Shown piece after piece: positions 1-50,048 of a DNA stretch of 50,048 nt. The stretch's first letter is position 1, and every line of letters begins with the position of its first letter. This DNA comes from Nostoc sp. FACHB-152 (lineage in GTDB: Bacteria > Cyanobacteriota > Cyanobacteriia > Cyanobacteriales > Nostocaceae): contig NZ_JACJRV010000051.1 in NCBI RefSeq assembly GCF_014697475.1, positions 1-50,048 on the forward strand, read 5' to 3'. Position numbers and translations under genes: made by a program. The notes under the pieces were generated by a model. That model searched no databases. It was not told the DNA's origin and saw nothing but the letters and a program-made list of their open reading frames with translations.

Positions 1-147
1 CTGCATCAGTGAAGTCGCTGGAATACGCCATTAGCATTGGATTTTAGATGCTGAGGAGTACCTTAATTCAAAACCTCATAAGATGTCAAATGGGTTCTAT
101 ATCGATACTCGTTAACACAAAACTGTGTCGATGTTTGCTTAACAGGT

Positions 148-306
148 TTGACTAGACGCGAAGAAATTGATGCGGCGATTGCTGGAGTCCAACAAGGGAA
201 GCTAACAGACACTGAAGTTGAATACTTAAACCTTTACGGTGATTTACATCGTAACAAGCTCAAAATTCCAGAAGTTTCACCTGAACAACTACTTTACCGA
301 ACTTAG
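148..306 (+). CDS. possible small ORF, TTG start, unknown function
   Basis: An open frame runs from a stop at 79-81 to the TAG at 304-306. It has no in-frame ATG. The best start is TTG at 148, preceded by AACAGG, which gives a charged 52-residue peptide beginning MTRREEIDAAIAGVQQGKLT. The frame is open for about 220 bases upstream of its stop and has coding-like composition, so it may be a short real gene or the 3' remnant of a longer one. It ends 56 bases before the parvulin gene on the same strand and could be co-transcribed with it. I do not recognise the family. Confidence 0.35.
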   Translation: MTRREEIDAAIAGVQQGKLTDTEVEYLNLYGDLHRNKLKIPEVSPEQLLYRT

Positions 307-362
307 AAGAAATTGCAAATGACAAACATTAAGATATTCAATTTTAAAGGAACAACAAACAT

Positions 363-1193
363 ATGACCGAAATTTTAGAAAAAAACGCCAATTTGCTGAA
401 TGTGGGGAACCCCTACAAGGAAGTAGCTGCGGAATTAGATTCCACAGAGAAATTTGTACTGCCAGAAATTTCCCTAGCGACAAATGAAGAAATTATTGCT
501 TACCTGCGTCATTCTTATAAAATTGCTGAAATTGCAGTTTTAGCTGAACGCGATGAATTGGTTTTAAGTATGTGTGAGCAGTTTGACATCACTATTTCCG
601 ATGAGGAATTGCAAGCAGCAGGAGATACATTTCGCTTAGAACACAAGTTGCTAGGAGCTTCTGAAACCTTAGCTTGGCTTCAAAAGCAGCGAATCACTGT
701 AGAAGATTGGACTCAAGGTATCAGAATGTCACTACTTACAAATAAGTTAAAAGAACATTTGTTTGGAGATAGTGTAGACTCTCACTATTTGAGCAATCGT
801 AATCATTATAAACGTGTTGCTCTATCCCAGATTTTAGTTAGTAATCTAACAGATGCACTCAAAATTATCCATGTTATTAGAGAAGAAAATGCGTCCTTTT
901 GTGCTTTAGCTCTGGAACACTCAAAAGGCAAACATTCAAAAGAAAATGGTGGCTTTGTAGGCATTCGTTTTGTATCAGAATTAATGCCAGAAATTGTACA
1001 GGCTATTGCCCAAGCAAAAGAAGGTGAAGTGATTGAACCTGTCCAAACAAAATTAGGGTACCACATCTTGAGAATTGAAAAATGGTTTCCTGCTGAATTA
1101 AATGAAATTAGAGAACAAATTTTAGAATTACTCTTTCAAGCTTGGATAAAAGCAGAAAGCATCTCCGTTTATCATACTGAACGGCATCAATAA
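363..1193 (+). CDS. parvulin-type peptidyl-prolyl cis-trans isomerase
   Basis: The 276-residue protein has the SurA/PpiC layout. An alpha-helical N-terminal half (about residues 40-140) carries repeated acidic and leucine-rich segments. A parvulin rotamase domain follows at about 150-240, with the hallmark stretches ALSQILVS, GGFVG and LGYHILRIEKW. The family isomerises prolyl peptide bonds and acts as a chaperone. There is no signal peptide, so a cytoplasmic location is inferred; periplasmic SurA-type relatives would have one. Cyanobacterial genes of this type often lie beside peptide-export or bacteriocin-type loci, but the neighbouring genes to the left are outside the window. The ATG at 363 has no strong Shine-Dalgarno, although AAAGGAACAAC lies about 13 bases upstream. 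Confidence 0.85.
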   Translation: MTEILEKNANLLNVGNPYKEVAAELDSTEKFVLPEISLATNEEIIAYLRHSYKIAEIAVLAERDELVLSMCEQFDITISDEELQAAGDTFRLEHKLLGASETLAWLQKQRITVEDWTQGIRMSLLTNKLKEHLFGDSVDSHYLSNRNHYKRVALSQILVSNLTDALKIIHVIREENASFCALALEHSKGKHSKENGGFVGIRFVSELMPEIVQAIAQAKEGEVIEPVQTKLGYHILRIEKWFPAELNEIREQILELLFQAWIKAESISVYHTERHQ

Positions 1194-1432
1194 GATGGTC
1201 AATTTCTAACAGAATTATTAATTGTAAATTTTGAACTTAAATAAAATTGCTACTCAAGCTTTTGCTCCATAGTAGTCAACAAAAAAGCTGTTTAATATAA
1301 CTTTTGTACTTGCGGCTAATACCATTTCACTAAAAAAATTATGCAGAGAACGCCTGATTGCCATGCATTTAATCAGCACTCAGAGGGTGGATAATCATAA
1401 AAGGTAGTTTATATCGAAAGAAAAGAGCAATT

Positions 1433-2182
1433 TCATTGTTTTAGAGTGCAGCAATCTAATGTTGGTTTAGTGACAAAATTATTTAAACCAACAGCTTGTA
1501 ATAGCATTTCCCAAGAAGTATCTCGTGGATTTTTCCGACGCAGTTCCTCAGCTTCGCTCAACGCGTCATGCCAAATACCATTGGCAGCATAAAGAGTTAC
1601 ACGCTGGCTTGGCGATGCCTTTTCCAATTTAGTTTTAAGAGTAGAATTCAATTGTTCTCGTTTTATATCTCCTTCCACATACGCAATAATTTGCCGATCG
1701 CTCTTACAGTAAATATTAAAATACCAATGATATTGTTTGCCTACTTCCAAAGGTTTTGCGCTTGATGGTAAGTCAAAACTAATCACTCCTGGTGTATTTG
1801 GCAAAGAAGCTTTATAAATAGACTGATTTTGTGCCTCATCTTCCAGGACAAACTCTCCATCAGCAAAAGAAGACAAATAAGGAACATAAAACCAAAAGCG
1901 AGGATGTTCTGTGCTTGCAGTTGCAAATACCACGTCTGACTTTGAATAAACAGGTACTAGGGCTGTAAGATGTTCTGACGCAGCAGAAGTTGAGGGTTGA
2001 TTAATGTCTTGTTCACAACCACGACTACCTGCTTCCGCTCGCTTACCCGGTTCACCAACGCCTTTTGGTGGGGGTGGTGCAGTGAATATTAACGAGCGGT
2101 TTATTTGTGCTTGCACTTGTGTTTGGCTAAAAAATATTAAAATTATTAGAAAAAGTGGAATTTTATCTAAATAAGATTTCAT
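1433..2182 (-). CDS. DUF928 family exported protein
   Basis: The 249-residue protein begins with a clear signal peptide (charged start, hydrophobic core at about residues 8-20, VQAQ cleavage region) and a proline-rich PPPPKGVG segment. It then has the DUF928 pattern: glycine/arginine-rich linker, LTALVP, a beta-rich RFWFYVPY block, GKQYHWYFNIYC and a helical tail with NGIWHDAL. This family is almost confined to cyanobacteria and has no established biochemical role. It is the last gene of a minus-strand run, 12 bases after the CHAT-CHASE2 gene, and is probably co-transcribed with it, the DUF1822 gene and the sigma-like factor. Export would place it in the periplasm, where the CHASE2 domain of its neighbour should face. 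Confidence 0.85.
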   Translation of the reverse strand: MKSYLDKIPLFLIILIFFSQTQVQAQINRSLIFTAPPPPKGVGEPGKRAEAGSRGCEQDINQPSTSAASEHLTALVPVYSKSDVVFATASTEHPRFWFYVPYLSSFADGEFVLEDEAQNQSIYKASLPNTPGVISFDLPSSAKPLEVGKQYHWYFNIYCKSDRQIIAYVEGDIKREQLNSTLKTKLEKASPSQRVTLYAANGIWHDALSEAEELRRKNPRDTSWEMLLQAVGLNNFVTKPTLDCCTLKQ

Positions 2183-2194
2183 GATTTTTATACC

Positions 2195-4558
2195 TCAATT
2201 TGTAGCAATTAATTGTTGCTGAGTTTGTGGTGACTTGAAGTAAAATACACTGCTTCCCGCAGTGATTACTAAAACCAATAGTGACGGAACAAAAGGAACC
2301 CAAACGCCAAAGTAAAAGAAAATTAAACAAAGCAAATATAAAATACTAATAGCACCGCTACTCAGTAATAATAGACGTATTCCTGAGCGATGCCTACGGC
2401 GGGCTGCGCCAACGCCCACTGCAATTACACCACCAATCACAGCCCAACTCCAAATCCATAACACTTCACCCCAAACAGGCCAAACAACTAATATAGACCG
2501 TCCATCTTTCACCGCACTCACAAGTTGGCTGACCATCTGTGCTTGCAAAATTACTCCAGGAATTTCCAGGTGAGAACCATCCTCATCTAGATAAGGAGTA
2601 GAAATATAATCGCGGAAGCTTTGAGCAGTAGTTCCAATCAGGACGATTTTATCTTTGACTTGAGCAGGATTTACTTTTCCTTGTAGTACATCTGTCAATG
2701 TGACTATAGGAGCAATCTTTAAAGGAGAATCCCCATAAGAACCGTAATTAAGTAGTATTTGATAGCCTCCTGTATCGGCTTGTTGATAACCGCCTTGATG
2801 CAGTTGCACTCGTTGAAAAAGAGTATTCCCAATCTGTAAATCCCCAGATTTTGTATACCGAGCAGAAATTCCTTCCTGCTGTAGATAGTGAAATGCTAGT
2901 TGAGCATTTAGGGCATAGTGTGCAGTGCAAGAGGATGTAGGTTCTGCTGGTTGCATTGCTAGTAAATGGCGACGCATCACCCCATCTGCATCTAAGACAA
3001 TATCACTAAACCCTTGACGTTCTTGTGGTATCCCTAAAGGTGCTGGAATTCCGGGACGCTCTTTTGTGGGTTCTTTAACTTTGCAAATCGCAAACAAATT
3101 GCGCTCGGCAAAAGTTGCTGGATTAAGTTTAGATGGCTGATCACGATAGATGTCTAAACCAATAGTTCGTGGTTTTAATTGTGCAAGTTTCTCTAATAGT
3201 CGAGCTAGTGCTACATCGGATAAAGAACCGCTTCTTAACTTCTGTTCTGGTAGTTGAAAATCTTCTTCAGTGACAGTAACTATCAATAACCGCGAATCTT
3301 GCTTTTCTTGAGGACGCGATTCTCCAAAGGAGACACTTCGTGAACGCACTAATTGGTCATAAGCTTGCAATTCCCATGTCTGCAAAATTCCTTGATATCT
3401 TAATCCTAATACACCCAATGTACTCAACAAGCTCAAAATTAATAAATTCCTGAAGCGATAAATATTAAAAAATTTTCGCGGGTTGTTCCACTTCATCGGC
3501 ACTATACCAGGATGTTCACAAATCACTGGCAACCAAGTAGCACCAGGATATTCTTTTTCTAGTCCAGCAAGCCGTTCTCTAGCAATGCGAACCGCCGCGT
3601 ATATAGACTGTCCCGAAGAAAAAGCTTCGAGAAAATGTTTCAAAAATTTCTGAGCGACTAAATCTGGTACTGGCTCCCGCATAACAATAACTTGCGGAAT
3701 TTGCAAATCTTGTAACTCTTTTGCTAAACCTAATCCATCACAAGAGTTAAAGATTGCTAACTGCAACCCTTGAGCAACAGCTTGTTTCAAAGCATACTTG
3801 AGGTCGGTAATTGTAATACTATCTGTGGCATTAATATAGATGCGACCAGTATCACCTTCTGTTTTACTATGACCTGCGAAAAATAAAATATTCCAGGGTT
3901 GTTTCCACAATTGGTCGTTAAGGTCTAAACGCTGAGGGGCTACTAAAAAAGTTGTAGTAGCACTAGGTAATTTCGTTAGTAATTGACGGTCTTGCTCAAT
4001 ATCAATACCTTCACTATCGCCCAAAATCGCTAAAATTTTAACTTTCTTTTGACGAGAAAATGATTGTAAGCCTGATATTATTTGCTCTGATTCTGGAACG
4101 CTCAAAGCAACTTCAGCTTTTGGATAATCCCTATCTACTAAATCCCATAAATGCCAAGGAAGTTTATTCAGTTGTGAACAAGCCGTGCGGATTAATATTC
4201 TAACTTCATCCTCTGGCATTAAGTGCTTCAGCCATTTTTCCCGCACGGGACGAAAAGATTCACAAAGTAACCATTGATTTAAATGCGATCGCAACTGGTG
4301 AGTTAAGTTGTAGCAATCCTCGCGTCGTTGCGAAATGGAACCATCATAAACAATTTTTTTAGCTTTAATCCGAGTAAATTTCCACAAACTACTATAGGTT
4401 GATTGCCACTGATCAATTGCCTTTGCTATGTCTGGATTTGGCGGTAAATGTCCTGAGATTTCTGTAGTGGGACGAAAGCCTTCTTCTCCAATCTCTAACG
4501 TTACCCGTACTCCGGCATTTAAATTACCATCTAGCTTCAGTACAACTAACTTTCTCAT
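2195..4558 (-). CDS. CHAT-CHASE2 membrane protein (putative protease-sensor)
   Basis: The 787-residue protein has three parts. Residues 1-165 form an N-terminal region containing the short LPWHLWDL motif that precedes cyanobacterial CHAT domains. Residues about 170-355 form a CHAT (caspase-like) domain, with candidate dyad His230 in FFAGHS and Cys273 in FNSCDG. A transmembrane helix follows at about 370-390, then a CHASE2 sensor domain (about 395-680, starting after the motif ELQAYDQLVR). Two or three C-terminal transmembrane helices lie at about 695-780. CHASE2 is a known extracytoplasmic sensory domain and CHAT domains are cysteine-peptidase relatives. The inference is a receptor that senses outside and acts through a cytoplasmic protease. 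A dispersed repeat (2387-2415) encodes the arginine-rich loop between the C-terminal helices. It lies 21 bases downstream of the DUF1822 gene. Confidence 0.88.
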   Translation of the reverse strand: MRKLVVLKLDGNLNAGVRVTLEIGEEGFRPTTEISGHLPPNPDIAKAIDQWQSTYSSLWKFTRIKAKKIVYDGSISQRREDCYNLTHQLRSHLNQWLLCESFRPVREKWLKHLMPEDEVRILIRTACSQLNKLPWHLWDLVDRDYPKAEVALSVPESEQIISGLQSFSRQKKVKILAILGDSEGIDIEQDRQLLTKLPSATTTFLVAPQRLDLNDQLWKQPWNILFFAGHSKTEGDTGRIYINATDSITITDLKYALKQAVAQGLQLAIFNSCDGLGLAKELQDLQIPQVIVMREPVPDLVAQKFLKHFLEAFSSGQSIYAAVRIARERLAGLEKEYPGATWLPVICEHPGIVPMKWNNPRKFFNIYRFRNLLILSLLSTLGVLGLRYQGILQTWELQAYDQLVRSRSVSFGESRPQEKQDSRLLIVTVTEEDFQLPEQKLRSGSLSDVALARLLEKLAQLKPRTIGLDIYRDQPSKLNPATFAERNLFAICKVKEPTKERPGIPAPLGIPQERQGFSDIVLDADGVMRRHLLAMQPAEPTSSCTAHYALNAQLAFHYLQQEGISARYTKSGDLQIGNTLFQRVQLHQGGYQQADTGGYQILLNYGSYGDSPLKIAPIVTLTDVLQGKVNPAQVKDKIVLIGTTAQSFRDYISTPYLDEDGSHLEIPGVILQAQMVSQLVSAVKDGRSILVVWPVWGEVLWIWSWAVIGGVIAVGVGAARRRHRSGIRLLLLSSGAISILYLLCLIFFYFGVWVPFVPSLLVLVITAGSSVFYFKSPQTQQQLIATN
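2387..2415. repeat. short dispersed repeat inside the CHAT-CHASE2 gene
   Basis: A GC-rich 29-base stretch beginning GCGATGCCTACGGCGGGC and ending CTGCGCCAACGC sits in the AT-richer coding sequence and encodes GVGAARRRHR in a loop between membrane helices. It shares the CTGCGCCAACG core with 7691-7709 in another gene of the island. Short repeats of this type are familiar in Nostocales genomes. Confidence 0.55.
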
Positions 4559-4579
4559 GACAGAACCTTTGTATCCGCT

Positions 4580-5539
4580 TTAGATGGCAAAATTTTCTAT
4601 AGCACTAGTATCTTCCAAAACTAGTTTAACGCTGAAATGTTCTCCTATTTCACCGCTAAATTGTAATTGAATATTCTTATTAGTATTTCTGGTTTGGGCT
4701 TCCATAACACACACTCCCTCAAAGTCCAGAATCTGGAGTTGCAAATTGGCAGGTAAATACAGTTCTTTTTGTGTGGGATGTATTTCTACTATAATGTCAA
4801 CTTCTTGTTCCGATTCTGGAGTCAAGGTGACAACTAAAACTACTTTTGGAGCGGTATCTCCTTGCCCCAATTCAACTAATTTACCTCGGCTTATAAAAGT
4901 GCTGCTAGTATTTCTGAGACTGCTATCTGCATAAATAGCTTGGCTACCTAAAAGATATTCAATTTCTTGCCAACCAGTATCAACAATATTTTCCAACCAC
5001 TTTCGCAAGTTTACTAAGGAGTTATTTATTGGAGATTGAATGGCTGATTTTGCTATATTCAAGCCGTTTAAATATTCTAAATAGCTTAATAAATTTTCTA
5101 AAGAGCTTAATTGGCTAATTGCTAATAAATTAGTTGATGCTTCTTGAACAAATCCTAGCAGCTTTGCTTCTCGCAATGATTTATGAATTTGCACGACCAC
5201 ATAGCCAATTCGGTTAGTTAGTGCTTCGGGTGGCACATAGACAAACTCTTCCCCTTCTAACACCGGACGGCATTCTAAAGAACCTATATTTTTTATTGAT
5301 AGATCAGCTACATCCATAAGTAACTGCTCTACAGGATTCCAAGAGTCACTTGCTTCTAAATTTGTCTCAAAGCCCATATATTGTAAATATGAATTTACAA
5401 AGCCTACAGCCAAAATATTTAAACAAACTTGTTCACCTTTTTGTGGTGTAGCTTGTTGACTAGATAATTTTTGTGCTAACTTGCTAGCACTGAGAGGTAT
5501 AATCCCGGAATAAGTTAAAAAAGCTGTTTGGTTCCTCAT
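4580..5539 (-). CDS. DUF1822 family protein
   Basis: The 319-residue protein lacks a signal peptide and transmembrane helices. It follows the DUF1822 pattern: an N-terminal block ending QVCLNILAVGFVNSYLQ, then SWNPVEQLLMDVADL, then EFVYVPPEALTNRIGYVVVQI, a helical middle section, and a C-terminal region rich in beta strands with PKVVLVVTLTPESEQEVDI. The family is cyanobacterial and of unknown function. In other cyanobacterial genomes it is usually encoded next to a small sigma-70-like factor, as here (33 bases upstream), which suggests a partner or anti-sigma type role. That role is inference only. The ATG follows a loosely matching ribosome-binding region (GGAAAAATT). Confidence 0.8.
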   Translation of the reverse strand: MRNQTAFLTYSGIIPLSASKLAQKLSSQQATPQKGEQVCLNILAVGFVNSYLQYMGFETNLEASDSWNPVEQLLMDVADLSIKNIGSLECRPVLEGEEFVYVPPEALTNRIGYVVVQIHKSLREAKLLGFVQEASTNLLAISQLSSLENLLSYLEYLNGLNIAKSAIQSPINNSLVNLRKWLENIVDTGWQEIEYLLGSQAIYADSSLRNTSSTFISRGKLVELGQGDTAPKVVLVVTLTPESEQEVDIIVEIHPTQKELYLPANLQLQILDFEGVCVMEAQTRNTNKNIQLQFSGEIGEHFSVKLVLEDTSAIENFAI

Positions 5540-5572
5540 AATTTTTCCTGTTTCGATGAAATGGAAGAAAAT

Positions 5573-6208
5573 CTATACATATTCTTTTAATTTAGGGGCA
5601 AATTTTTTAACACATCTTTGAAAGAAAGTATTTAAGGTTGTGATTCCAATCCCCCATTCTTCCGATATATCTTTCCAGGAAACTCCAGAGTACCTTCTTT
5701 TCGCTATTGATTGAAAATTTACTTCTGGACGATTTTTTATGTGTTCTTTGGTAAAAATGCCTTCGGGATCATCTTCAATACATTGAATAATTTGTTCAAA
5801 TATAGATACAGATTCAGAGGAGGAAAGATTCTCTATATGACTCTTTTCCAAAGATATTTCAGTTTTTTTCCCAATAATTTTAGGTATAGCTTCTGGGAAA
5901 AACCGTTTGCTAAGTAATACATTCACCCATGTTAAAAATTCTCCCCGCTCTGGATCGTATTTACTAATATTGTCATCTTGACAAAGGTAAAAGAATAAGT
6001 TTTGTACTGCTTCTTCATAAATATCTTCATAATTCATTAAAAATTGACCGCTATAGGGGTGACAAAGTTTACCTGATAGCCAAATGGTACTAATTAGTTG
6101 TGTTAAAGCTATGCGTCTCTCTTTGCTTAACTTTGAATGTTGTTGAGCAAAAAGTGCTAATTCTTTTAGTTGTTCATCTAGCTGTTTTCTTGACGAGTCG
6201 TTACTCAT
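5573..6208 (-). CDS. small sigma-70-family RNA polymerase sigma factor-like protein
   Basis: The 211-residue protein resembles a two-domain sigma factor. A region-2-like helix set lies at about residues 55-110, including YEDIYEEAVQNLFFYLCQ and GEFLTWVNVLLSKRF. A linker (120-165) follows, then a region-4-like helix-turn-helix near residues 175-205 (SWKDISEEWGIGITTLNTFF). It is the first gene of a probable operon with DUF1822, CHAT-CHASE2 and DUF928 (gaps 33, 21 and 12 bases). Such linkage suggests it directs transcription in response to the membrane components, or is itself regulated by them. Conservation is weak against housekeeping sigma factors, so a degenerate sigma acting as a transcription adaptor is possible. 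The 211-base gap upstream may hold its own promoter. Confidence 0.72.
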   Translation of the reverse strand: MSNDSSRKQLDEQLKELALFAQQHSKLSKERRIALTQLISTIWLSGKLCHPYSGQFLMNYEDIYEEAVQNLFFYLCQDDNISKYDPERGEFLTWVNVLLSKRFFPEAIPKIIGKKTEISLEKSHIENLSSSESVSIFEQIIQCIEDDPEGIFTKEHIKNRPEVNFQSIAKRRYSGVSWKDISEEWGIGITTLNTFFQRCVKKFAPKLKEYV

Positions 6209-6419
6209 AAGCGGCCTCGAATACTATCGCACCCAGTAGCGAATCTCTATTTCTCTCTGCTATAAGGCGCAATTTTTACACAAACGATTGATAAATGTTA
6301 CAAAAATATATATTTAGATAATTACCTACGCCCGCCCCAACGAGGCTGGTATCGAGCGCAGTTGTTGGGGCTGTATTTCCCCTACACCCCACACCCTACA
6401 CCGCCCCTTTGGGGCTTGG
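6209..6419. other. intergenic spacer with CCCTACACC-type repeats
   Basis: The spacer separates the TPR-CHAT gene from the sigma-factor operon. It holds a run of C-rich units (6376-6404, CCCTACACCCCACACCCTACA) of the kind scattered through this window (compare 20276-20300), and the GC-rich stretch CCCGCCCCAACGAGG. A promoter for the sigma-like gene is expected here but I cannot pick one out. Confidence 0.4.
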
Positions 6420-9014
6420 TCAAAGCCAATTCCCTAACAAAACGTAAGGGGCCCAATATAGAGGGCGTTTATACTGTGGATTTTGTAAAAGAGCTAATTG
6501 AGCGCGTCGGAGAGCTTCAGCTTTAGTTATTTTTTTATTTGCCAGTTCTTGGTAAAATTTCCCCATTAACAGCGCAGTAGATTCATCATCCAAATTCCAG
6601 AGAGAAGCAATTGTACTGCGCGCTCCTGCTTGAAAAGCAACACCCGCAATTCCTAGTGCGGCTCTTGCGTCTCCAGCAGCAGTTTGGCAAGCACTTAAAA
6701 CAAGTAATTCAATTGCTTCTGGTTTGTTTTGCTCTACAGTGCGGAATAAATTATTCAACTGTTTGACGTAAATGCGATCGTCCCAAGCTAGAATAAATGT
6801 TTCTTCAGCTTTAGAACTGAATTGACCATGAGTTGCCAGATGCACTACTGGGAAAGGTAGAGAATTAATGAGGTCTTGCAAAGACTTGCTAGTAAATTCT
6901 TGATTAAGAAGAATGCTGCTAGGTAACTCAGAACGAATTGTCTCTAATTCTTGTTTTACGTTTGGTAATGCAGAAAATCCTGAGCGTGATTCACTTAATC
7001 CCGCAGCGATGATTTTTAAGTCTTTCTGCAATGGTTTGGGTTCAATTAGATTCTGTCCAGGACTCAGGGCAACTGCATACTTCTCAATTAGATACTGTTT
7101 GCCATCATAGAGAGCCGCCATTGGAATATTTCGCAACCAACTATCTAAAACAAACACTAAACTAGGAATTTTATTCTCAACTAAAGCAACTTCACCAGGT
7201 TGAATCAACCAGTTATATACTTTTTGGGATAAAGATTGAACCTGTCGCAGTGTGTGGGGCTTGCGTAAATCTTCTTGGAGTTGTTTTAAAGTAGTTTGGA
7301 CTTCTTGTTCATCGATAGTTGTACTGTAGTGCAACCAACGATTTTGCGGCAGATTTACTATGACTTCTACTCGGTCTGGCAAAATAAATGGATAGATAAC
7401 TGCTGCTGTTTGATTTGTTTTTTTAGTTATAGTTCGAGTATTTAAACAGGTATTGCGGAAAAAGTTTTCCAGTTCTGCTATTTGCAGCAATTCTATTGTT
7501 TCGCTGGCTTTTTCGATATTTTCGGGATTGATTTGAGAATTGCCTTGGGGTTGCAATAGCAATTGTACTAGCTCTCGATATACAGGTTCGACTTCTTCTC
7601 GAAAGGAAAACCTGACTTGGGAATTTACTCTAGCTAAGTCGTATCGTAAAGCTTGGAGATAGTTAACAGCTTCAGTATATGCTGCGATGGCTGCGCCAAC
7701 GTCTCCGACGAACGCTCCTTTGATATCTCCTCTAGCCTTGAGCAAACGCCCTAATTGCCATTGCCACCGATAAGCGATATCTTTAGCATCAATAGCTTGA
7801 GCCATTAACAAGGCTTGCTGAGTTAATTGTTGAGCATCATTCCACTGCTGAGTTTGTTCGTACACCCCACCCAAAACACCAACAGCATAAGATTGAGTGC
7901 GTTTATCTTCCAAGTTTTTGGCTTGTTCAATAGCAACTGATAATAATTGAGCAATATCTAACCATGAAAGAGTGTCGGTAGTATATTTTTTTTTAAATTG
8001 CGTCAGAGTTTGAGCAAAGTTGATGCGTGCAAAGATAGCTGTACGACTAGCTGGTAAATTGCTAAGTTGAGCTTGGATTTGAGATGACAACGCCGTTAAA
8101 GCTGGAATTTGCTCTGTTTCTAGCAATAGCCTCAGTTGATTAACTTGAGCTTGGATGCTTGTACTAGGGGAAGTGGCAGCATTAGCAGCTTGTTGGTAAA
8201 ACTTGATAGCTGTTGGGATATCTTGTTCGGCACGGGCTGTGTTGCCTAAACTGAGTAAAATCTCAGCTACTGCTTGCTTGTCTTGTAACGATGAAGCTAC
8301 TTCTAAACTTTGCTGTAATATCTGCCGAGATGTTGCTAAATCTCCAGTAACTTGTATCACATTGCCCAGACTACGTAACCCAGTGACTTTTAAAGGTGAG
8401 TTCGGTTGCTGTTGTAGAATTTGGATACTTTCTTCTAATGTCTTTTGGGCTTGGCGATAATAACCTAGTGTTTGTAAAGCTTGAGCGGAGTTGATTTGGT
8501 TACGAATAATTGCATTAGTGTCATCTATTTTTTGATAAATACTAGCTGCCTGTTGCCAAATATTTAGGGCATCTTCAGGTTTGCTTTGAGCTAATAGTAA
8601 ACGCCCTTTGATATCTAATATTTGAGCTAAGACTTGAGGGTTAGGTTTTGTAGCTTTTAACAAATTCAGACTTTGAGATATGGCCTCTTCTGCGGCATTC
8701 CATTGTCCCAGTTGCTGATACGCTAATGATAAATTGCCCAAAGTCATGGCTAGTGTTAATTCATCTCCTTGAGCAAATGCAGAGATAGCTTGTTGCCAAG
8801 AAGCTGCTGCTTGGGCAAAGCGTTCAGCTTCATAATGTTTTCTTCCTTGATCCACCAAATTTTGAGCATCGGGTAAGCTTTGAACAATGGATTTTTCTGC
8901 TGTCGTATAGGCAAACGTGGGCGACAATAACCCTGTACCCAAGAGCATAACTAAAAACAGCATGATGCTAAACAGGCGTTTGATTTTACGTAATCTAAAT
9001 TTTTTCCTAACCAT
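6420..9014 (-). CDS. exported TPR-CHAT domain protein
   Basis: The 864-residue protein has a twin-basic, hydrophobic signal sequence (residues 1-36, ending TFAY). Tetratricopeptide-type helical repeats fill about 45-480. A CHAT domain occupies about 590-864, with candidate catalytic His729 in HLATHGQ and Cys776 in LSACQTAAG, followed by the typical GARSTIASLWNLDD and the C-terminal YWAPYVLLGNW. The family is caspase-like, and the TPR array is expected to recruit partners. The signal sequence suggests a periplasmic or cell-surface location. It starts 15 bases after the FHA-type exoprotein, so the two are very likely co-transcribed and the exoprotein may be a substrate or partner. An eight-residue stretch, FVGDVGAA near residues 434-441, looks like a repeat-derived insertion between KGA and IAAYTEAV. 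Confidence 0.9.
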   Translation of the reverse strand: MVRKKFRLRKIKRLFSIMLFLVMLLGTGLLSPTFAYTTAEKSIVQSLPDAQNLVDQGRKHYEAERFAQAAASWQQAISAFAQGDELTLAMTLGNLSLAYQQLGQWNAAEEAISQSLNLLKATKPNPQVLAQILDIKGRLLLAQSKPEDALNIWQQAASIYQKIDDTNAIIRNQINSAQALQTLGYYRQAQKTLEESIQILQQQPNSPLKVTGLRSLGNVIQVTGDLATSRQILQQSLEVASSLQDKQAVAEILLSLGNTARAEQDIPTAIKFYQQAANAATSPSTSIQAQVNQLRLLLETEQIPALTALSSQIQAQLSNLPASRTAIFARINFAQTLTQFKKKYTTDTLSWLDIAQLLSVAIEQAKNLEDKRTQSYAVGVLGGVYEQTQQWNDAQQLTQQALLMAQAIDAKDIAYRWQWQLGRLLKARGDIKGAFVGDVGAAIAAYTEAVNYLQALRYDLARVNSQVRFSFREEVEPVYRELVQLLLQPQGNSQINPENIEKASETIELLQIAELENFFRNTCLNTRTITKKTNQTAAVIYPFILPDRVEVIVNLPQNRWLHYSTTIDEQEVQTTLKQLQEDLRKPHTLRQVQSLSQKVYNWLIQPGEVALVENKIPSLVFVLDSWLRNIPMAALYDGKQYLIEKYAVALSPGQNLIEPKPLQKDLKIIAAGLSESRSGFSALPNVKQELETIRSELPSSILLNQEFTSKSLQDLINSLPFPVVHLATHGQFSSKAEETFILAWDDRIYVKQLNNLFRTVEQNKPEAIELLVLSACQTAAGDARAALGIAGVAFQAGARSTIASLWNLDDESTALLMGKFYQELANKKITKAEALRRAQLALLQNPQYKRPLYWAPYVLLGNWL
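7687..7716. repeat. dispersed repeat inserted in frame in the TPR-CHAT gene
   Basis: The stretch beginning GATGGCTGCGCCAACG and continuing TCTCCGACGAACGC matches repeats found in Nostocales intergenic DNA and shares its core with 2387-2415. Removing 24 bases would restore a conventional TPR sequence (RGDIKGAIAAYTEAV), which supports a past in-frame insertion. The exact boundaries are uncertain by a few bases. Confidence 0.5.
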
Positions 9015-9029
9015 CTTCTTGCCCTCATC

Positions 9030-12000
9030 TTAATTCTGACAACCAGCAGTGGGGCGAACATTAGCTATAAGAGTCACTTTACCATTGGTATCAATTATCC
9101 AATCCTGAGCGTTGACGGTAGAATTTGGTGTTGAAGAAACTGCTACTTTAGGATTAAGACTAACTAAATCTACCTGAACTGCATCAGTGTTGAGAGCTTC
9201 ACCGGGGTTAGGAGGCAAGCCACCACGACCAACAATATTAAATTCGCTCTTAGCTATAGAACTACCCGCAGTGCAACCTTGGGCTATCTCTGTATCAACT
9301 GGTACTGCTGGCAAATTGACTAATCCACTGTTAGGGTCAAGGACAGGAGTGTTGAGTTCTACAGTACCTTGTGTACCAAATTCTGAACTAGCAGTAATGT
9401 CACTGAAGTTAGTTAGACTTTCACGGGGCTGAATACCATAAATCCCAAAAGCGTTGATATAAACTCTCCCACCTATGCCTGTAAAAGCATTGGCAATGAT
9501 GTCACTATTTTCACCAGGCACGGCAACAATGAAGCCTGACGGGGCATCAATATTAATGTTGCCGCCGTTACCACCAGCCTGTGCTGTGCCTGCGGTAGTG
9601 GTAATTTGAGCGCCACGACGGAGAAGGAGTAAATCAGTTTGTAAGTTGATGTTACCACCGTTTCCCGATGCCGATTCGGCATCAAGTCTGCCACTGTTGT
9701 CTAAGGTAACTCTAGGTGAGGTAACTATAATATCTCCAGCAGTACCTGTCGGACTTTGGGAGTTAACGAACAAGCCACTGTTAAAGTTAGAGGCCTTGCC
9801 AGAAATGGTGAAAAAATCAGCAGCATTAACTTTAATTATGCCAGCATTTCCTTGCCCAAAAGTTTCGGCAGACAGTCCAGCACCATCTTGTAATGAGAAG
9901 GAATCAGAGTTAATAGTAATATTGCCACCATTACCAACTGTCCCTGTTTGCACCCGGCTGCGAATCCCACTGGGGAAACCATTTTTCTCTCCAGCAATAT
10001 CAACAGCACCAGTAACATTAACATTGACATTCCCCGCATCTCCCCGTCCAGCTGGCTGGGTATCAGATGCACTACGAGTAAGAGTTTGCAGTTGAGCGCT
10101 ATCAGTAAGTGACAGGGTTGCAGCATTGATGTCGATATTGCCTCCCTTACCTATACCTCCTCGTTCGACCGTGCTGAGGATGCTAGCATCTACAAGGGAA
10201 ACAGCATCGAGTACACGCACTGTCACATTTCCTGCATTTCCTCGTCCTTGTGTTGAGGCAGAAAGTTGAGCGCGATCGCGTAATGAGAAGGAAGCAGCAT
10301 CAATAGTAATATTTCCCCCATTACCTTGTGTCCCCATGCTGACAAAGCTAACAATCGCACTAACAAAACCATTTTTCTCTCCAGCAATATCAATAGTGCC
10401 AGTAACATTAACATTGACATTCCCTGCATCTCCCTGTCCTGCTGGCTGGATAGCAAATGCTTCACGAGTAATGGTTGCTAGTTGAGCACCATCTTTTAAT
10501 GACAGGGTTTCAGCATTGATGTAGATATTACCTCCTTTACCTACACCAGAAGCTTCTACCGTGCTGAGGATACTAGCATCTGCAAGGGAAACAGCATCTC
10601 GTGCCTGCACTGTCACATTTCCTGCATTCCCTTGTCCAGAAGTTAAGGTAGCAAGTTGAGCGCCATCTCGTAACGAGAAGGAACCAGAATTGATGGTAAT
10701 GTTACCCCCATTACCAACTGTCCCTGTTTGCACACTGCTGCTAATCCCAGTAACAAAACCATTTTTCTCTCCAGCAATATCAATAGCACCAGTAACATTA
10801 ACATTGACGTTTCCTGCATCCCCCCGTCCTCCTGGCTGGGTAGCAGATGCACCACGAGTAAGGGTTTGCAGTTGAGCGATATCTTTTAATGACAGGGTTG
10901 CAGCATTGATGTCGATATTACCTCCCTTACCGACACCTCCTGCTTCCACCGTGCTGAAAATGTCACCGCTTTCAAGGTCAACAGCATCTCGTACCCGTAC
11001 CGTCACATTCCCGGCATTCCCTTGTCCATAAGTTGAAGATAGAAGTCGGGAGTTATTTTGTAACGACAAGGAACCAGAATCGACAGTAATGTTACCCCCA
11101 TTGCCTTGCGAGTTTAAGCGCACCAGATTGCTAACACTACTCGCAGTGCCAACAACTTTAATTGACCCGGTAGCATTCAGCGTAATATCTCCCCCAATTG
11201 TTTCAGGTGTCCCCAAACCTACCCCAATACCACCGCTTAAAAAACTTCCTCCCAATATCTCTAGATTAGAGGCATTGACTGCAATATTACCGCCACCAGC
11301 CCCTTCTACATATATACCTGCTTGATTGGTAAGAGATACCTCAGATCGCACAACATTCTCAGGAAATATCAAGCTAAGATCATTGCCATCTACACCTAAC
11401 GCTACAGTACCAGGTTCCGCCAATCCCCCTAATTCAACTCGTCCACCATTAGCACTTAATTCTCCCCCATCCATGCTGACATCACCACCCACTAGCAGTA
11501 AACTTTTACCATCTGGTACTCGTAAACCAAATGCATAAAAGCCTGCTGGATCTTGTCCTGCAAATGCAACTGAGTTATTTTGAATCGCTGCGTTTTGATT
11601 AATCTGATTAAACAGCAATGCTGAAGGATTAATAGTCAACAACGGTGAAGGGATATTTTTATCAGTAGCACTAAAAAATCCGAGATTCCCAAATTGCAGT
11701 GCATTAGCTGTTGTAGCTACAAACGAACCGCCAACATCTAAACTGGCATTAAGTCCGAAAATGATGCCATTGGGATTCATCATAAATAAGTTGGCATTAC
11801 CCAATACACCGAGTGTGCCTAAAATATTGGAAGGACTACCCCCTGTAACTCGGCTGAAAATATTGTTAATTCCATCTGGATTGCTGAAATAAGCTCCTCG
11901 TCCTTCATCAATATTGAATTCTCGAAAACTGTGGAATAGGTTTGCTCCTCGCTGTGCGCCACCATCAATCACGATGCTAGGAGTATTATTAATATTAACG

Positions 12001-12161
12001 TTGGGTGTAACGATAGAACTTTCAGAGCCTAGTGTATTATCAGGCGTAATCTGAGCTAGGGCGTAATCTGTCCAAAAAGCGATCGCTCCACTTATTGCTA
12101 AAAAGTTGAATATCCCTAATTTCCAGTCCCAAAGTTGCCAGTATTTATTTGTTCTGGACAT
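9030..12161 (-). CDS. two-partner-secretion FHA/hemagglutinin-type exoprotein (TpsA-like)
   Basis: The 1043-residue protein has an extended signal sequence (cleavage near residue 36, YALAQ). A TPS secretion domain follows, recognisable by NIFSRVTGGSPSNILGTLG and NLFMMNPNGIIFG. The rest is a long beta-helix rich in GNGGNI, GDAGNVNVN and GKGGNIDIN turns. Residues of about 370-760 form three tandem copies of a 130-residue unit plus partial flanks. The C-terminus has two cysteines and a VDTEIAQGC block usual for cyanobacterial members. Such proteins are exported through a TpsB/FhaC-type outer-membrane pore and act at the surface in adhesion or aggregation. No TpsB gene lies in the window. The start codon is preceded by GGGGGAAAA and by a perfect hairpin at 12177-12201. 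It leads a transcription unit with the CHAT-TPR gene. Confidence 0.9.
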   Translation of the reverse strand: MSRTNKYWQLWDWKLGIFNFLAISGAIAFWTDYALAQITPDNTLGSESSIVTPNVNINNTPSIVIDGGAQRGANLFHSFREFNIDEGRGAYFSNPDGINNIFSRVTGGSPSNILGTLGVLGNANLFMMNPNGIIFGLNASLDVGGSFVATTANALQFGNLGFFSATDKNIPSPLLTINPSALLFNQINQNAAIQNNSVAFAGQDPAGFYAFGLRVPDGKSLLLVGGDVSMDGGELSANGGRVELGGLAEPGTVALGVDGNDLSLIFPENVVRSEVSLTNQAGIYVEGAGGGNIAVNASNLEILGGSFLSGGIGVGLGTPETIGGDITLNATGSIKVVGTASSVSNLVRLNSQGNGGNITVDSGSLSLQNNSRLLSSTYGQGNAGNVTVRVRDAVDLESGDIFSTVEAGGVGKGGNIDINAATLSLKDIAQLQTLTRGASATQPGGRGDAGNVNVNVTGAIDIAGEKNGFVTGISSSVQTGTVGNGGNITINSGSFSLRDGAQLATLTSGQGNAGNVTVQARDAVSLADASILSTVEASGVGKGGNIYINAETLSLKDGAQLATITREAFAIQPAGQGDAGNVNVNVTGTIDIAGEKNGFVSAIVSFVSMGTQGNGGNITIDAASFSLRDRAQLSASTQGRGNAGNVTVRVLDAVSLVDASILSTVERGGIGKGGNIDINAATLSLTDSAQLQTLTRSASDTQPAGRGDAGNVNVNVTGAVDIAGEKNGFPSGIRSRVQTGTVGNGGNITINSDSFSLQDGAGLSAETFGQGNAGIIKVNAADFFTISGKASNFNSGLFVNSQSPTGTAGDIIVTSPRVTLDNSGRLDAESASGNGGNINLQTDLLLLRRGAQITTTAGTAQAGGNGGNINIDAPSGFIVAVPGENSDIIANAFTGIGGRVYINAFGIYGIQPRESLTNFSDITASSEFGTQGTVELNTPVLDPNSGLVNLPAVPVDTEIAQGCTAGSSIAKSEFNIVGRGGLPPNPGEALNTDAVQVDLVSLNPKVAVSSTPNSTVNAQDWIIDTNGKVTLIANVRPTAGCQN
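9889..11058. repeat. three 390-bp tandem repeats in the exoprotein gene
   Basis: The same landmark (GAGAAGGAA.CAGA-type stretch followed by a TAAT(A/G)TT.CC(A/C)CCATTACC block) recurs at 9889, 10279, 10669 and, more diverged, 11059. A second landmark (CCATTTTTCTCTCCAGCAAT) recurs at about 9979, 10369 and 10759. The spacing is 390 bases each time, that is 130 codons, so copy-number change would keep the reading frame. Confidence 0.85.
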
Positions 12162-12176
12162 TTTTCCCCCTTGATT

Positions 12177-12201
12177 AGTAGTAGTTTGCCAAACTACTAC
12201 T
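12177..12201. promoter_or_regulatory. perfect 11-bp hairpin upstream of the exoprotein gene
   Basis: AGTAGTAGTTT (12177-12187), a 3-base loop, then AAACTACTACT (12191-12201). It lies 15 bases before the ATG of the minus-strand exoprotein gene. It may be an operator, or a structure in the 5' untranslated RNA that limits ribosome access. It has no T-tract on the gene side, so it is not a convincing terminator. Confidence 0.55.
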
Positions 12202-12762
12202 CCTTCACGTTCAGTATGAATAAGTAGCTAACGGTGCGGTTGGCAAGCGATTATTACTAACATTTATGTTTGAACATTATCGGGAGCATCTACCGAAAGC
12301 ATATCTTTGGTAGAGAGAGATTATTTTCCCTACAGATACTACAACTAATCTTTATAGTTTCCAAGTTTCTGTAGTAGTCTAATTTGAGCTATGAGCAGAG
12401 TTTTTAAGAGAATTTTTTAGAACTCCGAAGCAAACAGCAGAAATCAAGATTTTGCAAGTTGTAAGAATTCTTTAACTAATACTGAATTTTATTCCTAAGT
12501 AGGTCGTCGTGAATATTTATCGTCAGAATAAGGCAGGAGGCAGGAGGGAAGAAGCTTTTAGCTTAGTTAATCTTTCTTAACATAGTTAGGTTTTTTCTCA
12601 CCGACTTACTTACACTTCATACTTCCGCCGTTTTTTTGATACGATGAAAACTCTGACCAACAGTTCTTTAAGGTAGAAACTCCCAGATTTATCTGTGGAA
12701 TCAATCTCAAATCTCAAATCTAAAATCCACAATTATTTGACTCGTTACATAACGATAGACGT
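12202..12762. other. intergenic region between exoprotein gene and leuC
   Basis: The 560 bases hold an imperfect inverted repeat (CTACCGAAAG at 12290-12299 against CTTTGGTAG at 12305-12313) and two copies of the heptamer GGCAGGA (12532-12545). The same heptamer recurs after leuC. The region must contain divergent promoters for the exoprotein gene and leuC. No tRNA or ORF of note is visible. Confidence 0.5.
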
Positions 12763-14166
12763 ATGAGTAAAGGTACTTTATTTGATAAAGTTTGGGACTT
12801 ACACACGGTTGGGACACTTCCTTCCGGGTTGACACAACTATTTATTGGGCTGCATTTGATTCATGAAGTCACCAGTCCCCAAGCCTTTGCTATGTTACGG
12901 GAACGGGGTTTAAAAGTTTTGTTTCCGCAACGTACTGTTGCAACGGTAGACCACATTGTCCCGACAGATAATCAGGCGCGTCCGTTTGCCGATACGGTGG
13001 CGGAAGCCATGATTCAAGCACTTGAACAGAACTGTCAAGAAAATAACTTAACTTTTTATAATATAGGTTCAGGCAATCAAGGTATTGTTCACGTCATCGC
13101 CCCAGAATTAGGATTAACTCAGCCAGGAATGACGATCGCTTGTGGTGATAGTCACACTTCTAGTCATGGTGCCTTTGGTGCGATCGCATTTGGGATTGGT
13201 ACTAGCCAAGTGCGGGATGTTCTCGCCTCTCAAACCCTTGCCCTGGCTAAACTCAAAGTCCGCAAAATTGAAGTTAACGGCACACTCAACCCCGGTGTCT
13301 ACGCTAAAGATGTGATTTTGCATATTATCCGCACCCTCGGTGTTAAAGGTGGTGTAGGTTACGCCTACGAATTTGCGGGAACCACCTTTGAACAGATGAG
13401 TATGGAAGAACGGATGACTGTCTGTAATATGGCGATCGAAGGTGGCGCAAGATGCGGTTATGTCAACCCCGATCAAGTCACATATAATTACTTGAAAAAT
13501 AGAGACTTTGCCCCCAAAGGTGCAGATTGGGATCAAGCCGTGGCTTGGTGGGAATCAATCAAGAGTGATGCTAATGCCGAATACGATGATGTAGTCGTCT
13601 TCAACGCCGCCGAAATTCCCCCCACAGTTACCTGGGGAATTACCCCCGGTCAAGGTATCGGTATCAATCAATTCATCCCCAAAGCCGAAGAATTACCAGA
13701 AGAAGACCGCTTTGTTGCCGAAGAAGCTTATCGTTACATGGATTTGTTACCCGGACAACCCATCAAAGGCACAAAAATCGATGTCTGCTTTATTGGTAGC
13801 TGTACTAACGGCCGCATCAGTGACTTGCGAGAAGCCGCAAAAATTGCCCAAGGTCGCCAAGTTGCCGAGGGAGTCAAAGCCTTTGTTGTGCCTGGTTCAG
13901 AACGAGTTAAACAAGAAGCCGAAGCTGAAGGACTAGACAAAATCTTTGAGGCGGCTGGCTTTGAATGGCGTGAACCAGGATGTTCGATGTGTCTGGCGAT
14001 GAACCCCGATAAACTCCAAGGTAGACAAATCAGCGCGTCCTCTTCTAACCGCAACTTTAAAGGACGGCAAGGTTCCGCCTCCGGCCGCACATTACTCATG
14101 AGTCCGGCGATGGTGGCGACTGCGGCAATTAAAGGTGAAGTCGCCGACGTGCGGGAATTGCTGTAG
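12763..14166 (+). CDS. leuC: 3-isopropylmalate dehydratase large subunit
   Basis: The 467-residue protein matches the usual LeuC length. It isomerises 2-isopropylmalate to 3-isopropylmalate in leucine biosynthesis, as a heterodimer with LeuD. It opens with [13 protein letters not shown] and contains VDHIVPTDN and the aconitase-family signature [20 protein letters not shown]. The three cysteines that hold the 4Fe-4S cluster are Cys347 (FIGSCTNGR) and Cys407 and Cys410 ([13 protein letters not shown]). The end is [16 protein letters not shown]. leuD follows on the same strand after 156 bases, so the two are probably co-expressed. Nothing is missing. Confidence 0.97.
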
Positions 14167-14171
14167 GAGGG

Positions 14172-14322
14172 GGCAGGAGGCAGGAGGCAAAAAGCTAATA
14201 CTCAGCGTCACTCTGCGTTTACAGCTATTTTCTAGTAATCAACCCCAATCTTTTTTTATCTCACGCATTCGGCGGAAGCCGTTCTCGAAGAGTAGGCGCA
14301 AAGGCGCAAAGAAGAAAAAATT
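14172..14322. repeat. leuC-leuD spacer with GGCAGGA heptamers
   Basis: Just after the leuC stop lie two tandem heptamers GGCAGGA (14172-14185) followed by GGCAAAA, a short tandemly repeated sequence of the cyanobacterial STRR type. A GC-rich stretch at 14264-14312 (GCATTCGGCGGAAGCCG onward) resembles the other dispersed repeats. The spacer lacks a convincing terminator. Confidence 0.5.
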
Positions 14323-14928
14323 ATGGACAGCAAAATTAAACAAATATCCGGGCGTGGTATACCCTTAGTTGGCGATGACATCGATACCGACCGCATTATT
14401 CCGGCGCGTTTTTTAAAAGCCATCACCTTCGATGGCTTGGGTGAAGGTGCTTTTATTGATGATCGTACAGCTTTGAAAGGCGAACATCCTTTTGATCAAC
14501 CCCAATACCAAGGGGCAAATGTGTTAATTGTCAACCGCAACTTTGGCTGCGGTTCATCGCGGGAACACGCACCACAAGCGATCGCAAAGTGGGGTATTCA
14601 AGCGTTAATTGGTGAAAGCTTCGCCGAAATTTTCTTAGGTAACTGCGTCGCCATTGGTATACCTTGTGTGACGGCTGAGGCGGCTATAGTCAAACAGCTA
14701 CAAGAACTAGTAGCAGCTAATCCCCAAGCAGCAGTAACAATCAATTTAGAAACCTTACAAGTACAAATTGGTGACTTTACAGCCCCAGTCTTGATTAATG
14801 AAGGTTCCAGAAATATGTTCGTTTCTGGTAGTTGGGATGCTTGCGGTCAGTTAGTTGCTAACGCTGAAAATATTCGAGAAACAGCTGCAAAGCTGCCTTA
14901 TATCGGTTGGGGTAAGTTAGCCAGTTAG
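14323..14928 (+). CDS. leuD: 3-isopropylmalate dehydratase small subunit
   Basis: The 201-residue protein carries the LeuD swivel-domain features: [16 protein letters not shown] near the start, [20 protein letters not shown] in the middle, and [21 protein letters not shown]. It is the partner of LeuC in the second step of leucine biosynthesis and supplies part of the active site. The length is typical. The ATG is chosen because [23 protein letters not shown] is the standard start of cyanobacterial LeuD; GAAGAAAAAATT lies just upstream as a weak ribosome-binding site. Confidence 0.96.
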
Positions 14929-14995
14929 ATTAAAGTAACTGGGTATAGAGGTATAAGGGTGTATATGTTCCACAGCCTTACATCCTACACCCTAT

Positions 14996-15141
14996 CTGAC
15001 TTTTCAAGTTATGTGGAAAAGTAAACTTGAAACCTAACCCCCTAACCCCCTTCCCTTCGAGGGAAGGGGGAACATTCAAAGCCTCTCTCCGCTTCGGGGA
15101 GAGGTTTGGAGAGGGGTTGTTCAAATCCCGTGAAAAGTCAG
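14996..15141. repeat. 146-bp repeat block bounded by 11-bp inverted repeats
   Basis: CTGACTTTTCA (14996-15006) and TGAAAAGTCAG (15131-15141) are perfect inverted repeats. Between them are a perfect 11-bp-stem hairpin (CCCCCTTCCCT at 15046-15056, AGGGAAGGGGG at 15060-15070) and an almost perfect 9-bp one (CCTCTCTCC at 15082-15090, GGGGAGAGG at 15096-15104). The layout resembles a small non-coding mobile or REP-type element. It lies between leuD and the convergent thioredoxin gene and could also act as a bidirectional transcription barrier. Confidence 0.6.
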
Positions 15142-15206
15142 ACACCCTTACACCTTTACACCTTTACACCCAATCTCAACAATCAGTCTGAGTGCGTAAG
15201 TTCTGT

Positions 15207-15794
15207 TTAATTAACTACTTGACTCCCATGAGTTCGGGGGTCAACTTGATTTGTCGGTGCAACTTGGGTGGAAACTTTAGAAGTTTTACCACTAGCTTGG
15301 GCGTAGGGTAAGGGCGAACCTGCTACTAACGCGTCTAAATTACTAGCCATGACAGTACGGGGTATATCACCGATCGCCTGGGCTATATCTTCTCCATCTT
15401 TAGATACAAATACAAAATGGGGAATACCATCTACGCGATATTTCAGCATTTCGGGTAGCCATTTAGTATTATCTACGTTCAGCATGACAAAATTCGCTTT
15501 GTCTGCATATTGCTGTTCTAATTGAGCCATATCTGGTGCCATTTTTTGGCAGACAGTACACCAGTCAGCATAAAACTCAACTATGGATGGTTTACCGTTA
15601 CTTAAAGCCACATCTAGGGGTATAGAGTTTTTGCCTAACTCGGCCACAGATACAGAATTTGTCTCAGTTCGCAACCCTAAGAAGAGGGCAACGCTAAGGG
15701 CGATCGCTACAATTACAATTAAGAGGTTTCTGACTCGCGCCCCAAATGTCGATTCTGGCTTGGCGGGAGAATTAACGGGTGCTTCTTTTGACAT
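15207..15794 (-). CDS. membrane-anchored thioredoxin-like protein (HCF164/TxlA type)
   Basis: The 195-residue protein has a short cytoplasmic head, one transmembrane anchor (about residues 23-41) and a thioredoxin domain with the redox motif WCTVC (Cys79 and Cys82) after PSIVEFYAD, plus the cis-proline region RVDGIPHFVFV. This matches the HCF164/TxlA family of plants and cyanobacteria, which passes reducing power across the thylakoid membrane for cytochrome c and b6f maturation. The location in the thylakoid or cytoplasmic membrane with the thioredoxin domain in the lumen is inferred from the family. The tail of about 25 residues is low-complexity. It is transcribed convergently to leuD and divergently from the ferredoxin gene. 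Confidence 0.88.
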   Translation of the reverse strand: MSKEAPVNSPAKPESTFGARVRNLLIVIVAIALSVALFLGLRTETNSVSVAELGKNSIPLDVALSNGKPSIVEFYADWCTVCQKMAPDMAQLEQQYADKANFVMLNVDNTKWLPEMLKYRVDGIPHFVFVSKDGEDIAQAIGDIPRTVMASNLDALVAGSPLPYAQASGKTSKVSTQVAPTNQVDPRTHGSQVVN

Positions 15795-15876
15795 AGCTAA
15801 TTTATTAAAACTTATTAAGTATTGCCATTATTTAGTTTATCGTCTTCCTTCTGTGTAACCTCTATCTGCTAAATCT

Positions 15877-16281
15877 GTGAAAAAACGAGTTACTCTCACC
15901 TTTCCCAAACGCGCTATCCAAATGCCAGTAACTTATGTACTGGCAAAAGATTTTAATGTAGCTGCCAATATTATCCGCGCCCAAGTTGCCCCTAATCAAA
16001 TTGGTAAACTCGTTGTAGAACTATCAGGAGATATCGATCAGTTAGATGCAGCGATTGAGTGGATGCGATCGCGTCATATCGGCGTTTCTTCTAGTTTAGG
16101 AGAAATTGCCATTGATGAAGATGTGTGTGTAGACTGTGGTTTGTGTACTGGGGTATGTCCCACAGAAGCACTCAGCCTCAATCCTGAAACATTTAAGCTG
16201 ACATTCACGCGATCGCGCTGTATTGTCTGTGAACAATGTATTCCTACTTGTCCAGTACAAGCGATTTCTACCAACCTTTAA
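15877..16281 (+). CDS. NIL-domain ferredoxin with two 4Fe-4S clusters
   Basis: The 134-residue protein starts with GTG at 15877. Residues 1-75 form a NIL-type ferredoxin-like fold (KKRVTLTFPKRAIQMPVTY). The C-terminal half has two 4Fe-4S motifs, Cys84/87/90/94 (CVDCGLCTGVCP) and Cys115/118/121/125 (CIVCEQCIPTCP). The NIL domain is the ligand-binding domain of methionine ABC ATPases; its fusion to ferredoxin is widespread in cyanobacteria and suggests a role in sulfur amino acid metabolism. The precise electron partner is unknown. The stop overlaps the convergent DUF3616 stop by four bases. No strong ribosome-binding site precedes the GTG. Confidence 0.9.
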   Translation: MKKRVTLTFPKRAIQMPVTYVLAKDFNVAANIIRAQVAPNQIGKLVVELSGDIDQLDAAIEWMRSRHIGVSSSLGEIAIDEDVCVDCGLCTGVCPTEALSLNPETFKLTFTRSRCIVCEQCIPTCPVQAISTNL

Positions 16282-17345
16282 CCTAATTGAAACACATCTG
16301 CGATGACGGTGCGATCGTCCACTAACCTAGCCTCGGCTGGAGAATCATACACTACCAACAACGAAGGCACTCCAGATATATCCTCAAATAACGTCATACC
16401 CTCGGCATGATCATCTCGATTTCCATAGGGAATATCTTGCACAAACTGAGGATTATTGAGCGTATTTTCTGGAGAATTAACAGCATTTTGCCAACGGTAT
16501 ATTTGCACTGGCCCATCTAAATCCATTGTCGGCCCAGCCAAAATTAACAAATCTTCGCCATCCAGGCAAAAATCTCGAATTCCTAACCCATTCAACCAAA
16601 CAAAATGTTTTTTATATTCCTTCTTTTCCTCACCAATGAGCGTTAATTTCATCAACCCTGGCTGAGAGTCTTGTAACTCAATTTCCAGAACCATCGCCCA
16701 ACCGCGCAATACAGGGCCGCGCAAACCCAAAAAAATTCGGTTTTGGTAAATAGCTAAACCTTCAATATCAAAACCATTATCCTTTCCTGGAATTGCTGCT
16801 TTAATAAACTGACCCAAATGAGCATCATTGGCTAAAGCTGTCATTAGCAAGTTGCCTTGTTTTGTCATCTCTATAACGGCAGATTTTAACTCTTTATTTG
16901 CATCTTCAGGATGAAGACAAGAACGAAATAACTTGCCATCTATCAAAGGAATCTTAGCTAAAATATAACGGTTGGGTTCTGATTCAATTTTTGCTAACCT
17001 TGCAATATTTTTCTGATCACTCTTATCCGACTTTGTTTTTTTCCGCTTATAGCTATGAGAACCAACCAGCCATAAGTAATAATCAGCATAAGCTATCCCT
17101 TCTATATCAATTTCTTCATCTTCCGATGCCGGTAAATTAATAAATTCGGCAACGCGAAATTGTTGATGATCTGTAAATTTATCTTGTGCAACTAAAGACA
17201 GCCTCTCTATTGTTGAAGTCTCATCCGAACCCAACCATAAATACTTTCCCGCCATCATCCTGACTGCTGAAATATCCGCCCTGTGTTCTTTAAAAGTATC
17301 AGTAAAAGTTAGATAAACTTTATGTAGTAAATTTTTTTCAGGCAT
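16278..17345 (-). CDS. DUF3616 domain protein
   Basis: The 355-residue protein matches the DUF3616 family: SAVRMMAGKYLWLGSDETSTIERL near the start, EIDIEGIAYADYYLWLVGSHSYKRKK, DIEGLAIYQNRIFLGLRGPVLRGWA, GIRDFCLDGEDLLILAGPT and a final DHAEGMTLFEDISGVPSLLVVYDSP. Recurrent short beta-strand blocks suggest a beta-propeller fold. The family has no defined activity. No signal peptide is seen, so it is probably cytoplasmic. Its stop overlaps the ferredoxin gene's stop by four bases. A CHAD-domain gene lies divergently upstream across a 279-base gap with no obvious features. Confidence 0.85.
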   Translation of the reverse strand: MPEKNLLHKVYLTFTDTFKEHRADISAVRMMAGKYLWLGSDETSTIERLSLVAQDKFTDHQQFRVAEFINLPASEDEEIDIEGIAYADYYLWLVGSHSYKRKKTKSDKSDQKNIARLAKIESEPNRYILAKIPLIDGKLFRSCLHPEDANKELKSAVIEMTKQGNLLMTALANDAHLGQFIKAAIPGKDNGFDIEGLAIYQNRIFLGLRGPVLRGWAMVLEIELQDSQPGLMKLTLIGEEKKEYKKHFVWLNGLGIRDFCLDGEDLLILAGPTMDLDGPVQIYRWQNAVNSPENTLNNPQFVQDIPYGNRDDHAEGMTLFEDISGVPSLLVVYDSPAEARLVDDRTVIADVFQLG

Positions 17346-17624
17346 TCTCTTACTTCTCCACCTCTAAAAGAGGTTAATTGGAATATTTTGATGTTTGATT
17401 TAATACTTAAGCTTTGAACGTTATATAAAATTTTTCTCAATTACGACGGCAAAACAAAAACAACAGCTTGTACTCCATCTTTTACAAAAGTATGAAGATG
17501 AAAAGTGAATACTAATCTATCTCACCATATTTAGAAGTTAAAAAAAAATATCAAAAGATAGATACAGATTTTTAACTAATGCTATTATGCAATAACCTAA
17601 ATAAGTATGTAATTATTATCAATC

Positions 17625-18596
17625 ATGAAATTAGATACAAAAACCGCAGTAAAAACCCTAGGAGAATACGCCTACCAAGCGATTCAAAAGCATTTTAATA
17701 AAACCTTAAAATGGGAAAAAACTGTTAAGAAAGATGAAGACCCTGAAGCACTCCACCAAATGCGGGTAGGTATGCGCCGTCTCCGCACAGCAGTTAGTAG
17801 ATTTGAATTAGTCCTAGATTTACCAAAACCAGCCAGCGATAAAAATATTGGTAAAATTGGCCGTCGTCTTGGTAGTCTGCGAGACTTAGATGTATTAAAA
17901 GAAAGTTTAGAAACTGCTTACCAACCAAAATTACCTGATAAAGAACAAAAAGCTCTCCAAAAAGCGTTTCATGCTTTAGATAAACAACGGGAAGTTGCAT
18001 CATCTAATGTGCAGAAGACGCTCAAAGATGAACTATACAAATCGTTTAAGCAAACATTAGAAGAATGGTTAGAAAAACCTAACTATCATCCTTTATCATC
18101 TGTGCCAATTAAGCAAGTATTGCCTGATTTATTGTTACCTGAAGTCAGTATTTTTTTCTTGCATCCAGGGTGGCTAGTCGGAACCCAAGTTGTCGAGTCT
18201 GAATTTACTATCCGCACAGACTGGAAACCAGAAAAAGTCGAGCAACATTTAAATAATAAAGGCGCAACTATTCATGAATTGCGTAAACAAGCTAAACGTG
18301 TGCGCTACCAAATGGAGTTATTTTCTGACTTATATGGAGAATCTTACGCAGCTAATATTGCAGAGGTAAAAAGTATACAAGACATCTTAGGCAGCATCCA
18401 AGATAGTGTAGTTATGGGAGAGTGGCTGACGGATGTTTTTAAATCAGAACTGCACACTCATCTGCCCACACTTGCCAATTTATTAGCAGAAAATCGTTAC
18501 CAATTATGGCAGCAGTGGCAACCTATACAAGAACGTTATTTACAAGCAGAAAATAGGCAGAATTTTCATTTAGCAATTCTAAAGTATGAAGTGTGA
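17625..18596 (+). CDS. CHAD domain protein (polyphosphate-associated)
   Basis: The 323-residue protein has the two helical half-domains of CHAD. The first motif is ALHQMRVGMRRLRTAVSRFE (about residues 43-62) followed by IGRRLGSLRDLDVL. The second is IHELRKQAKRVRYQMELFS at about residues 211-229, with IQDILGSIQDSVVMGEWL after it. CHAD domains are rich in conserved His, Arg and Lys and bind inorganic polyphosphate; some locate proteins to polyphosphate granules. No triphosphate-tunnel (CYTH) domain is fused here, so it is a stand-alone form. The stop codon lies within a run of TGAAGTA heptamers (18587-18607), so the last residues may vary between strains. Confidence 0.9.
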   Translation: MKLDTKTAVKTLGEYAYQAIQKHFNKTLKWEKTVKKDEDPEALHQMRVGMRRLRTAVSRFELVLDLPKPASDKNIGKIGRRLGSLRDLDVLKESLETAYQPKLPDKEQKALQKAFHALDKQREVASSNVQKTLKDELYKSFKQTLEEWLEKPNYHPLSSVPIKQVLPDLLLPEVSIFFLHPGWLVGTQVVESEFTIRTDWKPEKVEQHLNNKGATIHELRKQAKRVRYQMELFSDLYGESYAANIAEVKSIQDILGSIQDSVVMGEWLTDVFKSELHTHLPTLANLLAENRYQLWQQWQPIQERYLQAENRQNFHLAILKYEV

Positions 18597-18611
18597 AGTA
18601 TGAAGTATGAA
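18587..18611 (+). repeat. TGAAGTA heptamer run spanning a stop codon
   Basis: TGAAGTG (18587-18593), TGAAGTA (18594-18600) and TGAAGTA (18601-18607), then TGAA. The TGA at 18594-18596 is the stop of the CHAD gene, so the repeat itself supplies the stop and spreads into the intergenic DNA. Confidence 0.7.
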
Positions 18612-18635
18612 ATTCATCTATCCAATAACAAGTGA

Positions 18636-19277
18636 CTATCGTAAAGACAAACTAATTGGGGCTTCTAGAGATAATACATAAACACTACTTTGGGTAATTT
18701 GTACAACACGGGTATTTTCTGCTGAACGCAAGCCTGTTACTAATCCTACAGCACTGCCGAGCATGGCTCCTCGGTCAAATTGCTCTGGATCTCCTTGGTT
18801 TAAAAAGCCAAAAGTGCTGCCGCCGATTCTACCCCAAACAGAACCATTTTCAATCGCTTTTTCGTTAGCTCGCTTGTGCGTAATCGTAGTACCAGGAATC
18901 ACTTGACTAGAGGCTTGAATGGAGACAATTCGACCGTTAATTACTAAAGACTGTGCCACAATTTTCGCACCCCCTTCTTTTGGTTTTAACACGATACTTA
19001 CAGGTGTATTTTCTGAGGCTATCACATTACCTTGAGCATCTTTAATCGCACTAGCTAAAGGAACAGTTAGTGGATAATCTTTCTTTTGCCCAACATCTAC
19101 GGTTACAGGTGCAGGAAAAGAAACGATAATTGCAGTATCTTGAGGGATAGCAATTTCTGAACTGACGGCTTGTGGTTGAGATGGTTCAGTTAGAACTGGT
19201 TGAGCATTCACGGGTAATGTAACTGCACCCAACAAGGAGATAGAACAAGCAATACTGAATAAAGTTTGTGTTTTCAT
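18636..19277 (-). CDS. exported protein of unknown function
   Basis: The 213-residue protein has a clean signal peptide (hydrophobic ACSISLLGAVTLPVNA, cleavage near residue 25). The mature part is beta-rich and low in charge, with SFPAPVTVDVGQKKDYPLTVPLA, ENTPVSIVLKPKEGGA and a glycine-rich stretch (GRIGGSTFGF and GAMLGSAVGLVTGL at about residues 148-183), which could be membrane-associating. The layout has some resemblance to the beta-rich region of VirB10/TrbI-type proteins, and this is weak. It is encoded convergently to the CHAD gene. The upstream 400 bases hold a dispersed repeat. Confidence 0.7.
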   Translation of the reverse strand: MKTQTLFSIACSISLLGAVTLPVNAQPVLTEPSQPQAVSSEIAIPQDTAIIVSFPAPVTVDVGQKKDYPLTVPLASAIKDAQGNVIASENTPVSIVLKPKEGGAKIVAQSLVINGRIVSIQASSQVIPGTTITHKRANEKAIENGSVWGRIGGSTFGFLNQGDPEQFDRGAMLGSAVGLVTGLRSAENTRVVQITQSSVYVLSLEAPISLSLR

Positions 19278-19682
19278 AACCGTTTACCTTTTGATTTGAG
19301 TGTTTTCTTGGGGAAGTAAACCCTGCTACTCAATCAATAGGTTTGCGGTTACTGGTTTATGCAGTTTGGGTTCAACTCTGGAACTCGTCACAAAAAGCGT
19401 AGACGCGTTCGCGAAGCGTCTCCTATCGGAGAAGCGGCTTGTCGTAAGACATCGCTAACAGCAAGCATCAAGTAGTATCATAATTTACACAGCATCTTGT
19501 GCGATCGCTTTTCTTTTCTGATTGCCTATTGCCTGTGTTGCTTGAGAGCGTATTTACTTTACTCAGCACTAAGTAGATAAAACATCACACTAAATCTGTG
19601 AGCGATCTACAATAAGTTTGCTGCATTACACAATCTTATGCTGGATTTTAAGTTCTGAATTCTTCTTTAAAGGAGTCGCATC
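19278..19682. other. intergenic region with dispersed repeat
   Basis: The main content is the repeat at 19399-19456 (separate entry). One HIP1-like site (GTGCGATCGCTTTTC, about 19500) and ordinary AT-rich DNA make up the rest. AAAGGAG at 19670-19676 is the ribosome-binding site for the following gene. Confidence 0.5.
19399..19456. repeat. dispersed repeat, copy 1
   Basis: Begins GTAGACGCG and ends AGCGGCTTGTCGTAAGACATCGCT, with an internal hairpin (GACGCGTTCGCGAAGCGTC). It shares the GTAGACGCG head and the AGCGGCTTGTCGT tail with 47085-47136. Sequences like this are spread through Nostocales genomes. Confidence 0.65.
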
Positions 19683-20132
19683 ATGTCTAATATTCTTCGT
19701 GAAGAAATGCCAGTACTTTCACGCCATGAAGGTGATTGGATAGGAACATATACACTAGTAGATTTAGAAGGAAAAATTTTAGATAAACATGAATCTCATT
19801 TAAGCTGTCAGTTTCCAGATGATAGTCCTTATTCCTACTATCAAATCAATCGCTACAAATGGTCTGATGGTAAACAAGAAGAACATAAATTTCCTGGAAC
19901 GTACCGTGATAAAGCAATCTGGTTTGATACAGAACGCATCGAAGGCAAAGCTTGGGAAGTAGATAATTCTACTATTATTTTGAAATTTTCTTATAAAACA
20001 GTCCCAGGCGCATACTTATATGAAATGATTCAAATTAATCCAGATAATAACCATCGCGCCCGCACATGGCACTGGTTTAAAAATGATCAACTTTACCAAC
20101 GTACCTTGATTCAAGAAGAAAGGGTAAGATAG
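19683..20132 (+). CDS. DUF3598-like (lipocalin-type) protein
   Basis: The 149-residue protein starts with REEMPVLSRHEGDWIGTYTLVD and continues with alternating beta strands: LSCQFPDDSPYSYYQINRYKW, GTYRDKAIWFDTERIEGKAW, TIILKFSYKTVPGAYLYEMIQI and ARTWHWFKNDQLYQRTLIQEER. The HEGDW opening and strand order fit the DUF3598 family, which has a lipocalin-like barrel and is common in cyanobacteria and algae. A small-molecule binding role is plausible but not shown. AAAGGAG is placed 7 bases before the ATG. No signal peptide. It stands alone, followed by a 148-base repeat element. Confidence 0.7.
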   Translation: MSNILREEMPVLSRHEGDWIGTYTLVDLEGKILDKHESHLSCQFPDDSPYSYYQINRYKWSDGKQEEHKFPGTYRDKAIWFDTERIEGKAWEVDNSTIILKFSYKTVPGAYLYEMIQINPDNNHRARTWHWFKNDQLYQRTLIQEERVR

Positions 20133-20169
20133 TAATTTCAATAGTTCCGAGATAATTTTTAATTTATTC

Positions 20170-20317
20170 TGGTGCGTTACATTGCGTTGACCAAAACTAG
20201 GGTGTAGGGAGAAAAGAAAAATTATGTCGTCGGGATACACTCTACCCACTACACAAAGGGAAGCCCCTACTGATTTCCCTACACCCTACACCCCACACCC
20301 TTCTTCTTGACGCACCA
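20170..20317. repeat. nested inverted-repeat element
   Basis: Outer arms TGGTGCGT (20170-20177) and ACGCACCA (20310-20317) and inner arms AGGGTGTAGGGA (20199-20210) and TCCCTACACCCT (20276-20287) are both perfect inverted repeats. The 148 bases are non-coding and sit between two genes on the plus strand. This has the look of a miniature mobile element or REP-type repeat. Confidence 0.6.
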
Positions 20318-20374
20318 TTTTATGAAAAAATAGGTAGTCCATCATATTTAATTTTAAATTGATAAAGTAGGCGC

Positions 20375-21763
20375 ATGGCAAAGACTGACAAAATTAACTT
20401 TTCTACTCCTAGCGGTTTTCCTGAATTCCTGCCTAGTGAAAAACGCTTAGAATTATACTTACTAGATACCATCCGTAGAGTTTATGAAAGTTACGGATTT
20501 ACCCCTATAGAAACTCCCGCAGTTGAAAGATTAGAAGTATTACAAGCCAAAGGCAATCAAGGCGACAATATTATTTATGGTATCGACCCTATTCTACCAC
20601 CAAATCGCCAAGCAGAAAGAGATAAAGCAGGCGAAACAGGTTCAGAAGCACGCGCTTTAAAATTTGACCAAACAGTTCCTTTAGCCGCATATATTGCGCG
20701 CCACCTCAATGAATTAACCTTTCCCTTTGCCCGTTATCAAATGGATGTAGTATTTCGTGGAGAACGAGCAAAAGACGGTAGATTTCGTCAGTTTCGTCAA
20801 TGTGATATTGATGTAGTTGGAAGGCGTGAACTAAGCTTATTATATGATGCTCAAATGCCAGCAATTATCACCGAAATTTTTGAAGCAGTGAACATCGGTG
20901 ATTTTGTGATTCGCATCAATAACCGCAAAATTCTTACAGGATTATTTCAATCATTAGGGGTTGCAGAAACTCAAATCAAAACTTGTATTGTTATTATTGA
21001 TAACCTAGAAAAAATTGGTGAAACTAAAGTAAAACAAGAATTAGAAAAAGAAGGTATTTCAGCAGAACAAACTCAAAAAATTATTGATTTTATTAAAATA
21101 GATGGTGCTGTAGATGAGGTATTAGATAAACTCAAACACCTGTCACAAAATCTCCCAGATGCCGAGCAATTTAGTTTAGGTGTTAGCGAACTAGAAACAG
21201 TAATTACAGGTGTGCGTAATTTGGCTGTTCCTGAAAAGCGTTTTTGTATTGATTTGTCTATTGCCCGTGGTTTGAATTACTATACTGGCACAGTTTACGA
21301 AACAACTCTCATCGGCCATGAAGCTTTGGGTAGTATTTGTTCTGGTGGCAGATATGAAGAATTAGTTGGGATGTTTATCGGTGAGAAAATGCCAGGTGTG
21401 GGCATTTCTATCGGCTTAACTCGCTTAATTAGCAGATTACTCAAAGCAGGAATTTTAAATACTTTACCTGCAACACCAGCCCAGGTAGTAGTAGTAAATA
21501 TGCAAGAAGATTTAATGCCAACTTATTTAAAAGTTTCGCAACAGTTACGTCAAGCAGGCATTAATGTAGTAACGAATTTTGAGAAGAAGCAATTAGGTAA
21601 ACAATTCCAAGCAGCAGATAAACAGGGGATTAGATTTTGTGTAATTATTGGTGCTGATGAAGCAGCAGCCCAAAAATCATCGCTCAAAGATTTGCAAACA
21701 GGCGAACAAATAGAAATAGCATTAGCCGATTTGGCTGAAGAAGTAAAACGCAGGCTAATGTAA
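20375..21763 (+). CDS. hisS: histidine-tRNA ligase
   Basis: The 462-residue protein is a class II aminoacyl-tRNA synthetase of the HisS type. It attaches histidine to tRNA-His. Visible signatures are the opening SGFPEFLPSEKRL, motif 2 in YQMDVVFRGERAKDGRFRQF followed by QCDIDVVG, the histidine-binding block IARGLNYYTGTVYETTL, and motif 3 GVGISIGLTRLI. The C-terminal 90 residues are the anticodon-binding domain (AQVVVVNMQ...QLGKQFQAADKQGIRF). These active-site blocks are complete, so it is not just the related HisZ regulatory subunit. It is slightly longer than the E. coli enzyme. Confidence 0.93.
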   Translation: MAKTDKINFSTPSGFPEFLPSEKRLELYLLDTIRRVYESYGFTPIETPAVERLEVLQAKGNQGDNIIYGIDPILPPNRQAERDKAGETGSEARALKFDQTVPLAAYIARHLNELTFPFARYQMDVVFRGERAKDGRFRQFRQCDIDVVGRRELSLLYDAQMPAIITEIFEAVNIGDFVIRINNRKILTGLFQSLGVAETQIKTCIVIIDNLEKIGETKVKQELEKEGISAEQTQKIIDFIKIDGAVDEVLDKLKHLSQNLPDAEQFSLGVSELETVITGVRNLAVPEKRFCIDLSIARGLNYYTGTVYETTLIGHEALGSICSGGRYEELVGMFIGEKMPGVGISIGLTRLISRLLKAGILNTLPATPAQVVVVNMQEDLMPTYLKVSQQLRQAGINVVTNFEKKQLGKQFQAADKQGIRFCVIIGADEAAAQKSSLKDLQTGEQIEIALADLAEEVKRRLM

Positions 21764-21894
21764 ATCCCAAATTTATCAGGGTGCTGGTTAATTAGCCTAC
21801 GCTTTACAGTAGGCGATCGCACCTATGAAATGAAATATATTTTAGAATATTTACGTACTAAAATGTTTTAGCTGAAGGATTACTCCCACATCAA

Positions 21895-24465
21895 ATGGAT
21901 AAAGAAATATTAAAAGAAGCTCTTCAAATTGACTATCGATTACGCTCTACCTTTTTCTATAGAAAGTTATATGAACTGGGTTTCAATAGCTTCTTGGCTG
22001 AAATAGATAAATTAATAGAACTGTCAGAAAACTTTAACTGGGAATCTAGACACAACTGGGGAATTTCTGAAACTGCTTGGAATATTTTGGAACAGAGCGG
22101 TATCCCTAAAATTTCTGTCTTTGCCCACCCTAGAGTACTTCAAGAACAGCCAAAACTTTCCGGCTACTATCGAAGTGTTGCAGTTCTTCCACAGAAAGCC
22201 GCTAAAAAATTAGCTTTTTCCAGCATTGATTCTATAGAAGAAGGAAAGGGAAAGTTATCTCAAGACAGAGCATTAATCCTCTGTCAACTTTATAATTCAC
22301 ATTCAAGCCTAATTATTGAAAGTACTAATGAGTATAGCCAAACTGATATGCAGGCATTAATGTATGCATCTGCTGGCGCACAAATTAATGGTGCTTGGTT
22401 AAACAAAATTGGAGAAGAAGCGGAATTATTAACAAGGCGAATTCTTATTCGTTCTCTCATTGAAGAAGAATATATTGTTGCTGCAATTCTAAAAGATGGT
22501 TCTTCAAGATTAGATGCGGAATATTTAGAAGATCTAGTTGATAAAGTAGATTTACTTTCTGGTGTGCGCCTAAAAAATCAAACTAGTATTCTTTTTTCTA
22601 GCGAACCGGACTTATCCTTATTAAATTCTGCTGGTGAAGCAGTAGCAGTTATTGAAGTAAAAGGTGGAAAAGATACAGCAGGGGCTTTAGAGAGATATGG
22701 TGCAGCCAAAAAGAGCTTTGAACAAGCTAAAAGAATTAACTCTAAAGTTGTTACAATACTTCTAGCTAGTTGTATAACTGATGAAGTTTATCGACGTTTG
22801 CAAAATGATGAAGCTGTTAATCATGTTTATAATTTAACGCAAGTTATTACTAGCGAAGACACTAGATATCGCTTTGCTTCTGATGTGCTTAGGTTTATAG
22901 ATATTCATATAGAAATTAATAATAATATTCAGAGCAGTAACTCTAGCAAGATTTCAAAAAAAAAAGTGAAACAACTAAATCTCCCAGTTGAGGTTTACAC
23001 AAAATCTAGCTCGAATTTGAAAATAATAAATTTTTCCAATGAACAAGTTTGTAATGAATCAGCTAGACTTGATTTAGAGAACCGATATGCTGAACTTCTG
23101 GAGGAAACTGAAGATTTTAATCGTAAGTTAGTAAGTTACCAGGGCAATAAAGGAGAAATTGCTCATGGTTGGATTCGATATAAAGAAGGATTTTCATTTA
23201 AACTAGTGGAAACTTTAATAAAAAAATTTGGAATTCAGCAGAGCGATACAATACTAGAACCTTTTTCTGGTTCTGGTACAACCTTACTTGTATGCAAAAC
23301 TTTAGGAATTAATGCCTTGGGTTTTGAAATTCTTCCTGTATGCCATTTAATGTGGGAAGCAAAATATTATCTTGATGAGTATAATATCGAGGAGTTAATG
23401 TATCTCTTCGAGCAACTGAAAGAAACTAAACCTGATAAAACAGAATTTACATTTCCTCATATATCTATCACTAAAGATGCGTTTTCTCAAGAAACAGAAA
23501 ATGACTTGATGTTCTTCTCAAATTGGATTAATACTCAACAAGTATCAAAAAAAGCAAAAGTTTTATATCAACTATTAATAACCAGTATTTTAGAAGAAGT
23601 TAGCTATACTAGGAAAGATGGTCAATATTTAAGATGGGATTATCGCTCTAATAAAGTTCAACAGAGAAATCAATTAAGAATTTCTCAAGGTAAAACATCT
23701 ATCAAACAATTTTATAAAGGAGCAATTACAACTGTTAAAGAAGCTTTATTACAGATATTCAAAACAGTACTATTGGATATAAAATCAATACGATATAGTT
23801 TACCAAGTGACAGTTTTCAGGATGTGATAAATGGTAGTGTTCTAGAAAACTTACCAAAGTATGAAAGTGAAAAATTCTCTGGTGTAATTACTTCACCACC
23901 CTATTGCAATAGATATGATTATACCAGAACTTATGCTTTGGAACTTGCTTATTTAGGCACAGATGAGTTGGAGATTCGTAAACTACGACAAAATCAGCTA
24001 TGCTGTACTGTTGAAAATCGATCTAAATTACATAAGCTCGAACAGATTTATAGAGATATAGGTCGAATTGATAACTTTAAAGCTATTTGCAAAGTTATTA
24101 CTGAAAATAGTGTTTTTCAAGAAATCAATTCTGCTTTGAAAATCAGACAGGAGCGTGGAGAAATTAATAACCCAGGCATACTATCTATGGTAGAAGGTTA
24201 TTTTTATGAATTAACCTTTCTATTTGCTGAGATATTTAGAACTTGTAAAAAAGGTGCTTACGTTGCCTTTGTTAATGACAATGTACGCTATGGTGGAGAA
24301 ATTATACCTGTTGATATGCTTTGTACAGAGATAGCAGAGACTATTGGCTTTGTCCCGGAAAAAATATATGTCTTGCCTCAACGTAAGGGTAATAGTAGTC
24401 AACAAATGGGGCGATTTGGAAAAGAATCACTGCGTAAAAGTATCACAGTTTGGAGAAAACCTTAG
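21895..24465 (+). CDS. fused restriction endonuclease-DNA methyltransferase
   Basis: The 856-residue protein joins two enzymes. The N-terminal half (about residues 1-340) contains a PD-(D/E)XK nuclease motif: Pro238-Asp239, then Glu254-Val-Lys256 (EVKGGKD). After a linker, the C-terminal half has DNA methyltransferase motif I, EPFSGSGTT at 455-463, and the catalytic motif IV TSPPY at 666-670, followed by CNRYDYTRTYALELA. TSPPY is typical of N4-cytosine methylases. About 200 residues between motifs I and IV may carry target recognition. Such single-chain proteins form self-contained restriction-modification systems that cut unmethylated DNA. No separate specificity gene is nearby. GAAGGA sits about 17 bases before the ATG. 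Recognition sequence unknown. Confidence 0.82.
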   Translation: MDKEILKEALQIDYRLRSTFFYRKLYELGFNSFLAEIDKLIELSENFNWESRHNWGISETAWNILEQSGIPKISVFAHPRVLQEQPKLSGYYRSVAVLPQKAAKKLAFSSIDSIEEGKGKLSQDRALILCQLYNSHSSLIIESTNEYSQTDMQALMYASAGAQINGAWLNKIGEEAELLTRRILIRSLIEEEYIVAAILKDGSSRLDAEYLEDLVDKVDLLSGVRLKNQTSILFSSEPDLSLLNSAGEAVAVIEVKGGKDTAGALERYGAAKKSFEQAKRINSKVVTILLASCITDEVYRRLQNDEAVNHVYNLTQVITSEDTRYRFASDVLRFIDIHIEINNNIQSSNSSKISKKKVKQLNLPVEVYTKSSSNLKIINFSNEQVCNESARLDLENRYAELLEETEDFNRKLVSYQGNKGEIAHGWIRYKEGFSFKLVETLIKKFGIQQSDTILEPFSGSGTTLLVCKTLGINALGFEILPVCHLMWEAKYYLDEYNIEELMYLFEQLKETKPDKTEFTFPHISITKDAFSQETENDLMFFSNWINTQQVSKKAKVLYQLLITSILEEVSYTRKDGQYLRWDYRSNKVQQRNQLRISQGKTSIKQFYKGAITTVKEALLQIFKTVLLDIKSIRYSLPSDSFQDVINGSVLENLPKYESEKFSGVITSPPYCNRYDYTRTYALELAYLGTDELEIRKLRQNQLCCTVENRSKLHKLEQIYRDIGRIDNFKAICKVITENSVFQEINSALKIRQERGEINNPGILSMVEGYFYELTFLFAEIFRTCKKGAYVAFVNDNVRYGGEIIPVDMLCTEIAETIGFVPEKIYVLPQRKGNSSQQMGRFGKESLRKSITVWRKP

Positions 24466-24578
24466 AAAGAAAAATAAGGGTTTGAACTAACTAGATTTTG
24501 TAGAGATTACTCTAAAAATATCTATTTGTTTTTAGTGATGCTGCATAATAATTAAGCTGATTTGGAGTGTGACGGATT

Positions 24579-25373
24579 ATGTTTAGACCTAATAGACTGA
24601 AAAAAATGCTCCAAGCCGGTTTTCAACCAATCGGTTGCTGGATTTTTTTCTCAGATAGTGACTCAATAGAACTTCTTTCTATGTGTGGGTTCGATGCCTT
24701 TATTATCGACCACGAACATGGTGCTATGGAAATGGGCATCTTAGTAGAGCAACTCCGCGCCGCCCAAGCCACAGATGTTACCTGTATTTTGCGTGTGCCT
24801 TCGCACGATCCAGTCTATATTAAGCGAGCCTTAGACATGGGCGTGGAAGGTATACTCGTTCCGACGGTAGAATCAGCCGATGAAGCGCGAGCAATTGTCG
24901 CCGCAACCCGCTATCGACCTCATGGCGGACACCGAGGAGTTGGTTATCCTGAGAGCCGAGCCGCTAACTGGGGTTTAGCAGAGCTAGAGTATCCTGCTAA
25001 TTATCGGGAGAATCTACTTGTAGCCGTGATTGTTGAAACCCGTCGGGGTTTTGAGAATGTTAGGGAAATTGCCGCAGTTGACGGGATCGATATGGTAATT
25101 TTAGGAGCAGGCGATCTGATGGCAGACATTGCAGACGATTTTGCTGCACTGACTAAGTTAGGAACTTACAATAATTCAGAACTTGACCGATTGTTAGCGG
25201 AAGCCGAAGCAATAGTTCGCTCCACTCCTGATTGCTGGCTTGGAGGTGTTAGTCGTCATGTCGCAGGAGGTCGCGAACTGTTCGCTAAGGGCTATGATTT
25301 CGTACTACCTGCTGCTGATGGCTGGTTGCTGGCTGATGCGGCGCGTTCTGTGGTCACTGCCATGAGAGGTTAA
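24579..25373 (+). CDS. HpcH/HpaI-type aldolase
   Basis: The 264-residue protein has the HpaI/2-dehydro-3-deoxyglucarate aldolase pattern. The expected active-site residues are present: His47 (FIIDHEHG), Arg72 (ILRVPSHDP), Glu153 (VIVETRRGFEN) and Asp179 (LGAGDLMADI), with the GVEGILVPTV and RYRPHGGHRGVGY blocks. The family cleaves or forms carbon-carbon bonds in keto-acid substrates such as pyruvate adducts, with a divalent metal held by Glu and Asp. It opens the accessory cluster that runs to 33744 and is on the plus strand, convergent with the first hydrolase gene. Substrate unknown. The length is typical. Confidence 0.9.
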   Translation: MFRPNRLKKMLQAGFQPIGCWIFFSDSDSIELLSMCGFDAFIIDHEHGAMEMGILVEQLRAAQATDVTCILRVPSHDPVYIKRALDMGVEGILVPTVESADEARAIVAATRYRPHGGHRGVGYPESRAANWGLAELEYPANYRENLLVAVIVETRRGFENVREIAAVDGIDMVILGAGDLMADIADDFAALTKLGTYNNSELDRLLAEAEAIVRSTPDCWLGGVSRHVAGGRELFAKGYDFVLPAADGWLLADAARSVVTAMRG

Positions 25374-25415
25374 AAAAGTATACAGTAACCTTGGAAAATT
25401 AGCGGCTGAACTATT

Positions 25416-26231
25416 CTAATTGTGCAAAAACTGAATTACTACCTCTGCTACTTTTTCAGGTATTTGATTCATCATGCAAATTGTTCCTTCGGGAAATTCA
25501 GCTACTTTGCCATGCGGAATTGCTTGAGAAAGAAAATAGCGATCGCCAGCTTTTGCTAAACTCAATCTTTCAAATTCTTTGACATCATCCATTCCCCAAA
25601 TAATTAGAGTTGGACACTTGATAGAGCGAAATCTTTCGGGTGCATCTAGACAGTAATTACCTACAGCCCAAACTGCATACAAAGGATGACCAAAACATTT
25701 TAAATCGTCTAAAACCCAACGGTGATTTAACTCAGCAGAACCTACATATCGAGAACGGGCTAACCATCTTTGCATGAGGTGAGAGCCATCTTCTTTGATT
25801 TTAAAACCTTCCTCAAACATTCTGAATAACTGTGCTTGCCCACCTTCACCAAAACCAGCTACATTTCCTAAAATCAGTTTATCAATGCGATCGCCATATG
25901 CTGCTGTGACTTCTCCAGCTACAAAAGCACCTGTATGGTTGCCCATAATGCTAGTTTTTTCTATACCTAATTCATCTAAAAGTGCGATCGCTGTTTTTGC
26001 GTAGTCGGCGATTGTATACATTCTGGGTGGTTTATCCGAATCACCAAACCCCATTAAATCCATTGCTATAACTTGTCTATGTTCAGCAAGGATAGGCATG
26101 AGTTCGCGGTATTCATCACTACTGCGGGGGTTCATGTGCAGTAAAAGCAGAGGTTCACCCTCTCCACCGATGCGGTAAAGAATTTGACCATCTTCTGTGT
26201 CTAGAAAAGCTCGTTTAATTTTTTGTGTCAT
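25416..26231 (-). CDS. alpha/beta-hydrolase-fold protein with atypical active site (copy A)
   Basis: The 271-residue protein has an alpha/beta hydrolase fold: PLLLLHMNPRSSDEY (oxyanion region) and DLMGFGDSDKP, then the nucleophile-elbow position GNHTGAF at 97-103. The usual Gly-x-Ser-x-Gly is Gly-Asn-His99-Thr-Gly here, so the catalytic Ser is replaced by His. The C-terminal position where the base His is usually found reads GTICMMNQIPEKV, without His. RutD-type proteins also lack the Ser, so such members may act by another mechanism or be non-catalytic. A paralog (27321-28139) is two genes away. The BKACE gene lies just upstream in the same direction. Confidence 0.85.
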   Translation of the reverse strand: MTQKIKRAFLDTEDGQILYRIGGEGEPLLLLHMNPRSSDEYRELMPILAEHRQVIAMDLMGFGDSDKPPRMYTIADYAKTAIALLDELGIEKTSIMGNHTGAFVAGEVTAAYGDRIDKLILGNVAGFGEGGQAQLFRMFEEGFKIKEDGSHLMQRWLARSRYVGSAELNHRWVLDDLKCFGHPLYAVWAVGNYCLDAPERFRSIKCPTLIIWGMDDVKEFERLSLAKAGDRYFLSQAIPHGKVAEFPEGTICMMNQIPEKVAEVVIQFLHN

Positions 26232-26265
26232 ATTTTTGGGCGATCGCAGTTACATAGTCCTTTAA

Positions 26266-26280
26266 GTGGGCATTGCCCAC
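26266..26280. repeat. 15-base palindrome between hydrolase A and BKACE genes
   Basis: GTGGGCA-T-TGCCCAC, a perfect 7-bp inverted repeat in the 59-base gap. Inverted repeats like this recur in Nostocales DNA. A regulatory or mRNA-processing role is possible. Confidence 0.45.
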
Positions 26281-26290
26281 ACTAAATTAT

Positions 26291-27214
26291 TTATGAGTTG
26301 GCAGTTGCATAATCTTCCTTTCGGGAAGTTCTCGGCGACATCTTCAAAATCTCGCGCGCCTGTGCTGGCGTTGCAACTTCCCGACCGACAGTGTGTGCCA
26401 TCTTTGCAACCATCTCAACCAACTCGCCATTATGCGGCTTGCCAAAGCGAGTGTAAGCATAATCTCCCAATCCAATGCCGACGTGTCCACCCAGAGTGAT
26501 TGCCCAGGCTGCCACTTTCATCACATCACCGTTCCAGCAAAGAGCCAACCACTGATTTCCCGCAGGGACTTCTGCCACAAACGCTTGCAAACCATGTATA
26601 GTCGCCGCAGCACCAGATGGCATGACTTCTCCGGTAAAGACAAACTCCCAAAGCGTTTCCTGTGGCAGAAGTCCCATTTCTTGGAAGCAACGCGCTGTTC
26701 GCATTTGTCCTACGTCCCAACAGACTGAACTAACGTAAACATTGTGTTTCTTAAAGACTTCCAGCACTGCTCTGAGGTTCTCACGAGTATTAACGTACAC
26801 TTGATTGTAAGTAGTAAACTGTTTTGCCTGGGGATTCCAGAAGTCCACGTTGAGCGATCCGAAATCTACTGGAGCCATATCAACCCGCAGCACAGGATCG
26901 TCATTTACTGCCAAGATGTGCCGGACGCGATCCTCCACCCGATTCTGTGTAATGTAACCCAGCGTCGGATGGATTAGTAAATCTGTCTGTGCGCGAATTC
27001 CCTCTATCACTTCAAGATAAAGTTCAACATCGTTGCGCGGTTTCCCACTCTCTGGGTCTCGCCCGTGCCAATGGAATATCGAAGCCCCTGCTTCCCAAGC
27101 ACGAACTGCTTCTTGGATAATCTCTTTTGGAGAGTAGGGTACATTAGGATTTGCCGTGCGATCAGCTATTTCGTTACAACGACACTCAATAATTAAGGGT
27201 AATTGCTCGTTCAT
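26291..27214 (-). CDS. BKACE-family (DUF849) protein with altered active site
   Basis: The 307-residue protein is a TIM-barrel member of the beta-keto acid cleavage enzyme family. These enzymes condense a beta-keto acid with acetyl-CoA to give acetoacetate and a CoA ester. The zinc-binding His48 and His50 lie in GASIFHWHGRDP. The usual Arg-x-Gly-x-Glu-Asp block reads GGHVGIGLGDY, so the expected Arg (Gly246) and the third zinc ligand Glu (Gly250) are missing, with Asp251 kept. The start was set at 27214 because AGGAGG lies 6 bases upstream; a longer in-frame start at 27292 would add an unlikely basic extension. It lies between two hydrolase genes on the same strand. Confidence 0.85.
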   Translation of the reverse strand: MNEQLPLIIECRCNEIADRTANPNVPYSPKEIIQEAVRAWEAGASIFHWHGRDPESGKPRNDVELYLEVIEGIRAQTDLLIHPTLGYITQNRVEDRVRHILAVNDDPVLRVDMAPVDFGSLNVDFWNPQAKQFTTYNQVYVNTRENLRAVLEVFKKHNVYVSSVCWDVGQMRTARCFQEMGLLPQETLWEFVFTGEVMPSGAAATIHGLQAFVAEVPAGNQWLALCWNGDVMKVAAWAITLGGHVGIGLGDYAYTRFGKPHNGELVEMVAKMAHTVGREVATPAQAREILKMSPRTSRKEDYATANS

Positions 27215-27320
27215 TGTCTTCCTCCTAAATAGGTTGGCAAATTTATTGACTAAGCAGTGATATTTTTTCTTCTCTGCTTTCCCTCTATACAAAAATTCCT
27301 AATTAATTATGTACAAGCAC

Positions 27321-28139
27321 TTACTGCTTGTCTAAAAAATCAACTACTACTTTTAATACTTCTTCTGGCATTTGATTAACCATCCACATGGTTCCACTTT
27401 CTAGTTCAACGCTTTGACCATGAGGAATAATTTCCTGGAGCCAAGATTGATTCTCAGGTTTTGCTAAACCAACTTTTTCTAACGGTTCTAATGCTTTTTC
27501 TCCTAACAAAACTAAAGTTGGACATTTAATCAAACGAAATCTTTCTTTAGCTGCAAGACAATAGTTTGCTACTGCCAAACCTGGATATATAGGAGAGCCA
27601 AAGCACTTCAAATCATCTAAAACACAACGGTGATTTAACTCCCCATTACCTATGTAATTGACGCGAGCCAACCATTGTGCCATCAAATGAGAGCCATCTT
27701 CTTTAACTTGATACCCTTGTGAATATCTCTTGTGAATTTTGTCTTGTTCTTCTGTGTCAAATCCAAAGACATTACAGAGGATGAGTTTGTCAACTCGTTC
27801 TGGATAAGCTGCTGCAAATTCTCCGGCGATATAACCCCCAGTAAGACTACCGAAAATGCTAGTCTTTTTTATGCCTAATTCATCCAAAAGCGCGATCGCA
27901 TTTTTGGCATAGTCTGCAACTGAATAAACTCTAGGAGGCTTGTCAGAATCACCTAAACCCATTAAATCCATTGCAATTACTAATTTCTTCTCTGCCAACA
28001 TCGGCATCAATTCTTTAAATTCATCACTACTGCGGGGAGTCATGTGCAGTAAAAGTATAGGTTCACCTTCTCCACCGATACGGTAAAGGATTTGTCCATC
28101 TTCTGTATCGAAAAATGCTCTTTTGATCCGGTGACTCAT
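27321..28139 (-). CDS. alpha/beta-hydrolase-fold protein with atypical active site (copy B)
   Basis: The 272-residue protein is closely related to the product of 25416-26231: the opening RIKRAFFDTEDGQILYRIGG, PILLLHMTPRSSDEF, DLMGLGDSDKP and the ending QMPEEVLKVVVDFL correspond along the length. The nucleophile-elbow position reads GSLTGGY, with Leu99 where Ser should be, and the C-terminal His is absent (GTMWMVNQMPE). Neither copy can use the standard Ser-His-Asp mechanism. The two copies probably arose by duplication with the BKACE gene retained between them. Their products could form heterodimers or bind the same ligand. The divergent plus-strand methyltransferase lies 237 bases away. Confidence 0.85.
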   Translation of the reverse strand: MSHRIKRAFFDTEDGQILYRIGGEGEPILLLHMTPRSSDEFKELMPMLAEKKLVIAMDLMGLGDSDKPPRVYSVADYAKNAIALLDELGIKKTSIFGSLTGGYIAGEFAAAYPERVDKLILCNVFGFDTEEQDKIHKRYSQGYQVKEDGSHLMAQWLARVNYIGNGELNHRCVLDDLKCFGSPIYPGLAVANYCLAAKERFRLIKCPTLVLLGEKALEPLEKVGLAKPENQSWLQEIIPHGQSVELESGTMWMVNQMPEEVLKVVVDFLDKQ

Positions 28140-28376
28140 TTTTTTATACTCCTTATCTTACTGGACTTATATAGCAAGCCTAAATGAAATATAAACACAC
28201 CTATTGCCTCTTGCCTGCCCCCACGAGTAATTTGTAAATCAAATAGAATTGCTATATTCAGATTTGATATACAGAATCACAATTGTCAATTTCATGTATG
28301 CTACCAAAAATAGGAAACGCGGGTTTCTACTATTTACTTCAAAAAGCAGCATGACGCTTATGAGTGGGGTAAAAAA

Positions 28377-29117
28377 ATGACATACTATAACTCCATAGCC
28401 CAGCAGTATAAAAAATCCAAACAGTTGTCGTTTCGTCTGCATATTGAGGCATATACATACTTTCATCTGCTTGGTAATCTGGTCGGAAAATCAATTCTCG
28501 ATTTGGCTTGTGGAGAAGGATTTTACACCAGACTATTCAAACTTCAAGGTGCAGCACAGGTTGTTGGTGTCGAAATCTCAGAAAAAATGATTGAACTGGC
28601 AAAGCAAGAAGAAACTAGACAATCCCAAGACATTGAATATATTCTTTGTGATGTATTTGAACTTGGTAAAATTGGCAGTTTTGATTTGGTGGTGGCTTCC
28701 TATCTACTTAATTACGCCCAAACCAAAGAACAACTACTGAAAATGTGTCAGAACATATTTGTCAATTTAAAACCGGGCGGTCGTTTCGTTACCATCAATA
28801 ATAATGAATCCCAATCTCCTTCGTCTTATCTCGCTACTGAAAAGTATGGATTTATTAAAAGCATAGATTCACCATTAATCGAAGGCACACCTATAAAATA
28901 CACATTTACAATCTCTGCAAGTGACAATAAATTCAGCTTCTATAACTATTACCTCAGCCGAGCTACTTATGAGTGGGCATTTCGGAGTGTTGGTTTCCAA
29001 GAGATTCGCTGGCAAAAACCAGTAGTCTCGCCGCAAGGAATCGCAGAATTTGGTCAAGAGTTTTGGCAGGATTTTCTTAACTGTGTGCCTATAGTTGGGA
29101 TTGAGTGTATTAAATAA
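28377..29117 (+). CDS. class I SAM-dependent methyltransferase
   Basis: The 246-residue protein has a Rossmann-type methyltransferase fold: motif I SILDLACGEGFYTRLF, motif II VVGVEISEKMIELA, motif III region DIEYILCDVFELG and the acidic block FDLVVASYLLNYA. The opening YYNSIAQQYKKSKQ and FRLHIEAYTY resemble proteins annotated as toxoflavin synthase-like N-methyltransferases, but a substrate cannot be assigned. The gene starts within the accessory cluster and is divergent from hydrolase B. The upstream 237 bases have no recognisable regulator site. Confidence 0.82.
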   Translation: MTYYNSIAQQYKKSKQLSFRLHIEAYTYFHLLGNLVGKSILDLACGEGFYTRLFKLQGAAQVVGVEISEKMIELAKQEETRQSQDIEYILCDVFELGKIGSFDLVVASYLLNYAQTKEQLLKMCQNIFVNLKPGGRFVTINNNESQSPSSYLATEKYGFIKSIDSPLIEGTPIKYTFTISASDNKFSFYNYYLSRATYEWAFRSVGFQEIRWQKPVVSPQGIAEFGQEFWQDFLNCVPIVGIECIK

Positions 29118-29211
29118 GTGTTTATCATGAATTATTGCGATCGCTCGCAGTTTATGTGCTTATTTAAAATTTTAGAAGTGTCGAAGGGGCGATCGCTCCC
29201 ATCAAATTACT

Positions 29212-30693
29212 CTAAAATCTTTTAATATAACGCCCAGTTGGTGAACCTAAAATCTGTCCGTTATTATAAATAAGACTTCCACGCAAAAACGTACTCTTCA
29301 CTCTTCCAGTTAACTCCATCCCTTCAAAAGGTGTATAACCTTGTTGTGACTCTGACTCAGCCGCACGCACCACAAAGCTTTCATTCGGGTCTACCAACAC
29401 CAAGTCTGCATCATAACCAACAGCAATATCCCCTTTTTCTAACAACCCAAAACGCCGCGATGGGTTCCAAGAAAGCAACTTAGCCATATGGTTATAAGAC
29501 ATTCCCCGCTTGCTACCTTCACTCAATACACCCGAAAGTAAATATTCTGTACCACCAAAACCAGACTTGGCTAACCAAATATTATTTGGGTCTTTCGCAC
29601 TTCTTTTTTGTTCAGCAGAACAGCAAGCATGGTCACTCACTATCCAATCTACTTGATTATTTAGTACCGCTTGCCATAAATATTCCACATCAGCGCGGGG
29701 ACGAATAGGCGGGTTAACTTTTGCCCAAGTACCATTAGGGGTATCAACATCTAATAGTAAATGTCCCACAGTAATTTCTCGCCGAAAATTGATGTGAGGA
29801 AAAGCAGTTTGCATTGTCAAAGCTGCTTCCATTGCTTTGCGCGAACTCAAATGTAACAAATTGATATTTGCACAGTTAGTTTCATGTGCTAAATAAGAAG
29901 CAATACAAATGGCTAAACCTTCCGAATGTGGTGGACGCGCTGCACTGTAAGCGTGCAGTCCACTCAAGCTAGAATCGTTTTCTACTATTTTTGTATAAGC
30001 GTTGAGAATTTCTGCAATTTCACAATGCAAACTCAAACTAATAGTATCTCGCGCAGATGGATGTTCTGCCATCAAGCGAGTGATACCGCGCATGATAAAT
30101 TCAAAATGGGAGAAGTCGTAGCGTTCTTCTTTATTGATCATCAAAAACAAATTTTGGTGGTCTGAGAGACCATGCAACCCATAGCCACCATAAAACATAA
30201 AAATTTTAAATGAAGATACACCATGTTCTTCAAATAATAGAGGTATTTCATCGATATGTTGACTAGCTATAGGTGCAACGTGATAGCTGTAATCAACAAA
30301 AAAATTACCTGCGGATAATGCCAGTACCTCTGGAAAGAAATCCCGGTAAGAACCGCCTTTATTTAGATAATATTGTCCGGTACGAATGTAATTGAGACTT
30401 GTGGTTACTCCCCCCATTGCGGCGGCTTTACTTTCCGTCACTGCATCATGATCGAGGGGTTGATATATGCCAATGTGCATATGAGCATCCACAACCCCAG
30501 GAAAACCCAGCAAGTTTTTAGCATCGAATACTTCTAAGGCTTGGTTTGCGCTAATATTAGGAGCAATTTCAGCAAATTTTCCATCCTTAATGCCTAAATC
30601 AAGTAGTTCAACAGCATCATTATGAGGACGAACAGCGCGCACATTTTTGATAATTTTATCTAATACAGGAGGTTCAGACACAGTAGACCTCAC
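29212..30693 (-). CDS. hydantoinase/dihydropyrimidinase-like amidohydrolase
   Basis: The 493-residue protein belongs to the cyclic amidohydrolase family (hydantoinase, dihydropyrimidinase, dihydroorotase). The expected metal and catalytic residues are in place: His71-x-His73 (VVDAHMHIG), Lys163 (SSFKIFMFYGG, the carbamylated Lys), His223 (SLHCEIAE), His281 (NLLHLSSRK) and Asp354 (IVSDHACCS). The C-terminus ends GRYIKRF. It is predicted to open a cyclic amide, ureide or imide ring, with a binuclear metal centre. In this cluster it is one of only two enzymes with a complete standard active site. It is divergent from the hydroxylase-like gene. Confidence 0.88.
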   Translation of the reverse strand: MRSTVSEPPVLDKIIKNVRAVRPHNDAVELLDLGIKDGKFAEIAPNISANQALEVFDAKNLLGFPGVVDAHMHIGIYQPLDHDAVTESKAAAMGGVTTSLNYIRTGQYYLNKGGSYRDFFPEVLALSAGNFFVDYSYHVAPIASQHIDEIPLLFEEHGVSSFKIFMFYGGYGLHGLSDHQNLFLMINKEERYDFSHFEFIMRGITRLMAEHPSARDTISLSLHCEIAEILNAYTKIVENDSSLSGLHAYSAARPPHSEGLAICIASYLAHETNCANINLLHLSSRKAMEAALTMQTAFPHINFRREITVGHLLLDVDTPNGTWAKVNPPIRPRADVEYLWQAVLNNQVDWIVSDHACCSAEQKRSAKDPNNIWLAKSGFGGTEYLLSGVLSEGSKRGMSYNHMAKLLSWNPSRRFGLLEKGDIAVGYDADLVLVDPNESFVVRAAESESQQGYTPFEGMELTGRVKSTFLRGSLIYNNGQILGSPTGRYIKRF

Positions 30694-30817
30694 ACTAAAA
30701 TGAGTACAGAAGCTTAAGTTCTGGTGTAATCCGGAATTTCAACATAGTACCGGAACCCAAGCTAAAACCCATTATTATGTAACAGTTTTTTATTCAATCA
30801 TCTTTAGGATAAAAACA
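30694..30817. promoter_or_regulatory. divergent promoter region with imperfect inverted repeat
   Basis: Between the amidohydrolase and hydroxylase-like genes lies an imperfect inverted repeat: AGCTTAAGTTC (30712-30722) against GAACCCAAGCT (about 30754-30764), enclosing a pair of CCGGAA/CCGGAACC motifs. This might be an operator for a regulator controlling both divergent genes. No regulator gene is present in the cluster. Confidence 0.4.
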
Positions 30818-31612
30818 ATGGAAACTTTTAATGAGTATCATCTCAACCCAGAACAATTTACTTTTCTCAACAGTCTGCAAGATAACTGGCAAGTAATTAG
30901 AGATGAGTTTACTACCTTTATTCAGCAGGCATCGAATGAAGAGATAAAATTTGCTTACGATGTTTTAGGGCCTAAGAGTAAAACGATTCAAACCAAAGGC
31001 AATTCAAAATATAGTGCTTTTGGCATTTTATTCCAAGGTTTATTTATTGAAGAATATATTCAAACACATCAAATACAATATCCTGATCATGAAACAAATG
31101 AGGCATCAGAAAAAGCACTTATCTTACGAAAAAAATACTTTTCTAATCTGGCTAATGCCATAGAGAAAGTGAACTTTCACGATGATAATATCCTGAGAAA
31201 CGTTTACTTTGGTACATTTCATCCAGGCTTAGATATCAAGCTGCACGTCAACGATAATCCTCACATGAATCGAGGCTATTTAGGTTTGATTGTGCCAGAG
31301 GGTGATGTAGCTATGAAAATCTGCCATGACAAGCTTTATTGGCACGAAGGAAAATTCTTGATTTTAGATCATAGCTATCCCCACTGCCCACATAATTACA
31401 CCAATTACGATCGCACTGTTTTAGTTGTAGACTTTTTCAAACCAGATAAACCTAGAGAAGAAGTAATTCAATTTGAAAAAGAGCAAGTTAAGCAGCGTAT
31501 GCAAGATAATCCTTACAGCTTAGGTGTGTTTGGTAAGAGTGATAAAGCTAAAGAAGAGGATTTTATCAAGTATGGTTTAGCCCATCAATTAGAGTGGGAT
31601 AAATCTTTATAA
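30818..31612 (+). CDS. Asp/Asn beta-hydroxylase-like protein with altered iron site
   Basis: The 264-residue protein shows the C-terminal half of the aspartyl/asparaginyl beta-hydroxylase family: RGYLGLIVPEGDVAM, then WHEGKFLILDHSYPH, and the terminal RTVLVVDFFKPD. The family uses iron, oxygen and 2-oxoglutarate. In the standard pattern the first iron ligand is His in RxHLGL; here the position reads RGYLGL (Tyr154). The second iron His is present (His189), and the Arg that binds 2-oxoglutarate matches Arg199. So the iron site may be lost or altered. Residues 1-125 are a helical region I do not recognise. It is divergent from the amidohydrolase gene. Confidence 0.8.
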   Translation: METFNEYHLNPEQFTFLNSLQDNWQVIRDEFTTFIQQASNEEIKFAYDVLGPKSKTIQTKGNSKYSAFGILFQGLFIEEYIQTHQIQYPDHETNEASEKALILRKKYFSNLANAIEKVNFHDDNILRNVYFGTFHPGLDIKLHVNDNPHMNRGYLGLIVPEGDVAMKICHDKLYWHEGKFLILDHSYPHCPHNYTNYDRTVLVVDFFKPDKPREEVIQFEKEQVKQRMQDNPYSLGVFGKSDKAKEEDFIKYGLAHQLEWDKSL

Positions 31613-31667
31613 GTTTTATCTTCACCCTTTCTAAATAAAATAGTTGAGTGTAAAAAAGTTGCCAAAT

Positions 31668-32120
31668 TTAGCTGTCAATAATTGCTGTACACTTAATTTC
31701 AATAATTAAACCAGGGGTAGATAGTCCTACTACACCAAAACCTGTCCAAGTAGGAAAGTTGTTAATAAAATAGTGGTCTTTAACTTGCATAAATAGCGGT
31801 AAAAAAGGAATTACATATGGTGATTTTGCAGAATCTTGTGCTTCTGTTTGAAGTTCACCTAGTCCTGGCCCAGCTACATGATATGTAATCATCTCGACTA
31901 CATTATCAAATGTAGCTCCTCCTGCTTCTAGTACCTTTTTAACATTCTCAAAAGCTTGAACAAACTGAGCTTCTACCCCTGGAACAACTTGTAAATTTTC
32001 ATCTCTGCCTACTTGTCCTGAAATATATAAGGTATTTCCAACTTTAATTCCTGGACAATAATGAAACTTTTCAAATAAAACTTCCATCCCTTTGGGAATA
32101 ATGACTTGGCGAGAGGGCAT
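31668..32120 (-). CDS. RidA-family protein lacking the catalytic Arg
   Basis: The 150-residue protein matches the RidA (YjgF/UK114) fold: KVGNTLYISGQVG, QFVQAFENVKKVLEAGG and NNFPTWTGFGVVGL near the C-terminus. RidA proteins hydrolyse reactive enamine/imine intermediates, using an Arg in the P-x-R-x segment. Here that position is Trp125 (FPTWTG), so imine deaminase activity is doubtful. Many RidA subfamilies lack the Arg and have unknown roles. The start is set at 32120 because TAGGAG (32126-32131) is just upstream; a longer in-frame start (32153) would add 11 residues. It lies 73 bases after the SDR gene on the same strand, so the two are probably co-transcribed. Confidence 0.85.
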   Translation of the reverse strand: MPSRQVIIPKGMEVLFEKFHYCPGIKVGNTLYISGQVGRDENLQVVPGVEAQFVQAFENVKKVLEAGGATFDNVVEMITYHVAGPGLGELQTEAQDSAKSPYVIPFLPLFMQVKDHYFINNFPTWTGFGVVGLSTPGLIIEIKCTAIIDS

Positions 32121-32193
32121 AATGTATCTCCTAAATGGGAAATAAATACTCAATAAAATAAGCTGGTATGAGTTATGCTCAATAATTAAGCGT

Positions 32194-33030
32194 TTAAGCT
32201 AGGTGAAAGCCACCATCCACAGGCAAAGCTACTCCAGTAATAAATGCAGCTTGAGGAGAGCATAAAAAAGCTACTACTCCACCTATTTCTTCGGGAGAAG
32301 CCCAACGTTTCATCGGTACATTTTCAATCTTCTGTTTCATAGCTTCACTATCTATTCCACCACTATTTGCAGTGGCAAACTGCCAAGCTTCGGTCTTAAC
32401 ATAACCGGGAATAACGACATTTACTGTAATTCTTCGTGGCCCAAGAGTTTTGGCATAGTATCTGGCTAAAAATTCCACAACTGCTTTAGCTTGACCTGGC
32501 ATAACATAGCTCAATTTTGGAGTTTGATTACTATTACACCCAGGTGCAGATATTGCTACTATATAGCCGTTTCCATCTTCCATGTAATTAATAGCTTTTT
32601 CTACACATCTAATAAAGCATTTAGGATAGACACTCTGATAGTAATCGTACTTTTCAAAATTATTCCATTTACCAGTTCCTAATAATTGAGTGTGATCATT
32701 AGCTGCTGAAGTAGCTTGACTAGATTCATCTGATGTTGTCAGTCCAACATATAATCCAGCATTATGAATAAATGCTGTTAGTTTACCTTGAAAATTATCC
32801 TCAACAGATTTAAATATTTTTTCAATAGTCGATTCTTCTGCTACATCCCCTTTAACCAGGCAAACTTTTTTTCCATAGGTTGATTCTAATTTAGTCTTAG
32901 CAATCGATGCAGCCTCTTCATTGGAATTAAACCCAAGTATCAGGTCATATCCATTTTGAGCTAACTGCTGTGATATTCCCCAACCAATACCACGAGTACC
33001 ACCTGTAACTATTGCTAGCTTTGATATCAT
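32194..33030 (-). CDS. SDR family oxidoreductase with Y-x6-K active site
   Basis: The 278-residue protein is a short-chain dehydrogenase/reductase. The NAD(P)-binding motif VTGGTRGIGWG (residues 8-18) and NAG (90-92) are classical. The catalytic region has Ser161 (AISAPG), Tyr175 and Lys182 in SYVMPGQAK, which gives Tyr-x6-Lys rather than Tyr-x3-Lys. That arrangement is known in enoyl-ACP reductases such as FabI and FabL. The end has PGYVKTEAW, then ITGVALPVDGGFHLA. The combination of a classical cofactor motif with Y-x6-K is most like FabL, so reduction of a C=C bond is one possibility. Co-transcription with RidA is likely. Confidence 0.87.
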   Translation of the reverse strand: MISKLAIVTGGTRGIGWGISQQLAQNGYDLILGFNSNEEAASIAKTKLESTYGKKVCLVKGDVAEESTIEKIFKSVEDNFQGKLTAFIHNAGLYVGLTTSDESSQATSAANDHTQLLGTGKWNNFEKYDYYQSVYPKCFIRCVEKAINYMEDGNGYIVAISAPGCNSNQTPKLSYVMPGQAKAVVEFLARYYAKTLGPRRITVNVVIPGYVKTEAWQFATANSGGIDSEAMKQKIENVPMKRWASPEEIGGVVAFLCSPQAAFITGVALPVDGGFHLA

Positions 33031-33345
33031 TTTTGCCCACTAAATAGTAAGTTGAATTAATAACAAACAGAAACTAAAAAAACTAGCAGTTGATTCTGGT
33101 ATAATCAACTATCAAGTTATTAATTAACCATTAAGTAATCTTCAGTCAATTAAAGAGCAATGAAGGCAAAAGCATATAGTAAGTTTATAGCAAAACAACT
33201 CACTAAGGACAAGTATAAGCACGTTTAAACTTGGTTTCTAATTTCTGTATCTGAAAGTATTAATTTTTAACATAATATTGACTTAATTTCTTTTAGATCT
33301 AACAAAATATAAACTCAGTAATTTAATTTATTACAGTTAAAAATA
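33031..33345. other. intergenic region, divergent promoters
   Basis: The 315 bases separate the SDR (minus) and NTF2-like (plus) genes. AT-rich, with no repeat, tRNA or ORF that I can support. It must hold the promoters for both. Confidence 0.4.
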
Positions 33346-33744
33346 ATGACACAGAAATCAGAAAATACATTAAAAGTTGCTCACCAAGCATTTGAGCATT
33401 TTACACATGGTCTAGCAACTGGAGAATGGCAAGCATTCCTTGATATGCTTACAGATGATTTTACCTTTTGGTTTCCAATGGGTAAATTTCACGGTTTAAA
33501 TGAGGGTAAAGAACGGGCTAAAGAATTTTTTCAATATGTTTCTGAAGCTTTCAGTCCGGGAATTACGCTAACTTCCCTCGACCGTGTTACTAGTAATGAA
33601 ACAACTGTTGTTTTTGAATTTCGGGATGAAGGATTGTTATTTGGACAGCCTTATAAAAATCGTGTAGCGGTTTCTTTTGATGTGCGCGGCGATAAAATTT
33701 GTAGCTATCGGGAATATTTTGGTAGCGATAGTAAATCCTACTGA
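33346..33744 (+). CDS. NTF2/SnoaL-like protein
   Basis: The 132-residue protein has the cone-shaped NTF2-like fold pattern: a helical start (VAHQAFEHFTHGLATGEWQ), then FLDMLTDDFTFWFPMGKFHG, and beta strands VVFEFRDEGLLFGQPYKNRVAVSF and KICSYREYFGSDS. This fold occurs in ketosteroid isomerases, polyketide cyclases and dehydratases, and also as small-molecule binders. A specific activity cannot be assigned. It is the last gene of the accessory cluster and the only one downstream of the SDR on the plus strand. Confidence 0.8.
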   Translation: MTQKSENTLKVAHQAFEHFTHGLATGEWQAFLDMLTDDFTFWFPMGKFHGLNEGKERAKEFFQYVSEAFSPGITLTSLDRVTSNETTVVFEFRDEGLLFGQPYKNRVAVSFDVRGDKICSYREYFGSDSKSY

Positions 33745-33776
33745 GTTTTTTAACAGTTATTAGTTATAAGTTAGTG

Positions 33777-34229
33777 TTAATTAAGTTCTTTTAATTCTTT
33801 ACACTTAACCTCTGCGGCTTGATAGGCTGCTAAATACTCCTTACCACCTAACATTACATCACCATAATATTCATAAGGTGCTGTTCCATAAATTGGTAGG
33901 GGATCATCTTCGGGATAATCTTCTTTTGATTCTTCGATAATAGCTTTTAGTTTTTTGACACTCAAGCTTTGTGCGGGAAAATACCACAGTTCTTGGGAAT
34001 TTTTTTGTAATTGTGGAAAGTTGGGATCAACAATTGAATCGCCTATCTCAATCCAACTGTGTTCTACAGGTCGATAGGGCTTACCTGCAAAAACTAAAAA
34101 TCCCTGAATATAGATTGCTCCCTCTGTTGCTAATGCTGCTTTGTAGGCATTGTCAAAAGGTTTATTTGCTTTACTTTTAATTTTTTTAGCAATCTCAAGT
34201 GAAAGCTTTTCATCTAATGCTTTGTTCAT
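33777..34229 (-). CDS. conserved hypothetical protein
   Basis: The 150-residue protein has no signal peptide and no transmembrane helix. A charged, lysine-rich N-terminal 25 residues is followed by AIYIQGFLVFAGKPYRPVEHSWIEIGDSIVDPNF, a segment resembling His-containing strands of the transglutaminase or papain-like fold, though the full triad cannot be shown. The tail has EDYPEDDPLPIYG and a helical end. It overlaps no neighbour and is followed by convergent DNA. I do not recognise the family. Confidence 0.6.
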   Translation of the reverse strand: MNKALDEKLSLEIAKKIKSKANKPFDNAYKAALATEGAIYIQGFLVFAGKPYRPVEHSWIEIGDSIVDPNFPQLQKNSQELWYFPAQSLSVKKLKAIIEESKEDYPEDDPLPIYGTAPYEYYGDVMLGGKEYLAAYQAAEVKCKELKELN

Positions 34230-34536
34230 TTACAAAGGGAATTAAAGCGTCAACAATCATATTTTACACTTTCAGATTGTTTATTTAGTTATAATTTATG
34301 AGTATCTCTCACTTTGCTAATAGTTGTAACAAAGTGTATATATTTTGAATTATTTATTAATATTGCAATTGGAATAAATAGTACTGTTTGAGATTTATGT
34401 AACTATCTGAAGGTAGGCATTTTTTATCTAAAAACCCAAATTTGAATGAGATAGCGATCGCCAAAATAAACTGAACAGTATCACAGCTTTCAAGTCTTGA
34501 TACTGTTCAACCAATGAAATTCGGCTAGCTTGTGCT
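34230..34536. other. intergenic region with a terminator hairpin
   Basis: The 307 bases are AT-rich, with one HIP1-like octamer (34454-34461) and the hairpin at 34472-34509 (separate entry). No ORF or RNA gene is supported. Confidence 0.4.
34472..34509 (-). terminator. hairpin terminator of the 34537-35115 gene
   Basis: TGAACAGTATCA (34472-34483) and TGATACTGTTCA (34498-34509) are a perfect 12-bp inverted repeat with a 14-base loop. Read on the minus strand it is followed by GTTTATTTTGG, a T-rich tail, and it lies 27 bases after that gene's stop. Confidence 0.65.
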
Positions 34537-35115
34537 TCAGTCTGGGAACGCCAAACCCGTCCTTGGGTCGCGGATATATAATCCTAATGTCAGACTACGC
34601 AACACTTCATCCCAAACAGGCGTTAACTGCTCTGCTTGATCTGCCCAATATTCAAATGTAATTAAGCATTGAACATTCGAGCCTAAACCAATACAAATCC
34701 GTGAAAAAGCTTCCCGTGGTTCTGCTTGAGTATCAATAAATTTAATTTCTGCCCAGACAATTCTGGCAGTTTGTCGCTCTACAGTATGAATTTTGCTCTT
34801 ATCAATAGGGTTACGGCTGTCTTCTTCTATGATTTTTTTTAAAGTGCGTTTTAGTGGAAACTGGCTCCAGTCATTAGGCGGCAGTTGATTAAAGGATACT
34901 TCCAAACAGCAGTCATCATTGGGCGGTTTTTTATCAAGGAACTTAAATGATTTCTCTTGTGGCTCAAAAATCCAATTCTGAGGAACATTGAAGCGAACAG
35001 CCCCCCGATTGGCGACGAAAATCTTGTAGCCTGATGGTGATTCCCAACGATGGTCAGGTTTTAGTTCCAGCGTTTCTTTAATCCACTGGAGATTGTTTTT
35101 TTTACCTTTTGCCAT
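34537..35115 (-). CDS. conserved hypothetical protein (PsbP/DcrB-like pattern)
   Basis: The 192-residue protein lacks a signal peptide. A lysine-rich start leads to GYKIFVANRGAVRFNVPQNWIF, CCLEVSFNQLPPNDWSQFP, a central helical block, and LITFEYWADQAEQLTPVWDEVLRSL. The pattern of NVP-x-W, then a beta strand and a late Trp-x-x-x-L-x-S helix resembles DcrB/PsbP-type folds, and this is a fold-level guess only. The gene is monocistronic, with a hairpin terminator right after it. Function unknown. Confidence 0.6.
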   Translation of the reverse strand: MAKGKKNNLQWIKETLELKPDHRWESPSGYKIFVANRGAVRFNVPQNWIFEPQEKSFKFLDKKPPNDDCCLEVSFNQLPPNDWSQFPLKRTLKKIIEEDSRNPIDKSKIHTVERQTARIVWAEIKFIDTQAEPREAFSRICIGLGSNVQCLITFEYWADQAEQLTPVWDEVLRSLTLGLYIRDPRTGLAFPD

Positions 35116-35291
35116 AGTATTTTCGTAAATCTGCTGAAGACAGCGAGTTATGTTGACTAATTACGGCTTTTTAGAGTTAGTTTAACTAGCTGCGTCAAAT
35201 TTTGGATCAACTCTAAAACAGAAAGTATTAGATAAGTTATATATATGTAAAGTTAATTACCTTTAATTTATGAGCCAAATGGTGTCAGTTT

Positions 35292-35849
35292 ATGCTTAGA
35301 CAACAACTGCTAGGTTGCCAGAAATCGCTGCAAATACTACTAAGCCTCAGCCTGAGCGCAATTTATCTATTTCCAATCTTACCGTCTTTAGCACAAACAT
35401 CTTCAGTTCCGTTACCTTCAGATGCGCCTTTGGAACTGGGCTTATTGAACAAACCAAACGGCAGTGTAATTACAGCCAGTACCATTAATCCACAAGGATT
35501 AACTACGCCGAGTTTATGGTTAGCTCAAGCCAATTCTGAGAATAAGTTATTGGATAATTGGATAGCTTATCCTGCTTCTGCAAAACAACCTGGGAGAGTA
35601 GACTTGATCGTAAACCAGCAAGTTTGGAGCATCCTGGACTATTTAGAACGCTATAGCTTTGTAAATCGCTTAGGTAGCGTGGCTAGAAAGGATGTTTATA
35701 ACCTGCGGGTTTTTAATTATCAGCAAGAACTTTTGGCAAGTTACACCTGTAACTTTCAGACAAGCCCAACACCATGCAGAATTCAGCTAAATTCTCTGAA
35801 TAGATTAGGCTTGCAGCAATCTTCAGATGAAATAGGCAAGTTGAGATAA
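35292..35849 (+). CDS. exported protein of unknown function
   Basis: The 185-residue protein begins with a long signal sequence (hydrophobic ILLSLSLSAIYLFPILPSLA, cleavage near residue 35). The mature part includes NSENKLLDNWIAYPASAKQPGRVDLIVNQQVWSILDYLERYSFVNRLG, then KDVYNLRVFNYQQELLASYTCNF with two cysteines (SYTCNF and TPCRIQL) that could form a disulfide. This region is conserved-looking but I do not recognise the family. Convergent with the solute-binding protein gene. Confidence 0.65.
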   Translation: MLRQQLLGCQKSLQILLSLSLSAIYLFPILPSLAQTSSVPLPSDAPLELGLLNKPNGSVITASTINPQGLTTPSLWLAQANSENKLLDNWIAYPASAKQPGRVDLIVNQQVWSILDYLERYSFVNRLGSVARKDVYNLRVFNYQQELLASYTCNFQTSPTPCRIQLNSLNRLGLQQSSDEIGKLR

Positions 35850-35869
35850 GAAAGTAACGTTATGACTGA

Positions 35870-37039
35870 TTAACTTGTCTTAATTTTGGTAAATAAAGAT
35901 TCATACTGTTTTGCTGTTGATGTCGGTAATGCCAGCAAGAATTCACTTTTATGGAAAACTTGACGATTAGCTTGTAGCAAGCTGCGTATTGGTTCTTGCA
36001 GATCGGCGGCTGAAATTTCTGGAAAAATAGGCGAATTGGTTCTCGTCTGGAGAGTAATTTGTTTAGCTATCTCTGGTTGCCAACAAAAATCAATCCATTT
36101 GGATGATATATCGCTTTTGTTCGCTTTAGTGGGACGTACCCATAGGTCTGCCCAAATAGCCGTTCCTGACTGAGGTACGACTATACCCAGATGCGGATAA
36201 CGTGCTAGCAGAGGTAATATATCACTTGACCAACCAACAGCTAACCAAGTATCTCCAATAATTAGAGGTTCTAAGTAAGTATTAGAACTGTATAGTTTTA
36301 CCTGTTGGTTTAATGTTTGCAGTTCTTTTTCTAAATTTGGTACTGTATCAAGATTTTCTATGTTGTATGATTTGCCGAGCTTCTTTAACACTAGACCAAT
36401 CACTTCTCTAGGATTATCTAGTAAAGAAATCCGCGATCGCAATCCCTCTCGCCACAAATCACTCCAATCTTGTGGCATCCATCCGAGTTCTTTAAATTTA
36501 TCCCGATTGTATACAATTACCGTACTACCCCAACGATAAGGAGCCGCCCAAACTTTACCTTGCGGTGCTACGTAGCCTTGGTCATTACGTGTTACTAGTT
36601 GTCGCCATTTTTCGTCCAATGTAGACCAAGATTTTAATTGCTTGACTTCAGCTTCTTCTAGGGGTTGAATTAGTTTCTGCTCAATTGCTGCTTTTAACCA
36701 GTAATCTCCCAATGTTACCAAATCAACTACAGCCTTTGTTTGAGGGTTTATAAATGGAATCCACTTAGTCCAATTAGTCCAAGCTTGCTTATTGGTAGTT
36801 TTTGGTGGTTCCTGCCAATTCTGCAATTGCTTATATAAATTCTGTAATTGGTCAACTGGGGCAAATTTTAACTGCGCCTGTTGTTGCAACCCTTGGCGAA
36901 ATTTATCAACTACTTGACTGGGGATAGAACCTTTCAATAACTGTACGTTGAATTTTGTCTGCTTGTTGTTACCACAACCAACCAGCAGTTGTGAAAACGC
37001 CAATCCACTGATACTTAGCAAAAAAGACCGTCGATCCAT
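35870..37039 (-). CDS. lipoprotein extracellular solute-binding protein
   Basis: The 389-residue protein has a twin-Arg start (MDRRSFLLSISGLAFSQLLVGCG) with a lipobox Cys at about residue 22, so it is a membrane-anchored lipoprotein, possibly a Tat substrate. The mature part resembles PotD/spermidine-putrescine-type binding proteins: KAVVDLVTLGDYWLKAAIEQ, GKVWAAPYRWGSTVIVYNRDKFK and LAVGWSSDILPLLARYPHLGIVVPQSGTAIWADLW. It would capture a cationic or small solute for an ABC importer. No permease or ATPase gene is adjacent, so partners must lie elsewhere. Confidence 0.82.
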   Translation of the reverse strand: MDRRSFLLSISGLAFSQLLVGCGNNKQTKFNVQLLKGSIPSQVVDKFRQGLQQQAQLKFAPVDQLQNLYKQLQNWQEPPKTTNKQAWTNWTKWIPFINPQTKAVVDLVTLGDYWLKAAIEQKLIQPLEEAEVKQLKSWSTLDEKWRQLVTRNDQGYVAPQGKVWAAPYRWGSTVIVYNRDKFKELGWMPQDWSDLWREGLRSRISLLDNPREVIGLVLKKLGKSYNIENLDTVPNLEKELQTLNQQVKLYSSNTYLEPLIIGDTWLAVGWSSDILPLLARYPHLGIVVPQSGTAIWADLWVRPTKANKSDISSKWIDFCWQPEIAKQITLQTRTNSPIFPEISAADLQEPIRSLLQANRQVFHKSEFLLALPTSTAKQYESLFTKIKTS

Positions 37040-37745
37040 TGATTTTGGATATGTAAAGTTAGATTCTAGACTATTCTCTTACAAGCATAAATGTTGGACG
37101 AGAGTCTATATTACTGATCTTTCATTGATAGAGGTCAATACAACCTTGATAAATAGTCATTTGTTTGCTCGAATCTTCATAAAGCGCAGCTTATAGTCGA
37201 AAAGCTTCTACAATAAGCATTTTCCTTTTTACTTTGTACTTTTTACTGAAAAAATGAAGCATCCTGTCAGTTATCCATAAAGTTATCTAATATAAAAATG
37301 ATTGTCATAGATTTATGAATTATGAGTAGATTAGTTAGTTGACACAATCTCTGTTCATGCTTGAGTTGAAGGTAACTGCTGCTGTAATTTTCTTGAAAAT
37401 CTAACCAGCCAAACTCAACAACTGTTTGTGAGTTGAGCAGAGTAAAAACCATTTAAAGCTAAAATATCGGCAAAAAGTTGCAATATTTAGCAAAAATGCC
37501 AATTTAATATCTACATCTTTATCTAGGAACATTAAAGTTTTTTCTAAAAATAAATTACACTAACTTAATATTTTGCAATATAAAGCTAGATTATAACTGC
37601 AATAGATAGTTGAGAAAGATTGATAATTAATGACTTAGACATAACATTTCAACTTAATATTTGAATAATTAAATAATTCATAAGTATCCTTAACGTTGCC
37701 AATAAATTGAATAACATGGAGAAAATATACTGACGAGGGTATTAG
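37040..37745. other. long AT-rich intergenic region
   Basis: The 706 bases have no convincing coding frame, tRNA or repeat. A 61-codon minus-strand frame (37267-37452) starts MVFTLLNSQTVVEFGWLDFQ, but it has no good ribosome-binding site and no recognisable family, so I do not call it a gene. A small RNA or a promoter could be hidden here but nothing specific is visible. Confidence 0.45.
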
Positions 37746-38120
37746 ATGGAGCCACTACAAAACCAAATCCTGACTTTGAGCCATAAATTGGATGCCCTCT
37801 ACCAGGTAATAGAGCAGCTTGACATGAAAGTAGCTCAAGCTTTCTCAGAGTGCTCCTCGGCGAATACACAAGCAAAAGATAACTATCAAGACAATAGTCA
37901 AAATTTTCCCTATCAATTCAAAGGGCAAATCAGTTTTAATCAAGAATTGGAACACAAAGATGTTTTAACAGATGGCGTTTATTTAGATATGAACCGTCAA
38001 AGTGGGGATAAGGTTTTAACGCCAGAAATTCAGATACAACGACTTACAGCGCAATTAACCGCAGCATACAATCGCATTGCGGCATTAGAAGAACAATTAC
38101 TCCGAGAAAGAATTCATTAA
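37746..38120 (+). CDS. small coiled-coil protein, unknown function
   Basis: The 124-residue protein is built of heptad-like stretches: QILTLSHKLDALYQVIEQLDMKVAQAF near the N-terminus and IQRLTAQLTAAYNRIAALEEQLLRERIH at the C-terminus, separated by an uncharged, Gln/Asn-rich segment. There is no signal peptide. Such layouts suggest self-association or a scaffold role. The family is not recognised. The gene ends 28 bases before a rho-independent terminator on the same strand, which supports its being a real, separately transcribed gene. Confidence 0.7.
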   Translation: MEPLQNQILTLSHKLDALYQVIEQLDMKVAQAFSECSSANTQAKDNYQDNSQNFPYQFKGQISFNQELEHKDVLTDGVYLDMNRQSGDKVLTPEIQIQRLTAQLTAAYNRIAALEEQLLRERIH

Positions 38121-38148
38121 TGGTTCAATAGTCAGCATTTTAAGGATT

Positions 38149-38183
38149 TACCGGAGCTTTTTCAGTCCGGTATTTTTGTGTTT
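38149..38183 (+). terminator. rho-independent terminator
   Basis: TACCGGA (38149-38155), a 10-base loop, TCCGGTA (38166-38172) and then TTTTTGTGTTT. Stem and T-run fit a plus-strand terminator for the 37746-38120 gene. The stem lies just before the convergent cobT-like stop. Confidence 0.8.
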
Positions 38184-39306
38184 AGAATTGACTAAGCCGC
38201 TTTAATTGGTTTTCGATCGCTGCTAAAAGTTGATATTGTTGCCAATTTTGATAGAGATACGCTGCAACACAAGCGGCTCCAGCACCTACGCCTTCTTTAA
38301 CAAAACCTTGCTCATAAGCTTGGAGTTGTGGATAGCACGAATTGGCAAAATTTAGCTGTGTGGCTACTAAAGAAGGGATAATTCCCTGATGAGTGAAGCT
38401 TTTATCTAAGCTGAGGGCTAAATCAACTGTTCCACCTGTGGGATCTTCTGCTACCCAGCGAGTTGTGCCGACAATTATTTCTGCGGGTTGCCAAAATAAA
38501 TCATAAGCTTGAGAAATTGCTGTAATTAAAGCGTAAACTGCCAGCATTTGTGTACCACCCGCCAGCATTACACCACAACTACGACTAGCTGCGATCGCCA
38601 TTCCTGCTACTACCACTTGCATAGGATCGCCCACCGCAACTAATAATTTAAGCGGATTTAAATCAATAGGTGTTTTGTTTAATCCAGCCTGTACGACTTC
38701 CCACTTTTGCTGATGGTTACAAATAGGATGGCTACTGTTGACTTTGCCTACTGCATCTATTCCCAAAGCAGTGAGAATAGCTAAAGCGGTAGTAGTACCG
38801 CCAACAACACACTCACTTAAGATTACATAACTTTGCCCAACTTGCGCCGCCAAGCGATCGCCCCAAATTAAACCTTGTTCTAGCAAATGTTTAACAGTTG
38901 CTAGCTCCATTGCATTACCTGTACTAATACACCTAGCAGGCGAACCTCCTAAATCAATCGCTGGTACAGCAGGAGGTTGAGGTAATCCAGCATTAAACAA
39001 ATAAATTGGCATATTTAGTGCTTCAACCACAGCACGAGAAATTAGTACAGGTGATGCTCCCGCCGTTAGTGGTGGTAAAGGATACTGCGGTTGATGTTCT
39101 GCGCCGTAGTATAAAAATTCCGCATCCGCACAAGCAGTGTACTTCCTGTCTTCTGGCGTGCTACCAGCTGCCGAAATCCCTGGAATCAAAGCAGTTTCTG
39201 TAAAACCTAAAATACAGGCAAAAATCGGTAAACAACCTTGGTACTTAGCCAGCCATGCCTTGCTTTGTTCTATTTGAGTGTAAATCCGAATTGAGTCATT
39301 AGTCAT
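38182..39306 (-). CDS. cobT: nicotinate-nucleotide-dimethylbenzimidazole phosphoribosyltransferase-like
   Basis: The 374-residue protein matches the cyanobacterial CobT-type family. CobT activates the lower ligand of cobalamin by transferring ribose phosphate from nicotinate mononucleotide. Typical stretches are GFTETALIPGISAAGSTPEDRKYTACADAEFLYYG, GIIPSLVATQ and AGGTQMLAVYALI, plus SECVVGGTTTALAILTALG. It lies at the end of a Crp/Fnr - DUF2232 - cobT run on the minus strand (gap 59 bases). Whether lower-ligand choice is dimethylbenzimidazole or adenine cannot be told from the sequence; most cyanobacteria make pseudocobalamin with adenine. Confidence 0.85.
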   Translation of the reverse strand: MTNDSIRIYTQIEQSKAWLAKYQGCLPIFACILGFTETALIPGISAAGSTPEDRKYTACADAEFLYYGAEHQPQYPLPPLTAGASPVLISRAVVEALNMPIYLFNAGLPQPPAVPAIDLGGSPARCISTGNAMELATVKHLLEQGLIWGDRLAAQVGQSYVILSECVVGGTTTALAILTALGIDAVGKVNSSHPICNHQQKWEVVQAGLNKTPIDLNPLKLLVAVGDPMQVVVAGMAIAASRSCGVMLAGGTQMLAVYALITAISQAYDLFWQPAEIIVGTTRWVAEDPTGGTVDLALSLDKSFTHQGIIPSLVATQLNFANSCYPQLQAYEQGFVKEGVGAGAACVAAYLYQNWQQYQLLAAIENQLKRLSQF

Positions 39307-39365
39307 TGGTCATTCGTCCTTAGTTAAATGTATTGAATCAACAACAAATGACAAATGACAAATAA

Positions 39366-40127
39366 CTACCCATCATAATCCAGCAGCACTTGTACCCATT
39401 GTGGTGGACGGGGAATCGGATTACCTAAACGATCTAATAACAGCCATGCAGCTATGTGTACGACAAACAGATAGACAAAGTTGTTAAGTACAACCAAGGC
39501 TAAAGCCCCGATTTGAATCCAAAATACACTCGGACTGGTTAGTAATCCCAACTGTAAAAATATCCACTCAGCAATTTCAGTGACTTGGTTGATTAAATAA
39601 ATCCATAAGTCTTCACCGGATAATATAGACAGCAACCACATCCGGAAAAAGAAGCCCAAACTCCCTAATAAACTAGCCAAAGTGATAGACACAATCCAAG
39701 GAACACGACGATACCAAGTTGCTCCCAGGAGTACCCCCATAAAAGCATAAGGCATAACAAAAAGTAGACTGCGAACAGGCCCCATGAGTACCGATAACAA
39801 CAAACCAGAAGTGACTGCTGCCATCCATGCAGCGCGATGACCCCAACGCAGGTAAACTAGAGCGATCGGTACAGGGAAAAATATTCGCAAAAGTGGCCCT
39901 AATGGGAAGTAGAAATTAATAAACCAAATTAAACTAGCAGTGCTGGCTAAAAATGCCGTTTCTACGAGCCTCAAAGGTGCGCCGGCTTTCAATTGCGGAG
40001 GTTGCAACTTGCTGAAATTTCCAGAATCCTGTGAATTATTGCGATCGCACCCTTGACTTTGGGAAGATGGGGACTCAGAAGTTGGGCTTTCCTCTGGCTC
40101 TTCGGGCAGAGAATTTACAATACTCAT
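39366..40127 (-). CDS. DUF2232 membrane protein
   Basis: The 253-residue protein has a hydrophilic, serine-rich first 45 residues, then about six transmembrane helices (TAFLASTASLIWFINFYF, VPIALVYLRWGHRAAWMAAV, LLLSVLMGPVRSLLFVMPYAFMGVLLG, VSITLASLLGSLGFF, LALVVLNNFVYLFVVHIAAWLLL). This is the pattern of DUF2232/YybS-type proteins, probable transport components (ECF-type substrate-binding-like). The gene lies between a Crp/Fnr regulator (11 bases upstream) and cobT, which fits a vitamin-related transport role, though that is inference from context. Confidence 0.8.
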   Translation of the reverse strand: MSIVNSLPEEPEESPTSESPSSQSQGCDRNNSQDSGNFSKLQPPQLKAGAPLRLVETAFLASTASLIWFINFYFPLGPLLRIFFPVPIALVYLRWGHRAAWMAAVTSGLLLSVLMGPVRSLLFVMPYAFMGVLLGATWYRRVPWIVSITLASLLGSLGFFFRMWLLSILSGEDLWIYLINQVTEIAEWIFLQLGLLTSPSVFWIQIGALALVVLNNFVYLFVVHIAAWLLLDRLGNPIPRPPQWVQVLLDYDG

Positions 40128-40138
40128 TTGAGAAATTT

Positions 40139-40840
40139 TTAAACTATCATTTTTTCCAGAGCTAACACATCAGGAATGCAAATACTGTCTTGATCCCGCT
40201 TAATTAACCCTTTCTTTTCTAACTTAGTTAAGACTCTTGTTACTGTTTCTCGCGCCAGTCCACTCAAACTACTCAGTTCTCTGTGAGGTAAATTCGGAAT
40301 TTCAGTCTCTCCTGTTTGCGCTTTTTTTCCCTGTCCCTCTGCCAAAAACAACAAAGTATCTGCTACTCGTGATTGACTATCAGATTCTCGCAACCGCAGT
40401 CGCCGGTTTACTTGCCGCAAGCGTCTAGCCATTAGTTGTGATAATCTGACTCCTGCCAAGGGTTCTGTTTGTAGTAACTTGACAAAATCTTGAGATGGCA
40501 TACTTCCAATTACCGTAGCCGTGAGGGTAATCACATCGGTAGAGCGAGGCACTTCATCTAAAGCTGCCATTTCACCAAATAGTTCGCCTTTACCTAAAAT
40601 ATTGAGAGTTACTTCTTTACCTTCTAAATTATAAGTACGAATTTTTACCCAACCTTCAAATATAAAATAGACAGAACCACCCCAATCATTTTCTAACAAA
40701 ATTACCTGATTCGCTGGGTGGGTACGGGTAACAAGGTGGGTAAGTGCCAGTTCCACAACCGCGTCAGGCAACCCTTGAAAGAAGGGAGTCGATTTGATCC
40801 AGGGATTATGAGGTTCTTGCAAGCTATATCGGTCTCCCAT
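40139..40840 (-). CDS. Crp/Fnr-family transcriptional regulator
   Basis: The 233-residue protein has a cyclic-nucleotide-binding-type beta barrel (residues about 15-135), with LNILGKGELFGEMAALDEVPRSTDV in the region that would hold the ligand. The C-terminal helix-turn-helix lies at about 185-225 (RELSSLSGLARETVTRVLTKLEKKGLI). No Fnr-type cysteines are seen, so direct oxygen sensing through an iron-sulfur cluster is unlikely. It is the first gene of an operon with DUF2232 and cobT and is divergent from the large Hsp70-like gene across an 877-base gap. Its ligand is unknown. Confidence 0.85.
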   Translation of the reverse strand: MGDRYSLQEPHNPWIKSTPFFQGLPDAVVELALTHLVTRTHPANQVILLENDWGGSVYFIFEGWVKIRTYNLEGKEVTLNILGKGELFGEMAALDEVPRSTDVITLTATVIGSMPSQDFVKLLQTEPLAGVRLSQLMARRLRQVNRRLRLRESDSQSRVADTLLFLAEGQGKKAQTGETEIPNLPHRELSSLSGLARETVTRVLTKLEKKGLIKRDQDSICIPDVLALEKMIV

Positions 40841-41717
40841 TACAAAATTTTATTAAAACTGCGACTTCTAAAATCAACAATCCTGCTATATTCAGCCTTA
40901 GCTAACAAAACAATCTAAACTTCCGCTCAGTAGATAAAATAACAATATAAGCATTTGTCAGCACAGTCTCTATTTAAATAAAGCAAAATTTATGCCATAA
41001 CTACCTAAATGCCTCTGGAATAGTTGTGCAGAGACTAGTATTATTGCCAAAAACTTTACTTAAAAATATAGACAAACAACATTAATGATACTCAAAGTAG
41101 TTGATTTTTGCTAATGCCAAGTTTTCAGCTATGGCCTTGGTTAGCAAAATATTCCTTTAACTGTGTATTTTAGGTATTACGTTGTAATACTAGAGCTAGT
41201 GATTTTGTGTGATGCGATCGCCCTTAGTGCAGTCTCCGTCGGTTAAGAGAAGACGTTGCTGGAGGCATTACTAAAGTAACATAAAATACAAATTAGTCGC
41301 TATTTACATCGCTTACTTGCCATTAACACACTCGTTAGCTAGATTAATGGGCGCGTGTGGATGTAAAGTGGAGGGAATTTGCCTGGGATATGTTTTATAT
41401 GTAACTGATGCTAGTCGGAATAAGCCTACTGACTGATTTGTTGCATTTTTTTATGTTTTTGCTAGTCAAGTCCCAGAGGCTGTAACATCGCCTGTATGGT
41501 GAGGGGCAAAGTACCTAGTCAACCACTTTGGCTGACAACTACGGAATATTTTTTGTATCCTTGTACTTCAATTAGCACCCAAGCTAATTACCGCGATGCC
41601 TAGTCATCATAAAATTGCCACCAGGAATCTGAAGGGCAGTTTCTCCGGTTAATAACTTTGATAAGCGTAAAATTTCTCACACAAGTTAAAATCCAGTTCT
41701 AGCTAAGGTAATTCAAA
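40841..41717. promoter_or_regulatory. 877-base divergent regulatory region
   Basis: The region between the Crp/Fnr operon (minus) and the Hsp70-like gene (plus) contains a perfect 17-base palindrome, GTATTAC-GTT-GTAATAC (41174-41190), and a GC-rich dispersed repeat (about 41217-41270, GCGATCGCCC then TGCAGTCTCCGTCGG). The palindrome is a candidate operator, perhaps for the divergent Crp/Fnr regulator itself. No RNA gene or ORF is supported in the rest. The unusual length may include a long 5' untranslated region. Confidence 0.5.
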
Positions 41718-44700
41718 GTGACTTCCCGCGCTGATGAAATTCAAAAACTGATTGCAGACATTGATAACTTACTGACTAACAATGGTAAGCGACTGCCAAA
41801 GCTGCTGTCTGCCCAAGCACCAGAGGCAAAAGAGGTTTTAGAAAGAGTTCGCAACTTCCTCGTTAAGTTAAAAGAAACGGAGGAGTCACAGGGCAATATT
41901 TCCCAGCCAACTGGAAAAATACAACCATCACCTTTATTAACGAAATTTGCTGAACAAGTTAATCCGCCTTCAGATCAGCAGCAACCTGAACCGACAGAGA
42001 ACGCTGTTACTAGCAGCCAACTCAAAAGTGAATTGGCGACCTTAATACAACCGCTACAAGCAGAATTAACAGCACTATTACAAGAACGCTCTACATTGAT
42101 GCAGGAAATTAGGCTGTTAGAGCAGAAGCGACTGCAAAATTACTCTATAAGTCAGCAGTTGGCTAATCAAGAACAGATTATTGGGGAATTTTTGCAAGTA
42201 CTGATGGGTCGTCTTGTCCCTACTGTTGCGCCGCATATTAAAGAAAATGCTGCTCAGGATACTCCTGTTGCCAGTACATTTAACTACAGTAGCCCAGAAC
42301 TCACGCCCTCTAGTATTCCATATTCATTAGAATCATCAGCCCAGGTAGAACGGTTAAGTCAGTTTGCCAAGGAACTGGATCAACGTTTGCTGTCTCTAGA
42401 TGGAACGCTGAATTTTGTCTTTGAGGCACTACAGCGTAACATTAATACTTATCATGAATCTTTGTCTCAAGCGCTGGCAAAAATGCACAGTACGGGATTG
42501 CAAGGCGAACAGTTGATGGTCAGCTTCCTCAACAATTTGACGCAGCATTTACAGCAACAAACTTCTATTATTCAATCAGAGGCTGTTGGGGTTGCTAGAG
42601 AAACACCACCGCGATCGCTATTCCCAACTAAAGACAATACAACTACTCTAGAATCTATCAAACCTGCTAACAAAACTCCTGAGATAGCCACTTCATCAGT
42701 AGAATTACCAGAATTAGGGTTAGAACCTGTACCTGTAAATAATCCACCAGAGGATGTGGCAGCAAATGATCTCGATGCGATGCTCTTAGAGCTGACTGGC
42801 AATTCTCCTCAACCTGAAAATACACCTGAGCCTGCCATTGAACTAGAATTTGCCGATTTAGAATTAGGTATTGGCAACTGGCAAAACTTAGAACAACCAT
42901 CATCTGAAGCATTTTTTATGGAATCTCCATCAGTTAGCTCTGAGGTAGCGATTCCTTCTCAAAAAGCTTCTACTAATTTGCTCGACTCATTACCGCCACC
43001 TATAGAATTACCCGAAGATTCCGAATTAACTGATGAAGTCGATCAACTTTATGCCAGTTTATTTACTATTACTCCTATTCCAGAACCGAGCGTTGATGTT
43101 ACCCCCACAGAACAAACAGAGGATTTTTTCACATTAAATACAAGTGATACCCAATCTTCCACTCCTTTTTTAGAAGAACAAGAACAAACAGCAGATTTAT
43201 TTGCAGTTGATCCCAGCGATGTAGCCCAAACCCAAACATCAAACGTAGTCCCGCCAGATAATACAGTTCAGGAAAGTTCTCTATTCACACCAAATGCGGA
43301 AGATGAACCACACTCGGTGACAGAGAAGTTGCCTACTACTGAACCTGGAAATCAAGTAGATAACATTTTTACTCAGTCAGATGCAGGTTTATTGGAACTT
43401 GGTAACCTTCACCCACAACAACCTACTGTATCCTCTCAATTCCCAGATTTATCATCAGATTTTCAACAAGAATTGTTTTTTGAGGAAGAGTCTACATTAC
43501 CAGCCACTACACTCAGCTATTCTCGTGCAGATACAGATAAAATCTCACTACAGCCATCTCATACAGATACTATTAGTTCCCTGACTGAGCTTTTCGCTGA
43601 GGTGAGTAGTGAAGAGCAATTATGGCCTGGCTTGTCTCCTTCAGAAATATTAGTCACCCTCGATGAACCCAGCCCGGACGCAGCTATCAAAGCCGAGACA
43701 CACGAGCATTTCTCGGATACTTATATCGCTGCTTTACCCCAGGAGAATTTGCTATCCCCAGAAATAATTCAGTCGGCAAATGTACCAGAGATTTCTTTTA
43801 ATGAAGAACAGTTGCAGCAATTGAATCAAGATTTAGCCAACTTTGATGAGTTGCTCAACTACCAGCCGCCCCTTGAGCCTAATTTATACAGTTTAGAGGA
43901 TAGTCAGGAAGCCCAGAATGTGGCTGTTCCTAATCCTCAAACAATCGACAACGCACCAAATGTAGCTTTTTCTCGTCCGGCTGTACCACCAGTTGCACCG
44001 ATATCGTTGCCACAAACTGAGGTTGATTTAAACTTTAGCCCCACAAACGAAAAAAAAAAGGAAGTCACAGTTACTGGTTCCGGTGCGGAAAACCAATTAG
44101 AAAATCCTATCGATGTGGATGATTCGGTTTGGTATTTAGGAATTGATTTAGGTACAACAGGAATTTCTGCGGCTTTGTTGAATCGTTCTCAGTCGGTTGT
44201 CTATCCAATATATTGGTCAGCCGAAAATATACCAGGAGCTACTTCTTTTCAACAACATTCGTTTCGCTTACCTGCGGAAGTTTATCTACCTACGGCTACT
44301 AGTACTCAAGCAAAAGCTGCGCAACAAAAAATTAGCCCATATTCCGCGCAGTTAAAACCTTATTTACAGGTTGCTATCCCCTACAAGAGTGAGCAACAGA
44401 AGTGGGAACCGGTGCTGCAATTTAATGAATTTTCAGCTGGGCCATTAATTTGGGTAGTGCGATCGCTCTCGAAATTACTTTTAACTTTAAAATCAGATCG
44501 GCAAAGTACAACTCAAGGTTTAGTTGCTACCGCAGTTGGGATCGATCAGCCAGCGTTCCACACAATTATTAACAAAATCGCTGGTGTAATTTGCACTTCC
44601 CCCTCAGGCTGGCCAGAACAATATCGCTTTAATGTCCGGGAAGCTTTGCTGACAAGCAAAATTATTCAGCATCCCCAGCAAGTATTTTTTATTGAAGAAG

Positions 44701-45971
44701 CGATCGCCAGTTTAATTAGTTTATTTGATCAAAGTAACGGCGAAATCATTCAAGTGAGCGATCGCGACGGCTTGCAACCAGTTAAAACAACCGAATCTTT
44801 ACTAGGTAGTACTTTAGTGATTAATATTGGGGCAACCGCCACCGAAATGGCCTTAGTTGATATCCCCGAAAATCTCCTGCAATTAGCGCACCATGACTTC
44901 ATGCTGCATAGTTTTGCCTACGCTAGTAAAGGTATTGAACAAGATATTATCTGCCAATTACTCATTCCGCCCAAATACCGACAACCACGTACAACAAATC
45001 AAGAAGATAGTTCAAGCAATACCAGTAACCTGTGGCATTGGCAACCTACCTTTCTCGAAGTTGACAAAATGCAGTGGCAGAGTTTGGAATTAGATAATTT
45101 AGACTTACCCAGAGCCGGAGAAGCGGATTTAGGCGTGCGTATTCGTTTACAGCAGCGTCTTGAAAGTTCCCTGTTAGGACAAGCTCTATTAGAAGCGGCC
45201 CTAGCTTTAAAGTTAATTTTGCAACATCAAGAAACTTTTACTCTGACCTTAGCAGACCAAAGGTGGGTACTGCAACGGCGAGACTTAGAAAATCAAGTAT
45301 TCATCCCCTTTGTGCGGCGGCTTAACCGCGAACTTAACAAATTATTAGTTGCGCGGGGTATTCCCACCGAAGCCATCAATCAAGCTGTCTTAACTGGTGG
45401 AGTTGCGTCCTTAGGAGTAGTCCACCATTGGCTACGGCAAAAATTCCCCAACGCCAAGCTTATTCAAGACGCGTATCTTGGTGAAAATGGCGCACCCAAT
45501 TGCAGCCGAGTTGCCTATGGCTTGGCGATGTTACCCCTGCACTCCCAGATTTTAGAAGAATCAAGGCAACAATACACAGACTATTTCTTATTTACTGAAT
45601 TGCTACGACTATTACCAGAACGTACCTTATCTTTTAATGAAGTTCTTCAATTATTCGAGGCACGGGGAATTAATACCAGTATTTGCCAGCAAAGATTATT
45701 AGCGTTCTTAGAAGGTGAATTACCGCCAGGTTTGATCCCTTCACTACCTGAGTCTGCATGGTTAACGCAAAACTCACATGATAATTTAGATTATCAGGCG
45801 ATCGCATCCGCACCCCTTTTTGAAAAGCAAGGTAATCTTACCTATCGTCCCAATTGCCAACAATTATTAGTGTTACGCCGCTATTTAGAAGCAGTCAAAG
45901 CCAGTACCCAGCAATCATTAGAAGAACCATACATAGTTAATTTTGCTCAAGTTCAAGCCTCTGCTAAGTAG
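41718..45971 (+). CDS. large protein with C-terminal Hsp70-like ATPase domain
   Basis: The 1417-residue protein starts with GTG at 41718. Residues about 1-190 are helical with coiled-coil stretches (LKSELATLIQPLQAELTALLQERSTLMQEIRLLEQKR). About 190-800 are low-complexity, rich in Ser, Pro, Glu, Thr and Gln, and probably disordered. From residue 808 an actin/Hsp70-type ATPase domain begins with GIDLGTTGISAALL, has LVINIGATATEMALVDI, and reaches a late glycine-rich loop near 1227 (AVLTGGVASLG). The last 150 residues are helical. Members with long disordered leaders may be cyanobacterial Hsp70-like cell-organisation proteins; the role is unknown. It is monocistronic. Confidence 0.83.
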   Translation: MTSRADEIQKLIADIDNLLTNNGKRLPKLLSAQAPEAKEVLERVRNFLVKLKETEESQGNISQPTGKIQPSPLLTKFAEQVNPPSDQQQPEPTENAVTSSQLKSELATLIQPLQAELTALLQERSTLMQEIRLLEQKRLQNYSISQQLANQEQIIGEFLQVLMGRLVPTVAPHIKENAAQDTPVASTFNYSSPELTPSSIPYSLESSAQVERLSQFAKELDQRLLSLDGTLNFVFEALQRNINTYHESLSQALAKMHSTGLQGEQLMVSFLNNLTQHLQQQTSIIQSEAVGVARETPPRSLFPTKDNTTTLESIKPANKTPEIATSSVELPELGLEPVPVNNPPEDVAANDLDAMLLELTGNSPQPENTPEPAIELEFADLELGIGNWQNLEQPSSEAFFMESPSVSSEVAIPSQKASTNLLDSLPPPIELPEDSELTDEVDQLYASLFTITPIPEPSVDVTPTEQTEDFFTLNTSDTQSSTPFLEEQEQTADLFAVDPSDVAQTQTSNVVPPDNTVQESSLFTPNAEDEPHSVTEKLPTTEPGNQVDNIFTQSDAGLLELGNLHPQQPTVSSQFPDLSSDFQQELFFEEESTLPATTLSYSRADTDKISLQPSHTDTISSLTELFAEVSSEEQLWPGLSPSEILVTLDEPSPDAAIKAETHEHFSDTYIAALPQENLLSPEIIQSANVPEISFNEEQLQQLNQDLANFDELLNYQPPLEPNLYSLEDSQEAQNVAVPNPQTIDNAPNVAFSRPAVPPVAPISLPQTEVDLNFSPTNEKKKEVTVTGSGAENQLENPIDVDDSVWYLGIDLGTTGISAALLNRSQSVVYPIYWSAENIPGATSFQQHSFRLPAEVYLPTATSTQAKAAQQKISPYSAQLKPYLQVAIPYKSEQQKWEPVLQFNEFSAGPLIWVVRSLSKLLLTLKSDRQSTTQGLVATAVGIDQPAFHTIINKIAGVICTSPSGWPEQYRFNVREALLTSKIIQHPQQVFFIEEAIASLISLFDQSNGEIIQVSDRDGLQPVKTTESLLGSTLVINIGATATEMALVDIPENLLQLAHHDFMLHSFAYASKGIEQDIICQLLIPPKYRQPRTTNQEDSSSNTSNLWHWQPTFLEVDKMQWQSLELDNLDLPRAGEADLGVRIRLQQRLESSLLGQALLEAALALKLILQHQETFTLTLADQRWVLQRRDLENQVFIPFVRRLNRELNKLLVARGIPTEAINQAVLTGGVASLGVVHHWLRQKFPNAKLIQDAYLGENGAPNCSRVAYGLAMLPLHSQILEESRQQYTDYFLFTELLRLLPERTLSFNEVLQLFEARGINTSICQQRLLAFLEGELPPGLIPSLPESAWLTQNSHDNLDYQAIASAPLFEKQGNLTYRPNCQQLLVLRRYLEAVKASTQQSLEEPYIVNFAQVQASAK

Positions 45972-46218
45972 CTCAACCTAAAAAATAAAATGTAGGGGAG
46001 GCAGTTGCGTGGGCGGGTACAAGCGCCAGTCGCTACAACGGAGGTAACCTCCGCAACGCGCTGGCTCAACTGGAACTGGCGTTGTGTTGTCGCACAGCGC
46101 AACGCACTATGATGGTATTCGCATATCTTATGGTTGCAACCTTTTGAACCCAGATTCCGCAGGTGCGCTCATAAATGCTGTATTTTTGAAAATGACCTAA
46201 ATGCTGCATTTTAGAAGC
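45972..46218. repeat. repeat-rich intergenic region
   Basis: A GC-rich dispersed repeat at 46023-46082 begins GCGCCAGTCGCTACAACGG, includes a perfect hairpin (CGGAGGT-A-ACCTCCG, 46039-46053) and ends near CTGGCGTTGTG. A direct repeat follows (AAATGCTGTATTTTTG at about 46173 and AAATGCTGCATTTT at about 46200) just ahead of an IS-derived ORF, resembling the terminus of an insertion sequence. Confidence 0.55.
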
Positions 46219-46326
46219 ATGACAGCATCACCATTAGATATCAGAGTACAGGATATTGACCACTGCGGCATAGTTGCAGGCATCTGTGATGAGATGAATC
46301 TAGTGGGTCATTTGGCATGGTCATAG
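46219..46326 (+). pseudogene. 5' fragment of a DUF4277 (IS1634-type) transposase, interrupted
   Basis: ATG at 46219 opens MTASPLDIRVQDIDHCGIVAGICDEMNL, which matches the usual N-terminus of DUF4277/IS1634-type transposases (HCGIVAGICDE). The reading frame is cut after MNLV at 46300-46306 by the IS630-type inverted repeat, and stops at 46326. The right-hand flank (47022 onward) does not continue the transposase, so the remnant was probably truncated before or by other events. Confidence 0.6.
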
Positions 46327-47022
46327 CCATAGAAAAAATTTAATGGCAAATTAAAAATATGAACTGTTAAATCTAAGGAGGGCAATGTAAATATGTCACG
46401 TTGTCCAAAAAATCCACTACGCCCCTTGACTGAACAAGGTGTTGAAACTTGCCCTAATGCTGTTTTACACGCTTGGCTCAAACAACAATTGAGTGATATT
46501 ATCCAGTCTTTGCCACAAAGTGCAACAGTTTTATCTATTCAGGATAACCACGCTTTATGGTCAAGTTGGCGGCAAGGATTAAAAGTTAAATTTACCTTAC
46601 CTGAAGAACTCCCACCTTTGCGGATGCTACTGGTGTGTGACAATTTGGTTGGCCATAAGACTCCTGATTTCGTGGTTTGGCTATGCCATCAAGGTATTCT
46701 CCCCTTGTATACTCCTTTGGGTGGCAGTTGGCTTAACATGGCAGAGTCTATTCAACGCATTCTTAAACATCGCGCACTCGATAGCCAACATCCCAAAACC
46801 TCTGGGCAAATTATTGACTGGCTAGAAACTGTCGTACATTTTTGGAATCAAAACCCAACTCCATTTTCATGGGCAGGTAAACGATCCGCTCGTCGTTAAC
46901 TTACTCGTCGGCGATCGCACCAACATCGATTAGGCGGTTCCGGAGCTTGTATTATTCGACATATTAGAACTCCTAAAACTATTTTGCAAAAATGGCTATG
47001 ACCATGCCAAATGACCCACTAG
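46300..47022. mobile_element. shortened IS630-type element with perfect 31-bp inverted repeats
   Basis: Arms at 46300-46330 and 46992-47022 are perfect inverted repeats of 31 bases, beginning CTAGTGGGTCATTTGGCATG. If the duplicated TA (46301-46302 and 47020-47021) is the target, the element is 46303-47019 and the target was CTAG, as expected for IS630/Tc1-type insertion. At about 717 bases it is shorter than complete IS630 elements (about 1.1-1.2 kb), because the first transposase half is missing. It holds the broken transposase described next. Confidence 0.8.
46393..47001 (+). pseudogene. IS630-family transposase, N-terminal truncated and stop-interrupted
   Basis: An ORF of 168 residues starts at 46393 behind AAGGAGG (46375-46381). 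It carries the C-terminal part of the DDE domain: [36 protein letters not shown] and [20 protein letters not shown]. It ends WAGKRSARR and stops at 46897-46899. Beyond the stop the same frame continues TRRRSHQHRLGGSGAC to 47001, which is the normal tail of such transposases, so an in-frame stop mutation cut it. The N-terminal helix-turn-helix half is absent; only 62 bases separate the left inverted repeat from the start codon. It is probably inactive. Confidence 0.82.
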
Positions 47023-47084
47023 TGTCAGTCTTTGAAAACTGACCCTTGCTTCATTGATCAAACAGTAAGTTTTTACACAAGTTA

Positions 47085-47136
47085 GTAGACGCGTACTGCT
47101 TCGCAGAACCCGCAGAGTAGCGGCTTGTCGTCAGAT
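47085..47136. repeat. dispersed repeat, copy 2
   Basis: Begins GTAGACGCG and has TAGCGGCTTGTCGT before TCAGATATT, as in the copy at 19399-19456. It lies between the IS630-type element and the FAD oxidoreductase gene. Confidence 0.6.
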
Positions 47137-47206
47137 ATTAACATTTCGTAACCCAGAGTTGGAAATTAGGAAGCCAGCAAGGATACGATCTTAATTAGGA
47201 ACTCTG

Positions 47207-48769
47207 ATGAAATCAACTTTTATGTCTAGTTCGCTCACAGAAAAAATTCTTTCCCAATTACCTGGTGATGTTTTGCAAGGTTTGCGTCGCACGGATGACA
47301 TTCTGAGATCGATTCGAGAGAACACTGCACCAACACCAACAGTAGTCAAAGACAATCAACAAAATTTAGGCGATGTAGATTGGGATGTAATCATCTGTGG
47401 CGGGACTTTAGGCATTTTAATTGGTTGTGCCTTAGCTATACGGGGATGGCGTGTGGCCTTAATTGAAAGAGGAATCCTCCGAGGCAGAAAGCAAGAATGG
47501 AATATTTCACGGCAAGAATTAGTAGTGTTCTTACAGTTAAACCTGCTGACAGAGGAAGAATTAGAAACAGCGATCGCAACTCAATATAACCCAGCACGAG
47601 TTAGTTTTTGCGGAGGTACAGAAGTTTGGGTAGAGAACGTTCTGAATATTGGTGTTGATCCTGTATATCTGCTAGAAATTTTAAAAACAAAATTTCTGGC
47701 TTCTGGTGGACAGTTATTAGAAAATACACCTTTTAATGAAGCAGTAATTCACCCTGATGGCGTGAGAGTAAATAACCAATTCAAAGCTAGGTTGTTAATC
47801 GATGCAATGGGACATCTTTCTCCTATTACTAAACAAGCACGTCAAGGCAAAAAACCCAATGCCCTATGTTTAGTTGTAGGAAGTTGCGCCCAAGGTTTCC
47901 CAGACAATAACTCCGGTGATTTATTATTATCGTTTACATCATTGCAAAATCAATGCCAATACTTTTGGGAAGCATTTCCCGCTAGAGATGGCAGAACTAC
48001 TTATTTGTTTACCTACATGGATGCACATCCACAACGTTTGAGTTTAGAAGATTTATTTGAGGAGTATCTGCGTCTTCTCCCAAAATATCAAGGTATTGAA
48101 TTACATCAATTAAAATTTCAACGCGCCTTATTTGGTTTCTTTCCTAGTTACCGCGAAAGCCCACTAAAACTACATTGGAATAAGATTTTACTAGTGGGAG
48201 ATAGTAGTGGCAATCAATCCCCCTTGAGTTTTGGTGGCTTTGGGGCAATGCTGCGACACCTGAAGCGTTTAACTTTTGGGGTTGAAGAAGCATTACAAAC
48301 CAATCAGTTATCAGCGAAAGCTGTATCATTACTGCAACCATATCAACCAAGTTTGAGTGTGACTTGGTTATTTCAAAAAGCGATGAGTGTAGGTATAAAT
48401 CAAAATATCAGCCCAGAGCAAATTAATCAACTGCTTTCTGCGGTATTTACACAAATGCAACAGTTAGGTGAACCAGTACTCAAGCCATTTTTGCAAGATA
48501 TAGTTCAGTTTTCAGCATTAACAAAAACACTTATCAAAACGGGATTATCTCATCCAGTATTAGTTGCTAAAATAATTCCGCAAGTTGGTATACTAAATTT
48601 ACTTGATTGGACAGTGCATTACAGTAATTTAGCTGCTTATACAACTTTATTTCATCTCAGTCCAATGTTAGAAAATTGGATTAAAAATCAACCAAATTCA
48701 CAACAATATTATTGGCATCGCTTAATAGATGCTTGGAAATATGGTTCTGGCTCTGATTACTACAATTAA
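47207..48769 (+). CDS. FAD-dependent oxidoreductase
   Basis: The 520-residue protein has an N-terminal dinucleotide-binding motif, DWDVIICGGTLGILIGCALAIRGWRVALIERG (about residues 58-89), in the pattern hhhhGGTxGxxxG. A second FAD-contact region reads ILLVGDSSGNQSPLSFGGFGAMLRHL (about 327-352), with GDxxG typical of flavin-dependent dehydrogenases and lycopene-cyclase-like proteins. Substrate is unknown; a carotenoid, isoprenoid or quinone role is possible. The start is either Met1 at 47207 or Met6 at 47222, with weak ribosome-binding sites in both cases; 47207 was kept for length. It is convergent with nadC. Confidence 0.8.
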   Translation: MKSTFMSSSLTEKILSQLPGDVLQGLRRTDDILRSIRENTAPTPTVVKDNQQNLGDVDWDVIICGGTLGILIGCALAIRGWRVALIERGILRGRKQEWNISRQELVVFLQLNLLTEEELETAIATQYNPARVSFCGGTEVWVENVLNIGVDPVYLLEILKTKFLASGGQLLENTPFNEAVIHPDGVRVNNQFKARLLIDAMGHLSPITKQARQGKKPNALCLVVGSCAQGFPDNNSGDLLLSFTSLQNQCQYFWEAFPARDGRTTYLFTYMDAHPQRLSLEDLFEEYLRLLPKYQGIELHQLKFQRALFGFFPSYRESPLKLHWNKILLVGDSSGNQSPLSFGGFGAMLRHLKRLTFGVEEALQTNQLSAKAVSLLQPYQPSLSVTWLFQKAMSVGINQNISPEQINQLLSAVFTQMQQLGEPVLKPFLQDIVQFSALTKTLIKTGLSHPVLVAKIIPQVGILNLLDWTVHYSNLAAYTTLFHLSPMLENWIKNQPNSQQYYWHRLIDAWKYGSGSDYYN

Positions 48770-48791
48770 TTCAGTGCTAGCAGTTTGTCTT

Positions 48792-49658
48792 TTATCCTGA
48801 AATTTTCATACTCAAATCCAACCATTTAGACTGAGTAATTGGCGCACTACTAGATATATAGTTAACACCTGTCTCCGCCACAGCACGAATAGTCTCTAAT
48901 GTCACGTTTCCTGACGCTTCAATTTTTACCCTACTATCCTGCTGGCGAATTAACTGCACTGCCTCACGCATTAGCTCTGGCGACATATTATCCAACATAA
49001 TAATGTCTGCTTTATATTCTAAAGCCTCTTTCACTTGCTCTAAATTTTCCGTCTCTACTTCGATCGTTAAAGGATAAGGGATTTTGGCGCGAATTCGAGT
49101 AATAGCTTCTCCAATTCCACCAGCCGCCGCAATATGATTGTCTTTAATCATCACCGCATCATCCAAACCCATCCGGTGATTAATCGCGCCGCCTAAAACA
49201 GTTGCGTACTTTTCCAGTAATCTTAACCCAGGCGTAGTTTTACGCGTATCCACAAACCGAGTAGGTAAATCAGCAATTTCTTTTACATATTTATTAGTTA
49301 AGGTTGCAATCCCACTCAAACGCATAGCTAAGTTGAGAGCAACCCGTTCTCCCATAAGCAAAGCATCTAATGAACCATGCATTTCAGCCACTACTTCTCC
49401 TTGTTCACAGAATGATCCTTCATCAGCAGTAGCTACAAAGCTCACGTTTTCATTCAAAAGTTGAAATACTCGTGCTGCAATTGGTAAGCCAGCAATTATT
49501 CCTGGTGCTTTGGCTATCCATTTAGCGGTTCCTGGCGTAACATCTGCGGCTAAAAGACTATTTGTAGTGCGATCGCCCCGACCAACATCCTCCAGTAACC
49601 AGCCACGTAACAGAGGATCTAATACTAACCAAGGCGGCAAAACACCCAAATTGCTCAC
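48792..49658 (-). CDS. nadC: nicotinate-nucleotide pyrophosphorylase (quinolinate phosphoribosyltransferase)
   Basis: The 288-residue protein matches NadC. It converts quinolinate and PRPP to nicotinate mononucleotide in NAD biosynthesis. The signatures are WLLEDVGRGDRTTNSLL, GERVALNLAMRLSGIATLT, DTRKTTPGLRLLEKYA, AINHRMGLDDAVMIKDNHI, TIEVETENLEQVKEAL, DIIMLDNMSPELMREAV and VKIEASGNVTLETIRAVAETGVNYIS. All the expected Arg, Lys and His residues that bind phosphates and quinolinate are in these blocks. Length is usual. It precedes the rrn operon in the opposite direction. Confidence 0.95.
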   Translation of the reverse strand: MSNLGVLPPWLVLDPLLRGWLLEDVGRGDRTTNSLLAADVTPGTAKWIAKAPGIIAGLPIAARVFQLLNENVSFVATADEGSFCEQGEVVAEMHGSLDALLMGERVALNLAMRLSGIATLTNKYVKEIADLPTRFVDTRKTTPGLRLLEKYATVLGGAINHRMGLDDAVMIKDNHIAAAGGIGEAITRIRAKIPYPLTIEVETENLEQVKEALEYKADIIMLDNMSPELMREAVQLIRQQDSRVKIEASGNVTLETIRAVAETGVNYISSSAPITQSKWLDLSMKISG

Positions 49659-49768
49659 GACTTTCTATATTCTTCAGTAACTTCAGAAAATACTATAGCC
49701 CATAACCCTTACTCACCAAGGATTACATAAGACAAAAACAAAGATGTCAAAAAAAGATGGGAAAAGTG

Positions 49769-49797
49769 TTGACACTTCAGTGGAGCTTCGTTATATT
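49769..49797 (+). promoter_or_regulatory. rrn operon promoter (-35/-10)
   Basis: TTGACA at 49769-49774, a 17-base spacer, and TATATT at 49792-49797, a near-consensus sigma-70-type promoter upstream of the 16S gene. The transcript would start near 49804, giving a leader of about 145 bases. This is the strongest promoter I can point to in the window. Confidence 0.8.
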
Positions 49798-49803
49798 AGA
49801 TAA

Positions 49804-49948
49804 GTGCCTGAGAAGCGGACGCAAAAAAGCGGCGCGGTCAGGAACCGAACCTAGAAAATATTATAGTTTGAAAGCCATTATAAAACAAGCCTGCGTCAAG
49901 TAAATAAAAGAACCAGGCTAAGGTTAAAAAAGCGTAGCCAAAGGAATC
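49804..49948 (+). promoter_or_regulatory. rRNA leader region
   Basis: The leader between the promoter and 16S rRNA holds a GC-rich segment (AGCGGCGCGGTCAGGAACC, about 49828-49847) and a short hairpin AGCCTG (49888-49893) with CAGGCT (49914-49919). Leaders of this type carry antitermination and processing signals; no clear boxA match could be picked out. Confidence 0.45.

Positions 49949-50048
<100 letters not shown>

Follow-up and report, generated by a model that had tools for sequence, protein, structure and literature searches.

The 50,048-nucleotide stretch of Nostoc sp. FACHB-152 analysed here (contig NZ_JACJRV010000051.1; the window) probably carries much of a single copy of a modular, uncharacterised pathway, for which the biosynthesis of a specialised metabolite is likelier than catabolism. 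The pathway has so far been found only in cyanobacteria, a limit set by a class-wide sample and by a scan of named genomes with two hydrolase peptide patterns, which reaches close relatives only. The most constant part of the gene set is formed by two genes, usually divergent neighbours, that are predicted to encode an amidohydrolase and an AspH-type oxygenase, with intact metal and iron sites respectively. No description of this gene cluster or pathway was found in literature searches. If the reading is right, it yields a defined gene set in named cyanobacterial strains for an apparently undescribed pathway, together with three protein clades in which the catalytic nucleophile has been replaced.

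Gene content of the cluster

Ten open reading frames lie on mixed strands between positions 24579 and 33744. An earlier note, made from the sequence alone, had described them as ten adjacent genes on alternating strands, and both the positions and the folds it named were borne out. They are listed here together with a gene for a small protein outside the ten-gene range:

19683..20132, + strand, DUF3598_N small protein (Pfam DUF3598_N, 33.9 bits), upstream of hisS
24579..25373, + strand, HpcH/HpaI-type class II aldolase (Pfam, 108.5 bits)
25416..26231, - strand, alpha/beta hydrolase A, with His99 at the nucleophile elbow and the triad His gone
26291..27217, - strand, BKACE-fold protein of the subfamily with cis-epoxysuccinate hydrolase (closest solved structure 5zmu, 227 bits); the ATG start at 27217 agrees with the homologues
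27321..28139, - strand, alpha/beta hydrolase B, with Leu at the nucleophile position
28377..29117, + strand, class I SAM methyltransferase (Pfam match)
29212..30693, - strand, allantoinase/hydantoinase-like amidohydrolase (core gene 1), metal ligands complete
30818..31612, + strand, AspH-type Fe(II)/2-oxoglutarate oxygenase (core gene 2), with H143, H189 and Arg199 intact
31668..32120, - strand, Rid protein carrying the Rid4/Rid7 (YjgH-like) signature, Trp for Arg; its ATG start is at 32120
32194..33030, - strand, short-chain dehydrogenase/reductase (SDR) of the enoyl-reductase type by its Tyr-x6-Lys motif
33346..33744, + strand, SnoaL/NTF2-like small protein (Pfam SnoaL_2, 48 bits)

The amidohydrolase and the oxygenase

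The residues HxH, Lys, His, His and Asp, which we take to be the metal ligands of cyclic amidohydrolases, are present in all 44 aligned rows of the amidohydrolase, as the earlier note had read for the window. The same had been said of the aldolase: the motifs checked are present in the window, and DHEHG is kept in six of eight aligned rows, the others showing a gap and DHEHI. With allantoinase and D-hydantoinase the amidohydrolase shares the fold and all metal ligands, but it falls under every curated cut-off (25 of the 58 listed families), including those of AllB (236.6 against 357.85) and D-hydantoinase, and differs from both in having an oxygenase as partner.

The oxygenase had been thought to carry Tyr in place of the first iron-binding His, which proved to be an alignment error. 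Residues 129-211 match residues 665-747 of full-length human AspH over equal lengths, and the alignments to two other AspH chains are ungapped over the same region. This pairs H143 and H189 with the iron ligands H679 and H725, R199 with R735, and Y154 with H690; an excerpt of PMC13168262 gives H690 as a 2-oxoglutarate contact and not an iron ligand. The Tyr replaces a 2-oxoglutarate contact, and the iron site is intact. Both iron His and the 2-oxoglutarate Arg are found in all 121 aligned sequences, the window's included; the homologue search covered the best 120 of 372 matches. The AlphaFold2 (AF2) model is moderate (pLDDT 67.4) and serves for fold use only; a fold search with it ranks AspH first, at about 19% identity. 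The cluster oxygenase differs from AspH in Tyr for H690, Gly for S668 and His for D721, and it scores far under the cut-offs of both OlsC and LpxO of the Asp_Arg_Hydrox family.

Recurrence and co-inheritance

In a class-wide sample of 388 genomes, own genome included, the amidohydrolase and the oxygenase occur in the identical 27 genomes and are adjacent in every one of them, at a distance of 48-936 bp (median 127), divergent in 26 and in tandem in one. A nitrilase-like gene is likewise found in 27 genomes, 26 of which also have the pair (G269 is without the pair, G299 without the nitrilase-like gene). It lies more than 15 kb from the pair, or elsewhere, in 11 of the 26 shared genomes. Among these is the genome of FACHB-152, where it stands on contig C55, outside the window, adjoining an aldehyde dehydrogenase gene with intact Cys and Glu motifs. 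The co-occurrence of the three genes, partly unlinked, suggests one pathway and not merely a shared address, with the reservation that the co-occurrence probabilities over the 388 genomes ignore shared ancestry. Hydrolases A/B are present in 15 genomes of the sample. G477 is the only one of these without both the pair and the nitrilase-like gene; the other 14 have at least one of them.

An obligate, always adjacent pair was considered and rejected, since what holds for 27 of 27 genomes in the sample does not extend to every locus obtained in other ways. At least one of the two genes is seen in 41 of 78 related loci, both in 29 and only one within the stretch in 12; the 12 nearest relatives divide equally into four with both genes, four with one and four with neither; and in four loci the two genes are 1.9-3.9 kb apart.

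The exact set of ten genes is not a unit: the full set was seen at no other locus among those compared, and the methyltransferase, a singleton among 13 loci, has no match of at least 38% identity in the 78 related loci and 20 further ones. Since many stretches run into contig ends, the figures for the 78 loci are minimum counts; they stand at 46 for the DUF3598 family, 31 for the SnoaL/NTF2-like protein, 10 for the BKACE protein and five for the aldolase. The variable members are the DUF3598 and SnoaL proteins, two types of MDR reductase or the Tyr-x6-Lys SDR, hydrolases A/B, the BKACE and Rid proteins, cupins and the aldolase, and the methyltransferase, a sulfotransferase, a Rieske oxygenase and an FAD-binding oxidase each occur in one or a few loci. 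Patchy members of a tailoring type speak for the proposed pathway; they include the sulfotransferase, the Rieske and FAD-binding proteins and an MFS transporter (one example of each scanned), as well as cupins (three). Against it, the transporter comes from a single locus (L057), with a similar reading frame seen by eye in L072, and the cluster genes scanned, a subset of the neighbours, include no recognisable polyketide synthase, non-ribosomal peptide synthetase or terpene synthase that could build a scaffold. Among 14 stretches fetched from genomes without hydrolases A/B, the neighbour sets overlap in 12 and DUF3598 lies near the pair in eight; in the other two (L118 and L122) the pair stands alone, without further cluster genes over 19 kb. 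The gene set is larger than these ten genes, mosaic and patchily inherited, with parts that travel together across distant lineages. The gene-neighbourhood comparison proposed in the earlier note thus found the set again in other cyanobacteria, in varying composition.

The same surroundings could be read as an insertion hotspot beside hisS that gathers unrelated genes with no common function. The gene hisS lies within the same 20-kb stretch in 10 of 12 relatives fetched, and the genes between it and the cluster, among them a restriction-methylase fusion, are unrelated ones. However, in two relatives (G032 and G044) the set is not located near hisS, and across genomes the co-occurrence of the three core genes does not depend on their being linked, which makes the hotspot reading very improbable. 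A second histidyl-tRNA synthetase acting as a self-resistance gene was ruled out: of 150 relatives, 99 match hisS at the threshold used, each of them once, a single copy that would also suit a hotspot.

Hydrolases A and B

Where GxSxG is expected, hydrolase A has GNHTG and hydrolase B has GSLTG. Both belong to the Abhydrolase fold (Pfam scores of 60.9 and 56.5 bits, cut-off 25.8), and the AF2 model of hydrolase A (pLDDT 92.6) agrees; in it His99 sits at the nucleophile elbow, after strand 93-98 and ahead of helix 100-111. The earlier statement that the nucleophile position is occupied by His in A and by Leu in B therefore stands by alignment and, for A, by the model as well. Over 247 rows, the window's proteins included and five contigs counted twice (L015/L027, L016/L030, L017/L029, L018/L028 and L022/L033), the nucleophile column holds 142 His, 92 Leu, eight Val, three Ile, one Thr and one gap, and Ser in none of the 246 aligned residues; the presumed triad-His position is Thr, Asn or Ser in 243 of the 247. 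As the homologue search covered the best 120 of 2743 matches, relatives with the canonical residues could stand lower in the list. Neither hydrolase has the Ser, Cys or Asp nucleophile and the triad His of a serine hydrolase, and they alone are left as unexplained catalytic losses within the window; a further case, the nitrilase-like protein, lies outside it.

The same replacement residues persist throughout whole clades. In a tree of 226 of the 247 rows, from which identical, short and gapped rows had been dropped, the Leu/Val/Ile clade has a support of 0.999 and the column requires two parsimony changes. Decay of pseudoenzymes after loss of function, to which the loss of the nucleophile in three proteins and a truncated or interrupted BKACE gene in three relatives (G042, G046 and G069) might point, is hardly credible in view of this uniformity, and is largely refuted by dN/dS values of 0.04-0.20 for the window genes tested against relatives, a test outside which the nitrilase-like gene fell. 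The ratios of non-synonymous to synonymous change had been named as a check in the earlier note. Its view of a coordinated pathway, as opposed to unrelated losses, is supported by the recurrent gene set, the fixed substitutions, the low dN/dS and the close co-occurrence of the oxygenase, amidohydrolase and nitrilase-like genes, which extends to genomes where the last of these is unlinked.

Many other residues are still conserved in both hydrolase clades. With the nucleophile and the triad His lost, this would fit a binding or signalling system in which nucleophile-less hydrolase folds act as small-molecule receptors, or as carriers for the product of the intact enzymes, and small folds (DUF3598, SnoaL, Rid) are indeed frequent. 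The set includes many intact enzymes, however, and none of the cluster genes scanned showed a recognisable regulator or output domain; we regard such a system as improbable. A new catalytic role for these folds is a tentative proposal: members of the alpha/beta hydrolase and nitrilase superfamilies, stripped of their nucleophile, may have been fixed as non-hydrolytic catalysts, the alpha/beta hydrolases in a His clade and a Leu clade, acting on an intermediate from the co-inherited oxygenase-amidohydrolase pair, in a pathway to a metabolite in cyanobacteria.

Proposed chemistry

From the fold names, the oxygenase would hydroxylate a carbon beside an amide nitrogen or a carbonyl, and the amidohydrolase would open or close a cyclic amide in the same intermediate. 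The aldehyde dehydrogenase could oxidise an aldehyde freed en route, and a reductase could take out a double bond. Hydrolases A and B might perform non-hydrolytic acid-base chemistry, as a lyase, isomerase or cyclase, or bind an intermediate, and the variable genes may make lineage-specific end products.

The same folds might instead serve the catabolism of a cyclic ureide or a pyrimidine-like nitrogen source, by hydantoinase-like ring opening and nitrilase-family decarbamoylation, with the aldehyde dehydrogenase finishing the carbon skeleton. The amidohydrolase is indeed nearest to allantoinase and hydantoinase, and the nitrilase-like gene is co-inherited and stands beside the aldehyde dehydrogenase gene. 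Reductive pyrimidine breakdown pairs dihydropyrimidinase with a nitrilase-family ureidopropionase, the same pairing of folds. The cluster's nitrilase-like protein, however, keeps only the Glu of the Glu-Lys-Cys triad and has Arg for Lys and Ser for Cys in all 34 sequences, so that it would not be expected to hydrolyse a carbamoyl group in the usual way. Neighbours such as the sulfotransferase, the Rieske protein and the methyltransferase are also ill-suited to catabolism, and the scores for AllB, D-hydantoinase, RutC and RutD all lie under their cut-offs; we therefore consider catabolism unlikely.

The RutD/RutC-like pyrimidine breakdown that had been hinted at found no support. Like the cluster, the Rut pathway includes an alpha/beta hydrolase, RutD, and a member of the Rid family, RutC, but the window's proteins remain far under the cut-offs (36.9 and 35.7 bits against 238.5 for RutD, 30 against 169.1 for RutC), the hydrolases are without a nucleophile and the Rid protein is without the Arg. 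Membership of a Rut or pyrimidine pathway was ruled out on these scores and residues, together with those of the nitrilase-like protein. A cyclic amide or ureide is a possible substrate of the amidohydrolase; the ureide route is weakly supported.

Subfamily features of the BKACE, Rid and SDR proteins

The earlier impression that most enzymes of the cluster are altered holds for hydrolases A and B and was otherwise overstated, as the oxygenase site had been misaligned and three proteins are normal for their subfamilies. Alignment with family members, likewise proposed in that note, separated the real and fixed hydrolase substitutions from the oxygenase error.

In the BKACE protein, Gly for the usual Arg and Glu was read correctly, but these glycines are subfamily signatures common to cis-epoxysuccinate hydrolase; at the usual Glu position all 121 aligned sequences have Gly. 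A search for outgroups covered the best 120 of 213 homologues, in which non-cyanobacterial names appear near 57-58% identity. The protein belongs to Pfam BKACE (248.2 against 24.8) and scores under the curated cut-off of the 3-keto-5-aminohexanoate cleavage enzyme KCE (162.9 against 382). Its best solved relative is the cis-epoxysuccinate hydrolase forming D(-)-tartrate, with which it has the GLGD stretch in common and the equivalents of R11, H47, H49, R51 and D251, given an inferred chain offset of 20 residues. The D115 equivalent is Asp in 74 and Glu in 41 of the 121 sequences. At the position of E190, named as a catalytic residue in an excerpt of PMC6429283, Val is found in 92 of the 121 and Glu in none; the window's protein keeps the Asp and Arg and has Val, and thus lacks the full D115, E190 and R11 set of that hydrolase.

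Similarly, the Trp for Arg in the Rid protein is real (28 of 29 rows, with one gap), but it is the known signature of Rid4/Rid7 proteins, in which Trp replaces the RidA Arg according to an excerpt of PMC4433059. The window's protein is without the Arg105 of the RidA imine deaminases and has the same Trp as the YjgH-like 1pf5, a match at the level of the signature.

Finally, the Tyr-x6-Lys of the SDR, also read correctly, is normal for the enoyl-reductase type, of which we take it to be the motif. The protein's score for FabL, 139.1 bits, stays under the cut-off of 328, so that it is not an assigned FabL; its relatives in eight other loci, 42-44% identical, keep Tyr-x6-Lys.

Gene set and genomic setting

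The window is one entire contig of a draft genome of 8.6 Mb. ORF calls and Pfam matches confirm ten ORFs on mixed strands at 24579-33744, with the folds that the earlier note had named. Gene-neighbourhood comparison, which that note had proposed, showed that overlapping sets of the same genes recur in relatives. Scanning named genomes for hydrolases A and B (alpha/beta hydrolases) gave 78 loci, all with cyanobacterial titles.

Genes of the window and related genes, with the number of the 78 loci in which each was found
6420-9014, -, CHAT-TPR protein
9030-12161, -, large TPS secretion domain protein, adjacent to the former
19683-20132, +, DUF3598 protein, upstream of hisS: at least 46
20375-21763, hisS, upstream of the cluster
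21895-24465, +, RE_XcyI endonuclease and DNA methylase fusion, a single gene of 856 aa (Pfam RE_XcyI 60.9 bits, N6_N4_Mtase 42.3; PADLOC MTase_II)
24579-25373, +, aldolase: at least 5
25416-26231, -, hydrolase A: at least 67 (A-type)
26291-27217, -, BKACE protein: at least 10
27321-28139, -, hydrolase B: at least 33 (B-type)
28377-29117, +, methyltransferase: 0
29212-30693, -, amidohydrolase: at least 39
30818-31612, +, AspH-type oxygenase (hydroxylase): at least 31
31668-32120, -, Rid protein: at least 22
32194-33030, -, SDR: at least 7
33346-33744, +, SnoaL protein: at least 31
33777-34229, -, 150-aa protein without Pfam match, flanking the SnoaL gene: at least 22
Recurrent in relatives, outside the ten-gene range: MDR reductase type 1, at least 38; aldehyde dehydrogenase (ALDH), at least 27; CN-hydrolase (nitrilase-like), at least 21; MDR reductase type 2, at least 16; ABM protein, at least 7

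The 150-aa protein may be a further cluster member or merely a flanking gene. Three scanned members of another single-linkage family, which occurs in at least 37 loci, are DUF4437 cupins. Of 150 relatives, counting the own genome, 13 have a BKACE orthologue. The other 12, over about 20 kb each, carry overlapping sets of the cluster genes, with hisS within the stretch in 10. In all, 99 of the 150 relatives matched hisS, each of them once.

The XcyI-type fusion gene lies between hisS and the cluster. In two relatives the hisS-aldolase interval carries other genes (L015:12542-13867 and L018:12463-14898), one with weak AriA/OLD-like ATPase matches and the other without a PADLOC match. Since other genes fill this interval, the site adjoining hisS looks like an insertion hotspot.

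Co-occurrence of the core pair and the nitrilase-like gene

In a class sample of 388 genomes that includes the own one, searches with the hydroxylase (E <= 1e-60) and with the amidohydrolase (E <= 1e-150) matched the identical 27 genomes; the two genes are divergent in 26 and tandem in one, with gaps of 48-936 bp (median 127). The nitrilase-like gene (E <= 1e-100) was likewise found in 27 genomes, 26 of them in common with the pair; G299 has only the pair and G269 only the nitrilase-like gene. In 11 of the 26 it lies more than 15 kb from the pair or on another contig: eight have the genes on different contigs, and in three (G016, G487, G275) they are far apart on one long contig. Hypergeometric values for the co-occurrence, which ignore shared ancestry, are extreme. 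The 27 pair genomes fall in six families, with a patchy distribution at least inside the window's own family.

Of the 388 genomes, 15 have hydrolase A/B; 13 of these also have the pair, a number that rises to 14 when the nitrilase-like gene is accepted in its place. The surroundings of the pair were examined in 20 of the 27 genomes, 14 of which have no A/B match. In seven of these 14 the pair is accompanied by nitrilase-like, ALDH, DUF3598, cupin and MDR genes (SnoaL too in six); one carries nitrilase-like, ALDH and DUF3598, three cupin and SnoaL (MDR too in two), and one MDR and BKACE. In the remaining two (L118, L122) no other cluster gene stands beside the pair.

Outside this sample adjacency of the pair is common, not universal. 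Within the stretches examined, one or both genes are present in 41 of the 78 loci, with both in 29 and a single one in 12, and the 12 nearest relatives have both, one or neither in four cases each. Four pairs are spaced 1.9-3.9 kb. Contig ends may account for part of these exceptions.

In the own genome the nitrilase-like and ALDH genes lie together on another contig, where two neighbouring ORFs (L140:5146-6330 and 6368-7279) look, by eye, like an FAD monooxygenase and an NmrA-like protein. Compared with yeast YLR351C (1f89) and with a canonical paralogue from its own genome, the nitrilase-like protein has Ser for Cys and Arg for Lys, with Glu kept, a pattern present in 34 of 34 orthologues and in the own genome's copy. 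The ALDH, with a close solved relative in 4h7n (811 bits), has intact Cys and Glu motifs in all 41 sequences.

Active sites of the cluster proteins

The altered nucleophile reported for hydrolases A (His) and B (Leu) is real: GxSxG is replaced by GNHTG and GSLTG, respectively. Over 247 aligned rows, which include the window's own proteins and count five contigs twice, this position is H in 142, L in 92, V in 8, I in 3, T in 1 and a gap in 1, and never Ser; at the position assigned to the triad His the residue is Thr (215), Asn (21) or Ser (7). In the predicted model of hydrolase A (pLDDT 92.6), strand 93-98 is followed by helix 100-111, so that His99 lies at the elbow. Of the 90 Leu/Val/Ile proteins in a 226-protein tree, 88 group as a single clade (support 0.999), and two parsimony changes in total account for the nucleophile residue. 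The substitutions are old and have been maintained.

The SDR has Tyr-x6-Lys, which we take to be the enoyl-reductase motif; its FabL and adh_short_C2 matches agree with this reading, and eight related SDRs from other loci have the same spacing.

The proposed Tyr for the first iron His of the hydroxylase did not hold. Residues 129-211 match 665-747 of human AspH (9fvu, 758 residues) at equal length, and no gaps occur in the alignments to 5apa and 9fvx. The pairs are G132=S668, H143=H679, Y154=H690, H185=D721, H189=H725 and R199=R735. According to an excerpt of PMC13168262, H679 and H725 hold the metal, S668, H690 and R735 contact 2-oxoglutarate, and the single-His variants H679A and H725A retain some activity. 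Both ligands are therefore kept and the Tyr pairs with H690. H143, H189, R199, Y154 and H185 occur in all 121 hydroxylases aligned (own plus the best 120 of 372 matches). The iron site is intact and the 2OG pocket modified, with Gly for S668, Tyr for H690 and His for D721 of AspH.

In the Rid protein Trp takes the place of the RidA Arg in 28 of 29 rows (a gap in one); E. coli YjgH (1pf5) has the same Trp, stated in an excerpt of PMC4433059 to be a signature of Rid4 and Rid7. For the BKACE protein, the own sequence and the best 120 of 213 matches, some from outside cyanobacteria, have Gly at the usual Glu position in 121 of 121, and Gly (67), Ala (33), Ser (18), Cys, Gln or Arg (1 each) at the usual Arg position. 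The best solved relative is cis-epoxysuccinate hydrolase, with a GLGD stretch common to both. Its catalytic E190 (PMC6429283, excerpt) aligns with Val (92), Phe (17), Ile (5) or others (7) and with Glu in none of these 121 sequences; 111 have a Glu two residues earlier. In three relatives (G042, G046, G069; loci L026, L025, L023) that retain other cluster genes, the BKACE gene is partial or has a stop.

Selection

The cluster genes compared are under purifying selection. Nei-Gojobori dN/dS, the ratio the earlier note had proposed to compare, is low, at 0.037-0.198 against 3-6 orthologues each, with one SnoaL comparison saturated; the methyltransferase and SDR, having no orthologues, were left out. 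In four relatives (L015, L017, L019, L020) the available dS values of the aldolase and of hydrolases A and B (0.30-0.54), and those of the amidohydrolase (0.33-0.69), are below those of hisS (0.57-0.89), which hints at horizontal exchange.

Proposed function

The genes are co-inherited and frequently adjacent, and their substitutions are held; judged by their motifs, the oxygenase, amidohydrolase and ALDH sites are intact. We infer that the set forms one pathway, in which the oxygenase and amidohydrolase would work on the same intermediate, MDR or SDR enzymes would occupy the reductase slot, and variable genes would tailor the product. The own genome has no close MDR orthologues (best matches 36% and 38% identity) and no DUF4437 match. 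The Rut-like idea raised earlier fails curated score tests. Variable genes of tailoring type, together with the unusable triad of the nitrilase-like protein, lead us to favour specialised metabolism rather than catabolism. Each part has a known fold; among the papers listed from open-licence PMC text none describes the cluster, and within that scope the combination that is conserved, like the clades without a nucleophile, appears to be undescribed. Sulfotransferase, Rieske, FAD-binding and MFS proteins also occur in cluster loci, each known from one scanned example.
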